From Christiangramia sp. OXR-203 (GTDB lineage: Bacteria; Bacteroidota; Bacteroidia; Flavobacteriales; Flavobacteriaceae), in contig NZ_CP139698.1 in NCBI RefSeq assembly GCF_034372165.1, positions 248,001 to 312,000 on the forward strand: 64,000 nt of DNA. Reading direction: 5' to 3'. Shown one piece after another: positions 1 through 64,000 of this stretch. Below the pieces are notes generated by a model, which was given only the letters and a program-made list of their open reading frames with translations, was not told the DNA's origin and made no database searches. Position numbers and translations under genes: made by a program. Position 1 is the stretch's first letter, and each line of letters starts with the position of its first letter.

Positions 1-2
1 TA

Positions 3-437
3 GAGAAAGTCCTGGAAAAATTGAATGACCTGGATGAAACAATCGAGAATGCCATAGAAAGAATGTTTGCCAGAGATACAGAAATTGAAAAGGCATCAAG
101 AACCAATGATTCCATCTTTCTTCGTCAACTCCTGAAGTATTATCCCCAGATCTTCAATAAACATATGCTATATTTTTCCGGAAAACTTTCGGAAATACTT
201 ATGCATAATGTTGAAAGAGGAAGAAGTCAAGGCTTATACCGAAAAGATTTTGATGCCTATTTTTATTCGAAATTATTTTTCCAAATGACTATGAGCTATG
301 ATAACACCCCTTATCTGGATAACCAAGAGATAAGCAGGTCCAGGTATCAGGAGGAAGCTCTCTTATTCTATATGAATGCAATTACCACCGAAAAGGGCAA
401 AGAAGTAATGAGAGGTCTTGAAATAAAAAAATTATAA
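3..437 (+). CDS. TetR/AcrR-family transcriptional regulator, C-terminal part (truncated by window start)
   Basis: The frame stays open to the first bases of the window, so the real start and the N-terminal helix-turn-helix lie upstream. About 144 residues are visible. The part ending in the motif GRSQGLYRKDFD resembles the ligand-binding C-terminal domain of TetR regulators from Bacteroidota, where a stretch like 'G..EGLYR.D' follows a block of Tyr/Pro-rich helix (here KYYPQIFNKH). Such proteins normally repress a neighbouring efflux or lipid gene; no such target is visible to the right. The stop is followed by 129 bp without features. The family call rests on pattern recognition of the C-terminal domain alone, so it is moderate. 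Confidence 0.6.
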   Translation, partial: EKVLEKLNDLDETIENAIERMFARDTEIEKASRTNDSIFLRQLLKYYPQIFNKHMLYFSGKLSEILMHNVERGRSQGLYRKDFDAYFYSKLFFQMTMSYDNTPYLDNQEISRSRYQEEALLFYMNAITTEKGKEVMRGLEIKKL

Positions 438-566
438 CCCCTATCTGGAATTAAATGTTTTAGAAAAAATACTGCTCTGGAAAAATTTCAGCAATACTTC
501 TTCACTGAAAATTATCATTCTTGTTTTTGATTACTAATACACAGCTCATTACTAAATACCATACTT

Positions 567-845
567 ATGAAGCGCTACGAAAAAAATTTAATTTATGAAA
601 AAAAGCTAAGCCTCTGGTCAGGATATCCGGTTAAGATTGAAGATGATTTAGATAGTATCTGTCAATGTGATGTTGATTTTATAGAAATACTTATGCTTTT
701 AGAGAACGCATTTTTAATAAATTTAGTAGAATCTGATAAAACCCGCCAGTATTTTACCACCATAAAGGAATTTATAGATTGGATAGAATCCAGGCCTAAA
801 ATGACACCTTCTTTTAAAAGATTTAAGTTAACACCTTGGCCTTAA
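567..845 (+). CDS. small acyl-carrier-protein-like protein lacking the phosphopantetheine serine
   Basis: This is a 92-residue protein with no signal peptide or membrane segment. Residues 28-75 can be aligned by eye with acyl carrier proteins: the helix-II block IEILMLLENAF matches the VELVMALEEEF pattern, and TTIKEFIDWIE matches the C-terminal TVQ..IDYI pattern. The DSL motif that carries the phosphopantetheine serine falls on Cys34-Asp35-Val36, so the serine position is Asp35 and the protein should not be modified. The C-terminus adds a short basic, proline-containing tail. It lies 71 bp upstream of a nucleotide cyclase on the same strand, which suggests co-expression and perhaps a protein-protein role. 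Function unknown; the ACP-like fold is an inference from pattern. Confidence 0.6.
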   Translation: MKRYEKNLIYEKKLSLWSGYPVKIEDDLDSICQCDVDFIEILMLLENAFLINLVESDKTRQYFTTIKEFIDWIESRPKMTPSFKRFKLTPWP

Positions 846-916
846 CCCTCCGCTACTAAAATTTCTGTCAGATTCCTTCTCCGTCTATTAATTAGAAAGC
901 TTAAAGAACATTTTTA

Positions 917-2026
917 ATGAAACAAAATTACTTATATGAGATTATTCGTTTAAGTTATAGATTTCCATTACTAACTATTATTATCAAACAGGTAATTTTT
1001 TGGATCATAGCTTACGGAGTGCTGGGCTTTATATTATATTTTTCAAGTCTTTCAATTTTTGAAGGCACGAATTCCCCATTTACCCTAAGTGTAGCAATGT
1101 TAATACTAACAGTATTAATATTTGGTTTTATGAATGGAATCATCCTAGGTATTTTTGAATACTTCTTAAATAAAAAATCCAATTTAAATAACAGCTTAGG
1201 TCTCACAATACTTATAGGAAGCTTTGCTTATTTCATAACAATTATGGGTTTGATAAGTTTAACAAGACTTATCATCTTTTGGGTATTGGAATTATTACAT
1301 ATGGATATAGGTTTTGTAGAGGTGATTTTAAGAGATAACTGGATATATCATTATGCTATCCTACTCGTCTACACCTTGTTTATGACCTTAATAATCAGTT
1401 TTATCAGCCAAATTGAAAAAATACTTGGTCCTGGCTACCTACTTCCTATTTTATTGGGCTGGTTTAGATATCCGAGAGAAGAAGAACGCATTTTTATGTT
1501 CCTGGATCTTTCTAACTCTACAAGAATGGCTGAACAATTGGGTCACATTGCCTACAGTAATCTTATACAGGAATGCTTTCTTGATATTAATAAGATGGTA
1601 AAAAAATATAATGCTGAAATATATCAATACGTGGGAGACGAAATTGTTGTAAGTTGGCCCTTGGAGGGCATGAAAGAATATGTGTATATAGAATTCTTCT
1701 TTGGGGTTATGGCACTTTTACAGGAGCGTTCAAAATATTACACGGATAAATTTGGTGTTACTCCGTCCTTTAAAGCCGGGGCTCACGTCGGTGTAGTTAC
1801 CAGAGTTGAGGTAGGAAATATAAAAAGAAATCTTGCCTACCATGGAGACACTTTAAATGTGACTGCAAGATTAGAAGGATTGTGTAAAGAATTAGATAGA
1901 TCTGTACTTTTTTCAGGCGCACTAATAAAAAAAACAATGGTAGATAAAAAATACAAGGTATCCTCCCTAGGATTTAGAACTCTTAAAGGTAGGGAGGCTA
2001 AATTGGAAGTATTTAGTATTAATTAA
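917..2026 (+). CDS. membrane-bound class III adenylate/guanylate cyclase
   Basis: This 369-residue protein should make a cyclic nucleotide from ATP or GTP at the inner membrane. Four hydrophobic segments (about 20-45, 56-84, 95-125 and 144-168) precede a cytosolic cyclase domain at about 188-369. Both metal-binding aspartates are present: Asp197 in FLDLSNST and Asp241 in YVGDEI. The transition-state pair Asn314 and Arg318 sits in NVTARLE, with Asp311 at a purine-selecting position. The base-selecting lysine usual before the GD motif is Gln237, so substrate choice cannot be read off. There is no known N-terminal sensor domain. The carrier-like gene upstream may be a partner. It lies in the putative island and faces the integrase gene tail to tail. 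Confidence 0.85.
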   Translation: MKQNYLYEIIRLSYRFPLLTIIIKQVIFWIIAYGVLGFILYFSSLSIFEGTNSPFTLSVAMLILTVLIFGFMNGIILGIFEYFLNKKSNLNNSLGLTILIGSFAYFITIMGLISLTRLIIFWVLELLHMDIGFVEVILRDNWIYHYAILLVYTLFMTLIISFISQIEKILGPGYLLPILLGWFRYPREEERIFMFLDLSNSTRMAEQLGHIAYSNLIQECFLDINKMVKKYNAEIYQYVGDEIVVSWPLEGMKEYVYIEFFFGVMALLQERSKYYTDKFGVTPSFKAGAHVGVVTRVEVGNIKRNLAYHGDTLNVTARLEGLCKELDRSVLFSGALIKKTMVDKKYKVSSLGFRTLKGREAKLEVFSIN

Positions 2027-2165
2027 TAAAATACCAATTAGGTAATTAATGTAATCAAAGTTTTACATCAGGACTTTGAGAAAATTCGAATTAAAAAGAG
2101 TTTATGACTTTGAAATTGAAGATCGTTTAAGGAAATAATCAGACTTCAACCCTAAAGTAGAATAA

Positions 2166-3374
2166 TTACAACAATACTTCCAGCGCTTTATCCACAACCT
2201 GAGTATCTAATTCTTTTAAATATGCCTGGGTTACAGTTAGGTTTTGATGTCCTAAAGATTCGCTAATCACATCAGTTGCAACCCCTTTTTGTTTAAGGCA
2301 ATTAGCAAAACTATGCCTGGCCACATAACTGCTAACGTTTTTTGTGATCTCACATATTGTAGCCAGTTCCTTTAGATTTTTGTTATAGATCCCTAGCATT
2401 TTATGTTTTCGATCTGCAAGTTGGGTAGGAGTATAGTTTTCACGATACAGTAATGGAAATACATATTTATTTCCATACCCATTAATTCGGTAATGGTCAA
2501 GAATTTCTCTTACAGGGGGCATTATGGCAATTGAGAAATTTCCTTTGGTTTTAGCCCGGGTGTAATAAATAGCATTTTTTTCCACATCTTTCCATTCGAG
2601 ACCCATCATGTCGGCAAAGTTCATTCCCCTAGTATAGAAACTAAAAACAAAGTAGTTTCTGGTATCAACTAAATGCGAATGATTACTCAAATCTACATTA
2701 ACAATGCGCATTATTTCTTCAAAATCCAGGGCACGTTTAAAACCTTTGCCTCTTAAGCCTGAAATTTTATATTTCTTAAAGGGGTATAAACTTTCTTTCA
2801 CAATTCCGCGTTCTATGGCTTTGTTGAACAATGCCCTTATGGCTCTCATCTTTACTCCAACCCCTCCGTCGGTTCCACCTCTGGACCTTAAGAAAGCATC
2901 ATATTTACTTAAAAAAGTAGAGTTAACTTCCCGAAAACTAAGTTTTTTGCTCTTATGAAAAATTTGCACCGATGTTTTAGTGTCTTTATAGGACTTTGCG
3001 TTTCCTACACGACCGGCGTAAGTCATTTCCTCTACTATTTCATCAAAAAAGGCAAAGACATCATTTTTAACTGGATTGAAGGTAACTCTATAAAGCTTAT
3101 CAAAATCTTCCAGTGTATAATCGGGGTTTTGAATTTCAATTTCCGCTGCTACCTGGTAAGCCCGATCCTTAATTTTTACCAGTAACCGATTATACTGAAA
3201 ATGATTTTTCAGCTTTTTGTTAAAGGTTCCTGTTGAAGCTGACCATTCGGAAATCTCCGAACTAAATGGGGTTTTGTAATATTTAGTTTGTCGATCTTTG
3301 GTCACACGCAAGAAAATTGGGTACAACCCATCGGTTAATTTCTTTGTTCTCTGTACAATTTTTATAGTAATCAT
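2166..3374 (-). CDS. tyrosine recombinase / site-specific integrase
   Basis: This 402-residue enzyme should integrate and excise the element at the tRNA-Asn site. An N-terminal arm-binding domain (about 1-85) of the Bacteroidota type is followed by a SAM-like core-binding domain (about 100-200) and the catalytic domain (about 215-402). Visible catalytic residues are the first arginine in FYTRGMNFADM, a lysine in AKTKGN, the second arginine in YVARHSFAN, the histidine in LGHQN and the nucleophilic tyrosine in TQAYLKEL. I chose the ATG at 3374 because the arm domain starts MITIKI; the open frame extends 14 codons further upstream. The gene reads away from the attachment site 149 bp upstream. 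All key residues are present, so it is probably active. Confidence 0.9.
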   Translation of the reverse strand: MITIKIVQRTKKLTDGLYPIFLRVTKDRQTKYYKTPFSSEISEWSASTGTFNKKLKNHFQYNRLLVKIKDRAYQVAAEIEIQNPDYTLEDFDKLYRVTFNPVKNDVFAFFDEIVEEMTYAGRVGNAKSYKDTKTSVQIFHKSKKLSFREVNSTFLSKYDAFLRSRGGTDGGVGVKMRAIRALFNKAIERGIVKESLYPFKKYKISGLRGKGFKRALDFEEIMRIVNVDLSNHSHLVDTRNYFVFSFYTRGMNFADMMGLEWKDVEKNAIYYTRAKTKGNFSIAIMPPVREILDHYRINGYGNKYVFPLLYRENYTPTQLADRKHKMLGIYNKNLKELATICEITKNVSSYVARHSFANCLKQKGVATDVISESLGHQNLTVTQAYLKELDTQVVDKALEVLL

Positions 3375-3522
3375 GCGGCTTAAATTGGGTACAACATAGG
3401 TACAACAAATGGGCAAATAAAGGTAAATATTGTAAAACTAAATGACAAGGAAAAAGTTGTAAAATACTGATTATCAATACATAAGAAGCTAAATGAAATT
3501 ATCTGAAACACCATTTTCGCAG

Positions 3523-3565
3523 CTGTTAATCAGAGGGTCCTTGGTTCGAGCCCAAGAGGAGGAGC
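3523..3565 (+). other. attachment-site remnant: 3' half of tRNA-Asn
   Basis: The segment begins at an Asn anticodon loop (CTGTTAA, anticodon GTT) and runs through a variable loop, a perfect T arm (stem CTTGG/CCAAG around TTCGAGC at 3540-3556) and the 3' acceptor strand AGGAGGA with discriminator G, as expected for tRNA-Asn. Upstream of 3523 there is no D arm, no 5' acceptor strand and no matching anticodon stem, so this is not a full gene. Together with the nearby integrase it marks the crossover site (attL or attR) of an element inserted into a tRNA-Asn gene that lies outside the window. Confidence 0.8.
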
Positions 3566-3568
3566 AAC

Positions 3569-3600
3569 AAAGCCATTCGTTTTTCGAGTGGCTTTTTTGT
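3569..3600 (+). terminator. rho-independent terminator, probably of the original tRNA-Asn gene
   Basis: An 11-bp stem (3569-3579 with 3585-3595, one G-T pair) around a TTTTT loop is followed by a T run. It starts 3 bp after the tRNA fragment, so it was probably the terminator of the tRNA gene before the element inserted. Confidence 0.8.
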
Positions 3601-3793
3601 TTTAAGTCCGGAAGCTATTTATATTTTCCAAATCCTGTATTAGTACATTGATGTATAGAGAACAATTCCGTATCATCTATAAGTCTGATAAACTACCTTC
3701 TCAAAAAGTTTAGTTACGACCAAAGGCCATGCAGTTCTAAGCGCTACAGCATCACAAGCTCAAACTTTTTTGATTAACTTGCCCACCGTGGGC

Positions 3794-3822
3794 TTAACGT
3801 ACACGAAACATTAAGTTAACAT
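3794..3822 (+). promoter_or_regulatory. Pho-box-like operator upstream of the phosphate porin
   Basis: Three related heptamers, TTAACGT (3794), GAAACAT (3805) and TTAACAT (3816), stand at exact 11-bp spacing with 4-bp spacers. A weaker fourth copy, CCACCGT, starts at 3783. PhoB-type regulators bind 7-bp direct repeats with 4-bp spacers. The site ends 39 bp before the porin start, where an activator overlapping the -33 region would sit. The arrangement is seen directly; binding by a PhoB homologue is inferred. Confidence 0.55.
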
Positions 3823-3861
3823 AAAGCTGCTTTATATCACCCCAAAAAACTATGATACAAT

Positions 3862-5070
3862 TTGATACATATTAGAATCAGCGTGCTTATTTTATGCCTG
3901 TTCCTAGCGACAGGACTGGGAGCTCAGGAATTGGGTAATGTGAAGTTTGGTGAAGGTCTGCTGAATTTCACTGCCAGGGATAGTTCCTTTAGTGTGGAGT
4001 TTGCTCCAAGATTTCAGTTTAGATCACTTACTACCTGGAATCACAATGGGGAAGAATACATGGATCCAGAACAAAATTTCCTGATTAGAAGAGCCAGGCT
4101 AAAATTTGATGGATTCGCCCTTACCCCAAAACTGGTTTATAAGATCGAACTTGGCCTTTCAAATAATGATATTTCCGGAGCGAATCAGTTTACCTCCAAT
4201 TCGCCGCGGTATATTCTTGATGCAGTTCTTAAATGGCATTTTCATAAGAACTTCGAACTGTGGGCTGGACAAGCCAAACTTCCTGGAAATGTGGAAAGGG
4301 TGATTTCTTCAGCCAGTTTGCAGCTAATAGACCGATCTATTCTAAACAGCGCCTTTAATCTTGATAGAGATATCGGACTTCAGCTACACCATAGATTCAA
4401 ACTGGGAGAAAAATTCGTGATCAAAGAGAAGCTGGCATTTTCGCAGGGAGAAGGACGAAATATTACCAGCGGTAGCCAGGGAGGAATGGAATATACAGGG
4501 AGACTTGAGTTTTTGCCCTTTGGTGAATTTCTTGAAAAAGGAGATTATTTCCAGGCAGATCTTGAAAGAGAACCGTCACCTAAACTAATGCTGGGAGCAG
4601 TGTACGATATGAATAATGATGCCGTAAGAACTAGAAGTAACCTGGGAAGTTTTATGCTGTTGGAAGATGGGACACTTTATAAAACCGATATCCAAACGTT
4701 TTTTCTTGATGCGGTTTTTAAATACCGCGGAATTTCTGTAATGGCAGAATATGCCTATCGTGATGCAGAAGATCCAATTGCCAGGATTCAGGGAGAAAAT
4801 CAGACAGCTGAGTACAGGGTGCTGGAAGGGCAGGGAATAAATTTCCAAACTGCGTACCTTTTCAAAAGTAATTATGAAATCGCAGCAAGGTATTCAAGAA
4901 ATGACTATACCGATATTATAGAAGTAGATGATGTAGAGCAATACACCCTTGGGGGATCTAAATATATTGTAGGACATAAACTTAAAGTACAGGCAGATAT
5001 AAATTATTCGAAGAAGGCTGGAATAGAGGATTTTATCTCATTTAGAACAGGCTTCGAATTTCACTTTTAA
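3862..5070 (+). CDS. phosphate-selective porin (OprO/OprP-like)
   Basis: This 402-residue outer-membrane barrel should let phosphate or polyphosphate into the periplasm. A signal peptide covers residues 1-21, with cleavage after GLGA. The body carries the porin O/P pattern: a first strand SVEFAPRFQFR, the motif FLIRRARLKFDG near residue 75, and a C-terminal strand ending in aromatic residues (TGFEFHF). The start is a TTG: the upstream frame is closed by a stop at 3853-3855, no ATG fits, and TTG gives a complete signal peptide. A PiT phosphate transporter follows after 70 bp on the same strand, which supports the substrate call. A Pho-box-like site lies upstream. Confidence 0.85.
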   Translation: MIHIRISVLILCLFLATGLGAQELGNVKFGEGLLNFTARDSSFSVEFAPRFQFRSLTTWNHNGEEYMDPEQNFLIRRARLKFDGFALTPKLVYKIELGLSNNDISGANQFTSNSPRYILDAVLKWHFHKNFELWAGQAKLPGNVERVISSASLQLIDRSILNSAFNLDRDIGLQLHHRFKLGEKFVIKEKLAFSQGEGRNITSGSQGGMEYTGRLEFLPFGEFLEKGDYFQADLEREPSPKLMLGAVYDMNNDAVRTRSNLGSFMLLEDGTLYKTDIQTFFLDAVFKYRGISVMAEYAYRDAEDPIARIQGENQTAEYRVLEGQGINFQTAYLFKSNYEIAARYSRNDYTDIIEVDDVEQYTLGGSKYIVGHKLKVQADINYSKKAGIEDFISFRTGFEFHF

Positions 5071-5140
5071 AATTAACAATTAGGTAACAGTAAATCCACG
5101 ATTTGGTTGGATACTTGCACCGCTTTTTAAACACAATAAA

Positions 5141-7384
5141 ATGGAAAATATTTACTTGTTGATGCTGGTTGCATTAGTGGTTCTTGCCATTGCCGATTTG
5201 GTGGTTGGGGTTAGTAATGATGCCGTTAACTTCCTGAACTCCGCGATTGGCTCCAAAGCGATCTCATTTAAAACGATCATGATCGTGGCCAGTGTAGGAA
5301 TCTTTATTGGTGCTGTTTTTTCCAGCGGTATGATGGAGGTAGCCAGAAAAGGTATTTTTATGCCTGGTCAGTTCTATTTTGACGAGATCATGATCATATT
5401 CATGGCTGTGATGATCACAGACATTCTCCTGCTGGATTTTTTCAACACGCTGGGAATGCCAACTTCAACAACAGTTTCCATTGTCTTCGAATTACTTGGA
5501 GCAGCAGTAGTAATGGCGCTTATCAAGATTGGAGCTTCAGATACTCAAACGCTGGCAGATCTTTCCAACTATATCAATACAGATAAAGCTACCGAAATTA
5601 TATCTGGTATATTCCTATCTGTAGTGATCGCATTTACCATAGGAGCGCTGGTACAGTGGTTGTCCCGTTTGGTCTTCACCTTCGAATACGAGAAGAAGAT
5701 CAAGAATTTTGGTTCTATTTTCGGAGGAATCTGTCTTGCAGCCATCAGTTATTTCATCATTTTCAAAGGGATGAAAGGAACCCCTTACTACGATAGTTTT
5801 AAAGATGTTCTTTCTACACAGGTTTATACTGTGATCGCAGTTAGTTTCCTTTTCTGGACACTTTTCAGCTATTTGTTCATGAAGATCTTTAAGAAAAGTA
5901 TCCTCATCTTCGTGATTGCAGTAGGAACTTTTGGTCTGGCACTGGCATTCTCAGGGAATGACCTGGTAAACTTTATTGGAGTTCCAATGGCAGCTTACCA
6001 CTCCTATGAAGCCTGGGCAGCATCTGGCCAGATCTCTACAGAATTCTCTATGGAAGTGCTACGTGATAAAGTACCGGCAGAACCAATATTACTATTTATC
6101 TCTGGAGCTATTATGGTACTTACACTCTGGTTTTCTAAGAAAGCAAAGAGTGTGGCCGAAACTGAAATTGGTCTTTCGAGACAGGGACATGGAACTGAAA
6201 AGTTCGATCCAAATATGCTTTCCCGCGCACTTGTAACAGGAACTACAAAGCTTGCCGACACTTTTAGAGTTGTGATTCCAGGCGGAATGCGTAGAAAGAT
6301 TGGTCGTAGCTTCAGCAAACCCGACGATATACTTGTTGGGGATAAAGCAGAAGAACAACCTGCTTTTGATATGATTCGCGCTGCAATTAACCTTACCGTT
6401 GCCGGAGTATTGATCTCTATCGCTACTTCTTATAAATTGCCATTATCTACTACTTACGTAACTTTTATGGTAGCTATGGGAACTTCCCTGGCAGATAAAG
6501 CCTGGGGTAGAGAAAGTGCGGTATATCGCGTTGCAGGAGTTTTGAAAGTAATTGGAGGTTGGTTCTTCACTGCATTTAGCGCATTCTCTGCGGCAGGAAT
6601 TTTAACTTATATTATTTTCCTCGGAAAAGGACCTGCAATTGCTATTCTACTGCTGGCAGCCATAGGTTTACTTGTTAGAAACTATATTTCACATAAGAAC
6701 AAAGAAACCGCTAAAGCCGATAAGTCTGGCTTGAAGAAATCTGAAAGTAAGACCGTTCAGGGGATCATCCTTGAAAGTGCTGATAATATTTCTAATGTGG
6801 TAAGCAGATCCAACAAGATCTTCTCTGATACCTTTGCCGGATTATCCAAACAGGATAAGAAGAAGCTAAAGAAGAGTAAGAAGGGTGTGGAGAAACTTGA
6901 GTCTGAGATCGAAGATCTAAGAGACCAGATTTTCTTTTTTATTAAAAGTCTGGATGAAACAAGTGTACGTGGAAGTAGTTTTTATATTTCAATTCTTGGG
7001 CATCTTACAGATATCGCTCAATCACTAGAGTATATTTCCAAGAAAAGTTACAAGCACGTGAATAATAATCACAAACCGCTACGATATAATCAGCTTTTAG
7101 ATCTTAAAGAGATCGATGATATTTTAAGCGAATTACTAACAGAGATCGAAGTGATCTTTAATAACAGGGAGTTCCAGGATATAAGTGGAGTCGTTGCTAA
7201 AAAAGATGTAGTGCTGCAGAGGATTTCTGAAAAGATCGAAAAACAGGTGTCAAGAACAAGAACTGAAGAATCCAGTCCTAAGAACACCACCTTGTACTTC
7301 AATTTATTATTGGAAACTAAAGATCTAATGAAAGCGATCATGAGTCTTATGGAAGAATACAATTCCAGTTACAAAAAGGTATAA
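5141..7384 (+). CDS. inorganic phosphate transporter, PiT family, with C-terminal PhoU-like domain
   Basis: This 747-residue inner-membrane protein should take up phosphate with a cation. Both PiT signature repeats are visible: GVSNDAVNFLNSAIGSKA at 23-40 and SGNDLVNFIGVPMAAY at about 270-285. About twelve hydrophobic segments cover residues 1-515. A charged, lysine-rich linker near 520-580 leads to an all-helical domain at about 575-747 that looks like a PhoU regulator. The protein is far longer than the roughly 400-500 residues of stand-alone PiT proteins, which fits this fusion. The porin gene ends 70 bp upstream and the pair probably forms one transport route across both membranes. A terminator follows the stop. 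Confidence 0.9.
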   Translation: MENIYLLMLVALVVLAIADLVVGVSNDAVNFLNSAIGSKAISFKTIMIVASVGIFIGAVFSSGMMEVARKGIFMPGQFYFDEIMIIFMAVMITDILLLDFFNTLGMPTSTTVSIVFELLGAAVVMALIKIGASDTQTLADLSNYINTDKATEIISGIFLSVVIAFTIGALVQWLSRLVFTFEYEKKIKNFGSIFGGICLAAISYFIIFKGMKGTPYYDSFKDVLSTQVYTVIAVSFLFWTLFSYLFMKIFKKSILIFVIAVGTFGLALAFSGNDLVNFIGVPMAAYHSYEAWAASGQISTEFSMEVLRDKVPAEPILLFISGAIMVLTLWFSKKAKSVAETEIGLSRQGHGTEKFDPNMLSRALVTGTTKLADTFRVVIPGGMRRKIGRSFSKPDDILVGDKAEEQPAFDMIRAAINLTVAGVLISIATSYKLPLSTTYVTFMVAMGTSLADKAWGRESAVYRVAGVLKVIGGWFFTAFSAFSAAGILTYIIFLGKGPAIAILLLAAIGLLVRNYISHKNKETAKADKSGLKKSESKTVQGIILESADNISNVVSRSNKIFSDTFAGLSKQDKKKLKKSKKGVEKLESEIEDLRDQIFFFIKSLDETSVRGSSFYISILGHLTDIAQSLEYISKKSYKHVNNNHKPLRYNQLLDLKEIDDILSELLTEIEVIFNNREFQDISGVVAKKDVVLQRISEKIEKQVSRTRTEESSPKNTTLYFNLLLETKDLMKAIMSLMEEYNSSYKKV

Positions 7385-7403
7385 GCCTGTCGTTTTACCA
7401 TTA

Positions 7404-7435
7404 AAAAGCCACATTTCTAAATGTGACTTTTTTTG
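7404..7435 (+). terminator. rho-independent terminator after the PiT gene
   Basis: The arms AAAGCCACATTT and AAATGTGACTTT pair with one mismatch around a CT loop, followed by a T run. It starts 20 bp after the transporter stop and closes the phosphate module. Confidence 0.8.
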
Positions 7436-7735
7436 TCTCAAATCTTTTATTTATAGCGTTAAACGTTATAAAAAGCTGATTTATAGTTGAGTACCTGTGT
7501 TTGCTGGTTTTCAGTGCGTAAGCTTGCTTAAGATGGTGAAATTATAGAGTTATGGAAAACCGTACAAAGTTTCGCTGTTCACCGATTAATTGCGGTGTTT
7601 AGACGGACTCTAAAAGCATTTATTCACAAACTTAAGTTAGTAAAGCACATTCATTCGGTACAGCTGTTCTAATTTTTTAATTTCACCAAACCCCAAACTA
7701 CTTCGGCTTCAGCTTGCTGTAATCGAATCACAAAT
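7436..7735. other. intergenic stretch without a recognised feature
   Basis: This 300-bp gap lies between the phosphate module and a lipoprotein gene. I see no reading frame with coding character, no RNA fold I recognise and no strong repeat. It presumably holds the promoter of the lipoprotein gene, but no clear TTG/TAnnTTTG pair stands out. Confidence 0.4.
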
Positions 7736-8230
7736 ATGAAAATTTTAAAGGATGTGTTCCTTGAACACGTCGTAACCCCAACATTTTTAAAATTTAAGAC
7801 TTCCAGAGTATTTTACCTTTCAATCATCACGATGATGCTGATTTTATTTTCAAGCTGTAACCCCGCTGCGCTTGTAAATCCTGAAAGCTATAGTGACAAA
7901 TGGGAAAATACCTATGTCTGGTTCTCACCATCAGATCTAAGCACAATTTATGTTTCCGGAAATGGAGATCCTGAAACAGCTTTGCCAGTTCCTAATGATT
8001 CAGACTACCTAATAGAATGGAGTAAAAAAGGTGAAGTTTATGAACTTAAGATCACCTCCTATTACCAGGATATTGATTTTGCCTGGTTCGATGGGTACGA
8101 CGCCGAGGATAATTCCGAAGAAATTCCGTGGATACAGGAAGGAAATACGCTGGAACTGGTAAGTGAAAAACTATTACCTTCTGAAAATGGCAGGTATCGC
8201 ATTTCCCTTTCAGACGATTTAAAAGATTAA
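7736..8230 (+). CDS. hypothetical lipoprotein
   Basis: I do not recognise the family of this 164-residue protein. A long basic N-terminal region (1-24) precedes a hydrophobic stretch at 25-40 and a lipobox-like LFSSC with Cys41, so it is probably a lipoprotein with an unusually long leader. The mature part is acidic and rich in aromatic residues, with alternating short strands (TYVWFSPSD, YLIEWSKKGEVYELKI, RYRISLSDD), which suggests a small beta domain. It stands alone: a terminator closes the gene before it, and pncB follows after 136 bp. A later start nearer the hydrophobic stretch is possible but none is obvious. Confidence 0.55.
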   Translation: MKILKDVFLEHVVTPTFLKFKTSRVFYLSIITMMLILFSSCNPAALVNPESYSDKWENTYVWFSPSDLSTIYVSGNGDPETALPVPNDSDYLIEWSKKGEVYELKITSYYQDIDFAWFDGYDAEDNSEEIPWIQEGNTLELVSEKLLPSENGRYRISLSDDLKD

Positions 8231-8366
8231 ACTACACCAGAACAATCTAAAGCAGAACTTATTTCCTGAGATTAATTTCTCTGTTGATAAACCTGTATTT
8301 TAAATTTGGTAAATTTGTGAATTCCGATCTTTCGATTAGCAAATAGATCGAACTCAAGAATTTACT

Positions 8367-9776
8367 ATGAATAAATTTACCGCCACTTATACAGACCAGT
8401 ACCAGTTGTCCATGGCTCAGGTCTATTTCAAAAAAGGACAGAAGGAGCAGCAGGCTGTTTTCGATTATTATTTTAGAAAACTCCCGTTTAAAAGTGGTTA
8501 TGCAATCTTTTCCGGACTTGAGGATCTTCTGGAAATCTTGAAGAAGCTTCGTTTTTCTGAAGATGATCTGGAATTCCTAAAGGAACAGGGTTTTGAAAAG
8601 GATTTTCTTGAATACTTAAAGGATTTCCAATTCAAAGGAAAGATCTATTCAGTAAAAGAAGGTGATATTGTATTTCCGACCCGGCCGATCTTACAGGTAG
8701 AAGCAAGTATTATTGAAGCACAGATTATCGAAACCATTCTTCTCAATTTGCTGAACTTTCAAACACTTATCGCTACCAAAGCAAGCCGTATGCGCTTAGT
8801 GGCGGGAGATGCTACATTGCTCGACTTTGGATTGAGACGTGCTCAGGCTAGCGGTGGGTATTTTGCTACTCGCGCTGCCATCATTGGAGGTTTTAATGGT
8901 ACAAGTAACGTAGTCGCCGGAAAAGATTTTGATATTCCTGTTTCTGGAACGATGGCCCATTCTTTTGTGCAAAGCTATGATGATGAATTGACGGCTTTCA
9001 GGGACTTTGCTGAAGGTCGTCCTGAAAATTGTGTATTTCTTGTAGACACTTATAATACTTTAAAAAGTGGTATTCCTAACGCGATAAAGGTCGCAATGGA
9101 GATGGAAGAGCGTGGTCAAAAATTACTGGCAGTCAGGCTCGATAGTGGAGATCTAAGTTATTTTGCTAAGGAAAGCAGGAAAATGCTCGATGCAGCGGGC
9201 CTTGATTATGTGAAAATAGCAGCTTCGAATCAGTTGGACGAGCATGTGATCAAAAGTTTATTAGAGCAACAGGCTCCCATTGATATCTTCGGAGTGGGAA
9301 CGAACTTGGTGACCGGCGATCCTGATGGTGCCCTGGATGGGGTTTATAAACTGGCATTTTCCGCAGGTAAACCAAGAATAAAAATTTCAGAAAGTATTAT
9401 TAAGATCACCCTTCCACATAAAAAACAGGTTTTCAGAATAAAGGATGAGAATGGGAAGTGTATTGGAGCAGATGCAATTGGCCTGTACCATGAAGATAAT
9501 ATTCAGGAAATGCATCATCCATTCGAGCCTTACAAATCCATGAATCTTAAGTATTACAAACTAGAAGCTTTACTAGAACTGGTCATGGATAAAGGAAAGG
9601 TGTTACAGAAAAAAAGAAGTCTTAGTGAAATTTCAGAATATAGTATCGCGAGACTTTCAGAATTGCCTATAGAATACAAACGATTTAATAATCCGCATAT
9701 CTATAAGATCGGGATTAGCGAATTGCTGAAAGAGGAACGGGATCAATTGATCAAAATGCAGAAAAATAAGATATAA
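8367..9776 (+). CDS. pncB: nicotinate phosphoribosyltransferase
   Basis: This 469-residue enzyme joins nicotinate to PRPP to give nicotinate mononucleotide in the NAD salvage pathway. The N-terminus (TDQYQLSMAQVYFKKG), the block LLDFGLRRAQ, the motif SGTMAHSFVQSYDDE and the phosphate-binding block FGVGTNLVTG near residue 310 are typical of the family, and the length is in the usual range. Its stop codon shares one base with the start of the nicotinamidase gene (TAATG), so the two are probably translationally coupled. Together they convert nicotinamide to nicotinate mononucleotide. Confidence 0.95.
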   Translation: MNKFTATYTDQYQLSMAQVYFKKGQKEQQAVFDYYFRKLPFKSGYAIFSGLEDLLEILKKLRFSEDDLEFLKEQGFEKDFLEYLKDFQFKGKIYSVKEGDIVFPTRPILQVEASIIEAQIIETILLNLLNFQTLIATKASRMRLVAGDATLLDFGLRRAQASGGYFATRAAIIGGFNGTSNVVAGKDFDIPVSGTMAHSFVQSYDDELTAFRDFAEGRPENCVFLVDTYNTLKSGIPNAIKVAMEMEERGQKLLAVRLDSGDLSYFAKESRKMLDAAGLDYVKIAASNQLDEHVIKSLLEQQAPIDIFGVGTNLVTGDPDGALDGVYKLAFSAGKPRIKISESIIKITLPHKKQVFRIKDENGKCIGADAIGLYHEDNIQEMHHPFEPYKSMNLKYYKLEALLELVMDKGKVLQKKRSLSEISEYSIARLSELPIEYKRFNNPHIYKIGISELLKEERDQLIKMQKNKI

Positions 9777-10387
9777 TGAAAACGCTAGTTCTCATAGATA
9801 TTCAAAATGATTTTATGCCGGGCGGTGCACTTGCTGTAGAGAATGGTGATGAAATAGTTCCATTGGTAAACGATCTTCAGCAAAAATTTGATCTGGTAAT
9901 TGCTACCCAGGACTGGCATGCTAGCTGGCATTCCAGCTTTGCCTCAGCTCATGAAAATGCGAAGGTTTTTGATCTTATAAAATTAAACGGACTTGATCAG
10001 GTTCTATGGCCGGATCACTGCGTTCAAAATACCAGTGGCGCTGAATTCCATCCAGAGCTTGATACCAATCGTATCGAAACCATTTTTAGAAAGGGAACAG
10101 ATCTGGCAATCGATAGCTATAGTGGATTTTACGATAATGCTCATTTGAAGTCTACGGGACTCTCAGGTTATCTGAAGGATAAAGGTGTTAAGAATGTTTA
10201 TTTCGCCGGTTTGGCCGGGGATTATTGCGTAGCCTATTCGGTTCTGGATAGCATCGCGGAAGGTTTTACAACGACACTTATCGAAGATGCAACCAGGGCA
10301 ATAGATAAAGAAGGTTTTGAAAAAATGAAACTGGAAATTCTTAGAAAAGGTGGAACTATTTTGAACTCTGCTGACCTGGAATTCTAG
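9776..10387 (+). CDS. pncA: nicotinamidase
   Basis: This 203-residue isochorismatase-fold enzyme hydrolyses nicotinamide to nicotinate, the substrate of the pncB product encoded just upstream. The catalytic triad can be read as Asp8 (LIDIQNDF), Lys106 (FRKGTD) and Cys151 (GDYCVAYS). Metal ligands are Asp46 and His48 in TQDWHASWH and His81 in PDHC. Length fits the family. The start ATG overlaps the pncB stop by one base. The 3' end overlaps the convergent outer-membrane protein gene by 4 bp. Confidence 0.95.
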   Translation: MKTLVLIDIQNDFMPGGALAVENGDEIVPLVNDLQQKFDLVIATQDWHASWHSSFASAHENAKVFDLIKLNGLDQVLWPDHCVQNTSGAEFHPELDTNRIETIFRKGTDLAIDSYSGFYDNAHLKSTGLSGYLKDKGVKNVYFAGLAGDYCVAYSVLDSIAEGFTTTLIEDATRAIDKEGFEKMKLEILRKGGTILNSADLEF

Positions 10388-11160
10388 AAATCCAGGTAAT
10401 AAATGTATCCTACATTGAACCAGAGTACAAAGTCGTTAAACTTGTTTTGCGGTCCCTGTACATCCAGCCCTTCCAGTTTGTCGGTATCATAATAAGTAGC
10501 TCTGGCTTCCAGTTGCAGATCGCTGAATCTACTCAGCCTGTACCGTAGTCCTGCACTTCCAAGAATGGCAAAGGTGTTTCCTGGTTCCAGGAAGAGTCCG
10601 TCTTCAAACGTGTTAAAAAGTACTTTAGGACTATCCAATGGTCCAAGATCTGAATACGCTGTAGGCCTGTAATGCACAAAATGTACTCCAAGGGAGATAT
10701 AAGGAGCGAACAAGTAGCCAAAATCCCTGGCTTTTTTTATTCCTAAAAAATGATATTCAAGAGAGGTTCCTGCTTCAATAACTTCAGTTTCTCCATGCAT
10801 CGCTCGAAGTTGCTGTCCTCCCAAACTATTTTTTTCTGCCACCGGACCATAATGGTCCAGGTTAGATCTTAGATAATCGATCTCATTTCTAATTCTGAAA
10901 TATTTAGTAAACCATAAGCTGGAGGGCCTGCAACTACATTCTGGTTTGAAAGCGAAATTCATATAATGTACTAGGCCAACCCCAAAACCACCATTATCCA
11001 GATTGTTTTTCACATTCCATCGCTCACCATAATCGGTAAAGAAACCGGCAGGTCCTGCAATGACTCCAACTTCGTTAGAAAAACTAAGCTGTCCCGAAGC
11101 ATTTTCAGAATAGCCAAGGATAATGATTACGAACAGAAGAAATACCTTATTGAAGTTCAT
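10384..11160 (-). CDS. conserved flavobacterial outer-membrane beta-barrel protein (THC0290_0291-like)
   Basis: This 258-residue protein has a signal peptide (1-23, cleaved after NASG) and alternating strands throughout, ending in the aromatic strand FNVGYIYYLDF typical of outer-membrane barrels. The order of motifs (EVGVIAGPAGFFTDYGER near the N-terminus, SLEYHFLGI, YISLGVHFVHYRP, LGSAGLRYRL) matches, as I recall it, the THC0290_0291 family of flavobacteria, whose function is unknown. An unusual CSCRPSS segment around residue 77 could hold a disulfide. It is a lone minus-strand gene, convergent with pncA and divergent from gdhA. Confidence 0.65.
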   Translation of the reverse strand: MNFNKVFLLFVIIILGYSENASGQLSFSNEVGVIAGPAGFFTDYGERWNVKNNLDNGGFGVGLVHYMNFAFKPECSCRPSSLWFTKYFRIRNEIDYLRSNLDHYGPVAEKNSLGGQQLRAMHGETEVIEAGTSLEYHFLGIKKARDFGYLFAPYISLGVHFVHYRPTAYSDLGPLDSPKVLFNTFEDGLFLEPGNTFAILGSAGLRYRLSRFSDLQLEARATYYDTDKLEGLDVQGPQNKFNDFVLWFNVGYIYYLDF

Positions 11161-11303
11161 TGAATGCAGCTTGCAACGTTAGCAAATATAGCAAAACTAC
11201 TTTAACACAATATTTATAAACGGGCCGAGAAAACAGGCTCTGAAAGTAAAAGTTAATTTTATATCAAATGACGGAATGAATCCAGTAATCCTTATAGAAT
11301 ATT

Positions 11304-11311
11304 TATATTTG
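11304..11311 (+). promoter_or_regulatory. -7 element of the gdhA promoter
   Basis: TATATTTG matches the Bacteroidota -7 consensus TAnnTTTG exactly and is followed by CACC, a common start-site context. It lies 50 bp before the gdhA ATG. No TTG stands at the usual distance upstream, so the -33 element is weak or absent. Confidence 0.6.
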
Positions 11312-11328
11312 CACCATAATTTGGATAA

Positions 11329-12705
<1,377 letters not shown>

Positions 12706-12728
12706 TTAAGCATTCGAAATATAAGACT

Positions 12729-12755
12729 AAAGCCGCTGAAAAGCGGCTTTTTTTA
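12729..12755 (+). terminator. rho-independent terminator after gdhA
   Basis: A perfect 9-bp stem (AAAGCCGCT/AGCGGCTTT) around a GAAA loop is followed by a T run. Confidence 0.9.
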
Positions 12756-12780
12756 TACATTGCTCACAAATTCTTTCAGC

Positions 12781-13500
12781 ATGCTGGTGCATACCAAAGC
12801 GATCGTGATCAGTGCTTTAAAATATGGGGAGGCAGATCTTATAGTCAAGCTTTACACGCTGTCTGATGGTCTTAGAACCTATATGCTGAAGGGAGTGCTT
12901 AAAAGTCGCCGGGGTAAATTCAAAGCTTCCATGTTCCAAAGTCTTACTCAGCTGGATATCGTAGCCAATCACAAAAATACAGGGAAACTGGAGTATTTGA
13001 AAGAAGCAAAAGTGATTGCGAATTATCAAAGCTTGCACACACATCCGGTCAAACAGGCGCTGGTCATGTTTCTGGCTGAAGTTCTCAAAAATAGTATCAG
13101 GGAAGAAGAAAACAACGAAGCGCTATTCCATTACCTTGAATATAACCTGCAATATCTTGATGCTGCGGAAAAAGTCGCCAATTTCCATCTGTTATTCCTA
13201 CTTCAACTTACCAGGTATCTTGGGTTCCAGCCTCAAAATTCTACTTCAGAAGCTGAATATTTTAATATGCTCGATGGAGTTTTTCAGGAAATTCCCACAA
13301 ACGACTATTGCATAGAAGGTAATAATGTAGTTTTGCTGAAAATGCTATTGGGCACCGAATTTGATGCCTTAGCGAATATAAAATTAAACCAGGCTTCACG
13401 CACAGATTTCCTGAAAATGCTTCTTCTTTATTTTGAACTGCATATTGAAGGTTTTCGTAAACCGAAGTCTCTTGGAGTGTTAAATGAAATTTTTGGATAA
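12781..13500 (+). CDS. recO: DNA repair protein RecO
   Basis: This 239-residue protein helps load RecA through the RecFOR pathway by handling single-strand-binding protein. The N-terminal OB fold begins MLVHTKAIVISALKYGEAD and includes LYTLSDGLRTYMLKGV. The C-terminal part is helical. I chose the ATG at 12781; a longer frame from a TTG at 12760 runs out of the gdhA terminator and does not match the family's usual N-terminus. The next gene, a TonB receptor, starts on the base after the recO stop. Confidence 0.9.
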   Translation: MLVHTKAIVISALKYGEADLIVKLYTLSDGLRTYMLKGVLKSRRGKFKASMFQSLTQLDIVANHKNTGKLEYLKEAKVIANYQSLHTHPVKQALVMFLAEVLKNSIREEENNEALFHYLEYNLQYLDAAEKVANFHLLFLLQLTRYLGFQPQNSTSEAEYFNMLDGVFQEIPTNDYCIEGNNVVLLKMLLGTEFDALANIKLNQASRTDFLKMLLLYFELHIEGFRKPKSLGVLNEIFG

Positions 13501-15903
13501 ATGCGGTCAGGACTCTTAGTTCTATTTTTCTTTATTTCTTATTTCCATCTTTCTGCACAGGAGATCAGGATTCTGGATAGCGATACCGGTGAACCAGTTG
13601 CCGGGGTGGCCATTTACAATCAGGATCAGTCAAAATATACTATTTCAGATATTGAAGGAGTAGCGATCATCACTAATTTCTCAGATACCGAAGTCATTAT
13701 TTTTAAGTCGGTTTCCTATAAAGAAGTATATCGCAGAAAAAGAGAGATCCTTCAGAATAATAGTATCGTTGTTCTAGAACCGGGTGAAAATCAACTGGAA
13801 CAGATCACACTCTCAGCGGCGCGTTTTAAGCTGAAAAAAGACGAAATTCCACAGAAGATCGTGAGCATCGTTCCTTCTGAAATTTTAATGGCGAATCCTC
13901 AAACTTCAGCAGATCTGCTGGAAAGTACGGGACAGGTTTTTGTTCAGAAAAGCCAGTTAGGCGGCGGAAGTCCCATGATAAGAGGTTTTTCAACTAACAG
14001 ACTTTTGCTTACCGTGGATGGAGTTCGTATGAATTCTGCCATTTTCCGAAGCGGGAATCTTCAGAACGTGATCTCAGTAGATCCATTAATGGTAGAGAAT
14101 GCCGAAGTTATTCTTGGTCCGGGTTCTGTGGTTTACGGGAGTGATGCTATTGGCGGGGTGATGAATTTTTATACACTGCAGCCAGATTTTAGTTTTACCG
14201 GTGGCACTTCAGTTTCAGGCTCTATTTATACTCGATTTGCCACTGCTAATAATGAAAATACGGTACATGCAGATGTAAATGTAGGACGTGAAAACTGGGC
14301 TTTTAGAACCGGGATCACTTATTCAGATTTTGGAGATCTGAAGATGGGAGAACATGGTCCAGATGACTATCTGCGACCTGAATATGCTGAAAGACAGAAC
14401 GGTATTGATGTAATGGCGGAAAATCCAGATCCGCTGGTTCAAAAGCCTACAGGATATGACCAGATCAACCTCTTGCAAAAGGTCAAGTATATGCCATCCA
14501 AAGACTGGGATTTTAATCTCGGACTTGTCTACTCTCAGACTTCCGATTTTCCGAGGTTTGACCGTTTATACCGCAAGAAAGATGGTGTTTTGCGTGCTGC
14601 AGAATGGTATTATGGTCCGCAAACCTGGTTTCTTGGAAATTTAAAAATCAATCATCGCAGCCGTTCAGAATTCTATGATAAAGTTCAGTTTACAGGTGCC
14701 TATCAGTATTTTGGCGAGAGTAGAAATGACCGGGATTTCGGAGAGCCTGTCCTTTTTTCTACGGAAGAACATGTAGATGCTTATTCAGCAAATCTGGATT
14801 TCGAAAAGTCATTGTCTGAGAGCAAGTTGTTCTATGGTTTCGAATATGTACTTAATTCGGTTGCTTCCGAAGGAGCTTTCAGAAATATTCAGAATGCAGA
14901 AACCGGAGATACAGCAAGCAGGTATCCGGACGACTCAAAGTGGCAATCCATGGCGGTATATTCGAGTTACCAGTGGAAAATAAGTGTAGATCTTTCTTTA
15001 CAGTCGGGATTGCGCTATAATCATATCCTGGTGGACGCAAAATTTGAGGATCGTTTCTATGATTTTCCTTTTGAGGAAGCAAATATTAGCACTGGTGCGC
15101 TTACGGGAAGTCTTGGGCTTAACTGGCATCAAAATCATTTTGTAGGTTGGCGACTGGGACTTTCTACCGCTTTTCGTGCTCCAAATATTGATGATATTGG
15201 TAAAATATTTGATTCTGAACCTGGATCTGTAGTCGTGCCTAATCCAGACCTGACGTCGGAATATGCCTATAATGCAGAACTTGGAGCCGACTTCAATTTT
15301 AGCGATAATCTTCGTTTTGGGCTAACTGCTTATTACACGTACCTCGATGATGCGATGGTTCGAAGAGATTATGATCTGGATGGTGTTACCGAGATCGATT
15401 ATCAGGGAGAACCAAGTCGTGTACAGGCCATACAAAATGCAGCCAATGCTTATGTTTATGGACTGGAAGCAGGACTGGAAATTGATTTTTCGGTAGCCTT
15501 ACGTATGAACTCTCAGTTTAGTTATACCTATGGAGAAGAAAATGATGGTGGGGAGTATGTGCCTTTAAGACATGCGGCACCTATGTTTGGAAGTTCACAT
15601 CTGGTCTGGAACAAGCGAAAATTAAATCTTGACCTTTTTGCTGAGTACAATGGTGAGTTTGACTTTGAAGATCTAGCTCCGAGAGAGCGGGATAAGGCTT
15701 ATTTATATGCCACAGATTCGAACGGAAATCCATATTCCCCGGCATGGTATACGCTCAATCTTACGGGACAATACAGGCTTAATCCAAATTGGCTGGCTAC
15801 GGTTTCATTGGAAAATATTACCAACCAACGATATCGTACCTATTCTTCAGGAATTGCGGCAGCAGGTAGAAATTTGATCATAGCCCTAAGCTATAATTTT
15901 TAA
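13501..15903 (+). CDS. TonB-dependent receptor, hemoglobin/heme-receptor-like
   Basis: This 800-residue outer-membrane receptor should import a ligand with TonB energy. A signal peptide (1-19, before QEIRI) leads to a CarboxypepD_reg-like domain (about 22-95), a plug (about 115-230, with SPMIRGFSTNRLLLTVDGV and GSDAIGGVM) and a barrel ending in ALSYNF. The plug pattern and the barrel motifs FRAP (about 558-561) and NPDL (581-584, matching the NPNL box) recall heme and hemoglobin receptors. The histidine usually found between those boxes is missing, so the ligand is uncertain. Its ATG abuts the recO stop with no gap, which implies read-through or coupling with a DNA-repair gene. Confidence 0.8.
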   Translation: MRSGLLVLFFFISYFHLSAQEIRILDSDTGEPVAGVAIYNQDQSKYTISDIEGVAIITNFSDTEVIIFKSVSYKEVYRRKREILQNNSIVVLEPGENQLEQITLSAARFKLKKDEIPQKIVSIVPSEILMANPQTSADLLESTGQVFVQKSQLGGGSPMIRGFSTNRLLLTVDGVRMNSAIFRSGNLQNVISVDPLMVENAEVILGPGSVVYGSDAIGGVMNFYTLQPDFSFTGGTSVSGSIYTRFATANNENTVHADVNVGRENWAFRTGITYSDFGDLKMGEHGPDDYLRPEYAERQNGIDVMAENPDPLVQKPTGYDQINLLQKVKYMPSKDWDFNLGLVYSQTSDFPRFDRLYRKKDGVLRAAEWYYGPQTWFLGNLKINHRSRSEFYDKVQFTGAYQYFGESRNDRDFGEPVLFSTEEHVDAYSANLDFEKSLSESKLFYGFEYVLNSVASEGAFRNIQNAETGDTASRYPDDSKWQSMAVYSSYQWKISVDLSLQSGLRYNHILVDAKFEDRFYDFPFEEANISTGALTGSLGLNWHQNHFVGWRLGLSTAFRAPNIDDIGKIFDSEPGSVVVPNPDLTSEYAYNAELGADFNFSDNLRFGLTAYYTYLDDAMVRRDYDLDGVTEIDYQGEPSRVQAIQNAANAYVYGLEAGLEIDFSVALRMNSQFSYTYGEENDGGEYVPLRHAAPMFGSSHLVWNKRKLNLDLFAEYNGEFDFEDLAPRERDKAYLYATDSNGNPYSPAWYTLNLTGQYRLNPNWLATVSLENITNQRYRTYSSGIAAAGRNLIIALSYNF

Positions 15904-16027
15904 CAACTTCAATGCTTTCATATTTCAGAATTATTTGATCCTAAATGACTATCGTTTTTTAGCGAGGAATCATATCATCTTTTGTTAAAAATCCTTATTT
16001 TCGCACATCATTTGAAAATAGGAGAAA

Positions 16028-19000
16028 ATGAGTGCAAAATTCCCTGAATATAAAGGTCTTGACCTGCCTAAAGTGGCTGAAGAAATTCTTAATTACTGGG
16101 AAGAGAATGATATTTTCGAAAAGAGTATAAGTTCTCGCGAAGGCAAGGAATCTTACATCTTTTTCGAAGGACCTCCATCTGCAAACGGATTACCTGGTAT
16201 TCACCATGTAATGGCTCGCTCTATCAAGGATATTTTCTGTAGATATAAAACTCAAAAAGGATTTCAGGTTAAACGTAAAGCAGGTTGGGATACTCATGGT
16301 CTTCCTATCGAACTTGGCGTGGAAAAGGAACTTGGGATCACTAAAGAGGATATTGGAACAAAAATTAGTGTTGAAAAATATAACGAGGCATGTAAGAATG
16401 CCGTGATGCGTTATACCGATGTCTGGAACGATCTTACCAAAAAGATGGGTTACTGGGTGGATATGACAGATCCATATATCACTTACAAGTCCAAATACAT
16501 GGAAACTGTTTGGTGGTTGCTTTCAGAAATATATAAGAAGGATCTTATTTACAAGGGTTATACCATTCAGCCATATTCTCCAAAGGCAGGAACTGGTTTG
16601 AGTTCTCACGAGCTTAACCAGCCAGGAACTTACCAGGATGTGACCGATACTACGGTAACGGCAATGTTCAAAATAACAGACTCGTCTGCTGCACCGGTTG
16701 GCGCTGGGCTGGAAGGGGCTTTCTTGATCGCATGGACTACCACTCCCTGGACTTTACCATCTAACACTGCACTGACTGTTGGACCTAAGATCCAGTATGT
16801 AAGCGTAAAAACATATAATCAATATACATTTGAGCCAATCACCATTATCGTGGCAAAAGATCTGGCTGAAAAGCAATTTGATAAAAAATTCACTAAGGTT
16901 TCTTCGGAAGAAGAGCTTAAAGCTTATTCTGAAGGTGACAAGAAAATCCCGTTTCTAATAGGCGAAGGTTTTATCGGAAAAGACCTTGTTGAAATAAAAT
17001 ATGAGCAACTACTTGATTATGCTCAGCCAAACGATCATCCTGAAAACGCATTCAGAGTAATTTCAGGAGATTTTGTAACTACTGAAGATGGTACGGGAAT
17101 CGTACACACCTCACCAACTTTTGGTGCAGATGATGCTTTGGTGGCAAAACAGGCTTCTCCAGAAGTGCCGCCGCTTCTTGTAAAGGATGAGAACGGTAAT
17201 CTGGTTCCACTAGTAGATCTTCAGGGTAAATTCAGACCAGAGTTAGGAGAATTTGCCGGGAAATATGTAAAAAATGAATACTATGATGATGGGCAGGCGC
17301 CAGAAAAGTCTGTAGATGTAGAGCTGGCCATCAAACTCAAAGAAGATAACCGGGCCTTTAAGGTTGAAAAATATGTTCACAGCTACCCAAATTGCTGGAG
17401 AACAGATAAACCAATTTTATACTACCCGCTGGACTCATGGTTTATTAAGGTAACTGAGTTCAAGGACAGAATGCATGAACTTAACCAGAACATAAACTGG
17501 AAGCCGAAGTCTACCGGTGAAGGAAGATTTGGAAACTGGCTGGCCAATGCAAATGACTGGAACCTTAGCCGTAGCCGCTATTGGGGAATACCATTACCTA
17601 TATGGAGAACCGACGATGGCAAGGAAGTAAAGGTGATTGGATCTGTAGCGCAATTAAAGGAGGAAATGGCGAAAGCCGTGGAAGCTGGAGTTCTGGAAAA
17701 AGATATATTTTCAGATTTTGTAGCTGGTGACATGAGTGAAGAGAACTATGAAAAAGTAGATCTTCATAAGAATGTGGTAGACACGATCACGCTGGTTTCA
17801 GATTCAGGAAAACCTATGAAGCGAGAAGCAGACCTTATCGATGTTTGGTTTGATTCTGGCTCTATGCCTTACTCGCAGTGGCATTATCCATTCGAGAATA
17901 AGGAAAAAGTAGAAGATGAATGGCGTAAGGCAGATTTTATTGCTGAAGGTGTAGACCAGACACGAGGATGGTTCTATACGCTGCATGCGATCGCAACCAT
18001 GATCTTTGATGATGTTGCTTATAAGAACGTTGTTTCTAACGGACTTGTACTGGACAAGAACGGGCAAAAAATGTCCAAGCGTCTTGGAAATGCAGCAGAT
18101 CCATTTGAAACGCTGGCTGTTTATGGACCAGATGCTACGAGATGGTATATGATCTCCAACGCAAATCCATGGGACAACTTAAAATTTGATATTGAAGGAA
18201 TTGGAGAAGTTCAGCGTAAGTTCTTCGGAACTTTATATAACACCTATTCGTTCTTTACACTGTACGCGAATATAGATGGTTTTACGTATGCTGAAGCAGA
18301 TGTAGACCTTGACAAAAGACCTGAAATAGATCGCTGGATCCTTTCAGAACTGCATTCACTTATTGAAAAGGTGGACAGGTTCTATGCTGAATATGAGCCA
18401 ACGAAAGCAACCCGTGCTATTTCAGAATTTGTTCAGGAGAACCTTAGTAACTGGTTTGTGCGTTTAAGCAGAAGACGTTTCTGGAAAGGTGATTACGAGC
18501 AGGATAAGATTTCCGCTTACCAGACATTATATACCTGTATGGAAACTGTGGCAAAGCTGGGAGCACCGGTAGCGCCTTTCTTTATGGACAGACTCTTCAG
18601 AGATCTGAATAATGCTACAGGGAAGGATACTTCAGAATCTATACATATTGCTGAGTTCCCAGTTTATCAACCAGAATTTGTTGATAAATCCCTGGAGCAC
18701 AAAATGGAAAAAGCACAGACGATCTCTTCCTTAGTACTTTCACTACGGAAGAAGGAAATGATCAAAGTGCGTCAACCTTTGCAAAGGGTAATGATTCCGG
18801 TACTTGATGATGCACAAAAGCATGAAATCGAGGCGGTTGCAGACCTTATAAAGTCTGAGGTTAATGTGAAGGAGATCGAGCTTATAGACGATGCATCAGG
18901 ACTTCTGGTTAAACAGGTAAAACCTAACTTTAGAGTTCTTGGTCCAAGATTTGGTAAGGATATTAGGCTGATTGTCAATGCGGTGAATAATTTTTCTGCA

Positions 19001-19429
19001 GAGGACATCGCAAAGATTGAGAGAGAAGGAGAGATCGAATTAAACATTAACGAAAAAATGGTTAATTTGTCACTCGCTGAGGTAGAAATAAGCTCTCAGG
19101 ATATTGAAGGATGGTTAGTAGCCAGCAGTGGTAATCTAACTGTGGCACTGGATGTTAGTATCAGTGAGGAGTTGAAAAGGGAAGGTGTTGCCAGGGAACT
19201 GGTAAACAGGATCCAGAACCTCCGAAAAGATTCAGGCTTTGAAGTGACTGATACAATAGATGTAACCCTACAGAAGGACGGTATGATCGAGGATGCCGTG
19301 AATGATAATATAACCTATATTAAAACAGAAACATTAACTGCAAACCTCGAATTTGCAGAGGTGGTGGAGGAAGGTGCAGATGTAGAATTTGATGATGTCA
19401 CCACTAAAATGTTCATTAAAAAACATTAA
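16028..19429 (+). CDS. ileS: isoleucyl-tRNA synthetase
   Basis: This 1133-residue class I enzyme charges tRNA-Ile. The HIGH-type signature appears as PPSANGLPGIHHVMAR near residue 50, in the form seen in Bacteroidota and in eukaryote-like IleRS. The KMSKR signature is in GQKMSKRLGN near residue 682. Between them lies a long editing domain (about 200-450, with TTPWTLPSNTAL and GTGIVHTSPTFGADD). An anticodon-binding domain follows. Length suits the longer IleRS class. The DksA-like gene starts 3 bp after the stop, so the two are probably co-transcribed. Confidence 0.97.
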   Translation: MSAKFPEYKGLDLPKVAEEILNYWEENDIFEKSISSREGKESYIFFEGPPSANGLPGIHHVMARSIKDIFCRYKTQKGFQVKRKAGWDTHGLPIELGVEKELGITKEDIGTKISVEKYNEACKNAVMRYTDVWNDLTKKMGYWVDMTDPYITYKSKYMETVWWLLSEIYKKDLIYKGYTIQPYSPKAGTGLSSHELNQPGTYQDVTDTTVTAMFKITDSSAAPVGAGLEGAFLIAWTTTPWTLPSNTALTVGPKIQYVSVKTYNQYTFEPITIIVAKDLAEKQFDKKFTKVSSEEELKAYSEGDKKIPFLIGEGFIGKDLVEIKYEQLLDYAQPNDHPENAFRVISGDFVTTEDGTGIVHTSPTFGADDALVAKQASPEVPPLLVKDENGNLVPLVDLQGKFRPELGEFAGKYVKNEYYDDGQAPEKSVDVELAIKLKEDNRAFKVEKYVHSYPNCWRTDKPILYYPLDSWFIKVTEFKDRMHELNQNINWKPKSTGEGRFGNWLANANDWNLSRSRYWGIPLPIWRTDDGKEVKVIGSVAQLKEEMAKAVEAGVLEKDIFSDFVAGDMSEENYEKVDLHKNVVDTITLVSDSGKPMKREADLIDVWFDSGSMPYSQWHYPFENKEKVEDEWRKADFIAEGVDQTRGWFYTLHAIATMIFDDVAYKNVVSNGLVLDKNGQKMSKRLGNAADPFETLAVYGPDATRWYMISNANPWDNLKFDIEGIGEVQRKFFGTLYNTYSFFTLYANIDGFTYAEADVDLDKRPEIDRWILSELHSLIEKVDRFYAEYEPTKATRAISEFVQENLSNWFVRLSRRRFWKGDYEQDKISAYQTLYTCMETVAKLGAPVAPFFMDRLFRDLNNATGKDTSESIHIAEFPVYQPEFVDKSLEHKMEKAQTISSLVLSLRKKEMIKVRQPLQRVMIPVLDDAQKHEIEAVADLIKSEVNVKEIELIDDASGLLVKQVKPNFRVLGPRFGKDIRLIVNAVNNFSAEDIAKIEREGEIELNINEKMVNLSLAEVEISSQDIEGWLVASSGNLTVALDVSISEELKREGVARELVNRIQNLRKDSGFEVTDTIDVTLQKDGMIEDAVNDNITYIKTETLTANLEFAEVVEEGADVEFDDVTTKMFIKKH

Positions 19430-19432
19430 GCC

Positions 19433-19816
19433 ATGTCTACAGATGTAAAAGAACGCTACAGCGATGCAGATCTAGCCGAGTTCAAGGCTTTGATCAAATC
19501 AAAGATCGAGAAAGCACAGGAGCAGTTGTCTAATTATCAGTCAGCCTATAAGAATGATGGAAATAATGGTACAGATGATACCTCCCCAACATTCAAAGCT
19601 TTTGAGGAAGGAAGTGAAACTATGAGCAAGGAAGCGAACTCTCAACTAGCTATTCGCCAGGAGAAGTTTATCCGTGATCTTAAAAATGCTCTTAACAGGA
19701 TCGAAAATAAGACCTATGGTATTTGTAGAGTCACTGGAAAGTTGATCGCTAAAGAAAGATTGCTTTTAGTACCTCATGCAACCTTAAGCATTGAAGCAAA
19801 AAATTTACAACGCTAA
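19433..19816 (+). CDS. TraR/DksA-family protein with a degenerate zinc finger
   Basis: This 127-residue protein belongs to the DksA/TraR group, which binds RNA polymerase through its secondary channel. The N-terminal 90 residues are charged helices that could form the coiled coil. The C-terminal finger region (TYGICRVTGKLIAKERL and VPHATLSIEAK) aligns with DksA, but only Cys98 of the four zinc cysteines remains. The flavobacterial members I recall look similar, so this is probably a lineage trait and not damage. The acidic pair usual at the coiled-coil tip is not clear; a DDT at 48-50 lies near it. It follows ileS by 3 bp and ends before a terminator. Confidence 0.85.
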   Translation: MSTDVKERYSDADLAEFKALIKSKIEKAQEQLSNYQSAYKNDGNNGTDDTSPTFKAFEEGSETMSKEANSQLAIRQEKFIRDLKNALNRIENKTYGICRVTGKLIAKERLLLVPHATLSIEAKNLQR

Positions 19817-19828
19817 ACTGATCAAATT

Positions 19829-19867
19829 AACGTCCGGAGCATTTTTTGTTCCGGACGTTTTTATTTT
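19829..19867 (+). terminator. rho-independent terminator after the ileS-dksA-like operon
   Basis: The arms AACGTCCGGA and TCCGGACGTT pair perfectly over 10 bp around an 11-base T-rich loop and are followed by a T-rich tract. Confidence 0.9.
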
Positions 19868-19879
19868 TACTGAAGGAAG

Positions 19880-20503
19880 ATGTTGAAGAAGTTTTGTTTG
19901 CTGTGGTTTTTCTGTTTCAGCATGTCACTACATGCCCAGCGTGACACCCGCGAGATCTTCAATGCTTCAGGAATTGAATCCATCAACATACTTACCAACG
20001 AGGTTTTCAAAATTACTATTACCGCTACCAATACAGACAGGATCAGGCTCATTACTCATTCTGAAGGTGAATACTTTAATCTGATTCTTGTTCAAACAAA
20101 AGTCGATAACGGTAATTTGAGCATAAAAACGAGCTATCCCCAAGAATTAACCGGAGGTTTTGATAAATTAAGTGCACATAAGGTCTTTTCTTTAGAGCTA
20201 GAACTGGAGATTCCAGAGAATCTTGAAATTTCTGTAGATTCTAATATAGCTTCTTTAATTACAACTGGATCCTTTAACCAGTTAACAGCGAACCTTAAAG
20301 ATGGTTTTTGTGACTTAAGGGATTTTGCAGGAAATGCTACGATTAATACTTACGATGGTAATATTCGGGTGGAAACAGGTTCCGGTCTTGTTGATGCTGA
20401 AAGCAGGAATGGAAAGGTGGAGTTACCGAAATATTTACGAGGTAGAAACCCTATAAAACTTAAGTCTATAGACGGCAATATATTGGTGCTTAAAACTAAA
20501 TAA
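19880..20503 (+). CDS. secreted DUF4097-like beta-repeat protein
   Basis: This 207-residue protein has a signal peptide (1-19, cleaved before QRDTRE). The mature part is made of short parallel-like strands with small turn residues, such as ISVDSNIASLITTGSF, ANLKDGFCDLRDFAG, NIRVETGSGLVDAESRNG and LKSIDGNILVL. This is the pattern of the 'putative adhesin' DUF4097 beta-solenoids found in many flavobacteria. No catalytic motif is visible. The start lies 13 bp after the previous operon's terminator, and lspA begins 38 bp downstream with its own promoter-like site. Substrate or partner unknown. Confidence 0.6.
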   Translation: MLKKFCLLWFFCFSMSLHAQRDTREIFNASGIESINILTNEVFKITITATNTDRIRLITHSEGEYFNLILVQTKVDNGNLSIKTSYPQELTGGFDKLSAHKVFSLELELEIPENLEISVDSNIASLITTGSFNQLTANLKDGFCDLRDFAGNATINTYDGNIRVETGSGLVDAESRNGKVELPKYLRGRNPIKLKSIDGNILVLKTK

Positions 20504-20517
20504 TATTAGTATTTTTG
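20483..20517 (+). promoter_or_regulatory. putative lspA promoter
   Basis: TATTTTTG at 20510-20517 matches the Bacteroidota -7 consensus exactly. A TTG at 20483-20485 stands 24 bp upstream, slightly longer than the usual 19-23. The -7 box lies 24 bp before the lspA ATG, within the short gap after the preceding gene. Confidence 0.5.
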
Positions 20518-20541
20518 GTGCGTTTCAATTAAAAATAAACC

Positions 20542-21147
20542 ATGTCGCTTAAAAAAGCCGGAATCATCATTTTCCTGATCTTATTAATAGATCAGATCTC
20601 CAAAATTTATATCAAAACACATTTTGCTCTAGGTGAAGAGATCGAGGTTTTCGACTGGTTTAGTATTCTTTTTGTTGAGAACGAAGGAATGGCGTGGGGA
20701 ACCAAGATCCCTGGTGAATATGGCAAGCTAGCCCTCACTCTTTTCAGGCTGGCCGCTATAGTTGGTATTGGTTACTGGTTATGGGATGCAGTTAGAAAGA
20801 ATGGCTCAAGAGTATTGATCGTTTCAATCGCGCTGATCTTTGCCGGAGCTTTTGGAAATATCATCGATTCTGTTTTCTACGGAATCATCTTTGACGATAG
20901 CTACGGCCATGTAGCAAGTTTTTTACCTGAAGCTGGTGGCTATAGTTCAATTTTCTACGGAAAGGTGGTAGACATGCTATATTTCCCTCTGTGGAAAGGT
21001 TATTTACCTGGTTGGGTTCCATTCTGGGGTGGAGAATACTTTACATTCTTTGAACCCGTATTTAATATAGCAGATTCAGCGATCAGCGTTGGTGTAGCTT
21101 TACTTTTAATATTCAATAAGAAAGCTTTTCCGAAGGAAGAAGAATAA
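20542..21147 (+). CDS. lspA: lipoprotein signal peptidase (signal peptidase II)
   Basis: This inner-membrane aspartic protease cleaves signal peptides of lipoproteins before the lipidated cysteine, and the window holds several such lipoproteins. The protein has 201 residues, longer than the usual 160-170. An insert at about 117-165 lies between the conserved blocks, as is common in Bacteroidota. Landmarks are the first helix with LLIDQISK, VENEGMAWG, GAFGNIID and the catalytic aspartates Asp144 (GKVVDM) and Asp178 (FNIADS). Four hydrophobic helices are visible. It converges with the response-regulator gene, with a gap of only 2 bp between the stop codons. Confidence 0.93.
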   Translation: MSLKKAGIIIFLILLIDQISKIYIKTHFALGEEIEVFDWFSILFVENEGMAWGTKIPGEYGKLALTLFRLAAIVGIGYWLWDAVRKNGSRVLIVSIALIFAGAFGNIIDSVFYGIIFDDSYGHVASFLPEAGGYSSIFYGKVVDMLYFPLWKGYLPGWVPFWGGEYFTFFEPVFNIADSAISVGVALLLIFNKKAFPKEEE

Positions 21148-21149
21148 AA

Positions 21150-21566
21150 TCAGGCAGCAGTTTTATCGAAGATCTTTTCGAACTTTTTAAGTTCAATAGG
21201 TTTTATGAGATAATCTGTAACCATATTAAATGATTTCACTCTCTCCAAATCCCGAGGGTCTATCGAGGAGCTTACTACATAAAGAGTGATCTTTTTATTC
21301 AGGTTGTTCTTGATCTTCAGGAATTCATTTAAAAACTCCCAGCCATCCATTACAGGCATATTAAGATCCAGGAATATGATATCTGGTAGCAAATCTTCAT
21401 GGGTAACAGAAGACATGGTTTTCTTGAAATAATCCAGTGCTTCCTTACCATTTTTATAGATTAGAAGATTCTCTGATAATTTTTTGATCTCTATGATCTT
21501 TTTAACCAAGTTCACGTATATCTTATCATCATCGATGATACACGCTAGTTCTACTTTCTGCCCCAT
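21150..21566 (-). CDS. single-domain response regulator
   Basis: This 138-residue protein is a receiver (REC) domain with no output domain. Visible are the acidic triad Asp12-Asp13-Asp14, the phosphorylation site Asp67 in FLDLNMPVMDGWEF, the switch serines at 99-101 and the conserved Lys122 in YLIKPI. It starts 9 bp after the stop of a PAS histidine kinase on the same strand, so the two form a pair. With no DNA-binding domain it may act as a phosphate shuttle, in the manner of Spo0F or CheY, or by binding another protein. The final output is unknown. Confidence 0.93.
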   Translation of the reverse strand: MGQKVELACIIDDDKIYVNLVKKIIEIKKLSENLLIYKNGKEALDYFKKTMSSVTHEDLLPDIIFLDLNMPVMDGWEFLNEFLKIKNNLNKKITLYVVSSSIDPRDLERVKSFNMVTDYLIKPIELKKFEKIFDKTAA

Positions 21567-21575
21567 TGTATAGAT

Positions 21576-23030
21576 CTAGAATTTTATTTTAAACGTAGTT
21601 CCTATGTCTAGAGTACTACTTACAGATATGGCTCCCCCTAGAGCTTCCACCTGGTTTTTGGTAATGAATAAACCAATACCTTTTGCTTCCTGACTGGTAT
21701 GATGAAAGGTTCGGTACATTCCAAACATTTTATCACCATACTCGTCGAGATCGATCCCCATTCCATTGTCACTTATCTCGAGAAATTCCTTTTCGTTCTC
21801 AATATATGTCTGGATAAAGATGACCGGTTTACGACCAGGTTGTTTGTATCTGATCGCATTCGTGATTAAATTTAATAAAATACTTTCAAGATACTCAGGT
21901 ATATAGCTAATTTCTTTCAAATCCTGAAACTCAGCGACGATTTTTGCATTTTCCCGATTAATGAGTGATGATATCGATGCCAGAACGATCTCCAGAGCCT
22001 CTTCAAATTTAATTTTGACCCGTTTTTTCTTTAGCGAACTTTGAACACTAACGATATTGTTCAGTCTTGAAATCGCAGAATCCAGGTTGCCAGCCACATC
22101 ATCAACATTGGCAAGTAGATCCAGTTTATCTCTATCTGTCTTGGCCTCTCGTAACAATTCCACAATAAGACTTAAATTGCTACTATGGGATCTTAAATGA
22201 TGTGAAACGATGTGGGCAAAGTTGAAAAGTCGGGAATTTTGTGAAGCAATGATGTCCAACGAGTTCTGAAGATTCAGTTCATTGTTTTTGTTTTCGTCGA
22301 TGTTCTGTAAAACTCCCCTTATTCCAATCACTTGCTGATCGTCATCATATACCGGTTTTCCTGTTAGTCGCACCCAGTATTCCCTATTCTGAAAGGAGAT
22401 CATTTTCAATTCCAGTTTGAAAGGAATCCCGAAGTTCTCACACTTATCAAAGGCAGATTTCATTCTGTTATGATGTTCTTCAGCATAGAAGCTTTCCCGC
22501 TTTTCATAAGCAGGTTGAAAATCCCGGGGGCAATCGAGAATTTTCTTGGTTACATCATCCCAGTAAATATTCTTATTGATCGTGTCTACATACCAGCCTC
22601 CGGTAGAAGTCATTTCTGCAGTTTCGCGATAGTAGAAGAAATTTTCTTCGATCGTGTACTGGTCCCGCTTGGTCTGGTGTATATTTACAAATAGTAGTAC
22701 CGCAGTTTCCCTGAAGGAGTTATCCTTGCTTTTTAGATTCTTGCATTCAAACCATCGATACTTTCCATTCCCAAGTTTCAACTTGATCTCAAATTTGAAA
22801 GTCTCATCATCAGCGATAAGTTTCTCAAAATGAATTCTGAAATCGTAGCGATAATCGGGATGTAGAATATGATTGATAAAAAATTCAAAACGATCTTCTT
22901 CGATCTTAGGATCACCTACAAGATTGCTGAAATGATCTGACCAGCTAATCTCCTTGGAAAAGAGATTGATCTTCCAATAGGCGATATCGAAATCCTGAAG
23001 TATGCTGTTTAACTGAAGGTCGCTAAGCAT
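21576..23030 (-). CDS. cytosolic PAS-domain sensor histidine kinase
   Basis: This 484-residue kinase should phosphorylate the adjacent receiver. Two PAS domains (about 10-120 and 135-245, the second with GGWYVDTINKNIYWDD and a PAC-like end) precede a dimerisation helix at about 255-330 with phospho-acceptor His277 in FAHIVSHHLRS. The ATPase domain follows, with the N box around Asn391 (LLNLITNAIRY), the G1 box DNGMGID and the G2 box AKGIGLFI. There are no membrane segments, so it senses an internal signal, perhaps a small ligand or redox state. It is the first gene of a two-gene unit. Confidence 0.93.
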   Translation of the reverse strand: MLSDLQLNSILQDFDIAYWKINLFSKEISWSDHFSNLVGDPKIEEDRFEFFINHILHPDYRYDFRIHFEKLIADDETFKFEIKLKLGNGKYRWFECKNLKSKDNSFRETAVLLFVNIHQTKRDQYTIEENFFYYRETAEMTSTGGWYVDTINKNIYWDDVTKKILDCPRDFQPAYEKRESFYAEEHHNRMKSAFDKCENFGIPFKLELKMISFQNREYWVRLTGKPVYDDDQQVIGIRGVLQNIDENKNNELNLQNSLDIIASQNSRLFNFAHIVSHHLRSHSSNLSLIVELLREAKTDRDKLDLLANVDDVAGNLDSAISRLNNIVSVQSSLKKKRVKIKFEEALEIVLASISSLINRENAKIVAEFQDLKEISYIPEYLESILLNLITNAIRYKQPGRKPVIFIQTYIENEKEFLEISDNGMGIDLDEYGDKMFGMYRTFHHTSQEAKGIGLFITKNQVEALGGAISVSSTLDIGTTFKIKF

Positions 23031-23083
23031 TAGGGTCTTTTGGCAATGTTAAATGTACATTTTTAAGCTAGTTGTAGCAAAAA

Positions 23084-23656
23084 TTATTTTTTCCTGAAAT
23101 CGTAGATTCTGTTGGGAGTAACGCAATAGTCCAGTGGAATGTCACTTGTATATACATCACTGATCTCATCTACTGGTCCATAGAAAGAAACACCAATTTT
23201 AATGATGTCTTTCTTGCAGCGGCTTAAAAAGCGATCGTAAAAACCCTTCCCATATCCAACTCGGTGTCCGCTTTTATCTAATGCCAGAAGAGGAATAAAG
23301 ACAGCGTCCAGCTGTCGTGCAGCAATCTGGATGCCGTCTACCGGTTCAGGAATATTCCATTGATTCTTAACGATCCTGGTTTGATCTGTTAGTAAGTAAT
23401 TGATCATTTCACCAGTTTCAAAATCAGATTTGGGAACAATGATCTCTTTGTCTTTTCCCTGTAATACATGTAGCAAATATTCTGTATTTACTTCCTTTTG
23501 TTCAGCAATACTTAGGAAAATATGAAAGTATCGTGCATCCCACACGCTTAGTTCAAGACATTTATTCGCGATATCTATGCTCATGCTCTCGATATCTTCC
23601 TGAGCAAGCTGACTGCGTAAAAGCTTAAATTTCTTCCTGATCTCAGACTTCTTCAT
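23084..23656 (-). CDS. 5-formyltetrahydrofolate cyclo-ligase
   Basis: This 190-residue enzyme uses ATP to convert 5-formyl-THF to 5,10-methenyl-THF. The N-terminal basic helix (MKKSEIRKKFKLLR), the block DAVFIPLLALDKSGHRVGYG and the family signature GYGKGFYDRFL are all present. I chose the ATG at 23656; the frame extends 23 codons further but that stretch overlaps the upstream gene and lacks family character. With this start it overlaps the end of the AstE-like gene by 14 bp, so it is the last gene of a tightly packed operon. No functional link with the rest of the cassette is obvious. Confidence 0.92.
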   Translation of the reverse strand: MKKSEIRKKFKLLRSQLAQEDIESMSIDIANKCLELSVWDARYFHIFLSIAEQKEVNTEYLLHVLQGKDKEIIVPKSDFETGEMINYLLTDQTRIVKNQWNIPEPVDGIQIAARQLDAVFIPLLALDKSGHRVGYGKGFYDRFLSRCKKDIIKIGVSFYGPVDEISDVYTSDIPLDYCVTPNRIYDFRKK

Positions 23657-24638
23657 CGAAAAGTGCTTTTGATTGCATGGAAATGTGAAAGATGGCATCA
23701 CCCTGATATACGATCGGGGATTCATTGATATTAATCACATAACCCTCGCTACTGCTCTTGATCTTATGACTAAATTTACCATAGGGATCGGTAATTGTAG
23801 CGATATATTCACCCTTTTCAACATGTTTGCCACAGGGAATCTTGACATGTAGAAGACCACTGTACTTTGCCCGTAACCAGGAACTATTCTCGATAAGAAC
23901 AGTGTCTCTTTTTACTTCTGGATATTCAAATTTATCATTCAGCATTTCCAGATGACTAAGAATACGCATAGCGCCGTCTACACCCACTTTTGCTACATCT
24001 TTATTGGAGTCCAGGGATTTTCCACCTTCGAACAGCAAAACGGGAATTCCTAATTTTGAACAGGTTTCCCGGTAGGATTTTGTGATCGTTTTGGAATGTA
24101 TGGTAAAAGGAGCGTTGAAGATCTTCGCATATTTAATACTTTGTTCATCGCCTTTTTTAACTCGTATTTGTGGAGCATTGAACCTGGCAGCACCTCCGGT
24201 ATGGAAGTCCAGGCAAAAATCTGCTATTGGTAGTATTTTCTTTACGAATTGATAAGCGAATCTACTGGCCAGCGACCCATTTTTTGTTCCGGGGAACACA
24301 CGATTAAGATCACGTCCATCAGGAAATTCACGAGCCATGTTTAAAAATCCGAAGATGTTCACGATAGGGATACAAATCACGGTACCCACTTTAGGTTTGT
24401 TGACACCCTTCGAAATGATCTGCCTTACGATCTCAACTCCATTGATCTCGTCGCCATGAATTCCTGCTGTTAGAAGAACAACTGGACCAGGTCTTTTGGA
24501 ACGCTCAATAATGACCGGCACCTCCACAGATGTGGTAGTGTATAGCTTGGCCATATTAAAATTTATGGTCGCTCTTTTACCCGGCAGTACTTTTTCTCCC
24601 AGGATCTCAAGAACATTGTTCTTGTCTATTCGCGGCAT
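23643..24638 (-). CDS. succinylglutamate desuccinylase/aspartoacylase-family zinc hydrolase
   Basis: This 331-residue protein belongs to the AstE/AspA branch of M14-like zinc enzymes, which split amide bonds of N-acyl amino acids or peptides. Zinc ligands can be read as His61 and Glu64 in GIHGDEINGVE and a histidine in LDFHTGG. The substrate-binding block is PDGRDLNRVFPG. The C-terminal part (about 235-331) is a barrel-like domain with biotinyl-type strands. It lies 3 bp after the RimK-type ligase gene and overlaps the next gene by 14 bp. In this setting it may trim residues added by the ligase; that is inference from gene order. Confidence 0.85.
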   Translation of the reverse strand: MPRIDKNNVLEILGEKVLPGKRATINFNMAKLYTTTSVEVPVIIERSKRPGPVVLLTAGIHGDEINGVEIVRQIISKGVNKPKVGTVICIPIVNIFGFLNMAREFPDGRDLNRVFPGTKNGSLASRFAYQFVKKILPIADFCLDFHTGGAARFNAPQIRVKKGDEQSIKYAKIFNAPFTIHSKTITKSYRETCSKLGIPVLLFEGGKSLDSNKDVAKVGVDGAMRILSHLEMLNDKFEYPEVKRDTVLIENSSWLRAKYSGLLHVKIPCGKHVEKGEYIATITDPYGKFSHKIKSSSEGYVININESPIVYQGDAIFHISMQSKALFDEEV

Positions 24639-24641
24639 ATG

Positions 24642-25514
24642 TTAGACGTTTCGTTCAATATATCTAATGATCGTTTTGGCAATATCCTTTCCGGTTGCTG
24701 CTTCAATCCCTTCCAGACCAGGAGAGCTGTTTACTTCAAGTATAAGAGGACCACGACTACTTTGCAGCATATCCACACCGGCCACACCAAGAGCCATTGC
24801 TTTCGCTGCCTTGATAGCTGCATTTTCCTCTTCATCTGTTAGCTGAATGATGGATGCTGAACCTCCACGGTGAAGATTCGATCTAAACTCACCTTCTTTA
24901 CCCTGTCTTTTCATCGCACCTACAACCTGTCCATCTACCACAAAAGCCCGAATATCTGCTCCACCAGCTTCCTTGATGAATTCCTGCACGATTACTCTTG
25001 CCTGTAGCCCGTTGAAGGCTTCAATGACAGATTCTGCGGCATTTTGAGTTTCAGCCAGTACGACTCCTAATCCCTGAGTACCTTCTAGCAATTTAATGAT
25101 CACCGGGGCACCACCAACATGATCCAGAATTTCAGTCACATCTTTCGAATAGTTGGTAAAAACAGTTTTAGGTAAACCAAGTCTTGCTCTCGATAATATC
25201 TGTAAACTTCTTAATTTGTCCCTGCTTCTTACCAGCGCCTGTGATTCGGTCGTGGTAAATGTTCCCATCATTTCGAATTGTCTTACTACAGCAGTACCGT
25301 AAAAAGTTACCGAAGCTCCAATTCTTGGGATTACCGCATCAGTATCATCCAGGAAATGGTTTTTGTAGTAGATACTTGGTTTCTTCTTTTCAATAACCAG
25401 GTCACACTTTGTAGGATCGATCACTTCTACTTCGTGGTTGCGCTTTTTAGCGGCTTCTACCAGTCGGCTTGTAGAATAGAGTCGGGGATTTCTGGATAAT
25501 ATTCTAATCTTCAT
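24642..25514 (-). CDS. rimK: RimK-family ATP-grasp amino-acid ligase
   Basis: This 290-residue ATP-grasp enzyme resembles RimK, which adds glutamates to the C-terminus of ribosomal protein S6. It starts [18 protein letters not shown], as RimK does. A central ATP-grasp core carries [18 protein letters not shown], the lid region with [20 protein letters not shown], and the metal-binding end [19 protein letters not shown]. It lies 1 bp after the retropepsin-like gene and 3 bp before the AstE-like gene. The true substrate here is not proven; ribosomal S6 or a free peptide are both possible. Confidence 0.88.
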
Positions 25515-25515
25515 A

Positions 25516-25935
25516 TTACTTCAGGTTAAAAGAGACATCGATAAGCTCGGTGTCTACAATAAATTTTTTGGTTAAAAACTTTCTTCCAATTAATACCGGA
25601 TATCGCATTTCCTGTCTGTCTGAAAGCGATAGGGATATTTTAAATACTTTTCCGAAGAGCCTGATATTGGTGCGTACCAGATATCGTTTCTGGATGATCC
25701 CGTTACTACTTCTTACAAATACAATGTCGTAATCCTTAAAAATAAAAGCTTTGCCATTATATAAAGGATGTTCAGCATCCAGAAAGGTACAATGCAGTTC
25801 ATCATCAACTTCTTTGATATTCTCGCAATGTATCGAGGAGCTATAGGCTCCCGTATCAATTTTAATGGCGATGTCGTTGAGGTGTAAAGCAGGAAAATCT
25901 GCCTTGTCAAATCTTCCGATCACAATCTTCTCCAT
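25516..25935 (-). CDS. retropepsin-like aspartic protease, RimB/DUF785 type
   Basis: This 139-residue protein has the active-site motif Asp27-Thr28-Gly29-Ala30 in [13 protein letters not shown] and the flap and C-terminal strands of the small retropepsin-like family often annotated as 'ATP-dependent zinc protease'. The end block [17 protein letters not shown] is typical. One motif per chain implies a dimer, as in retroviral proteases. In Pseudomonas a RimB of this type modulates RimK. Here it is the first gene of the cassette, 1 bp before the RimK-type ligase. It diverges from uvrC across about 150 bp that should hold both promoters. Confidence 0.85.
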
Positions 25936-26088
25936 AATGCAATATACTAAAATGCCCTAAGTCTGGGAGCTGTGCAAAGTAAACGAAAGATTATACAATA
26001 TTTTGATACGTAGGGTGATATTCTTAAAATTTACTTCGGAAGCCAAAAAAGGTTTAGTGAGCTTATTTTAATGTTTATTTTTGAGGTA

Positions 26089-27888
26089 ATGGAAAAGCCA
26101 GCTCTGGACGTACAATTAAAAACTTTACCCAATAGCCCGGGTGTTTATCAGTATTTCGATAAGAATGGAAAGATCCTTTATGTAGGGAAAGCCAAGAATT
26201 TGAAGAAACGGGTGACTTCTTATTTCACCAAGAGACATGATAGCCATCGAATTGGAGTCATGGTCAAGAAGATCCATGAAATAAAACATATCGTAGTTGC
26301 TTCAGAAACCGATGCATTGCTCCTGGAAAATAATTTGATCAAGAAACATCAGCCCAGGTTCAATGTAATGCTAAAGGATGATAAGACGTACCCGTGGATA
26401 TGCATTAAAAATGAGCGGTTTCCACGTGTTTTTCCTACCAGAAAACTGGTTCGTGATGGCAGCGAATATTATGGACCATTTACAAGCTTTAAAACCGTAA
26501 ATACACTACTCGATCTAATCAAAGGATTATACAAGTTAAGAACCTGTAATTATGATCTTTCCGAAGATAAGATTCAGAATGATAAATACAAGGTCTGCTT
26601 AGAATACCATCTTGGTAATTGTGAAGGACCCTGTGAAGCATTACAACCTGAAGAAGAATATAATCGCAATATTGAAGCTATTCGCCAGATCGTAAAAGGT
26701 AATTTCAAGGATTCCCTTCAGCGTTTTCGAAATCAAATGAAAGAGCATGCTGAGAATATGGAATTTGAAGATGCTCAGCGAATCAAGATCAAGATCGATG
26801 TGCTGGAGAATTATCAATCCAAGTCTACAGTAGTGAATCCACGTATTAATAATGTAGATGTTTTTTCCGTAGTAAGTGATGAAGGTTACGGCTATGTAAA
26901 TTTTCTCCAGTTATCTCACGGCGCGATCATACGCTCTCATACCATCGAGATGAAAAAGAAGCTGGATGAAAGCGACCTGGAATTGCTGGAACTGGCCATT
27001 GTGGAGATCAGGCAGCGTTTCAGCTCAAAATCTACTGAGATCTATGTGCCTTTCAAAGTAGATGTGGGTGAAGACCTTAAGATCACGGTTCCAAAACTTG
27101 GTGATAAAAAGAAGATCGTAGAGTTGTCCCAGCGAAATGCCAAGTATTTCAGGCAGGAACGGTTTAAGCAAATGAAGATCATAGATCCAGACCGTCATGT
27201 GAACCGTATTATGGCGCAAATGAAGGAAGATCTTAGACTTAGCGAAGAACCGCGGCATATCGAGTGTTTTGATAACTCAAATATCCAGGGAACCAATCCG
27301 GTTGCCGCCTGCGTGGTTTTCAAGGATGGAAAACCAAGCAAAAAGGATTATCGAAAATTTAATATTAAAACCGTAGAGGGCCCAGACGATTTTGCTTCTA
27401 TGGAAGAAGTAGTCTTCAGGCGTTATCGAAGATTGCTAAATGAAGATGAGCCGCTTCCACAATTAATTATCGTTGATGGTGGAAAAGGGCAACTTTCCAG
27501 CGGTGTAAAGGCACTGGATACCTTAGGTCTCCGCGGAAAGATCGCCATCATAGGGATTGCAAAACGACTGGAAGAGATCTACTATCCAGGTGATTCCATA
27601 CCTTTATATCTGGACAAAAAATCTGAATCTCTAAAGATCATTCAGCAGCTTCGAAATGAGGCGCATCGCTTCGGAATTACATTTCACCGGAATAAAAGAA
27701 GTAAAACCGCGTTAAATACCGAACTTGAGTCCATTGCCGGAATAGGAGAAAAAACAGTCATTGATTTACTGAAGAATTTCAGGTCTTTAAAAAGAGTGAA
27801 GGAAGCAAGCGAAAAGGAACTTGCTGAAGTGATTGGAGCTGCAAGAGCAACCATCGTCTATCAATTTTATCATAAAGAGAATGCGTAA
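26089..27888 (+). CDS. uvrC: excinuclease ABC subunit C
   Basis: This protein of 599 residues makes the dual incisions in nucleotide excision repair with UvrA and UvrB. The N-terminal GIY-YIG nuclease appears as SPGVYQYFDK and KILYVGKAKNLKKRV. A UVR motif (about 200-235) follows, then the RNase H-like second nuclease (with IECFDNSNIQGTNPVA and LIIVDGGKGQL) and a C-terminal helix-hairpin-helix pair (LESIAGIGEKTVIDLL). I chose the ATG at 26089, which gives the family's usual MEKPALDVQLK start. An in-frame ATG at 26071 overlaps a perfect -7 box (TATTTTTG, 26076-26083) and is less likely. The patatin gene overlaps its end by 8 bp. Confidence 0.93.
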   Translation: MEKPALDVQLKTLPNSPGVYQYFDKNGKILYVGKAKNLKKRVTSYFTKRHDSHRIGVMVKKIHEIKHIVVASETDALLLENNLIKKHQPRFNVMLKDDKTYPWICIKNERFPRVFPTRKLVRDGSEYYGPFTSFKTVNTLLDLIKGLYKLRTCNYDLSEDKIQNDKYKVCLEYHLGNCEGPCEALQPEEEYNRNIEAIRQIVKGNFKDSLQRFRNQMKEHAENMEFEDAQRIKIKIDVLENYQSKSTVVNPRINNVDVFSVVSDEGYGYVNFLQLSHGAIIRSHTIEMKKKLDESDLELLELAIVEIRQRFSSKSTEIYVPFKVDVGEDLKITVPKLGDKKKIVELSQRNAKYFRQERFKQMKIIDPDRHVNRIMAQMKEDLRLSEEPRHIECFDNSNIQGTNPVAACVVFKDGKPSKKDYRKFNIKTVEGPDDFASMEEVVFRRYRRLLNEDEPLPQLIIVDGGKGQLSSGVKALDTLGLRGKIAIIGIAKRLEEIYYPGDSIPLYLDKKSESLKIIQQLRNEAHRFGITFHRNKRSKTALNTELESIAGIGEKTVIDLLKNFRSLKRVKEASEKELAEVIGAARATIVYQFYHKENA

Positions 27889-30109
27889 ATATCTTTTCAT
27901 CCTTAGTCTTATCATTTCCTTTGGAGCAAAATGCCAGGAAGAGGATAGGCCAAAGGTTGGACTGGTATTAAGCGGGGGCGGTGCCAAAGGTCTTGCTCAT
28001 ATTGGTGTGCTAAAAACCCTTGAAGAGCAGGGCGTCAAGATCGATTATATTGGAGGCACCAGTATGGGAGCAATCATTGGCGGACTCTACGCTTCCGGCT
28101 ATTCTGCCAGTGAACTTGATTCTATTTTCAGAACTACACAATTTGATATCCTTATTCAGGATAACCTGCCAAGGCGGGCGAAAACTTTCTACGAAAAGGA
28201 GGATTCAGAAAAATATGCGATCACACTTCCTTTTGACAACTTTGATATTTCATTTCCCAGCGGACTTTTTAAGGGTCAGAATATTTACAATTTACTATCA
28301 AGACTTACCATTCATGTAAGTGATGTAGAAGATTTTAGCGAATTACCCATTCCGTTTTTCTGTATTGCAGCCAATGTGGAAACCGGCGACGAAGTAATTC
28401 TGGATAGTGGATCATTGGCTAAGGCGATTTCAGCCAGTGGCGCGATTCCAACTCTTCTCAGTCCCATAAAAATTGATGGACAGTTATTAACAGACGGTGG
28501 GGTTGCTAATAACTACCCAATCGAAGAATTAAGGCGTCGTGGAGCTGAGGTCATTATTGGGGTTGATGTGCAGGATAGCCTTGTTAAGAGAGATAAATTA
28601 AGGAGTGTCTTTGAAATTATGAGCCAGATCTCAAATTTTCGTACGATCAATGACATGAAGGAGAAAGCTCCAAAAACAGATATTTACATTAAGCCGAATG
28701 TAAATTCTTTCTCGGTCATGGCTTTTGACAAAGGACAGGCGATCATAGATTCTGGAGCGGTGGCCGCAAACAATATGCTAGAGGAACTTAAGGTGCTGGG
28801 TAATCCTGATGATAGCTTATTAATTCGTAAGCCGGTTCCAAAGATCGATAGTTTTAATATTAGTGCACTTTCAGTAGAAGGAAATAATACCTACCCACGA
28901 GCTTATGTGCAGGGTAAATTAAAGCTTGACTACGAAGAAACATACAATTTCGATGATCTGAATATTGGGATTAACAACCTTTCTGCAACCGGTAACTTTG
29001 AGCGCATCAATTACCAGCTAATTCCAGAAGATGAAAATGGCAATTATGCACTTGCCATGCAAATTGAGGAAAGTGAAAACAAAATGCTGTTACGACTGGG
29101 ATTGCATTATGATGAGCTTTATAAAAGTGGTGCGCTGGTGAATCTTACCCGCAAGAGTTTACTTTTTACCAATGATGTTGCTTCTTTGGATCTTATCGTG
29201 GGGGATAACCTGCGTTACAATTTTAACTATTACCTGGATAAGGGTTTTTACTGGAGCTTCGGAATAAATTCTCGCTATAACACTTTTGACAAAGGCTTGC
29301 TCTTAAATGGCATCAGGGATCCTGAGGGTATTAGTGAATTTCAGGATATTAGAGAGCTGGAAGTTACGGTGAGAGATTTCACCAATCAGATCTATGTGGA
29401 ATCACTTTTTCAGCAGGTATTTTCCATAGGTGTTGGGCTGGAACACAAGTATTTGAAGTATAGCAGTAATACGTTTAACGATGCGATCAATCAAAGTCAG
29501 GAACTGGTCCTGGCAAATGACCACTATGCCGGCGGCTTTGGATACGTGAAATTCGATTCTTACGATAATAAATACTTCCCCACCAAAGGAGTTCGTTTTG
29601 ATGGAGACTTTCATATTTACCTGTATTCTTCAGATTATAATAATGATTTTTCGGAGTTCTCGATCGCAAAGGGAAGTTTGGGTTACGCTATCCAGCCTTT
29701 TCCCAAATTCACTACGCGAATAAGTACAGGAACTGGTTTTAAGATAGGAAATGATGAAAGCCAGGTACTGGATTTCTTTCTGGGTGGTTACGGGAATGAT
29801 TTTATCAATAATTTCAAACCTTTCCTGGGTTATGATTTCTTAAGCCTTTCCGCAGATAGTTATATAAAAGCGCAACTGGAGTTTGACTATGAGCTTTTCA
29901 GAAAGAACCATATTATCGCCAGCGCCAATATTGCCAATGTTGAAGATGACCTGTACACGACTGGAAACTGGCTAAGCATGCCCGATTATAATGGCTACGG
30001 AATTGGTTACGGAATCGAAACTTTTATGGGGCCACTGGAAGCAAAATATTCCTATTCACCCGAGACTAAAGAAAGTTACTGGTTCTTTAGCCTGGGATTC
30101 TGGTTTTAG
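27881..30109 (+). CDS. patatin-like phospholipase fused to POTRA and outer-membrane barrel (PlpD-like)
   Basis: This 742-residue protein should be a lipase displayed or exported by its own barrel (type Vd secretion). A signal peptide (1-18) is followed by the patatin domain (about 25-310). It carries the oxyanion motif SGGGAKG (31-37), nucleophile Ser61 in GGTSMGAIIGG and catalytic Asp205 in LLTDGGVANN. A POTRA-like domain (about 325-400, ISALSVEGNNTYP) leads to a 16-strand-type barrel at about 405-742, ending WFFSLGFWF. I chose the ATG at 27881 because it gives a signal peptide; an earlier frame start lies inside uvrC. It overlaps the uvrC end by 8 bp. Confidence 0.9.
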   Translation: MRKYLFILSLIISFGAKCQEEDRPKVGLVLSGGGAKGLAHIGVLKTLEEQGVKIDYIGGTSMGAIIGGLYASGYSASELDSIFRTTQFDILIQDNLPRRAKTFYEKEDSEKYAITLPFDNFDISFPSGLFKGQNIYNLLSRLTIHVSDVEDFSELPIPFFCIAANVETGDEVILDSGSLAKAISASGAIPTLLSPIKIDGQLLTDGGVANNYPIEELRRRGAEVIIGVDVQDSLVKRDKLRSVFEIMSQISNFRTINDMKEKAPKTDIYIKPNVNSFSVMAFDKGQAIIDSGAVAANNMLEELKVLGNPDDSLLIRKPVPKIDSFNISALSVEGNNTYPRAYVQGKLKLDYEETYNFDDLNIGINNLSATGNFERINYQLIPEDENGNYALAMQIEESENKMLLRLGLHYDELYKSGALVNLTRKSLLFTNDVASLDLIVGDNLRYNFNYYLDKGFYWSFGINSRYNTFDKGLLLNGIRDPEGISEFQDIRELEVTVRDFTNQIYVESLFQQVFSIGVGLEHKYLKYSSNTFNDAINQSQELVLANDHYAGGFGYVKFDSYDNKYFPTKGVRFDGDFHIYLYSSDYNNDFSEFSIAKGSLGYAIQPFPKFTTRISTGTGFKIGNDESQVLDFFLGGYGNDFINNFKPFLGYDFLSLSADSYIKAQLEFDYELFRKNHIIASANIANVEDDLYTTGNWLSMPDYNGYGIGYGIETFMGPLEAKYSYSPETKESYWFFSLGFWF

Positions 30110-30280
30110 CCGTTAATGGTCTGTAATCATTTTATCATTCTCGTGCCCGGTTTTTACACTAGATTTAAGATTAGTTCGGTAAATTTTCTTGATATTTGTG
30201 TAAATCGAAATAAATACTGGAAATAATAACAATCCTTCAATAAATGAATTCATTTTTGATCGATTTTAAAATATAATCAC

Positions 30281-31447
30281 ATGCCTTTTTATCATAAACT
30301 CGGCAAGATCCCACACAAGCGCCATACGATTTTCAGAAAACCTGATGGAAGCCTTTATTATGAGCAACTTTTTGGAACGATTGGTTTTGACGGAATGTCT
30401 TCCAATCTGTATCATGAACATCGCCCGACTCAGGTGAAGGAAATCAAAGGAAGTTACGATGTACGACCGAAGGTTGCGATTGAAAATAACCTGAAATCAT
30501 ACCGTTTAAAAGGTTTCCAGATAACTCCGCATCCGGATTATTTACAGAGTAGAAAAGCAGTTTTGACCAATGTAGATTGTGATATTATTCTCGCTTCCCC
30601 TCAAGGTTCTACGGAAGATTATTTCTACAAAAACTCTGATGCAGATGAATTGATTTTCGTGCACAAAGGATCTGGTAAACTTAGAACTCATCTTGGAAAC
30701 ATAGATTTTAAATACGGAGATTATTTACTGATCCCAAGAGGTACGATCTACAAGATGGATTTTGATGATGAGAACAACAGGCTATTTATCGTAGAATCCC
30801 GCAGACCGATCTATACTCCAAAACGATACAGAAACTGGTTTGGACAACTTCTGGAACATTCTCCATTTTGCGAAAGAGATTTGCGCCAGCCGCATGAACT
30901 GGAAACCAATGATGAAAAAGGAGATTTCCTAATTAAAATTAAAAAGCAGGGAGAAATTTTCGATATGGTCTACGCGACACATCCATTTGATGTGGTAGGC
31001 TATGACGGTTACAACTATCCTTATGCATTTTCAATTCATGATTTTGAACCTATTACAGGAAGGATACATCAACCGCCACCGGTACATCAAACCTTCGAGA
31101 CAGACGCTTTTGTAGTTTGCAGTTTTTGTCCGCGTAAATACGATTATCACCCAGAAAGTATTCCTGCGCCTTACAGTCACAGTAATATAGATAGTGATGA
31201 GGTGCTCTATTATGTAGATGGTGATTTTATGAGTAGAAACGATATCGAAGCAGGTCATATATCCTTGCACCCGGCGGGGATCCCTCACGGGCCGCACCCG
31301 GGAGCAGTCGAAAGAAGTATCGGCCAGGTAGAAACTGAAGAGCTGGCTGTAATGGTAGATACCTTCAAGCCGTTAAAACTTACTGAAGAAGCGATGAAAA
31401 TTGCCGATGAGACCTACTACAGGTCCTGGTTAGATGGAGAGCATTAA
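30281..31447 (+). CDS. hmgA: homogentisate 1,2-dioxygenase
   Basis: This 388-residue iron enzyme opens the ring of homogentisate to maleylacetoacetate in tyrosine and phenylalanine breakdown. The N-terminal part has the cupin-like pattern (DELIFVHKGSGKLRTHLG, GDYLLIPRGTIYKM). The iron ligands fall in PYSHSNIDSDEVLYY (His and Glu) and in GIPHGPHPG (His). It is somewhat shorter than the roughly 430-residue animal and pseudomonad enzymes. The next gene on the same strand, hppD, makes its substrate. The upstream gap holds a -7-like GATATTTG at 30191-30198. Confidence 0.93.
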   Translation: MPFYHKLGKIPHKRHTIFRKPDGSLYYEQLFGTIGFDGMSSNLYHEHRPTQVKEIKGSYDVRPKVAIENNLKSYRLKGFQITPHPDYLQSRKAVLTNVDCDIILASPQGSTEDYFYKNSDADELIFVHKGSGKLRTHLGNIDFKYGDYLLIPRGTIYKMDFDDENNRLFIVESRRPIYTPKRYRNWFGQLLEHSPFCERDLRQPHELETNDEKGDFLIKIKKQGEIFDMVYATHPFDVVGYDGYNYPYAFSIHDFEPITGRIHQPPPVHQTFETDAFVVCSFCPRKYDYHPESIPAPYSHSNIDSDEVLYYVDGDFMSRNDIEAGHISLHPAGIPHGPHPGAVERSIGQVETEELAVMVDTFKPLKLTEEAMKIADETYYRSWLDGEH

Positions 31448-31550
31448 AAGATGAAAGAAGATTTATCAGCACAGGATAGAGCGATGTGGTAATACTTTGA
31501 AATTCGATTTCAAATTTATAACATATTTACATCCTTTAAAATAAAAACCA

Positions 31551-32693
31551 ATGTCAACAGATAGCACATCATTAAATTTAGAAAAAGTAGTTCCTGAAGC
31601 GGAAGATTTTCTGCCAATCCTGGGAACAGACTTTGTAGAATTATACGTGGGGAATGCCAAGCAGGCGGCCTATTATTATCAGCACGCTTGGGGTTTCCAG
31701 CCAATCGCTTATTCGGGTTTGGAAACTGGTCGTAAAGACAGCGTTTCTTACGTAATGCAACAGGGGAAAATTAGAATTGTTCTTACTTCACCATTGCAGC
31801 CGGAAGGTGATATCAATGCGCATATAGACAAGCATGGTGACGGAGTAAAGTTCGTGGCACTATGGGTGGACGATGCGAGAAAGAGCTATGAAGAAACTAC
31901 AAAAAGAGGGGCAAAATCTTATGTAGAGCCATATGTAATGGAAGATGAAAACGGGAAAGCCGTGATCTCAGGAATCCATACTTATGGAGAAACCATTCAC
32001 CTTTTTGTAGAACGTAAGGATTATACCGGACCATTTTTACCAGGGTACAGAATTTATAATACCAAAACTCAGGTGCCAGATACAGGTTTACAATTTATCG
32101 ACCATATGGTTGGAAATGTAGGATGGAACGAAATGGACAAATGGGTGGAATTCTACGGAAAAGTAATGGGCTTTGCCCAGTTGGTATCTTTTGATGATAA
32201 AGATATCTCGACCGACTATACCGCGCTTATGAGTAAGGTAATGAGCAATGGGAACGGTAGAATTAAATTTCCTATTAATGAGCCTGCGGAAGGAAAAAAG
32301 AAATCACAAATCGAAGAATATATCGATTTTTATAATGGAGCCGGAGTCCAGCATATCGCTTTAGCTACAGATAACATTATCGAAACAGTTACAGCATTAA
32401 GAGATAGAGGTGTGGAATTCTTATATGTTCCGGAAACTTACTATGATGATCTACTCGATCGTGTTGGTGAGATCGATGAGGATCTGGAGCCGTTAAGAGA
32501 ACTTGGAGTACTGGTAGATCGCGATGATGAGGGGTATTTGTTACAGATCTTTACAAAACCAGTTCTGGACAGACCCACTATGTTCTTCGAGATCATCCAG
32601 AGAAAAGGTGCTCAATCCTTCGGAAAAGGAAACTTTAAAGCTTTGTTCGAAGCAATTGAAAGAGAACAGGATTTGCGAGGTACATTAAATTAA
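31551..32693 (+). CDS. hppD: 4-hydroxyphenylpyruvate dioxygenase
   Basis: This 380-residue non-haem iron enzyme turns 4-hydroxyphenylpyruvate into homogentisate, the substrate of the upstream hmgA product. Two vicinal-oxygen-chelate domains are visible (about 20-160 and 175-370). The iron ligands are histidines in FIDHMVGNVGWNEMD and VQHIALATDNI and a glutamate in TMFFEIIQRKG. The end FGKGNFKALFEAIEREQ is the family's C-terminal signature. Spacing of 103 bp from hmgA allows co-transcription. No fumarylacetoacetase is seen, so the pathway is completed elsewhere. Confidence 0.95.
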   Translation: MSTDSTSLNLEKVVPEAEDFLPILGTDFVELYVGNAKQAAYYYQHAWGFQPIAYSGLETGRKDSVSYVMQQGKIRIVLTSPLQPEGDINAHIDKHGDGVKFVALWVDDARKSYEETTKRGAKSYVEPYVMEDENGKAVISGIHTYGETIHLFVERKDYTGPFLPGYRIYNTKTQVPDTGLQFIDHMVGNVGWNEMDKWVEFYGKVMGFAQLVSFDDKDISTDYTALMSKVMSNGNGRIKFPINEPAEGKKKSQIEEYIDFYNGAGVQHIALATDNIIETVTALRDRGVEFLYVPETYYDDLLDRVGEIDEDLEPLRELGVLVDRDDEGYLLQIFTKPVLDRPTMFFEIIQRKGAQSFGKGNFKALFEAIEREQDLRGTLN

Positions 32694-32775
32694 GATTAAA
32701 TATCTGCTAAAATTTAAGTGGAAAAATGAAATAAATGACAATCTGGTAAACGTTTAGTTAAAGTTTATTTAAGAG

Positions 32776-32806
32776 TTGTGGGTAAGGGAGAAATATGAGA
32801 CTTTTG
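32776..32806 (+). promoter_or_regulatory. putative promoter of a short transcript upstream of the DUF3108 operon
   Basis: TTG at 32776-32778 is followed after 20 bp by GACTTTTG (32799-32806), which matches the -7 consensus in seven of eight bases, and then CACC. Spacing is ideal for Bacteroidota. The nearest gene starts about 180 bp downstream, beyond a terminator. Confidence 0.45.
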
Positions 32807-32812
32807 CACCGC

Positions 32813-32913
32813 ATTTCTGGAGTGGTTACCAGAATTGAATTTTTTTTCATAATTTAAGTTTTAGTTGGTTAATAAGACAAAATTCCCCATCATTAATTTG
32901 ATGGGGTTTTTTT
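32813..32913 (+). ncRNA. candidate small RNA or attenuated leader, ending in a rho-independent terminator
   Basis: A hairpin (TTCTGG/CCAGAA around AGTGGTTA) is followed by a T run near 32840, and then by a perfect 8-bp terminator stem CCCCATCA/TGATGGGG (32885-32906) with a T run. A promoter-like pair stands just upstream. The whole could be a free RNA of about 100 nt, a leader with an attenuator for the operon of the DUF3108 protein, tryptophan dioxygenase, M23 peptidase and pgi, or simply the terminator of hppD, which ended 190 bp earlier. The terminator is certain; the RNA is a guess. Confidence 0.35.
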
Positions 32914-32987
32914 GTTTTGATACTTTTGGAATAGTAATTGTAATCCACCATACGCCTGAAAATTCTGTTACTTAGACAATTAAACCT

Positions 32988-33764
32988 ATGAGAAATTATA
33001 TTACAATTACCTTTCTTTTTTTTGTGTTTACCACTGGAAGTATGTTGTCACAAGAGGCATATGGCGAAGGAGAGTGGTTTAAATTCAGAATACATTACGG
33101 TTTATTTAATGCGAGTTATGCGACGCTGGAGGTAAATGAAACTAAATTTCAGAATAAACCTGTCTATCATATAAAAGGACGAGGTAGATCTACAGGATTA
33201 TTAGGTTTATTCTTTAAAGTGGATGATGATTACCAAACCTATATCGATAAGCGAACCGGAAAACCTTATCGCTTTATTCGCGACATTAATGAAGGCGGTT
33301 ATACGAAGGACCTGGTGATCGACTTTGATCATGATGACAAGAAAGCCCATGTTCTAAATAGAGAGAACAATCAGAAAAAATCATATTCTGTACCTCATAA
33401 TGTACACGATATGTTATCATCATTTTACTATATTCGCAACCAAATTAAAAACGACGAGTTAGAGCCAGGTGATGAGATGCGTTTAAACATGTTCATCGAT
33501 GACGAAAACCTCGATTTTAAGCTTGTTTTCCTGGGGCGTGATACGATTAAAACCAAGTTTGGTAAAGTTGCAACCCTCAAATTCAGACCTTATGTACTGG
33601 CCGGTAGAGTATTTAAGGAGAAAGAAAGTCTTACTTTCTGGATTAGTGATGATAAGAACAAAATTCCGGTGAAAATTGAAGCAAATCTGGCCGTAGGGTC
33701 TTTGGATGCCGATCTTGAAGCTTACAAAGGTCTAAAGCATCAATTTAGTATACAAGTGGATTAA
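32988..33764 (+). CDS. DUF3108 domain-containing secreted protein
   Basis: This 258-residue protein has a signal peptide (1-21, before QEAYG) and a single all-beta DUF3108 domain over the rest, with the typical start GEWFKFRIHYGLFNASYATLEV and the blocks HIKGRGRSTGLLGLFFKVDD and PVKIEANLAVGSL. The family is common in Bacteroidota envelopes; its function is not established. Tryptophan dioxygenase begins 1 bp after its stop, so it heads a four-gene unit whose members show no shared pathway. Confidence 0.85.
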   Translation: MRNYITITFLFFVFTTGSMLSQEAYGEGEWFKFRIHYGLFNASYATLEVNETKFQNKPVYHIKGRGRSTGLLGLFFKVDDDYQTYIDKRTGKPYRFIRDINEGGYTKDLVIDFDHDDKKAHVLNRENNQKKSYSVPHNVHDMLSSFYYIRNQIKNDELEPGDEMRLNMFIDDENLDFKLVFLGRDTIKTKFGKVATLKFRPYVLAGRVFKEKESLTFWISDDKNKIPVKIEANLAVGSLDADLEAYKGLKHQFSIQVD

Positions 33765-33765
33765 T

Positions 33766-34734
33766 ATGGAGATAAAACCCGAAATCGCGGAACGAATTGG
33801 AAAGCTTGAAGAAAAGTTCAAAAATTCGGGACAGGATATGGGGTCTTATCTGGATGGTCTCTTATATGACCGCTATCTTTCCTACTGGGATTATATTAGT
33901 GTAGATACATTATTAAGTTTACAGAAGACCAATACGCACTTTCCAGATGAGATGATCTTTATCACTTATCATCAAATCACTGAACTATATTTTAAGCTCA
34001 TCATTCATGAGCAAAAACAGATCATAGAAACTACAACACTCACATCTGCCTATTTCGTTGAAAAGCTGAATAGGATGAACAGGTATTTTAGAATTCTTAT
34101 CGATTCTTTCGATGTAATGATCAAAGGAATGGAAAGGGAACAGTTTCTGAAATTCAGAATGGCATTACTGCCTGCCAGTGGATTCCAGTCGGCTCAGTTC
34201 AGGATGATCGAACTATATTCAACTCCTTTAGAAAATCTTGTCGATTTTAATTTGAGAGATGAATTTACGGTAGAAAACTCTTCCGAAGAACTTTTTGAGA
34301 ATATCTATTGGAAAAAAGGAGGGATAGATCTGGAAACCGGCGAGAAAACTCTTACGCTTAAGCAATTTGAAAAAAGATATACTCCGCGATTTCTAAGAAT
34401 CGCGAAGGATGTATACGGAACCACCATATACCAGCGTTACCAGGCTATGCATGAAGATGATCGTCAAAATGAAGATCTTCAACAGGCACTGCGAAACTTT
34501 GATGTTAATGTAAATATCAACTGGTTGCTTATGCATATGGGTGCTGCTTACCGATATTTGAGCAAGAAAGACGAAACTATAAAAGCGACAGGTGGAACAA
34601 ACTGGAAAAAATTCCTGCCGCCAAGTTTTCAAAGAGTTTCTTTCTTTCCCGATTTATGGAGTCAGGAAGAACTGAACGACTGGGGGAAGCAATGGGTGAA
34701 CCATACATTTAATACTGAAAAACAAAAAGCATAA
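33766..34734 (+). CDS. kynA: tryptophan 2,3-dioxygenase
   Basis: This 322-residue haem enzyme converts tryptophan to N-formylkynurenine, the first step of the kynurenine route. The family's substrate-binding block appears as FITYHQITELYFKLIIHE near residue 65. The blocks MNRYFRILIDSFDV and LLPASGFQSAQFRMIE follow, and the C-terminal WLLMHMGAAYRYL probably corresponds to the haem-ligand region. Flavobacterial members are longer than the roughly 280 residues of pseudomonad enzymes, with extra charged helices at about 180-230. The gene starts 1 bp after the DUF3108 gene and ends 4 bp before the M23 gene. Confidence 0.93.
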   Translation: MEIKPEIAERIGKLEEKFKNSGQDMGSYLDGLLYDRYLSYWDYISVDTLLSLQKTNTHFPDEMIFITYHQITELYFKLIIHEQKQIIETTTLTSAYFVEKLNRMNRYFRILIDSFDVMIKGMEREQFLKFRMALLPASGFQSAQFRMIELYSTPLENLVDFNLRDEFTVENSSEELFENIYWKKGGIDLETGEKTLTLKQFEKRYTPRFLRIAKDVYGTTIYQRYQAMHEDDRQNEDLQQALRNFDVNVNINWLLMHMGAAYRYLSKKDETIKATGGTNWKKFLPPSFQRVSFFPDLWSQEELNDWGKQWVNHTFNTEKQKA

Positions 34735-34738
34735 AAAC

Positions 34739-35971
34739 TTGAAGAAATTAGGCTTATTAGTAATGCTAATGCTGGCAATGACTGCCTGCAATGACGATGA
34801 GAAAGAACAGGCCGTTAACGAGGTCGAGACCAAAAAGATTCCTGCGCTCGAGAAACAGTATGGTTTTGTACTGAATGACTTTGAGGTAATAAGGGATACG
34901 ATAAGGTCTGGTGATAGTTTTGGTTACATCATGGATCAAAATGGCGTGGGTCATGGAAAGGTCTTTGAAGTTGCTGAAAAAGTAAAAGATACCTTTAACC
35001 CCGCGAGGATCACTGCCGGTAAAAAGTATATGATCCTCAAAGCAAAAGATTCGGCTAAAACTCCGCAATATTTCATTTACGAAAATGATAAGATCAACTA
35101 TACGGTAGTATCTATTGGGGATAGTATTTATGCTGAAAAGAAGAAAAGACCCGTTACAGTCAAGCAAAGAGAAGTAAGCGGAGTGATCACTTCTTCCCTT
35201 TCAGAAGCGATGCAGGCTCAGGGCTTGAGTAATCTTCTGGTTTACGAACTTTCAAATATTTATCAATGGAGTATTGATTTCTTTAAACTTCAGAAGGGAG
35301 ATCAGTTCAAAATGGTTTACCAGGAGAAATATATTGACGATACTATTTTCGCCGGGATTGAAAAGGTAGATGCGGCAGTTTTCAAACATTCAGACAGACC
35401 ATACTACGCCTTTAGTTATATGACCGACAGTATTTCTGGTCAGCCTAGTTTTTATGATGAAGAAGCAAAAGCATTACAAAGCTTTTTCCTGAAAGCTCCG
35501 CTCAATTATTCCAGGATCTCTTCAAGGTTTACGAAGAGACGTTTTCACCCTGTTCAGAAAAGATGGAAAGCTCACCTGGGAACAGATTATGCTGCACCAC
35601 ATGGCACGCCGATCGTAAGTACAGCTAATGGAACGGTGATCGCTTCAGGCTATACTTCCGGAAACGGGAATTATGTGAAGGTGAGACATAATGGAAAATA
35701 TACGACACAATATCTTCACATGAGTAAGCGTGCAGTTAGAAATGGACAAAGTGTAAAGCAGGGCGATGTGATAGGTTATGTTGGAAGTACAGGACTTGCA
35801 ACCGGGCCACATGTATGTTATCGATTCTGGGTGAACGGTAAACAGGTGGATCCATTTCGCCAGAACTTACCCTCAGCCGAGCATATTACAGACAATCTAA
35901 AAGACGATTATTTCAATCATATTGAATCGATTCGGGCAGAACTGGATCAAATTCCCTATAAAAGTATCTAG
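34739..35971 (+). CDS. M23-family metallopeptidase lipoprotein
   Basis: This 410-residue lipoprotein should cut peptidoglycan cross-links in the periplasm. It starts at a TTG (then AAG AAA), which yields a normal lipoprotein signal ending LAMTAC with Cys17; no ATG fits. Residues 30-250 form a LysM/OapA-like region. The M23 domain at about 265-380 has zinc ligands in HLGTDYAAPHGTP (His and Asp) and a last block GPHVCYRFW, where the usual HxH is HVC, so the second histidine is a cysteine. That variant occurs in related envelope peptidases as far as I recall. The pgi ATG directly follows its stop. Confidence 0.9.
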   Translation: MKKLGLLVMLMLAMTACNDDEKEQAVNEVETKKIPALEKQYGFVLNDFEVIRDTIRSGDSFGYIMDQNGVGHGKVFEVAEKVKDTFNPARITAGKKYMILKAKDSAKTPQYFIYENDKINYTVVSIGDSIYAEKKKRPVTVKQREVSGVITSSLSEAMQAQGLSNLLVYELSNIYQWSIDFFKLQKGDQFKMVYQEKYIDDTIFAGIEKVDAAVFKHSDRPYYAFSYMTDSISGQPSFYDEEAKALQSFFLKAPLNYSRISSRFTKRRFHPVQKRWKAHLGTDYAAPHGTPIVSTANGTVIASGYTSGNGNYVKVRHNGKYTTQYLHMSKRAVRNGQSVKQGDVIGYVGSTGLATGPHVCYRFWVNGKQVDPFRQNLPSAEHITDNLKDDYFNHIESIRAELDQIPYKSI

Positions 35972-37603
35972 ATGAAAAATATAAATCCAACCACTACCAA
36001 AGCCTGGAAGGAATTAGAAGATCATTATAAAGAGATCCAGGTTGAACATATGAAGAATATGTTCAATAATGATGAAGATAGAGCTGAGAAATTCACCATT
36101 AAATGGGAGGATTTTTATGTTGATTACAGTAAGAACCGGATGAATGAAACTACCGGGAAATTACTGATTAAGCTTGCTGCTGAATGTGGTTTGAGGGAAG
36201 CAATGGATGCATATTTCCAGGGTGATGCTATCAACCAGACAGAAGGAAGACCGGTTTTACATACTGCTTTACGAGCTTCAAAAACCGCAAATGTCCAGGT
36301 GCATGGCGAAAATGTAATTCCTGAAGTGCAGGAAGTAAAAGAAAAGATCAGAACTTTTACTGATGAGGTAATCGAAGGAAAACGTAAAGGTTTTACCGGG
36401 AAGAAATTTACCGATATCGTAAATATAGGAATTGGAGGATCCGATCTTGGACCGGTGATGGTTGCCGATAGCCTGAAATTCTATCAGAATCATCTGAAAT
36501 TACATTTTATATCTAATGTAGATGGGGATCATGTACATGATACCATTCAGGATCTAAATCCAGAAACAACCCTTTTCGTGATAGTTTCCAAAACTTTCAC
36601 AACCATGGAAACTATAAGCAATGCCACTACTGTAAGAGAATGGTTTCTTAAAAAAGCTCCTGAAAAGGAAGTATCCAAACATTTTGTAGCGGTTTCTACC
36701 AATCTAAATAAAGTAGAAAGCTTCGGAATCGATCCTGATAATATTTTCCCGATGTGGGATTGGGTTGGAGGTAGATTCTCCTTGTGGAGCGCTGTAGGTC
36801 TTTCAGTAGCACTTGGAATTGGATACAACAATTTTGAATCTCTTCTGGAGGGTGCCCGCAAGATGGATGATCACTTCAGAAATACAGATTTCGAAAAGAA
36901 TATTCCGGTTCAGCTGGCACTAATAAGTATTTGGTATAATAATTTCTTCGGTGCTGAAAGTGAAGCGGTGATCCCTTATTCTCAATACCTGGATAAATTT
37001 CCATCGTACCTGCAACAGGCGATCATGGAGAGTAATGGGAAAAGCGTGGACCGCAATGGCGAGAAGGTGAATTACCAGACGGGAACGATCATCTGGGGAG
37101 AACCAGGAACGAATTCACAACATGCGTTTTTCCAGTTGATCCACCAGGGAACCAAGCTTATTCCTGCAGATTTTATTGGCTTTAAAGAAAGTTTGTTTGG
37201 AGATCAGGCGCATCACGATAAATTGATGGCGAACTATTTTGCTCAAACTGAAGCTCTTCTTAATGGTAAAACTGAGGAAGTAGTGGAAGAGGAGTTACGC
37301 TCTATGAGATTTAGTCAGGAAGAAATAGACAGGATCAAATCATTTAAAGTATTTGAAGGTAATAATCCAACGAATACCTTAATGATTCAAAAATTAACTC
37401 CGGAAAGTCTGGGTAAACTTATCGCTATGTATGAACATAAGATATTTGTACAGGGCGTTATCTGGAATATTTTCAGTTATGACCAGTGGGGAGTTGAATT
37501 AGGAAAACAACTGGCGAACAAAATCCTCTCAGACTTTGAAACTAAGAATTCTGAAGGTCACGATTCCTCAACACAAAATCTGCTGAAGTTTTATATGAAT
37601 TAA
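35972..37603 (+). CDS. pgi: glucose-6-phosphate isomerase
   Basis: This 543-residue enzyme interconverts glucose 6-phosphate and fructose 6-phosphate. The PGI signatures are present: [19 protein letters not shown] near 150, SKTFTTMET for phosphate binding, the catalytic glutamate block [12 protein letters not shown] near 350, and [16 protein letters not shown] with the ring-opening histidine. The C-terminal lysine block is [13 protein letters not shown]. Length is normal. The start codon abuts the stop of the M23 gene, so it is the last gene of a four-gene unit closed by a strong terminator. Confidence 0.97.
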
Positions 37604-37630
37604 AATTTCAATTAATTACAAATATTAGGA

Positions 37631-37663
37631 AAGCCTGAAGTCTGGAACTTCAGGCTTTTTTTA
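37631..37663 (+). terminator. rho-independent terminator after pgi
   Basis: A perfect 10-bp stem (AAGCCTGAAG/CTTCAGGCTT) around a 7-base loop is followed by a T run. Confidence 0.92.
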
Positions 37664-37841
37664 TTTATGCAAGCTCAAATCAATTTCGAAGATACATATT
37701 TGAACCGGCTGGAATGATGCAGATATCTCATTTTTAGAGAAGAGATTGGAAAATTATCTATTTCTAATTTGACAATTTTCGAATGATTTTACCCTTCAAA
37801 ATTCATTTTAACTAAATATCCTGTGCATATTATTGCCCAGT

Positions 37842-37991
37842 TTAACGTCTTTAACAATGTCAAGACTAATTTTGAATCATTCCAATTAACATAATATTTT
37901 GTTTTCCTCTAATTAGCAGTATATTGCGGCGAAATTTGTTGAAATGTTAAACTTAGGTACGTTAAATATTTTAACATTGAGATAATGTTAG
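37842..37991. promoter_or_regulatory. cluster of TTAACAT-like heptamers upstream of the TonB receptor operon
   Basis: The 387-bp gap before the receptor holds at least seven copies of TTAAC(A/G)T or its complement: 37842, 37851 (TTAACAA), 37886, 37944 (reverse), 37959 (reverse), 37971 and 37985 (reverse). Two form an inverted repeat, TAACATT and AATGTTA, around a 5-bp spacer at 37972-37990, just before a TAGTTTTC that may be the -7 box. This looks like an operator region for a dimeric regulator, but AT-rich DNA gives such words by chance. The rest of the gap shows nothing I recognise. Confidence 0.35.
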
Positions 37992-38050
37992 AGAAGAACA
38001 ATTAGTTTTCTTTTGCATCGAATTTTAAACAAACTCAAACACACAAAAAA

Positions 38051-40585
38051 ATGAGGAAATTATTACTCTTAGCGATGTTCTTAACATCTGCTACGATTTT
38101 TGCTCAAGGAACTGTTACCGGTGTGGTAATGGATTCCCAAACATCAGGTCCACTTCCTGGAGCTAATGTAATGGTAGTTGGTACTAACAATGGTACAATG
38201 ACAGATTTCGACGGAAACTTCACTTTGAAGGTTGCAGAATCTGAAGGTACTATTAAAATTACCTTCGTAGGTTACACTTCTAAGGAAGTAAAATTCAATG
38301 TTACTGGCGACACTCAGGATCTAGGACAAATCGTTCTGGGTGCAGATGATAACGCATTGGATGAGATCGTTGTAACAAGTTTCTCACTTGCTATCGACAG
38401 AAAAACACCAGTAGCTGTTTCAACTATTAGTGCTGCAGAGATCGAAACCAAGATTGGTAACCAGGAATTTCCTGAAGTGCTAAAATCTACTCCTGGAGTA
38501 TATGCTAACAAAGCCGGTGGTGGTTTTGGTGATGCAGAGCTTCGTATGAGAGGTTTTGAAGGTGAAAACATCGCAGTAATGATTAATGGTGTTCCTGTAA
38601 ACGACATGGAAAATGGTCGTGTATACTGGAGTAACTGGGCAGGTCTTTCTGATGTAACCAGAACTATGCAAACTCAAAGAGGTTTAGGTGCTGCTAAAGT
38701 TGCTGTTCCATCTATCGCTGGTACGGTAAACGTTGTAACTAAAACTACAGATGCTGAAAAAGGTGGTAGCATCTACGCTGCAACTGGTAATGATGGCTAC
38801 ACTAAGTTTGGTGCTACTGTATCTACAGGGAAGTCTGAAAATGGACTTGCTGCAACAGTATCTGCTTCGAGAACAGTTGGAGATGGTTATGTAGATGGTA
38901 CTGAATTTATTGGGTATAACTACTTCGTAAACATCGCAAAAGAATTTGGTGAAGATCATGAACTTTCTTTCACTGCTTTTGGTGCACCACAAAGACACGG
39001 TCAGCGTCAAAACAGATACACTATCGAAACTTACAGAGAGAGCGAAAGAGGTATCAAATTTAACGGAGACTGGGGTTACTTAAACGGTCAGGTTACTCAA
39101 ATCGAGGATAACTTCTACCACAAACCACAAATGTCTTTAAACCACTATTGGGATATTAACGAGAATACTGAATTATCTACTGCACTTTACGCTTCCTTTG
39201 GAACAGGTGGAGGTGGTGGATGGGCCGGAACAAACAAGTTTGGTCTTGATTCTAAATACAGAGATGGTTACCTACAACCGGTAAATCTTGATCTAATCGT
39301 AGATGAGAACATTGAAAGAGGAGCTGATGGTTCTGAAACTATTTTAAGAGCTTCTAGAAACGACCACAACTGGTACGGTGCACTTTCTACTTTATCTACA
39401 GATATTACAGATGATATCGAACTTCTTGCAGGTATCGATTTAAGATACTACAAAGGAGAGCACTTCCAGGAAGTTACAGATCTTCTAGGTGGACAGTACT
39501 ATTTTGACGATTCTAACGTAAACAATCCTGTAAACCTTGCAAAGGTTGGAGACAAGATTAGCTACAACAATGACGGTATCGTTCTTTGGGAAGGTGGATT
39601 CCTTCAGGGAGAATATTCAAAAGATGATTTAGATATCTTCGTTTCTCTTGCAGCTTCGAACACATCTTACAAGCGTGTTGATTACTTCAACAACCTTGAT
39701 TCAGATCCTAACCAGGAATCTGATTACGCACACTTCTTTGGATACCAGATCAAAGGTGGAGCGAACTACAACTTCACTAGAACTAGTGGTGTATTCGCAA
39801 ACATTGGGTACTTTGAAAGAGCACCATTCTTTGATGCTGTATTCCTAAACTTTGTAAACGACCTTAACCCAGACGCTGAAAATCAAAAGATCTTTAGTAC
39901 TGAACTTGGATATACTTACAGAAGCTCTGTATTGAGAGCTAACGTAAACGTTTACAGAACTAACTGGAGAGACAGATCTTTGATCTACTCTTATAACAAT
40001 CCTGATGGTTCTCTTGGTGTTGCAAACATTTTGGGTGTAAATGCAATTCACCAGGGTCTTGAACTTGATTTCGAATACCGTCCTTTCGAGGAACTTTCTA
40101 TCACAGGTTTTGCTTCTTTCGGTGACTACAGATGGGAAAGTGATGTAACAGGAGTACAAATCTTTGACGAAGAGCAGAATCTTATTGATGAGATCAACCT
40201 TTTCATAGAGGATACTAAAGTAGGTGGTACGCCACAAACTACTGCTGGTCTTGGAGTAGACTATGAGTTCCTAACAGATATGAGATTAAGAGCTAACTAT
40301 AACTACTTCGGTGATTTCTGGTCAGATTTTGATCCGGTAAGCCGTACGAATCCTGATGCTGGTGAGACCTGGAAACTTCCAGATTTTGGAACACTTGATG
40401 TAGGTCTTTCTTACGATTTCTCTGTAGCTGGATTTGATGCTGCTTTGAATGCGAACGTTTACAACATTACAGATACAGAATATATTGCTAACGCACAGAA
40501 TGGTCTTCAGAACAACGCACGTACTGCACTTGTATGGTACGGTTTCGGAAGAACTTACACTGTAGGAGCTAAACTTAACTTCTAA
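38051..40585 (+). CDS. TonB-dependent receptor with CarboxypepD_reg-like N-terminal domain
   Basis: This 844-residue outer-membrane receptor has a signal peptide (1-19, before QGTVTG), a CarboxypepD_reg-like domain (about 20-95), a plug (about 105-230 with LRMRGFEGENIAVMINGVPV and WSNWAGLSDVTRTMQTQRGL) and a barrel to residue 844 (AKLNF). Codons ending in C (AAC, TAC, TTC, GAC) are more frequent than in neighbouring genes, which hints at very high expression. It is related by eye to the second receptor at 45715. A lipoprotein follows after 10 bp, as in SusC/SusD-type pairs, but the partner is not a SusD. Substrate unknown; the surrounding nucleases suggest nucleic-acid fragments. Confidence 0.88.
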   Translation: MRKLLLLAMFLTSATIFAQGTVTGVVMDSQTSGPLPGANVMVVGTNNGTMTDFDGNFTLKVAESEGTIKITFVGYTSKEVKFNVTGDTQDLGQIVLGADDNALDEIVVTSFSLAIDRKTPVAVSTISAAEIETKIGNQEFPEVLKSTPGVYANKAGGGFGDAELRMRGFEGENIAVMINGVPVNDMENGRVYWSNWAGLSDVTRTMQTQRGLGAAKVAVPSIAGTVNVVTKTTDAEKGGSIYAATGNDGYTKFGATVSTGKSENGLAATVSASRTVGDGYVDGTEFIGYNYFVNIAKEFGEDHELSFTAFGAPQRHGQRQNRYTIETYRESERGIKFNGDWGYLNGQVTQIEDNFYHKPQMSLNHYWDINENTELSTALYASFGTGGGGGWAGTNKFGLDSKYRDGYLQPVNLDLIVDENIERGADGSETILRASRNDHNWYGALSTLSTDITDDIELLAGIDLRYYKGEHFQEVTDLLGGQYYFDDSNVNNPVNLAKVGDKISYNNDGIVLWEGGFLQGEYSKDDLDIFVSLAASNTSYKRVDYFNNLDSDPNQESDYAHFFGYQIKGGANYNFTRTSGVFANIGYFERAPFFDAVFLNFVNDLNPDAENQKIFSTELGYTYRSSVLRANVNVYRTNWRDRSLIYSYNNPDGSLGVANILGVNAIHQGLELDFEYRPFEELSITGFASFGDYRWESDVTGVQIFDEEQNLIDEINLFIEDTKVGGTPQTTAGLGVDYEFLTDMRLRANYNYFGDFWSDFDPVSRTNPDAGETWKLPDFGTLDVGLSYDFSVAGFDAALNANVYNITDTEYIANAQNGLQNNARTALVWYGFGRTYTVGAKLNF

Positions 40586-40595
40586 ACACAACACG

Positions 40596-42314
40596 ATGAA
40601 AAAGACATTTTATGTACTAATGGCTTTTGTAGGTCTGGCTTTAACTAGCTGTGAGCCAATGGAAGACATTCATGACGAGATCGACAACGATCTGGATAGC
40701 CAGCTTGCTGTTGCTGAAAGAGATTATGTACTTACTGAGGATGATTATGAAGAACTTGGACAGAACTTTCCAAACTTCGGTTCAGTAGAAGATGCAAGAA
40801 CTTTGATTCCTTCTTTACTTTCAGACCTATACCCAACTTATGGTGCAGGTTCAATTATTAATGTTGGATTCGATCTTTTCGATCCGCTTAGAGTTCAGGA
40901 CTATTCAGTATCTAGCTCAGACTACGGTATGATCGATCTTTCTACAGACTATTTCTCTGGAATGGGAGATGTTGCAGATTTTCTTGACGCGAAATATCCA
41001 CAGGCAGAAGATGGTGAGTATGTTAGACTAACTTACAATATTCTTGCTGAAGAGATCGCTTACGAGCTTTCTGCCGATGATTTTGATGTAATTGGAGACG
41101 AACTTGGAGATGTTTATCCAGATCCAGCATCTAGTGCTGCTCAATACAGCAACTTCGATAGAAGATCTGATAGAGACGCTTACTGGAGTAACGATATGAT
41201 CGTTGAAGCTCTTGGTGTAGCTATTTCTGAAGAATTTGGAGATATCGCCGGTCAGCAGTATAACGTTACTTACGCTATCTATGATGGCAGCTCAGGAACT
41301 GAAAGCATGACTGTTCAGTTTGATGGTAATACTTATGTAGCTGTTGGTGGAACTTCTTATGAGATCAGTAGTGAAGATTATGATGCTATTGGTGATGAAT
41401 TCGCTACTGCATATCCTGGACCAGCTGGAAATGCTGCCCAGTTTGGAAGTTTTGACGTTAGAGAAACTAGCGATAACTACTGGAGCGAAGACATGCTTTT
41501 AGAAGCTTTTGCTTTCGTAATTACTAGTGAATTTCCTGCAGCTCAGGATGGAGATCAGTTTGTGTTGACTTACAGAGTTTACAATGGTTCTGTAGCTACT
41601 ATCGTGGTAAACCTTGTTCTTGACGGTGGTGCTGTCACTATCGATGAAGATGCTTCAGTTTCGACTATTGAAGAAACTAAAGTATTTGCTTACACGAACG
41701 GAGACTGGGATGAGCCTTACATGCTACCTGAAAATTCTTATACTGAAGAATTCGGTCAGCGTTTCAGCAACTTCGGAGACGAGGATGAAGCTCTTGCTAA
41801 AATCGCGATCTTCTTAGGAAGAGAATTCCCTTACGCTGAAGAAGGTGAATACAAAGCTGTTGCATATCGTTTCTACAACGGTGAAGCGACTGTAACTGAG
41901 TACGCCAACTTCGTATTCGAAGGTGGAGACTGGATGGCTATTCCTAGTGTAATTTCAGACGCACTTCAGTTCGGATATGAAGATGGAATGTGGGTGCCAG
42001 ATAATACCATTAACTATACACTTACTTCTGCTGATTACTCTATTATTGCTGATGCACTTTCAGATAATACTGAACTTTCAACGCAACTTGCAAGTGTAGA
42101 TCGTTATGGTAACTTCGACCGTCGTCCGGGAGCTAGTGCTTACTGGAATGATGATAATCTTTTATTAGCTATGCAAGCGCTTCTTAATGAAATCGCTCCA
42201 AATGCTGAAGAAGGACAGAAGTACTTACTTACTTTTGATATCTATAATGGATCGAATACTACAGAAAGCCTAAGCCTTATTAAAGAAGGTGGAATGTGGG
42301 TAATCAACCAGTAG
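40596..42314 (+). CDS. repeat-containing surface lipoprotein, receptor partner
   Basis: I do not recognise the family of this 572-residue lipoprotein. The signal ends in a lipobox LTSC with Cys19. The mature part consists of about six degenerate repeats of 80-110 residues. Each begins with a pattern like YELSADDFDVIGDEL, continues with a YSNFDRR...AYWSNDM block, and ends with a YNVTYAIYDGSSGTES block. The clearest copies are at about 153-250, 251-345 and 465-572. It is very acidic. No SusD-type TPR helices are visible. It follows the TonB receptor by 10 bp and shares its optimised codon use, so it is probably the surface binding partner of that receptor. A terminator follows. Confidence 0.7.
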   Translation: MKKTFYVLMAFVGLALTSCEPMEDIHDEIDNDLDSQLAVAERDYVLTEDDYEELGQNFPNFGSVEDARTLIPSLLSDLYPTYGAGSIINVGFDLFDPLRVQDYSVSSSDYGMIDLSTDYFSGMGDVADFLDAKYPQAEDGEYVRLTYNILAEEIAYELSADDFDVIGDELGDVYPDPASSAAQYSNFDRRSDRDAYWSNDMIVEALGVAISEEFGDIAGQQYNVTYAIYDGSSGTESMTVQFDGNTYVAVGGTSYEISSEDYDAIGDEFATAYPGPAGNAAQFGSFDVRETSDNYWSEDMLLEAFAFVITSEFPAAQDGDQFVLTYRVYNGSVATIVVNLVLDGGAVTIDEDASVSTIEETKVFAYTNGDWDEPYMLPENSYTEEFGQRFSNFGDEDEALAKIAIFLGREFPYAEEGEYKAVAYRFYNGEATVTEYANFVFEGGDWMAIPSVISDALQFGYEDGMWVPDNTINYTLTSADYSIIADALSDNTELSTQLASVDRYGNFDRRPGASAYWNDDNLLLAMQALLNEIAPNAEEGQKYLLTFDIYNGSNTTESLSLIKEGGMWVINQ

Positions 42315-42334
42315 GTTCTAAACTCAATCTATAT

Positions 42335-42369
42335 AAACCTCTTATCTTCACGGTAAGAGGTTTTTTTTT
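42335..42369 (+). terminator. rho-independent terminator after the receptor-lipoprotein pair
   Basis: A perfect 10-bp stem (AAACCTCTTA/TAAGAGGTTT) around a 9-base loop is followed by a run of T. Confidence 0.9.
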
Positions 42370-42410
42370 GACTTAAAATGTCAGATATTTGCAGCCACAA
42401 TACACAAACT

Positions 42411-44048
42411 ATGAAAAAATATACCGGACTTTTTTTGCTGGCGCTCATGTTGGGTTGCTCAGGTGATGATGATTCAACACCAACTCCTACGCCACCAGTT
42501 GAAGAAGAAAATCCAGTAGCAACGGCAGATGAACTTTCTGCTGTTCAAAATGAAACTTATACTTTCAACAGAGCTATGCTTCTGGAAAATGATGTGCTTG
42601 TGGATAATGCGATCATTACTAGCATAGATACTGAAACTGAAGCAGGAGGAACGATCACAGATAATCGTGATCAAACCTATACTTATGAACCTGCTAACGA
42701 TTTCACAGGAAATGATACATTTTCTTATACCATCTGCGTACCTGGAGATTCCGATAGATGTTCCAGTGCTGTAGTTACCATTATCGTAGGTGACGCCGGT
42801 GAACCAATAGCGGCCGATGATAGTTATACTACCCAGGAAGGTAAAACCTATACTATTAGCAATCACCTTGATAATGACCAGGTGGTAGATAATGCTGAAG
42901 TTGCTTCCGTAGAAAGTACAAGTGGTAACGCTACAGTAACGCTACAGGATGATGGAAGTATTTTGTATGAACCAAATTCAGATTTTTCTGGTCAGGATAC
43001 TTTTACTTACACCTTGTGTGACGATGATGAGACTCCTGGTTGTTCTACTGCCACAATAACAATGACCGTCGAAGACGAAGGTTCACCGGTTGCTTCAGAT
43101 GATACTGTTGTAATTGAAGCTGGCACTTCCGAAGAAGTGATCACAAAACTTTTGGATAATGATGATCTAACTGATGATGCAACAATTTCTTCATTAGATG
43201 ATTCGGCAAGTAACGCGACCATCGTTTTGAATAGTGATGGCACAGTTACCTATACGCCACAATCTGGTTTTATGGGAGAGGATACTTTTACATACACCAT
43301 TTGTGATGATGATGCTGATGCAAGCTGTTCTACAGCTACTGTTACGGTAAATATCGTGGAAGCCGTAAAATTCAATGTTCCTGATGATCTTAAAGCTTAT
43401 TATTCAGACGCCAGTTTTACTATAGATCCAGACTTGCTGTATTCAGAGCTTTCAGATTTTACGAACGCGCAACACACGAACCGTCTTACATATACAGATC
43501 GTCATGATTATCTATATGATGCAGATGCTGCTCTTGATGATGAATCTATGGTAGTGTTGATCTACTCTGGGGAACTTAGACCAGATGATGAATTTCAGTT
43601 AGGAGATCTTGACGGTGATGAAAGTTTTAATACGGAACATATTTATCCTCAGTCTCGATTAAACACTGAAGAATCTGTGAGTGACCTTCATTTACTAAGA
43701 GTTGCAGATGTAGACATTAATTCTGAAAGACTTAACTACCCATTTACTGAAGGTAGTGGAGAATACAAGCTTGTAGGCGGTGATAGTTGGTATCCTGGAG
43801 ATGAATGGAAGGGAGATGTTGCCAGAATGGTAATGTATGTTAATCTTAGCTACGGCGATGATTTTGATGAAGTTGGAAATCTTGAACTATTCCTGAAATG
43901 GAACCGTGAAGATCCGGTTTCAGCCTTCGAATTACAGCGTAATGATGTGATTGAAGCGGCTCAGGGTAACCGTAACCCATTTATCGATAATCCATTCCTT
44001 GCTACTCTTATTTGGGGTGGTGATGCGGCGGAAAATCGTTGGGAATAA
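42411..44048 (+). CDS. surface lipoprotein endonuclease I with three Ig-like repeats
   Basis: This 545-residue protein should cut DNA (perhaps also RNA) outside the cell. The signal ends LMLGC (Cys16). A Pro/Thr linker (about 22-35) leads to three Ig-like cadherin-type repeats at about 35-125, 128-218 and 220-312. Each has an LDND-type strand start and a DTFTYTICDDD end with a cysteine pair. The C-terminal domain (about 320-545) is endonuclease I: catalytic His410 in FNTEHIYPQS, then SDLHLLRV, KGDVARMVMY and QGNRNPFIDNP. I chose the ATG at 42411 because it starts the lipoprotein signal; an upstream in-frame ATG at 42378 does not. It lies between two receptor pairs. Confidence 0.9.
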   Translation: MKKYTGLFLLALMLGCSGDDDSTPTPTPPVEEENPVATADELSAVQNETYTFNRAMLLENDVLVDNAIITSIDTETEAGGTITDNRDQTYTYEPANDFTGNDTFSYTICVPGDSDRCSSAVVTIIVGDAGEPIAADDSYTTQEGKTYTISNHLDNDQVVDNAEVASVESTSGNATVTLQDDGSILYEPNSDFSGQDTFTYTLCDDDETPGCSTATITMTVEDEGSPVASDDTVVIEAGTSEEVITKLLDNDDLTDDATISSLDDSASNATIVLNSDGTVTYTPQSGFMGEDTFTYTICDDDADASCSTATVTVNIVEAVKFNVPDDLKAYYSDASFTIDPDLLYSELSDFTNAQHTNRLTYTDRHDYLYDADAALDDESMVVLIYSGELRPDDEFQLGDLDGDESFNTEHIYPQSRLNTEESVSDLHLLRVADVDINSERLNYPFTEGSGEYKLVGGDSWYPGDEWKGDVARMVMYVNLSYGDDFDEVGNLELFLKWNREDPVSAFELQRNDVIEAAQGNRNPFIDNPFLATLIWGGDAAENRWE

Positions 44049-44081
44049 ACTTTTCAATTAATAATTCTTATATAAAGATAT

Positions 44082-44516
44082 ATGTATCAAACAGTTCAAT
44101 TTATTCACTCCTACTGGGCCTATCTGGTTCTAATAATGCTTTTGATTGCAACCTTCAATGCTATTATTGGTTTTGCGTCAAATAAGGAATACGGTGCGAC
44201 TAATTTTAGAATCGCATTATTCACCTTGATCGTTTCTCATATACAGTTGCTAATAGGAATAGTGCTTTACTTTACTTCTGGCAACATGGCCAGATGGGAA
44301 GGTGGAATGGGAGAAGTTATGGGTAATGATACTACCAGACTTTACCTGGTAGAGCATCCATTAATGATGATCATCGCGATTGCTTTGATCACTATTGGTT
44401 ATTCCAAACATAAAAAGAAACTTACTTCGAAGCCAAAATTCAAGATGCTGGCTATTTTCTACGGAATTGCTTTTCTCGTAGTATTGTCCAGAATTCCATG
44501 GAGTGCATGGTTTTAG
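44082..44516 (+). CDS. conserved four-helix membrane protein, possibly b-type haem binding
   Basis: This 144-residue inner-membrane protein has four hydrophobic helices at about 10-30, 43-64, 88-107 and 120-140. Histidines fall within or at the ends of helices (FIHSYWAYLV, VSHIQLLIGIVLYF, VEHPLMMIIAIA), a spacing that would allow haem b ligation. Flavobacterial homologues are, as I recall, sometimes named 'cytochrome B', but no function is established. The gene starts 33 bp after the endonuclease stop on the same strand and ends before a two-way terminator. Its link to nucleic-acid use is unclear. Confidence 0.6.
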   Translation: MYQTVQFIHSYWAYLVLIMLLIATFNAIIGFASNKEYGATNFRIALFTLIVSHIQLLIGIVLYFTSGNMARWEGGMGEVMGNDTTRLYLVEHPLMMIIAIALITIGYSKHKKKLTSKPKFKMLAIFYGIAFLVVLSRIPWSAWF

Positions 44517-44533
44517 TTGAAGAACATCATAAA

Positions 44534-44560
44534 AAAAGCCCGGTTTTAAACCGGGCTTTT
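44534..44560. terminator. bidirectional rho-independent terminator
   Basis: The arms AAAAGCCCGG and CCGGGCTTTT pair perfectly around TTTTAAA, with A and T runs on the two sides. It separates the plus-strand membrane protein gene from the minus-strand phosphatase gene and can serve both. Confidence 0.92.
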
Positions 44561-44561
44561 T

Positions 44562-45617
44562 TTATTCTACAGCTTTTATCAAATACAGGTATACGGGAAA
44601 ATGATCACTATAACCTGGCTGATAGCCTGAGCTACCATAAGTACGCATAGGATATCCGCGGTACTGGCCACCCTGTGTAATTAGATAAGGAGCGTTGAAA
44701 ATTCCGGCTTTATAATACTGAAATCCTTCAGAAGTTCTGTTCAATAAGCTTTCTGAAAGATAAAATTGATCGAATAAGTTCCAGGAATCACGATAAGCCA
44801 GTGTCCCGCGACCTCTTTTAAGCATGTTTTCCATAGGATTATACAGGTCTCCTTCTTTCAAATCCTGAATTTCGGCTTTAGTTTGTAGGAACTTTTTAAA
44901 GCTTTTATTGGTAGGATCATCGTTGAAATCTCCCATTCCAATAATTCTTGCTTTCGGGTCTTCCTGGTAGATGGAGTCAATAATACGTTTATTAAGCATA
45001 GCAGCTTTTTCGCGTTTGTAACTGCTTTTTGCTTCACCACCAGACCTGGAGGGCCAGTGATTTACTATAAAATGAGTTTCCTGCCCCATGGCAATTCCGC
45101 TAACCACTAATTGGTCTCTGGTATAATCCCTTTTATCCTCATCATAGATCATTAATTTTCTGGCCTGGGAATTCGTTACTACAAATGACTGCGATCGATA
45201 CAGCAGTGCCACATCGATGCCTCGCTCATCTGGAGAATCGTAATGCACGATCCTGTAATTGAACTGTGCAAGGTTGGGATGTGCGATAAGATCTTCTAAA
45301 ACCTTCTTATTTTCAATTTCACAAAGACCTATAACCAATGGTGGCTTTTTAGATTCCTGAGTTCCTATTTCAGCAAGCACCCTGGAAATATTCGCTATTT
45401 TAACATCATAGCGTTCTTCGGTCCAGTTGTCTTTACCCAGAGCAGTCCTGTCATCATCAAACGTGAGGGTGTCGTCTACGGTGTCGAACAAATTCTCTAC
45501 ATTATAAAAGGCAATAGTTTCAATATGGTAATCTCTCATATTCTGACAATATAGCTTTTCTGAAGTTGTCAGGTATAGCCCAATTACCAAATAAATCGCT
45601 GTAATATATTTCTTCAA
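44562..45617 (-). CDS. secreted endonuclease/exonuclease/phosphatase-family protein
   Basis: This 351-residue hydrolase should split phosphodiester or phosphomonoester bonds, on DNA, nucleotides or phospholipids. A signal peptide (1-25, before QNMRD) is followed by the EEP domain. It shows FYNVENLFDTVDD, the metal glutamate in GLCEIENK, NHWPSRSGG, the catalytic GMGDFNDDP and the final SDHFPVYLYL. The start is a TTG followed by AAG AAA; a stop blocks nearby ATG choices. It is divergent from the second TonB receptor across 97 bp, so both promoters share that gap. Next to a lipoprotein nuclease and two receptors it fits a role in nucleic-acid or phosphoester scavenging. Confidence 0.88.
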   Translation of the reverse strand: MKKYITAIYLVIGLYLTTSEKLYCQNMRDYHIETIAFYNVENLFDTVDDTLTFDDDRTALGKDNWTEERYDVKIANISRVLAEIGTQESKKPPLVIGLCEIENKKVLEDLIAHPNLAQFNYRIVHYDSPDERGIDVALLYRSQSFVVTNSQARKLMIYDEDKRDYTRDQLVVSGIAMGQETHFIVNHWPSRSGGEAKSSYKREKAAMLNKRIIDSIYQEDPKARIIGMGDFNDDPTNKSFKKFLQTKAEIQDLKEGDLYNPMENMLKRGRGTLAYRDSWNLFDQFYLSESLLNRTSEGFQYYKAGIFNAPYLITQGGQYRGYPMRTYGSSGYQPGYSDHFPVYLYLIKAVE

Positions 45618-45714
45618 TTTTTTATCATTTTAGACCGCAATTAAAGTACTGGTTTTTTGATTATTACAGAAAAATGATTTAAAATTATTCCATATTTCGA
45701 CGACGAGGCACTGA

Positions 45715-48498
45715 ATGAATAAAACCTTTTTTTGGGTGTGTCTGTTTTCTTTGGTTTATCAAAGTATATACGCCCAAACTCCGATCATAAATGGTCGGAT
45801 TATAGACGCAATCACCCAGGTGCCCTTACCCCAGGTTAAAATTGCAAGAGAGAATTCTTTTAATGAGACGTTCTCAGACCCTGAAGGAAAATTTTCTTTG
45901 GGAATGGAAAGTATTTCAGAAAATGAAATTATTATTCTAATAACGAGAGCGGGTTATCTTAGTAAACGAATACCTGTAAAGAAGAATGGAATCCTGGAGC
46001 TGGATCTTTCCACTATTTCACTTAGTCCAGATTCCAGTCGCGATCTCACATTTCAGAATACGATAAGTCTTTCAGATGTAGATGTCATGGAGGATGAAGC
46101 CGACTTTGATAATATTTCAGGTATTCTTCAATCCACCCGGGATGCTTATCTCAGCGCTGCTGCCTTTGATTTTAGTCAGACTTTTTACCGGGTAAGGGGC
46201 CTAGGTTCAGAGTATGGCAGCTTAATGATCAACGGAGTTGAGATGAACAAAGCTTTTGATGGCAGACCTCAATGGAGCAATTGGGGTGGTCTTAATGACG
46301 TGCAGAGAAACCAGGTTTTTAGTCCAGGGGTATCTCCTTCAGAATATGGTTTTGGAGGTCTTGGTGGTACTACGAATATGATCATGCGTGCATCACGTTT
46401 CGCAAGTGGTGGTAGAATTACTGCCTCGGGTTCTAACCGTAGTTATACCGGAAGGCTTATGGCAACTTACGCAAGTGGCGAGAAAAATAATGGCTGGTTT
46501 TATGCATTTTCTATAGGACGCCGTTATGCAAGTGAAGGTTATATGGAAGGAACTCCGTTCGACGCAAACTCTATTTACCTGGGTCTGGAAAAGATCATTA
46601 ATAAGGAGCATGCACTTAATTTCACTGCGATCTATACGCCAACACTTCGTGGGAAATCTGCTCCACTCACAGAAGAGGTTGTTGAAATTAAAGGAAAACG
46701 TTACAATCCATACTGGGGTTTCCAAGAGGGTATGATTCGTAATAGCAGGATGAAAGAGATCAAGGAGCCAATTTTTATGCTTAATCATTTCTGGAATCCT
46801 TCTGAAAATATACAAGTCAATACTAATTTATCTTACCAGTTTGGTGAAGTATCTAGCACCCGAATAGATTATGGAGGGACTAGCTTTGTTGATTTTGATT
46901 CGCAACGCACTTACCTGGGTGGAGCTTCGAATCCAGATCCAGTTTATTACCAGAAATTACCAGGATATTTCCTGAGATTTGAAGGATTCGAAGATTTTCA
47001 GAAAGCTTATCTCTCGGCAAATGAATTGAGAAATAATGGACAGCTCAACTGGGCAGACATTTATGAAGCCAATGCCAATCCCGATGCTTTGTACGCTCTG
47101 GCGGCAGATGTCAATCAGGATCAAAGTTTGATTGCTAACAGTATATTGAGCTGGCAATTATCTTCCAGTCTGCATCTAATTACTAGCTTCAAAGCTTCAT
47201 CTCTTAAAAGTCATAATTTTGGCAGGATCGAGGATCTCTTTGGAGCATCCAGTTTTCTGGACGTAGAGGTGTTTTCAGATTTTTCTCAGAATGACCTGCG
47301 CAATCCGGATCGAAAAGTTATAGAAGGGGAGGGTTATAAGTATGATTATAACTTAGAGGCTCAAACAGCTGAAGTTTTTGTTCAGCTTCAAAAGCAATGG
47401 AGAAGTATGGAAGTTAGTATCTCCGGGCAGGTTTCGACCTCAAGCTTCAATCGTTTTGGGAATTACCAGAATGAAGAGTTCACGGCCAATTCTTATGGTA
47501 GATCAAAGGATATCGATTTTCTTACTTCAGGTATAAAAACGAATTTACTTTATAAATTTTCTGGACGCCAAAGCCTGGAATTTAATCTGGCAGCCTTTTC
47601 TAAGGCACCATTGCTGAAGAATATATTTGTAAATCCACGCCAGAATAACGCTATTGCTCCCCAGGTTTCCGAAGAAATAATTACTGCTTCAGACCTTAGT
47701 TACCGCTATCGTACCAATCTTTTCAACTTTAGAATGACCGGCTACGTCCAGCACATAGCGAATAGCACCGAAGTTTCTTTTTATTATACAGATGGGTTGT
47801 CGGGCCTTGGTAGAGAGAATTCTACCGCTTTCGTTCAGGAGGTACTAACCAATATGGATAAACAATACCTTGGAGTTGAACTAAGTTCAGAATACCAGGT
47901 AACATCAACGATGAAGCTGAAACTGGCTGGAGGAAGCGGGCAGTTTTTATACAGCAACAATCCTGCTCTTAGCTTGTTCTCCAGTTCTTTTGAAGATTTG
48001 AATTATGAGCAATCATTCCTGAAAGGCTATCGCTTACCGGGTGGTTCGCAATCTGCCTTTCAGCTAGCTTTCGAATATAGAGATCCTGCATACTGGTGGT
48101 TCGGTATTTCACAAAATTACTTTACCGGCGCATTTATAGATGTGAGTCCGCTGAATAGAACCTCAAATTTTCAAAAAGATTACGATGGTTTGGAGATCGT
48201 GGAATACGATGCGGAAGTAGCAAGAGAATTATTACGGCAAGAGCAGTTTGATCCCTATTTCCTCACCAACATCATTGGGGGTAAAAGCTGGAGAATTAAG
48301 GATAAATATCTTGGTTTATTCGCTAGTATAAATAACGCACTCAATACCAATTTTAAAACCGGAGGTTACGAGCAGGCGCGGAATGCTAATTATAGAACTT
48401 TAAAAGTGGATAGGGATCGGGAGGTTCCAATCTTCGGAAATAAATACTGGTATGGGAATGGCACCAGTTATTTTGTGAATTTAAATCTTAGATTTTAA
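45715..48498 (+). CDS. TonB-dependent receptor with CarboxypepD_reg-like N-terminal domain
   Basis: This 927-residue outer-membrane receptor has a signal peptide (1-20, before QTPII), a CarboxypepD_reg-like domain (about 22-95), a plug (about 125-225 with FYRVRGLGSEYGSLMINGVE and PQWSNWGGLNDVQRNQVF) and a barrel ending in NLNLRF. Plug motifs match those of the receptor at 38051, so the two are paralogues. A DUF5689 lipoprotein starts 3 bp after its stop, and the EEP hydrolase gene lies divergently upstream. This grouping of receptor, DUF5689 and EEP hydrolase is, to my recollection, recurrent in flavobacteria. Substrate unproven. Confidence 0.88.
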   Translation: MNKTFFWVCLFSLVYQSIYAQTPIINGRIIDAITQVPLPQVKIARENSFNETFSDPEGKFSLGMESISENEIIILITRAGYLSKRIPVKKNGILELDLSTISLSPDSSRDLTFQNTISLSDVDVMEDEADFDNISGILQSTRDAYLSAAAFDFSQTFYRVRGLGSEYGSLMINGVEMNKAFDGRPQWSNWGGLNDVQRNQVFSPGVSPSEYGFGGLGGTTNMIMRASRFASGGRITASGSNRSYTGRLMATYASGEKNNGWFYAFSIGRRYASEGYMEGTPFDANSIYLGLEKIINKEHALNFTAIYTPTLRGKSAPLTEEVVEIKGKRYNPYWGFQEGMIRNSRMKEIKEPIFMLNHFWNPSENIQVNTNLSYQFGEVSSTRIDYGGTSFVDFDSQRTYLGGASNPDPVYYQKLPGYFLRFEGFEDFQKAYLSANELRNNGQLNWADIYEANANPDALYALAADVNQDQSLIANSILSWQLSSSLHLITSFKASSLKSHNFGRIEDLFGASSFLDVEVFSDFSQNDLRNPDRKVIEGEGYKYDYNLEAQTAEVFVQLQKQWRSMEVSISGQVSTSSFNRFGNYQNEEFTANSYGRSKDIDFLTSGIKTNLLYKFSGRQSLEFNLAAFSKAPLLKNIFVNPRQNNAIAPQVSEEIITASDLSYRYRTNLFNFRMTGYVQHIANSTEVSFYYTDGLSGLGRENSTAFVQEVLTNMDKQYLGVELSSEYQVTSTMKLKLAGGSGQFLYSNNPALSLFSSSFEDLNYEQSFLKGYRLPGGSQSAFQLAFEYRDPAYWWFGISQNYFTGAFIDVSPLNRTSNFQKDYDGLEIVEYDAEVARELLRQEQFDPYFLTNIIGGKSWRIKDKYLGLFASINNALNTNFKTGGYEQARNANYRTLKVDRDREVPIFGNKYWYGNGTSYFVNLNLRF

Positions 48499-48501
48499 TA
48501 T

Positions 48502-49881
48502 ATGAATAAAATATTTTTTATCATTTTTTTACTGGCTATGACTTTTCAAGCTTGTGTGCCAACAGATGATTTTGAAGTTCCAGAACTTGTAGAGGACAGT
48601 ATATCCATAGATGGAAATTTCACCAGTATTGTAGCAGTGAAGGGTAATTACAAAACAGAAACTGGTGAGATTCATAATTTCAGGGATACCGATACATGGT
48701 TTGAAGCATATGTTATTAGTGATGATTCTGGAGGTAACTTTTATAAAAAGCTCGTTTTACAGGATAAGGCTCAAAATCCTCAGTCTGGAATTCAAATTCT
48801 GGTTGATGACAATTCCCTGCATCAAACTTATAACTTCGGAAGAAAAGTTTATGTAAAGCTCGACGGTCTTAGTCTTGGATTTAATAATGGAGTTTTGCAA
48901 CTAGGTATTCAGAATAGGGGAGATGTGGTGGCAATTCCTTCTTCATTAATAGATGATTTTATTGTTAGATCTGAAATCACTTCTGAAATCATTCCGAAGA
49001 AACTTTCAATTTCTGAGTTTTCAGAAGAAACTAATAACCTATATGTAGAAGTGCATGACATCCAATTTGATATTAACCTGGTGCGTGAAGCAGAGAATTT
49101 TTCGTTCGCTTCTCATAGGTACGATGAGTATGATGGTGAAAGACAATTGGAAAGTTGTACAACCGGCGAGACCGTATTTTTAAGTACGAGCACCTATGCT
49201 AATTTCAGATCTTTGATGCTGCCCACAGGTTCCGGGAATATCAAAGGAGTTCTTAGCCGCAATTATTATGACGAACATTTTGTTCTAATTGTAAATGATC
49301 CAACCGCTCTCGATTTTTCCGGTGAGAGATGTGATGACCAGTTTTTCAAATGTGATTCTGAAGGTGATATTAGTAGAAATGTGGTCACGGAAGAGAATTT
49401 TGATGGTGTAACTTCCAATACAACACTTGCTGCCAGAAAATGGACCAATATCAATGTGAGTGGAGGGGAGAAACGCTTTACACCTACGATGGTAAACGGC
49501 AATCGTTTGTTGCGAATCTCTGCTTATAATACATTAGAGAATCCACTGGAAGCATGGCTGGTGTCCCCGGTGATCGATATCTCCAGTACCAGAGCGAATC
49601 TTGTGACCTTTGATCTGCTGGCTTCGTATGATAACGGCATGTTTTTAAAAGTGTATTTCACTCAGGATTTTACTGGTGATCCCAGAACTACGGATTGGAA
49701 GCTACTTGATGCTGCGATACCTTATGGACCATCAGGAGGTTCTGGTAATGTCTTCAAAACTTCAGAAATCGATATATCCTGTTTGCAGGGAAAAATTTGG
49801 ATTGGATTTAGATATTTGGGAGCCGCTCCAGATAAAACTACTACGTATGATCTCGATAATTTCAGAGTTATGAGTAATTGA
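48502..49881 (+). CDS. DUF5689 lipoprotein with C-terminal choice-of-anchor-type domain
   Basis: This 459-residue lipoprotein has a signal ending FQAC (Cys18). The DUF5689 region (about 30-270) begins after ISIDGNFTS and has the typical order VISDDSGGNFYKKLVLQDKA, GRKVYVKLDGLSLG, the mid block KKLSISEFSEETNNLYVEV and the end GNIKGVLSRNYYDE. It resembles an OB-like binding module seen next to nucleases. A jelly-roll 'choice-of-anchor J' domain follows at about 290-459 (KWTNINVSGGEKRFTP, WLVSPVIDISSTRANLVTF, TTYDLDNFRVM). It starts 3 bp after the receptor and probably forms its surface partner. Confidence 0.85.
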   Translation: MNKIFFIIFLLAMTFQACVPTDDFEVPELVEDSISIDGNFTSIVAVKGNYKTETGEIHNFRDTDTWFEAYVISDDSGGNFYKKLVLQDKAQNPQSGIQILVDDNSLHQTYNFGRKVYVKLDGLSLGFNNGVLQLGIQNRGDVVAIPSSLIDDFIVRSEITSEIIPKKLSISEFSEETNNLYVEVHDIQFDINLVREAENFSFASHRYDEYDGERQLESCTTGETVFLSTSTYANFRSLMLPTGSGNIKGVLSRNYYDEHFVLIVNDPTALDFSGERCDDQFFKCDSEGDISRNVVTEENFDGVTSNTTLAARKWTNINVSGGEKRFTPTMVNGNRLLRISAYNTLENPLEAWLVSPVIDISSTRANLVTFDLLASYDNGMFLKVYFTQDFTGDPRTTDWKLLDAAIPYGPSGGSGNVFKTSEIDISCLQGKIWIGFRYLGAAPDKTTTYDLDNFRVMSN

Positions 49882-49913
49882 AGCAGGGTATCTTAATTTT
49901 CCCGAAGTAGCTT

Positions 49914-51806
49914 CTAATTAAAGAGCACTGTTCTGGGCTTACCTAAATTGAAATTCTGGAAACCGAAATCATTAGTTTCAATAGAATTTGTTTTGAAGAT
50001 ATTAAGTCCCTGTCCTGGAATTTCAGGATAGAAAGAAAAAGATAGCTGAAAGTTGCTGAAAACCAGATAGTCGTTTCGAATAATAAATCCAACACCGATG
50101 GAAGAATACAGGTCATTCTTACCGAAATTAGAGTTCTTCAGTATGCCGGCGGTATAATTCAAAAAAGGGTTTAATCTAAATCCAAAAAGATCCCAGGGCG
50201 AGTAGAATTGAGTTTGTAGTTCCAGTACATACTTTTCGGTTCCAGTAAGATCACTGTCAAAACCTGCGATTCGCGCCCCGGTGGTTCTCCGGTAGTCACT
50301 TCCATAACTACCATTAAATCTATTGTGCTCATCTATGCTCAAACGGTCACCTATGGAATTCATTCTATCCACCCCGATAATGAACTGAGGTTTTATAAAC
50401 TGTCTCATTTTCCATTTTTCGCCTAGTCCAATGAGGTTTGTAAAATAATTAGCCTGGAAAGAATAAGCGGTTTGTTCGGTTTTTGAACCATTGAAGTAAC
50501 TACCAGCTTCAAAGTTGGTACTTATATATCCCCAGTCGAAATAATTTCCAAAGGAAGCTCTGGCGCCCAGGTACATCCTAGTTTGCTGATTCTTATTCTG
50601 GAATCCGCCGGTTAAAGCATATACTTTTCCTACCGGGACATCTTCAGTAATACCATCATTAAAGATATATTTATCCTGAACGAATTGTCTCGAAGATATT
50701 CCAATGCTGGCCAAATATCTTGTCTCGTCTGCAAAAAAATTGATACTATCATATGCAGCCGTAGGGGACTCTTTAAAATTTACATCCAGAAAACCAAGGC
50801 TGGTAATAAGATTTGTACTTCGTTCCTTTTCAGAATTTCCCTTGAAAAGGCGATACGAATGCCCAATCCAGTAATCTTGAGAAATATATTTAAAGTTTTG
50901 ATCTGCAAATTCTAAAGCCGAATTTGGTAATTCTACCTGTCTGTATTGTTCATCTACATAGAATCCTGCAGCCCATCTCGTAAAAGGAGAATAAAATTCT
51001 CTTTCTATGAATATACTTTTACGATAGAATTCATTGAAGTCGCTTTGGTACCGAATCTCTCCAGTTATAAAGGTGTTTTTAATGTTCGGAACCCGGTAGA
51101 TGCCAGAGTAGGCATTTTTTCCATCACTCAGCCTGTTCGCAAAGCTAAAATTAAGCTGGTGTCCAATCCCTACAATATTATATTCTTTAAGAGTCACCTT
51201 GTTCTCATTTGTAGAAAACACGCCCTGGGGTGTAAGACTCCACGAATCCAGAGCCAGGATCTTTATATCTACAGAATCAGAATTTTTTATAGGATGAGCA
51301 GTAATTTTTACTTCTCTAATATATTGCTGTGAACGCAGTAACCTCTCAGATTCATCCAATAGCAAAGTGTCCAGATGATCGTTCTCATCCAGTAAAAGAA
51401 AATTTCGAATAGCAAAGTCTTTAGACTTTATATGAATTTGATTCCCTGTTCTTTCAACCCAACTATTGGCAGTTTCTGTAGAATCTGTAAAGGAGAAACC
51501 AAAAGGATCTTTTGTCTCTATGATAACATGTCTAATGGGTCTTCCTTCAAGTTCCGAATAGTCCCTGTACTGCTTTTTTACTGGCTTTTTCGGTTTTTTA
51601 GTAGTGGACTTGAATAATAACTGATGAACTCTTTTAGTGATCTTGCGCTTTTCTGAAAATCGTTCTAATCGATCATATATATTCGTTGTATCCTTTTTTT
51701 CAGACTTCTCAGTTTGTTCGCTCTTTTCAGTTTTCTCATTTTCCTGCGCCTGAAGCTGAACGCTAAAACAGAATATAGTACAAACAGACCATAGAATTTT
51801 AATCAT
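49914..51806 (-). CDS. outer-membrane beta-barrel protein with POTRA-like domain
   Basis: This 630-residue protein has a signal peptide (1-21, cleaved before QENEK), then a strongly charged Lys/Glu stretch (about 22-75) with short EKSE-type repeats. A POTRA-like domain (about 75-175: RHVIIETKDPFGFSF, LDESERLLRSQQYIREVKI) and a long barrel to the end follow. The layout recalls the BamA/TamA superfamily, but it is not a standard BamA: only one POTRA is clear. The ATG at 51806 was chosen because it starts the signal peptide; the frame extends 14 codons further. It stands alone on the minus strand between the receptor locus and mfd. Confidence 0.75.
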   Translation of the reverse strand: MIKILWSVCTIFCFSVQLQAQENEKTEKSEQTEKSEKKDTTNIYDRLERFSEKRKITKRVHQLLFKSTTKKPKKPVKKQYRDYSELEGRPIRHVIIETKDPFGFSFTDSTETANSWVERTGNQIHIKSKDFAIRNFLLLDENDHLDTLLLDESERLLRSQQYIREVKITAHPIKNSDSVDIKILALDSWSLTPQGVFSTNENKVTLKEYNIVGIGHQLNFSFANRLSDGKNAYSGIYRVPNIKNTFITGEIRYQSDFNEFYRKSIFIEREFYSPFTRWAAGFYVDEQYRQVELPNSALEFADQNFKYISQDYWIGHSYRLFKGNSEKERSTNLITSLGFLDVNFKESPTAAYDSINFFADETRYLASIGISSRQFVQDKYIFNDGITEDVPVGKVYALTGGFQNKNQQTRMYLGARASFGNYFDWGYISTNFEAGSYFNGSKTEQTAYSFQANYFTNLIGLGEKWKMRQFIKPQFIIGVDRMNSIGDRLSIDEHNRFNGSYGSDYRRTTGARIAGFDSDLTGTEKYVLELQTQFYSPWDLFGFRLNPFLNYTAGILKNSNFGKNDLYSSIGVGFIIRNDYLVFSNFQLSFSFYPEIPGQGLNIFKTNSIETNDFGFQNFNLGKPRTVLFN

Positions 51807-51962
51807 GATCTTTTGGGAAAGTATGGAATGTTTGGGGTTATTCAACAAATTAAATCAAACCTCTTAAGAAATTTTCTACTGGATTTTTAGTGTCACGAAG
51901 TCAATCAAGGTCAAAATCATGCTGCCTCAATATTATGAAATCTAATTTGTTCTGTGCAAGCT

Positions 51963-54900
51963 TTACGCCAATTCTTCTTTCTTCTCTCTAAAATCCAAAG
52001 GCTCAAGTACTTTCAGAGCTTTATTGATAGAATTTATCCTGTCAAAAGTAAGTAACAGTCGTAGTCCATTTCGGGTTTGTTTCTCCTTCATGGTGCAGTT
52101 TTGCTTGTGTGTTTGCACATATTGCAGAACCTTCGTGAAGTTAGCAGTTTGATAGAACCTTGAATTTTGATCTGCTATAAAATAACCAACCATTTTATTC
52201 TTTTTCAAAACCACTCTTTCAAGTCCTATTTTGGTGGCGATCCATTTGATTCTTACAGAGTTTAGAAGATCAACTGCTTGTGTAGGTAACTCGCCAAACC
52301 TGTCTTCCAGCTCTGCTTCAAATTTAAGCAGTTCTTCTTCCGTAGAAAGCTCGTTAAGTTTAGTATATAGATTCAGTCTCTCTGCGATATTGTTGATATA
52401 ATCATCAGGGAACAGTAATTCGAAATCGGTGTCGATCTGTGTATCCTTGACGAAATCTTTCAATTCCACATCTTCGGTTTCAGCATAAAGATCACGAAAT
52501 TCGTTTTCTTTTAATTCCTCGATTGCTTCGTTCAGTATTTTCTGATAGGTGTCAAATCCAATATCGTTGATAAACCCGCTCTGGTCTCCTCCAAGAAGGT
52601 CACCAGCGCCACGAATTTCAAGATCCTTCATGGCAATATTAAATCCGCTTCCTAGATCAGAGAACTGTTCCAAAGCTGTGATCCTCTTACGCGCATCTTC
52701 GGTCATCACAGAGTATGGCGGAGTAATAAAATAACAGAATGCCTTTTTATTGCTACGTCCAACCCGGCCACGCATCTGGTGGAGATCTGATAATCCAAAG
52801 TTATTCGCGTTGTTGATAAAGATCGTATTAGCTTCAGAAACATCAAGTCCGCTTTCAACGATCGTAGTAGATACCAGCACATCAAACTCCCCATTGATGA
52901 AGCTCAGCATTAATTTCTCCAGTTTCTTCCCTTCCATTTGCCCATGTCCAACACCAATTTTAGCATCTGGAACCAGTCTCTGAATCATCCCGGCAACTTC
53001 TTTGATATTCTCTACCCTGTTGTGAATAAAGAAAACCTGTCCGCCACGCTGAATTTCATAGGAAACGGCATCACGAATGGTTTCTTCAGAAAATCGAATA
53101 ATATTTGTTTCAATTGGATAACGGTTCGGGGGCGGAGTGGTGATCGTAGAAAGATCTCTCGCCGCCATCAAGCTGAATTGTAGCGTTCTTGGAATTGGCG
53201 TCGCGGTTAGAGTAAGAGTATCTACGTTTTCACGAATCGTTTTCAGTTTATCCTTTACAGCAACACCAAATTTTTGTTCCTCATCAACGATTAAAAGTCC
53301 GAGATCTTTGAATTTAACGGCCTTACTTACTAGCTGGTGTGTACCAATAATAATATCTACTTTTCCATCAGCAAGATCTGCCAGCGTCTCCTTACGCTCT
53401 TTCGCAGTTCTAAACCTGTTCAAATAATCAATCCTTACCGGGAAATCTTTCAATCTTTCAGAGAATGTCTGATGGTGTTGAAAAGCAAGGATGGTGGTAG
53501 GAACCAGGATTGCCACCTGCTTGTTGTTGTCTACTGCTTTGAATGCAGCACGAATCGCGATTTCCGTTTTTCCGAAGCCAACATCCCCGCATACAAGCCT
53601 GTCCATAGGTCTTTCACTTTCCATATCCTCCTTTACCGCTGCCGTGGCCGAGCTTTGATCTGGCGTGTCTTCATACATAAAAGAAGCTTCCAGTTCATGC
53701 TGAAGATAAGAGTCGGGATCGTATTTAAAACCTTTTTCGAGCCTGCGTTTCGCGTATAATTTTATAAGATCGTAAGCAATATGTTTTACACGTGCTTTGG
53801 TCTTTTTCTTCAGGTTTTTCCAGGCATTACTACCCAGTTTATAGATCTTAGGCGGTTTCCCGTCTTTCCCGTTAAACTTCGAAATTTTGTGTAGCGAGTG
53901 AATGCTCAGGTAAAGAATATCGCGTTCGCCGTAGATCAATTTGATCGCTTCCTGTTTCTTTCCTTCTACATCGATCTTCTGGAGTCCGCCAAATTTCCCA
54001 ATTCCGTGGTCAATATGCGTTACATAATCACCCACCTCAAGATTCGTAAGTTCCTTAAGCGTGATCGCCTGTTTCTTGGCATACCCGTTTTTCAGATTAA
54101 ACTTATGGTAGCGCTCAAAGATCTGGTGATCGGTATAGCAAACCATTTTAGAATCTTCATCGATAAAACCCTGAAATATGCTAAAAACAGGGGTCTGATA
54201 ATCTACCTTTTGATCCTGATCTTCCAGAATGTCATTAAACCTGCGTGCCTGCTGATCGCTTACACAACAGATAAAATTCTTATAACCTTCTTCCTGATTT
54301 TCTACCAGGTTTTCAATAAGTAGATCGAACTGTTTATTAAAGGAAGGTTGCGGTTTGGTATGATATTGAATTTCAGTTTTAGGCTTAAGAAATGCCGTAT
54401 TGCTCAGTTCTACCGCGGTAAAATCCAGTAGTTGCTTTTTTATAAGCTCGCCATCTGCAAATAATTCTGAAGGTTGACTGTGTTTTACTTCTTCGGAAAG
54501 TTTTTCAAAAGCTTCTTTAGCTTTACTGAAGAGCTTGTCTGCCTGGGCAGAAAGCAGGTCCAGATTTTTTATGAATACAGCGGTATCTGCTGAAATATAT
54601 TTCAGAAAACTTTCCCTGATCTCGTTGAGTTGTTTATTCTCAACATTGGGCATTACCGAAATCTTCTTTTTCTTATCTGTAGAAAGCTGGGTTTCGACAT
54701 CAAAAGTCCGGATACTGTCTACTTCATCCCCAAAAAATTCTATTCTATAGGGCTCATCATGACTAAAGCTGAAAACATCAATAATCCCACCTCTCACTGA
54801 AAACTCACCAGGTTCTGTAACGAAATCAACTCTTTTAAACTGATATTCAAAAAGGACTTCATTTACAAAATCGATCGAAAGCTCATCGCCTACAGATATT

Positions 54901-55340
54901 TTCAGAGTACTTCTATCCAGTTCTTTACGCGTAACTACTTTTTCAAAAAGAGCATCTGGATAGGTAACAATGATTGCTGGTTTTTTTCTGGAGTTAATTC
55001 GATTTAGAACTTCAGCTCTTAGTAGCACATTTGCATTATCAGTCTCCTCGATCTGGTAAGGTCTTCTATAAGAACCGGGATAAAAAAGCACATTCTTTTC
55101 ACCCACCAGTTGCTCAAGATCGTTCAAATAATAGGCTGCTTCTTCCTTGTCATTAAAGATCAGTAAAAACGGTCGTTGCACATCTCTGAAAGCGCCCGCT
55201 ACCACGAAAGACAACGCAGAGCCGACAAGTCCCTTTAGATGAATATTAGACGTTTTATTTTCAGAATAGGCAAGGGCATTTTGCAATTCCCGTTGTTGTG
55301 GGGATTGTGCAAAATTCTGGGCGATAAGTTTTGTACTCAT
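51963..55340 (-). CDS. mfd: transcription-repair coupling factor
   Basis: This 1125-residue DNA translocase removes RNA polymerase stalled at lesions and recruits UvrA. The N-terminal UvrB-like region (with FSVRGGIIDVFSF) covers about 1-350. A CarD-like RNA-polymerase-interacting domain starts VGDYVTHIDHGIGKFGG near 455. The motor has Walker A GDVGFGKTE near 585, the DEEQ box LLIVDEEQKFGV near 683, TLTATPIPRTLQ and the QMRGRVGRS motif. A C-terminal TRCF domain completes it. Length is normal for the family. It is transcribed alone and is divergent from the DoxX gene. Confidence 0.97.
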   Translation of the reverse strand: MSTKLIAQNFAQSPQQRELQNALAYSENKTSNIHLKGLVGSALSFVVAGAFRDVQRPFLLIFNDKEEAAYYLNDLEQLVGEKNVLFYPGSYRRPYQIEETDNANVLLRAEVLNRINSRKKPAIIVTYPDALFEKVVTRKELDRSTLKISVGDELSIDFVNEVLFEYQFKRVDFVTEPGEFSVRGGIIDVFSFSHDEPYRIEFFGDEVDSIRTFDVETQLSTDKKKKISVMPNVENKQLNEIRESFLKYISADTAVFIKNLDLLSAQADKLFSKAKEAFEKLSEEVKHSQPSELFADGELIKKQLLDFTAVELSNTAFLKPKTEIQYHTKPQPSFNKQFDLLIENLVENQEEGYKNFICCVSDQQARRFNDILEDQDQKVDYQTPVFSIFQGFIDEDSKMVCYTDHQIFERYHKFNLKNGYAKKQAITLKELTNLEVGDYVTHIDHGIGKFGGLQKIDVEGKKQEAIKLIYGERDILYLSIHSLHKISKFNGKDGKPPKIYKLGSNAWKNLKKKTKARVKHIAYDLIKLYAKRRLEKGFKYDPDSYLQHELEASFMYEDTPDQSSATAAVKEDMESERPMDRLVCGDVGFGKTEIAIRAAFKAVDNNKQVAILVPTTILAFQHHQTFSERLKDFPVRIDYLNRFRTAKERKETLADLADGKVDIIIGTHQLVSKAVKFKDLGLLIVDEEQKFGVAVKDKLKTIRENVDTLTLTATPIPRTLQFSLMAARDLSTITTPPPNRYPIETNIIRFSEETIRDAVSYEIQRGGQVFFIHNRVENIKEVAGMIQRLVPDAKIGVGHGQMEGKKLEKLMLSFINGEFDVLVSTTIVESGLDVSEANTIFINNANNFGLSDLHQMRGRVGRSNKKAFCYFITPPYSVMTEDARKRITALEQFSDLGSGFNIAMKDLEIRGAGDLLGGDQSGFINDIGFDTYQKILNEAIEELKENEFRDLYAETEDVELKDFVKDTQIDTDFELLFPDDYINNIAERLNLYTKLNELSTEEELLKFEAELEDRFGELPTQAVDLLNSVRIKWIATKIGLERVVLKKNKMVGYFIADQNSRFYQTANFTKVLQYVQTHKQNCTMKEKQTRNGLRLLLTFDRINSINKALKVLEPLDFREKKEELA

Positions 55341-55479
55341 TAACGCAAATATAAATTCAAGCAGACTGCCTTACAACCAGATGACACATTTTTAACGATT
55401 AAATAGCATACCTGGGATTTTACCAAATTGATAACACAAGAACCGCCATGCATTCTATAACTTCCCCTTAAAATTATGC

Positions 55480-55881
55480 ATGGACCATAAAAAGCTTGCT
55501 TACTTTTTCGCCAGGATCACGCTGGGAGTAAATTTCAGCATCCATGGGTTGGTTCGGCTGCCAAAACTTCAAGGCTTTGCTGAAGGAATAGTTGAAGGTT
55601 TTGAGGGGAGTATGCTTCCAGAATTTATGGTCATCCCCTTCGCTTACGCAATTCCGATCTTGGAATTAATTTTGGGAATAATGCTTTTGCTAGGAATCTA
55701 TACAAATAAAGCGCTGGCAGCTTCAGCAATATTAATGATCGTTCTAATTGCCGGTAGTGCTTTTAAGGAAGACTGGGGAGCTGTTAGCACCCAGATGTTG
55801 TATGCTCTATATATCTTTTTCCTGATCTTTTTTCAGGAGAATAATTCGTGGAGTCTTATAGCTAACAAGAAAACGAAATAG
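55480..55881 (+). CDS. DoxX-family membrane protein
   Basis: This 133-residue protein has four hydrophobic helices (about 7-25, 45-70, 73-95 and 103-125) and the DoxX pattern: FFARITLGVNFSIHGLVRLP at the start, PFAYAIPILELILGIMLLLG in the middle. DoxX proteins are linked with thiol or quinone redox work in membranes, but the exact reaction is unknown in most cases. A pyridine-nucleotide flavoprotein starts 26 bp downstream on the same strand, so the two may act together. Confidence 0.85.
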   Translation: MDHKKLAYFFARITLGVNFSIHGLVRLPKLQGFAEGIVEGFEGSMLPEFMVIPFAYAIPILELILGIMLLLGIYTNKALAASAILMIVLIAGSAFKEDWGAVSTQMLYALYIFFLIFFQENNSWSLIANKKTK

Positions 55882-55907
55882 AAAATTACAAGTAGAGAAA
55901 TATAATT

Positions 55908-57263
55908 ATGGGAATCGAAAAATTTGATGTTTTTGTTATTGGAACCGGGACTGCCGGGAAAAGCGTGGCGAAAGAATGTGTAGAGGCTGGGTTAAAAGTT
56001 GCGATTGCAGACAATCGTGAATTTGGAGGAACCTGTGCAAATCGCGGTTGCGATCCCAAAAAAGTTCTTGTGGGTCTTACAGAAATACTGAACAGGTCTC
56101 AAAATATGTTAGGTAAGGGTATCGAGAAGATGCCAGAATATAGCTGGAAGGAGCTTCAGGATTTTAAGAAAAAATTCGTGGACGCTGTGCCTGCCGCTAC
56201 CGAACAGGATCTTGAAGCATTGGGTATTAAAATGTATCATCAATCTCCAAAATTCCTGGATGAATCCATGATTTCAGTAGAAGGGAAGACTGTAAAATTT
56301 GATAAACTGGTCATTGCAACTGGGATGAAACCTTTAGAATTGCCTATTCCAGGAAGGGAACTGGCTATTAATAGTGATGACTTTCTGGAATTGAAAGAGT
56401 TACCTGAAAGCATGATCTTTATTGGTGCGGGATATATTGGGATGGAGTTCGCTCATATTGCTGCCAGATGCGGAGTAGAAGTGACAATCGTGGATAGCGA
56501 AGAATCCCCTTTGAGTAACTTTGATGAGGATATGGTTAAATACCTGAAGGAATCTTCAGAAGAGCTGGGGATTAGATTTGTTATGAACGCCAGGGTAGAG
56601 GAGATGGAGAAGCTCCAGAAGAATTTAAGAGTCGTAGCAGATCAGAATGGTAAAAAGCTTGAGCTCAAAGCCAGATGTGTTGTAAATGCAGCTGGCCGTG
56701 TGCCATCTATTGATGAACTGGAATTAAAACAGGGGAACGTAGATTTCTCGAAAAGAGGTGTACTGGTCAATAAAAATCTGCAGAGTATTTCAAATCCAAA
56801 TGTTTATGCCTGTGGAGATGTTTCTGCGAGTGAAGGCTTACCACTAACGCCACTTGCATCCCAGGAGGCACGTGTTGTTACCGCCAATATTATGGATCTT
56901 GAAAGACCGCATGAATATGATTATCCACCACAACCTTCTGTTGTATTTACACTTCCTAATGTTGCTTCCGTAGGCTTAAGTGAAAAGCAAGCGAAAGAAA
57001 AAGGTTATGATTTCCGGGTGAAGATGAACGATGCCAGTGACTGGTTTAATTCAAAACGGATTAACGATAAAGTTTATGCCTATAAAACACTGGTAGATAA
57101 CGAAACCAACCTGGTTCTGGGTGCTCACCTGGTTAGTAATGAAGCCAGCGAAACTATCAATATGTTCGTTATGGCGATGTGTGGAAAACTGGACTGCGCA
57201 ACTTTAAAAGGTATGATTTTTACGTATCCAAGTTGGTCCAGCGACATTAAATCGATGATTTAA
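55908..57263 (+). CDS. pyridine nucleotide-disulfide oxidoreductase (glutathione-reductase-like)
   Basis: This 451-residue flavoprotein has the FAD fingerprint VIGTGTAGKSVAKECVEAG at about 10-28. The redox-active cysteine pair is in GGTCANRGCDPKK. The NAD(P) fingerprint IGAGYIGMEFAHIAARCG follows near 171, then VYACGDVSASEGLPLTPLA and a dimerisation domain. The CxxxxC spacing matches glutathione and mercuric reductases. The usual active-site His-Pro pair near the C-terminus (HPTxSE) is not seen: the end reads YPSWSSDIKSMI. The disulfide partner is therefore unclear. It follows a DoxX gene and overlaps the TspO-like gene by 4 bp tail to tail. Confidence 0.85.
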   Translation: MGIEKFDVFVIGTGTAGKSVAKECVEAGLKVAIADNREFGGTCANRGCDPKKVLVGLTEILNRSQNMLGKGIEKMPEYSWKELQDFKKKFVDAVPAATEQDLEALGIKMYHQSPKFLDESMISVEGKTVKFDKLVIATGMKPLELPIPGRELAINSDDFLELKELPESMIFIGAGYIGMEFAHIAARCGVEVTIVDSEESPLSNFDEDMVKYLKESSEELGIRFVMNARVEEMEKLQKNLRVVADQNGKKLELKARCVVNAAGRVPSIDELELKQGNVDFSKRGVLVNKNLQSISNPNVYACGDVSASEGLPLTPLASQEARVVTANIMDLERPHEYDYPPQPSVVFTLPNVASVGLSEKQAKEKGYDFRVKMNDASDWFNSKRINDKVYAYKTLVDNETNLVLGAHLVSNEASETINMFVMAMCGKLDCATLKGMIFTYPSWSSDIKSMI

Positions 57264-58057
57264 AATTTTTCACCCTTCATCATTCGGTATAATGGCTGCT
57301 TTTTTCTATTCTTAAATCCGTGGTAGGAAATATTTAAAAGGATAAGGAGAGCACCTGCAGCTGCTGAGTAGGCGATCACATCGTATTGACCTATCTGTTT
57401 AGCATAGATACCGATAAGCGCCCAGACTCCTACAGCGGCAAATTCGCGCATATTTCGGTTGTAGATCATGGTGATATTAAGAGCTACTGTAATCAGGATC
57501 ATTAAGAGCGTCCATTGAACTTCGGAAAGGAAAGCTCCATCCCAGCCAATCTCTGTTAACCAAGCCGCGGTATTGGCAATTGCTGCTACTGCGATCCATC
57601 CTGAATATAAGCAAATTGGCCACCAGTAAAATGCGATGATCTTAAATGGTGGATCTGTTAGCTCCATTTCGGTATTGATGATGATCTTGCATAATTTTGC
57701 CAGAATCAGGAACATTATAACAACAGAAAGTCCCGGGAAGTCATACAGCCAGGCAAGGCTCCATAGACAAGTACCGATATTCGCAACAATAAACCAAAAT
57801 TTAGTCCTTTTAATGAACTTTGTGTGTTCTCCATTGCCAAAGGCCTGAATAAGCATATAAACAGAAAAGACTATTAGAGAAAGGAATATCACACCCCAGA
57901 TTGAAAAAGCATATCCGGCCGGAGTAAAAAGGTTACTGTATTTATCACTCATTTCTCCAATCGTTTTACCATTGATCTCACCTGTTTGGGTGTAATAGGT
58001 GAAAGCGATGGTGATGATAACAGAAATAAAATTGGCTACAGCTAGTTTCTTGACCAT
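57260..58057 (-). CDS. multi-pass membrane protein, TspO/MBR-like
   Basis: This 265-residue inner-membrane protein has about seven hydrophobic segments, against five in standard TspO of about 160 residues. The block SNLFTPAGYAFSIWGVIFLSL resembles the FTPP/WxxW start of tryptophan-rich sensory proteins, and further tryptophans follow in CLWSLAWLYDFPGL, FYWWPICLYSGWIAV and GVWALIGIY. Such long forms are, as I recall, often labelled 'tryptophan-rich sensory protein'. Ligand unknown. It lies 12 bp after pdeM on the same strand and is probably the last gene of a three-gene unit. Confidence 0.6.
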   Translation of the reverse strand: MVKKLAVANFISVIITIAFTYYTQTGEINGKTIGEMSDKYSNLFTPAGYAFSIWGVIFLSLIVFSVYMLIQAFGNGEHTKFIKRTKFWFIVANIGTCLWSLAWLYDFPGLSVVIMFLILAKLCKIIINTEMELTDPPFKIIAFYWWPICLYSGWIAVAAIANTAAWLTEIGWDGAFLSEVQWTLLMILITVALNITMIYNRNMREFAAVGVWALIGIYAKQIGQYDVIAYSAAAGALLILLNISYHGFKNRKKQPLYRMMKGEKF

Positions 58058-58069
58058 AAGAATTAGGTT

Positions 58070-58705
58070 TTATTGAATGGGAATCACTTCTTTACCGGTT
58101 ATAGCGAATATACGATCTCCATCTTCAGGTTCCATAAAATAATTCCCGGTAAATTCTCCAAAAGCGGGGAAGATCATCTGGTTAGTGCTTTTGTAAAAAC
58201 ACGGTAATTTCAGCATTTGTCTGCCGAAACCAAATAATTTATAGCCCGGGTGAACGTGTCCGCACAAATTGAATAAACCATCATGCTCTTCAGGATGATG
58301 GGTCAATATGAACTTTTCAATTTTCAATTCCTGATAGATCTGTATGCCCAGTTCCTGGTAACGTAACGGAGAAATTATATCATGGTTTCCAGCAACCAGG
58401 TGAACCTGATTATCGATGGAAGTAATCCATTCTTCAAAAATTTTCCATTCCATATTAAGTGAAGAATGGAATAGATCGCCAAGAAAAATGATGTGCTCAG
58501 GATCAAAGTCTTTTCGTATTCTATCTAGCCTGTCGAAATTTTCTACGATCGCCTGGTAGGGCACTGCACTTCCATGCTTCCTGAAGTGCGATACTTTTCC
58601 AAGATGAACATCTGCCACTAACAGGATCTCCTGTTCCGGCCAGTACGCAACACCTAGCGGGTGCAGCACGAAGTCCTGTCCAAGAATACGAATGTTGATG
58701 TTCAT
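58070..58705 (-). CDS. pdeM: PdeM-type metallophosphoesterase (ligase-associated DNA-damage-response endonuclease)
   Basis: This 211-residue calcineurin-like phosphoesterase shows every metal motif: Asp32 and His34 in VADVHLGK, GDLFHS, GNHD, THH and GHVHPG. The length and the N-terminal block DFVLHPLGVAYWPEQEILLVADVH match the PdeM proteins that in other bacteria stand next to a DNA ligase and a Lhr-type helicase. No ligase or helicase is seen here; its neighbours are an aminotransferase, 1 bp upstream, and a membrane protein 12 bp downstream, so the classic cluster is split. Confidence 0.85.
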   Translation of the reverse strand: MNINIRILGQDFVLHPLGVAYWPEQEILLVADVHLGKVSHFRKHGSAVPYQAIVENFDRLDRIRKDFDPEHIIFLGDLFHSSLNMEWKIFEEWITSIDNQVHLVAGNHDIISPLRYQELGIQIYQELKIEKFILTHHPEEHDGLFNLCGHVHPGYKLFGFGRQMLKLPCFYKSTNQMIFPAFGEFTGNYFMEPEDGDRIFAITGKEVIPIQ

Positions 58706-58706
58706 A

Positions 58707-59849
58707 TTATAGTGAGCATAAAATTTCAGCTGCTTTTTCTAATGTTTCATTTGTTTTAGCGAAGCAAAAGCGAAGCTGAGAATGGTCCTTTTCGTCTATA
58801 TTGAATACTGAAACCGGGATAGCTGCAAGTTGGTGTTCCTTCACCAGTCTCTCAGCAAAATCGGTATCTTTTTCCGTAGTAATTTCTGAAAAATCCAATA
58901 GTTGAAAATAGGTGCCATTAGATGGTTCACTTCTAAATTTTGAACCTGAAATAAGCTTTAAAAAAGTATCTCTCTTTTCCTGGTAAAACCCTGCAAGATC
59001 AAGATAATGTTCCGGTTGCTTCAGGTATTCTGCATAGGCGCGTTGCATAGGATGATTTATAGAAAAAGTGGTAAGTTCATGGATCTTCCTGATCTCTTTC
59101 ATCAATTCTTCAGGAGCTACACAATAACCAGTTTTCCATCCGGTATTATGAAAGGTCTTTCCAAAGGAGCCACAAACGATACTTCTTTTCGAAAGTTCCG
59201 GAAACCTGGAAGCACTTTGGTGTAGCCTTCCATCAAAAATCAAGTGCTGGTAAACCTCGTCACTCAATAGTATGATATTAGTATCCTTCAGAAGTTTTTG
59301 CAATTTCAGCATATCTTTTTCGGAAAGTACTGTGCCCGTTGGATTATGCGGAGTATTTATGATGATCATCCTGGTACGATTCGTAATGGCTTTGGTAACT
59401 TCTTCCCAATCGACCTTATAATCACTGCCTTTCAACTGGATCTGTACAGGGATACCTCCTGCTAATTGAATTGTTGGCTCATATGAGTCGTAAGCCGGCT
59501 TCAGCACAATGACTTCGTCGCCTTTCTGTACAAATGCAGTAATGCTATTGTAAAGCGCTTCTGTCGCTCCTGAAGTAATGGTTATTTCGGTTTCCGGTTT
59601 ATAGTATTTTCCGTAGAGATCATTAAATTTCCGGGAAATCATTTCTCTCAGTTCCAGCACTCCAGCATCTGGCGGATACTGATTGTAACCATCTTTCATT
59701 GCTTTGGTCACCAGATCTTTAAGTTTATGATCGGTTTCAAAATTAGGAAAGCCCTGGGAGAGATTGATCGCTTCGTATTGATTCGCCATTTTACTCATCA
59801 CAGAAAAAATACTGGTTTTGCTTCCGGGTAATTTCGATTCCAACTTCAT
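58707..59849 (-). CDS. methionine aminotransferase (PLP-dependent, YbdL-like)
   Basis: This 380-residue class I aminotransferase should use methionine or another hydrophobic or aromatic amino acid, which suits the methionine salvage end step. Landmarks are NLSQGFPNFETD at about 29-40, YNQYPPDAGVLELREM, INTPHNPTGTVLS, LLSDEVYQHLIFDG and the PLP lysine in CGSFGKTFHNTGWKTGYC near residue 230, and the C-terminal arginine in SQLRFCFAKTNETLE. It heads a likely operon with pdeM and the TspO-like gene. Confidence 0.88.
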   Translation of the reverse strand: MKLESKLPGSKTSIFSVMSKMANQYEAINLSQGFPNFETDHKLKDLVTKAMKDGYNQYPPDAGVLELREMISRKFNDLYGKYYKPETEITITSGATEALYNSITAFVQKGDEVIVLKPAYDSYEPTIQLAGGIPVQIQLKGSDYKVDWEEVTKAITNRTRMIIINTPHNPTGTVLSEKDMLKLQKLLKDTNIILLSDEVYQHLIFDGRLHQSASRFPELSKRSIVCGSFGKTFHNTGWKTGYCVAPEELMKEIRKIHELTTFSINHPMQRAYAEYLKQPEHYLDLAGFYQEKRDTFLKLISGSKFRSEPSNGTYFQLLDFSEITTEKDTDFAERLVKEHQLAAIPVSVFNIDEKDHSQLRFCFAKTNETLEKAAEILCSL

Positions 59850-59880
59850 AGACTTTAATTCAATTACTGATTTTAAGGTA

Positions 59881-59911
59881 TAAAAAATCCCGAACTATAA
59901 CAGTCCGGGAT
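59881..59911 (-). terminator. rho-independent terminator of the sdhCAB operon
   Basis: Reading on the minus strand, a 10-bp stem with one mismatch (59887-59896 with 59902-59911, loop of five) is followed by a T run. It starts 25 bp after the sdhB stop. Confidence 0.85.
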
Positions 59912-59935
59912 CTCTATTTATGTTGATACAAAGGT

Positions 59936-60679
59936 TTATTTAACCGATGCTTTCAGATAATCTCTGTTCATTCTCGCGATGTTCTCTAGAGAAATTCCCT
60001 TAGGACATTCGATCTCGCAGGCACCTGTATTTGTACAGTTACCAAATCCTTCTTTATCCATTTGCTCTACCATGGCCAGCACTCTACGGTCTGCTTCAAC
60101 TTCACCTTGAGGTAATAGTGAGAACTGACTTACTTTTGCTGAGGTAAATAACATGGCACTTGCGTTTTTACAAGCGGCAACACAGGCGCCACAACCAATA
60201 CAGGTCGCAGCATAGAAAGACATATCTGCACTTTCTTTATCTACTGGAATAGAGTTAGCATCCTGAGTGTTTCCTGAAGTATTTACAGAAATATACCCAC
60301 CAGCCTGCTGAATTCTGTCAAAAGAGGTGCGGTCTACTACAAGATCCTTTATTACCGGAAATGCTTTAGCTCTAAATGGTTCGATCACAATCGTATCGCC
60401 ATCCTTGAATTTTCTCATGTGCAACTGGCAGGTGGTCACACCACGATCTGGACCGTGAGGTTCTCCATTGATCTGCAGGTTGCATGAACCACAAATACCT
60501 TCTCTACAGTCATGATCAAATGCTACAGGCTCGTCACCCTTAGCGATCAACTGTTCGTTAAGCACGTCCATCATTTCCAGGAAAGACATATCCGCAGATA
60601 TATCGGTAACCTGGTATGTGGTCATTTTTCCTTTAGTTTCGGCGTTTTTCTGGCGCCATATTTTTAATGTAAGGTTCAT
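59936..60679 (-). CDS. sdhB: succinate dehydrogenase/fumarate reductase iron-sulfur subunit
   Basis: This 247-residue subunit carries electrons between the flavoprotein and the membrane quinone site. The [2Fe-2S] cysteines are Cys58, Cys63, Cys66 and Cys84. The other two clusters use Cys160, Cys163, Cys166 and Cys170 ([11 protein letters not shown]) with Cys215, Cys221 and Cys225 ([11 protein letters not shown]). Like other non-classical subunits of this branch, the middle region has an insert at about 130-150. It is the last gene of sdhCAB, 59 bp after sdhA, and is closed by a terminator. Confidence 0.95.
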
Positions 60680-60738
60680 ACTTTTAGTATTGAATAATTA
60701 GAAATGAGATTGTTCGAAACGAATCCCAGATCTCAAAT

Positions 60739-62742
60739 CTATTTATAACTCCTTGTTTTTACTTCGATATCCTCGTAATCAAGTTCCTCCTTATGTAGTA
60801 TTGCATCGGCCGGTTTTCCGGTGTATTCCCATGCAGCTACGTACATAAAGTTCTCGTCATCTCTTAGTGCTTCTCCTTCTTCGGTTTGATGCTCTTCTCT
60901 AAAGTGACCACCACAGCTTTCTTCCCTGTGTAATGCATCCTTAGCGAACAGTTCTCCAAGTTCAAGGAAATCTGCTACACGACCTGCTTTTTCAAGTTCA
61001 GCATTCATTTCATTTGCGGTACCTGGTACTCGAACATCTTTCCAGAATTCTTCTCTCAAAGCCTGAATTTCAGAAATGGCTTCCTTCAATCCGGTCGCAT
61101 TTCTTGCCATTCCCACTTTATTCCACATGATCTTTCCTAAGATCTTATGGAAATGATCTACAGATTTTGTTCCCTTGGTATTGATCAGTTTTTCCAGTTG
61201 AGCTCTAACTTCATTTTCAGCTTCTTCAAATTCAGGAGTATCAGTTGGGATCGCTCCGGTTCTGATATCTTCTGAAAGTGCATGGCCAATGGTATAAGGA
61301 AGTACAAAATATCCATCTGCAAGACCTTGCATCAAGGCTGAAGCTCCCAGTCTGTTGGCTCCGTGATCTGAAAAGTTAGCTTCCCCAATCGCGAAACATC
61401 CTGGAATTGTAGTTTGTAAATTATAATCAACCCAAACACCACCCATGGTATAATGTACCGCAGGATAAATCATCATTGGAGTTTCGTAAGGATTCTGATC
61501 TACGATCTTCTCGTACATCTGGAAAAGGTTACCATATTTGGCTTCCACAACTTCCTTACCTAATTTCTTAATATCGTTATCTGATGGATTATCGAGCTTT
61601 CTGGTAGTAGCTTCCTCTTTACCATATCTCATGATAGCAGAGCTAAAGTCCAGATAAACTGCTTCTCCAGTTTTATTTACCCCAAAACCAGCATCGCAAC
61701 GTTCCTTAGCTGCTCTGGAAGCAACATCACGCGGCACCAGGTTACCAAAAGCTGGATATCTTCTTTCCAGGTAATAATCTCTTTCTTCTTCCGAAAGTTC
61801 GGTCGGTTTTTTCTTACCGGCACGAATTGCTTCAGCGTCTTCTTTTTTCTTCGGAACCCATATTCTACCATCATTCCGAAGTGATTCAGACATCAACGTC
61901 AATTTTGACTGGTGATCTCCTGAAACCGGAATGCAGGTTGGGTGAATTTGGGTAAAGCAAGGGTTTGCGAAATAGGCTCCTTTTTTATGGATTTTCCAGC
62001 TAGCTGTTACGTTACTTCCCATTGCATTGGTGGAAAGGAAGAATACGTTTCCATATCCCCCTGAAGCAATTACAACTGCATGTGCAGAATGCCTCTCCAA
62101 TTCACCAGTAACCAGGTTTCTGGCAATGATTCCTCGAGCTTTTCCATCTACTTTTACAACATCAAGCATTTCATGCCTGTTGAAAGTCTGGATCTTTCCA
62201 CGGTTGATCTGGCGGTTCATTGCTGAATATGCTCCAAGCAATAATTGCTGCCCGGTTTGTCCTTTCGCATAAAAGGTTCTTGATACAAGAACTCCACCGA
62301 AAGAACGGTTATCCAACAGTCCACCATATTCACGTGCGAAAGGAACTCCCTGCGCCACGCACTGGTCAATAATATTCCCAGAGACTTCTGCCAGTCGATA
62401 AACATTGGATTCTCTCGAACGGTAATCACCACCTTTGATGGTATCATAGAAAAGACGGTAAACAGAGTCACCATCTCCCTGATAGTTCTTTGCTGCATTG
62501 ATCCCTCCCTGAGCTGCGATCGAGTGAGCTCTACGTGGAGAATCCTGGTAGCAAAATGTTTTTACGTTATATCCAAGTTCTGCAAGCGTTGCTGCTGCGC
62601 TTCCCCCGGCCAGTCCTGTACCCACTACGATCACGTCTATATTACGTTTATTCGCAGGGTTTACAAGATTGATATCGTTCTTATGATTAACCCACTTTTC
62701 TGCCAATGGGCCTTTAGGTGCATTTGATTCAAATATTCCCAT
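60739..62742 (-). CDS. sdhA: succinate dehydrogenase/fumarate reductase flavoprotein subunit
   Basis: This 667-residue subunit oxidises succinate in the citric acid cycle. The FAD fingerprint [12 protein letters not shown] is at about 39-50, and His73 in [11 protein letters not shown] is the covalent FAD site. Further landmarks are [50 protein letters not shown], and the FAD/substrate block [18 protein letters not shown]. The length exceeds the roughly 590 residues of proteobacterial SdhA and fits the Bacteroidota branch. It starts 3 bp after sdhC. Confidence 0.96.
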
Positions 62743-62745
62743 AGC

Positions 62746-63462
62746 TTAAATTTTTTCTAGTACAAAGTGAATATAAAAAGGAATAACAGCGAATGCGAGC
62801 GGTACTAATACTGCAAAGGCATATCCTGTTTTTCGAATAAATCCATTGTACTTTGGATGATTAACACCAAGTGATTGAAATCCACTTGAGAACCCGTGTG
62901 ACAGGTGAAAACCTATTGCCAGCATCGCTACTGCATAGGCGATCGCCCAGAGTAAACCATATTGTGCATCCTGAAAGGTTTTGATCGTCAGGGTATAAAG
63001 ATCTTTAACTTCCTCGCCATTTGCTGTGGTGTAATAAGTATCATCAAGACCTCCAAACTTCATTTCTGCCCAGAACATGGTCATATGAATTACAATGAAC
63101 GCAAGAATAACAGTTCCAAGGATTCCCATGTTTCTTGAAGACCATTTACTGTTGGTAGATGGTTTAAAGTTTACATATCCCTGTGGTCTTGCCTTACGAT
63201 TGTGGATCGTTAATAACAATCCATCGATTGCATGAAAAATGATACTAATGTACGTTACGTAGGATAACACTTTAACCGCAGGATTGGTTGTCATGAATAA
63301 CGCGTATTCATTAAACTGGTCTCTTGCCATTTCACTAACTGGTAGTAGAAGTTGCAGATTTCCAAATAAGTGACCTACTAAAAACAGGCACAGAAAAAGG
63401 CCGGTGAAAGCCATCCAATATTTTTTTGCCAGTGATGACTTTAAAAGCGCAGATTTCGCCAT
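62746..63462 (-). CDS. sdhC: succinate dehydrogenase cytochrome b subunit
   Basis: This 238-residue membrane anchor passes electrons to quinone. Five hydrophobic helices (about 15-40, 60-82, 110-135, 165-188 and 210-235) are typical of the single-subunit, two-haem type known from Wolinella and Bacillus. Histidines that could ligate haem occur in FLVGHLFGNL, IIFHAIDGLL, FIVIHMTMFW and GFHLSHGFSSGF, so no SdhD is needed, and none is found. It is the first gene of sdhCAB, and a well-formed promoter stands about 35 bp upstream. Confidence 0.93.
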   Translation of the reverse strand: MAKSALLKSSLAKKYWMAFTGLFLCLFLVGHLFGNLQLLLPVSEMARDQFNEYALFMTTNPAVKVLSYVTYISIIFHAIDGLLLTIHNRKARPQGYVNFKPSTNSKWSSRNMGILGTVILAFIVIHMTMFWAEMKFGGLDDTYYTTANGEEVKDLYTLTIKTFQDAQYGLLWAIAYAVAMLAIGFHLSHGFSSGFQSLGVNHPKYNGFIRKTGYAFAVLVPLAFAVIPFYIHFVLEKI

Positions 63463-63494
63463 AAATGTTTAGAATTATTTTTATATAAGTGCAA

Positions 63495-63525
63495 CAAAAA
63501 TACGCTTCATTCTAATTTTTAACAA
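63495..63525 (-). promoter_or_regulatory. promoter of sdhCAB
   Basis: On the minus strand a TTG (63523-63525) is followed after 20 bp by TATTTTTG (63495-63502), a perfect match to the Bacteroidota consensus TTG, 19-23 bp, TAnnTTTG. The -7 box ends 32 bp before the sdhC start, which leaves a short leader. Confidence 0.75.
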
Positions 63526-63728
63526 GCTTTCCAAGTCTTTTTCCTGTCTATTTAGACTTAATTTAAAGTACTTTATAATTTGTTGAATCTTTGAAATACA
63601 GCGGCTTCCCGAAATTCATTTTCAACGTTTGTTGAATTCAATTTTGGCATGAGTCTGAGGGTTTTAGCAAAAGCTTAACTGAGGCTCCATATCAAAATTT
63701 TGTAATTTCACTTTTCACTGAAAAGTTT

Positions 63729-64000
63729 ATGAAAGAAAGAACCGAGAAATTAATTCAGAAACTATCCGAAACATTTGAGGGAGACCCATGGTTTGGGCAA
63801 TCCCTGATGCGAAAACTGGAGAATGTACCCTACATCATCGGTTATAAAACCTGTATTCCTAAATCACATAGCGTCGCTGAGATTGTCGCCCATCTAATTT
63901 GCTGGAAGAAATTTGTGTACGAAAAACTAAAGAATAATGAAGATTTTGATATTTCCATAGATTCTGAAATGGACTGGCCAGAGATTAAGATCCATAGCAA
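63729..64000 (+). CDS. DinB-like protein, N-terminal part (cut by window end)
   Basis: An open frame from the ATG at 63729 runs to the last base without a stop, giving 90 visible residues. The start MKERTEKLIQKLSETFEG, the block WFGQSLMRKLENVPY and a histidine in VAEIVAHLICWKKFV match the first half of the DinB/YfiT four-helix proteins, in which that histidine is a metal ligand. Such proteins are thiol transferases or have no known role. Divergent from sdhC. The C-terminal half is missing, so the family call is moderate. Confidence 0.65.
   Translation, partial: MKERTEKLIQKLSETFEGDPWFGQSLMRKLENVPYIIGYKTCIPKSHSVAEIVAHLICWKKFVYEKLKNNEDFDISIDSEMDWPEIKIHS

Follow-up and report, generated by a model that had tools for sequence, protein, structure and literature searches.

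A TonB-dependent receptor, DUF5689 lipoprotein and nuclease module in Christiangramia as a candidate outer-membrane DNA-uptake gate of Bacteroidia

How transforming DNA passes the outer membrane in Bacteroidota is an open question. It is raised by a block of seven genes in Christiangramia sp. OXR-203, in which two TonB-dependent receptors, each followed by a lipoprotein gene, lie beside two nucleases. We analyzed the 64,000-nucleotide stretch that holds this block (the window; positions 248,001 to 312,000 of contig NZ_CP139698.1), where a first-pass annotation had proposed one locus for scavenging extracellular nucleic acid or organophosphate, and all seven genes were found where it had placed them (38051–49881). 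Receptor T1 (38051–40585, forward strand) carries CarbopepD_reg_2, Plug, and beta-barrel domains. Downstream on the same strand are its paired predicted lipoprotein L1 (40596–42314), with a lipobox-like LTSC read from the sequence; an endonuclease I (PF04231) that also carries three Big_9 repeats and is likewise a predicted lipoprotein (42411–44048); and a 144-aa membrane-type protein of no family (44082–44516). The DNase-I-fold nuclease EEP (PF19580; 44562–45617, reverse strand) diverges across a 97-bp gap from the second, diverged receptor, T2 (45715–48498, forward). L2 (48502–49881, forward), a predicted surface lipoprotein with DUF5689 and jelly-roll domains, starts 3 bp after T2 ends.

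The first-pass annotation had treated the seven genes as a single locus, but relatives keep two modules instead: module A, comprising T1, L1, and endonuclease I (38051–44048), and module B, comprising EEP, T2, and L2 (44562–49881). On this synteny we reject a single seven-gene operon, and T1-L1, sometimes with endonuclease I, is part of a neighboring block. Terminator-like hairpins, found by pattern match only, add weak support; one separates T1 from the PGI gene upstream of it (37627–37661, forward), one separates L1 from endonuclease I (42335–42363, forward), and one lies where the EEP gene ends (44529–44565, reverse). Their number is no evidence, because shuffled sequence gives 8.2 (sd 3.0) and the region itself 10.

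Module B is the better conserved of the two. Within the window's family, sampled at one genome per genus, the gene directly after T2 is L2 in 52/53 loci and the one directly before it is a divergent EEP in 47/52; across the named loci, L2 adjoins T2 in 63/63 and EEP adjoins T2 in 61/62. Among 16 loci from 13 other families of the class, T2 and L2 occur together in 15, with EEP at most three genes away in 14. Early counts, from better-placed sets, had made EEP look like an invariable partner of T2; the recount in an order-wide sample found the two adjoining in 31 of 42 genomes, and eight of the 11 exceptions belong to one genus of the window's family. Of 54 fetched T2 stretches, 35 have a relative of the 144-aa protein upstream of the receptor.

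These counts bear on one reading in which both receptor-lipoprotein pairs serve to import something else, such as a metal chelate, peptide, or glycan, and the nuclease neighbors are incidental. The genomes with a non-adjacent EEP would fit it, as would the usual position of T1 behind a PGI gene, often with no nuclease adjacent, and the similarity of the jelly-roll half of L2 to adhesin and carbohydrate-binding domains. We regard it as very improbable, since EEP sits at T2 so often and endonuclease I lies nearby that accident is hard to credit, and since transformation is lost in the Riemerella knockouts described below.

T2 matches the Plug domain above cut-off and has no barrel match in Pfam; a sequence search of solved structures matched only its N-terminal domain. 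T1 aligns to T2 over residues 13–396 of 927 at 31% identity and falls in a separate clade, which agrees with the earlier description of the receptors as paralogous. L2 matches DUF5689 at 172 bits, and its single match among solved structures below E 0.04 was a DUF4955 protein, aligned to the C-terminal part. Compared with their Riemerella counterparts, T2 is 32% identical over 969 columns (E 1e-150) and L2 27% identical (E 3e-31). A quick receptor tree, with SH-aLRT support only, grouped 38 T2 sequences behind a branch supported at 100, the Riemerella receptor among them and T1 apart. Judged by sequence, T2 and L2 of the window are orthologues of Riemerella anatipestifer RA0C_RS04915 and RA0C_RS04920.

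Markerless deletion of either R. anatipestifer gene brought transformation below detection (Huang et al. 2021, PMC8459023). The same authors detected no pilus homologues in two Riemerella species and proposed a new DNA-uptake machine, with RS04915 homologues reported only from Flavobacteriaceae; against the uptake-gate proposal made below, the word "complement" is absent from their text. The receptor and DUF5689 lipoprotein are adjacent and in the same order in R. anatipestifer, whose genome also encodes ComEC and DprA. The gene order at that locus (ComEC, a 145-aa gene, a carboxyl transferase, EEP, T2, L2), consistent with tags RA0C_RS04895 to RS04920, puts the pair four genes from comEC. No ComEC lies near the module in the scanned Chryseobacterium-type locus, where the gene upstream of EEP, which has 637–646 aa in loci of this type and had been considered as ComEC, proved to be Rho. 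Unlike the Riemerella locus, the window's T2-L2 abuts T1-L1 and endonuclease I.

The R. anatipestifer L2 also scores above the NCBIfam model M949_1556 (590.8, cut-off 475), and in the excerpted sources that gene is cited as LPS/O-antigen-associated and as a live-vaccine deletion. T2-L2 might accordingly build or export a surface component, for instance one related to LPS or capsule, with transformation lost indirectly. Such a role leaves unexplained both the EEP beside the pair in most relatives and the OB-type fold, and the position of the Riemerella pair near comEC, unlike the scanned Chryseobacterium-type locus, also speaks against it; we consider it quite unlikely.

We instead favor, as the probable though far from secure reading, that module B forms the gate through which DNA enters at the outer membrane in a Bacteroidia natural-transformation pathway. 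The block looks more like a gate for gene uptake than a pure nutrient-scavenging locus because T2 and L2 match the Riemerella transformation proteins and a DNA-cutting enzyme lies beside the pair in most relatives. In this mechanism, L2 would capture DNA through its tandem OB fold at the cell surface, and the TonB-energized barrel of T2 would transfer it to the periplasm. EEP may then nick, trim, or convert the incoming duplex, or clear DNA that is taken no further, after which ComEC would move one strand inwards. The pathway would be independent of a pilus, and the window's organism would be competent and take up DNA. The observations beneath the uptake-gate proposal are the sequence-based T2/L2 orthology, the conservation of the pair, the mostly adjacent EEP, the conserved nuclease residues, and the presence of ComEC and DprA, both encoded in the window's genome.

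The DUF5689 part of L2 (48601–49341, forward) is predicted to form a tandem OB fold (pLDDT 92, pTM 0.90). Foldseek returned HIN-200 as the best match, followed by RPA70 and BRCA2, though at TM-scores of ~0.3 of the query, which count against the uptake-gate proposal. HIN-200 and RPA domains bind DNA. The OB domain of the window's L2 carries an excess of acidic residues (38 D+E against 20 K+R, pI 4.5), and whole L2 proteins across the family mostly have a pI of 4.1–4.9, which is atypical of DNA binders and likewise weighs against the proposal; DNA binding by L2 is putative. Of 57 L2 homologues, 7 match an LTD domain at E ≤ 1, the best at 1.4e-14.

EEP matches PF19580 above cut-off at 388.5 bits and its Riemerella counterpart at 38% identity (E 1e-88); a sequence search of solved structures with it returned no match at E 0.01. 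DNase-I-type residues are invariant in all 32 aligned EEP sequences, with those that we take to be metal-binding and catalytic retained. The protein starts with a signal-peptide-like segment in which no lipobox was seen, and is probably periplasmic. In two ORFs of relatives, an anchor-J domain is fused to the EEP domain. A role for EEP in transformation is a candidate one, and several findings stand against it. The gene is absent from the 16 Riemerella screen genes and from the Table 2 markerless mutants, the EEP neighbor RS04910 being named only as a transcription control (PMC8459023). PF19580 also occurs in 54/106 order-sample genomes without a strong T2, and one genome of our set (G032) keeps EEP with T2 and L2 both absent.

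In the family, DprA is absent from 2/5 T2-negative against 1/55 T2-positive genomes (p = 0.016, suggestive only; p = 0.001 if a partial match in genome G030 is scored absent). It is present in 42/42 T2-positive against 52/106 other genomes of the order, a comparison confounded by relatedness and small genomes, and in 36/37 against 152/161 of the class (p = 0.69), where the comparison is uninformative. The excerpted text of PMC8383284 reports lower transformation in R. anatipestifer tonBA and tonBB mutants, a result in favor of the uptake-gate proposal; its authors' attribution of the effect to iron or nutrients counts against it. Flavobacterium johnsoniae reportedly has all the homologues, yet was not transformable as tried. 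It also has PilB, PilC, PilF, PilQ, and PilT homologues, which may suffice for pilus-type uptake according to the authors (PMC7965970); both points tell against the proposal. In open-access PMC full text, nothing on T2-L2-EEP appeared beyond the Riemerella papers among the matches listed; DUF5689 and RA0C_RS04915 are each mentioned in a single paper there.

Module A is more variable. Six stretches were fetched from genomes in which T1 and T2 are apart; T1 is followed by L1 in five of these, and none contains EEP or T2. L1 has no Pfam match at E 0.001; its middle holds repeats in the window's copy and a choice-of-anchor-J-like domain in several relatives. Endonuclease I, whose start we set at the ATG at 42411 instead of 42378, matches PF04231 at 109.5 bits (cut-off 25) and is the only such match in the window's genome. 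Its lipoprotein prediction comes from a GCSGDDD motif read from the sequence, and its EH and NxxRxN residues, presumably catalytic, are invariant in 5/5 aligned sequences. Of 58 endonuclease I genes, 8 have T1 or T2 at a distance of at most ~10 kb, against 0.7 expected, although the eight are not all independent.

This proximity above chance favors a scavenging role, with endonuclease I cutting DNA, L1 and L2 binding it, T1 and T2 importing it, and EEP finishing in the periplasm to yield phosphate, nitrogen, or nucleosides. Excerpts of PMC3212620 report that Vibrio cholerae needs both its endonuclease I (Dns) and its EEP nuclease (Xds) to draw phosphate from DNA, and those of PMC8115612 that F. 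johnsoniae PF04231 nucleases are induced under phosphate depletion, both in favor of scavenging. T1-L1 and endonuclease I may have a nutritional role, and DNA uptake as food and for transformation can also coexist. Transformation in Riemerella nonetheless depends on the T2/L2 orthologues, and it drops when phosphate is omitted (PMC8383284, in excerpt). The phosphate-induced F. johnsoniae receptors sit with phytase, PhoBR, or Pus genes, with EEP and DUF5689 not described there, and the orphan EEP-type protein Fjoh_0074 showed little change, as far as the excerpts of PMC8115612 go. Profile matches for the seven genes included no SusD family and no nucleoside transporter. We judge scavenging an unlikely account of the whole. 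The first-pass view that receptor, binder, and nucleases handle nucleic acid is borne out by the Riemerella orthology, the predicted OB fold, the mostly adjacent EEP, and the non-random endonuclease I link. Its polysaccharide-locus-like logic lacks support for the core, where the T2-L2 orthologues are transformation genes and the phosphate-induced F. johnsoniae receptors occupy other gene contexts in the excerpted PMC8115612, and nothing in the analysis supports an organophosphate role. We read module A with endonuclease I as a unit that handles DNA, perhaps for nutrition. Endonuclease I itself, an accessory enzyme at the surface, more likely cuts DNA outside the cell, either as food or to present it to the gate, a reading of which we are less confident.

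Known systems share parts of this design. Vibrio Xds and ExeM-NucH (LTD, OB, and EEP) likewise pair OB and EEP domains for extracellular DNA, but in one chain, whereas the window has them on separate proteins, with the EEP domain alone (27.4 against the ExeM_NucH model, below its cut-off of 300). SusCD loci and Pus phosphate-utilization systems also set a TonB receptor before a lipoprotein, with hydrolases nearby; T1 reaches 105.6 bits against a SusC/RagA cut-off of 368.25, T2 has no match to that model, and neither L1 nor L2 matches the SusD family of SusCD lipoproteins. The type IV pilus/ComEA route of other Gram-negatives would share with the proposed gate the handing of DNA to ComEC, but uses a pilus and secretin in place of a TonB-type barrel and an OB lipoprotein.

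T2-L2 was found here in further families of the class, beyond the Flavobacteriaceae of PMC8459023. It is conceivable, at somewhat less than even confidence, that Bacteroidia have owned from early in the class a pilus-free outer-membrane DNA translocon, made of a DUF5689 tandem-OB lid and a TonB-driven barrel with EEP usually adjacent, joined in some flavobacteria by a paralogous receptor and a surface endonuclease I. A TonB-type receptor passing DNA would be unusual, if true. The decisive knockout phenotype was already known for two of the genes, in Riemerella; new here are the frequent nuclease partner, the predicted OB-type fold for DUF5689, and the wider distribution. With these additions, a list of two genes becomes a machine that can be tested, and candidates for competence among environmental bacteria can be suggested.

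All seven genes described by the first-pass annotation are present at the places it gave. T1 (38051-40585) and T2 (45715-48498), paralogous TonB-dependent receptors, are paired with the predicted lipoproteins L1 (40596-42314) and L2 (48502-49881), the latter carrying DUF5689. Between the pairs lie endonuclease I (PF04231; 42411-44048), a 144-aa membrane-type gene (44082-44516), and, on the minus strand, EEP, a PF19580 nuclease of DNase-I fold (44562-45617). Endonuclease I was the sole PF04231 match in a profile search of the 3.395-Mb genome. Both nucleases retain the conserved residues of their alignments, which we take to be catalytic. Terminator-like hairpins, called by pattern match only, precede T1, separate L1 from endonuclease I, and sit where the EEP gene ends; the region holds 10 hairpins vs 8.2 in shuffles.

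The co-occurrence of the seven genes held in part across Flavobacteriaceae: T2-L2 with EEP was mostly kept, whereas T1 was tied instead to another block, here called TDO-M23-PGI (TDO and PGI being presumed names). Among 60 genomes, one per genus and including the window's own, 55 had a strong T2 match (>280 bits), and none was found in G004, G030, G032, G046, or G052. Surroundings of T2 were compared in 54 genomes, the strong set minus the window's own. A divergent EEP was the immediate upstream neighbor of T2 in 47 of 52 testable loci, and L2 the immediate downstream neighbor in 52 of 53. Upstream of T2, T1 occurred in 21 of the 54 stretches, L1 in 8, and a relative of the 144-aa gene in 35, while endonuclease I was present in 4 stretches; relatives of the 144-aa gene were thus commoner there than those of the other three. 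One exception, L077, had an endonuclease I bearing a T9SS tail placed between EEP and T2, and G037 (L221) matched the window's order from T1 through the start of T2, plus one additional gene. In six T1 stretches, from genomes picked for T1 being away from T2, neither EEP nor T2 was found, and one (L091) had a 144-aa relative. G032 (L224) retained T1, the 144-aa relative, and EEP, with T2-L2 absent; this single-contig genome still has DprA. In several Chryseobacterium loci, T2-L2 is followed downstream by a T1-like gene that also has a weak 144-aa relative beside it.

In Riemerella anatipestifer CCUG25054 (locus L150), the order is ComEC, a 145-aa gene, a carboxyl transferase, EEP, and then the divergent T2 and L2. 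Judged from gene order and domains, these would correspond to ATCC 11845 tags RA0C_RS04895 (ComEC), 04900, 04905, 04910, 04915, and 04920. Huang et al. 2021 identified RS04915 in a transposon screen, and their markerless deletions showed RS04915 and RS04920 each to be essential for natural transformation (PMC8459023). The authors detected no pilus homologues in two Riemerella species, reported RS04915 homologues in Flavobacteriaceae only, and speculated that DNA is bound by RS04920 and carried across the outer membrane by RS04915. The main text mentions RS04910 a single time, as a transcription control; the word "complement" appears nowhere in the paper (PMC8459023). Window proteins share 32% (T2), 27% (L2), and 38% (EEP) identity with their Riemerella counterparts, and sequence comparison argues strongly that T2-L2 is orthologous to the transformation pair. 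RA0C_RS04920 is apparently the same L2 family member (NCBIfam NF052645) as the M949_1556 lipoprotein, whose gene has been cited for antigenicity and virulence in R. anatipestifer CH3. In the window, succinate dehydrogenase genes (60739-62742) lie ~11 kb from T2-L2; those of L150 (1657-4400) lie ~6 kb from T2, which reflects either a common ancient neighborhood or chance.

The arrangement extends beyond the family. In Weeksellaceae, 56 of 60 genomes had a T2 match of >290 bits, with none found in G211, G224, G232, or G234; in the best 30 (1.5-kb flanks), EEP lay immediately upstream in 25/29 and L2 immediately downstream in 30/30. A Weeksellaceae query gave 63 named T2 loci, mainly from Chryseobacterium and other Weeksellaceae with some from Flavobacterium and MAGs, in which EEP was adjacent in 61 of 62 testable loci and L2 in 63 of 63, though the family, Weeksellaceae, and named sets overlap one another. 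The sole EEP exception was L193 from Elizabethkingia occulta, in which two ORFs (773 and 807 aa; 7247-9670 and the preceding gene) separate EEP from T2. In a less selected sample of 148 genomes of the order, T2 exceeded the 900-bit threshold in 42, all with a PF19580 protein, but this was divergent and within 1 kb of T2 in just 31. Eight of the 11 exceptions belong to g61, a genus of the window's family (G061, G077, G115, G172, G177, G182, G186, and G200), with the PF19580 gene 16-47 kb off T2 in six and on another contig in two; in G107 and G123, unlike these eight congeners, the nuclease adjoins T2-L2. PF19580 also occurred in 54 of the 106 order genomes outside the T2 set and is therefore not exclusive to T2. 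Of 198 genomes of the class, 37 matched the L2 profile at ≥140 bits, 30 of them outside Flavobacteriaceae and Weeksellaceae. Sixteen of these distant loci, covering 13 families, were examined: T2 was present in 15, always with L2 immediately after it, and EEP was divergent and adjacent in 11 of the 16 and at most three genes away in 14 of the 16 (L266 had neither T2 nor EEP, and L273 had no EEP within the stretch). A quick tree of 59 receptors split 38 T2 from 21 T1 sequences by a branch with support of 100, and within the T2 clade, Weeksellaceae, the window's family, and other families stood largely apart, which fits an ancient, mostly vertical descent.

The whole-chain L2 model (pLDDT 81) has a C-terminal jelly roll whose best structural matches were gingipain cleaved-adhesin, Eph ligand-binding, and CBM4 domains. 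Modeled alone, DUF5689 (pLDDT 92, pTM 0.90) gave 12 matches at E <0.001 that, by title or known identity, are HIN-200 DNA-sensor domains; RPA70 with ssDNA, BRCA2, and others ranked next. Among the 50 matches listed, we take 49 to be OB-fold proteins, mostly nucleic-acid binding; with TM-scores of ~0.3 of the query, the modeled match indicates fold class, not homology. The window domain is acidic (pI 4.5; 4.6-9.1 in the other 27 aligned domains), so a charge-driven grip on DNA is not indicated for this L2; whole L2 proteins of the family mostly have a pI of 4.1-4.9. LTD matched 7 of 57 L2 homologues at E ≤1 (best, 1.4e-14). In Vibrio Xds, LTD is reported to accompany OB and EEP, and nuclease activity to require the OB part (PMC6746945). 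Given this requirement, the LTD matches, and two 1137-aa proteins of relatives (L230, 2410-5823; L231, 3123-6536) that each join a choice-of-anchor-J domain to an EEP nuclease domain and also carry a T9SS tail, L2 and EEP could form a split DNA-binding and -cutting pair.

Nutrient scavenging, as originally proposed, remains most alive for T1, L1, and endonuclease I. PF04231 matched in 36 of 60 family genomes (58 genes after merging fragments), and eight genes in seven genomes, the window's included, lay within ~10 kb of T1 or T2, against 0.7 expected under a uniform model (P 5e-7, an overstatement because some carriers lie close in the T1 tree). At distant locus L265, endonuclease I adjoins EEP. 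In Vibrio cholerae, Dns and Xds are reported as required for using DNA as a phosphate source (PMC3212620), and dns deletion as raising transformation (PMC3879209); in F. johnsoniae, phosphate depletion reportedly induces two PF04231 nucleases (PMC8115612). Neighboring nucleases are therefore compatible with feeding and transformation control alike.

That the T2-L2 core handles DNA is argued by the knockout phenotype elsewhere, the fold class, and the frequent nuclease neighbor. Against this, EEP is sometimes non-adjacent and also occurs without T2, and EEP was not among the genes hit in the 3,000-mutant Riemerella screen (PMC8459023), which was probably not saturated. F. johnsoniae is described as not transformable as tried (PMC8459023) and as having some pilus-type homologues (PMC7965970), and the L2 family has also been cited in connection with LPS and vaccines. 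Co-occurrence with DprA is of no help here. The order recount, making EEP a frequent but not constant partner, slightly lowers the case for a DNA-uptake gate and that for a pilus-free translocon, and slightly raises two rivals. On balance, the block comprises two modules; we consider it fairly probable that EEP, T2, and L2 act as an outer-membrane gate for DNA uptake and, less surely, that T1, L1, and endonuclease I serve in DNA handling, perhaps nutritional. More tentatively, the gate may represent a Bacteroidia-specific, pilus-free DNA translocon, with a DUF5689 lipoprotein lid, a TonB-driven barrel, and an EEP entry nuclease usually alongside.
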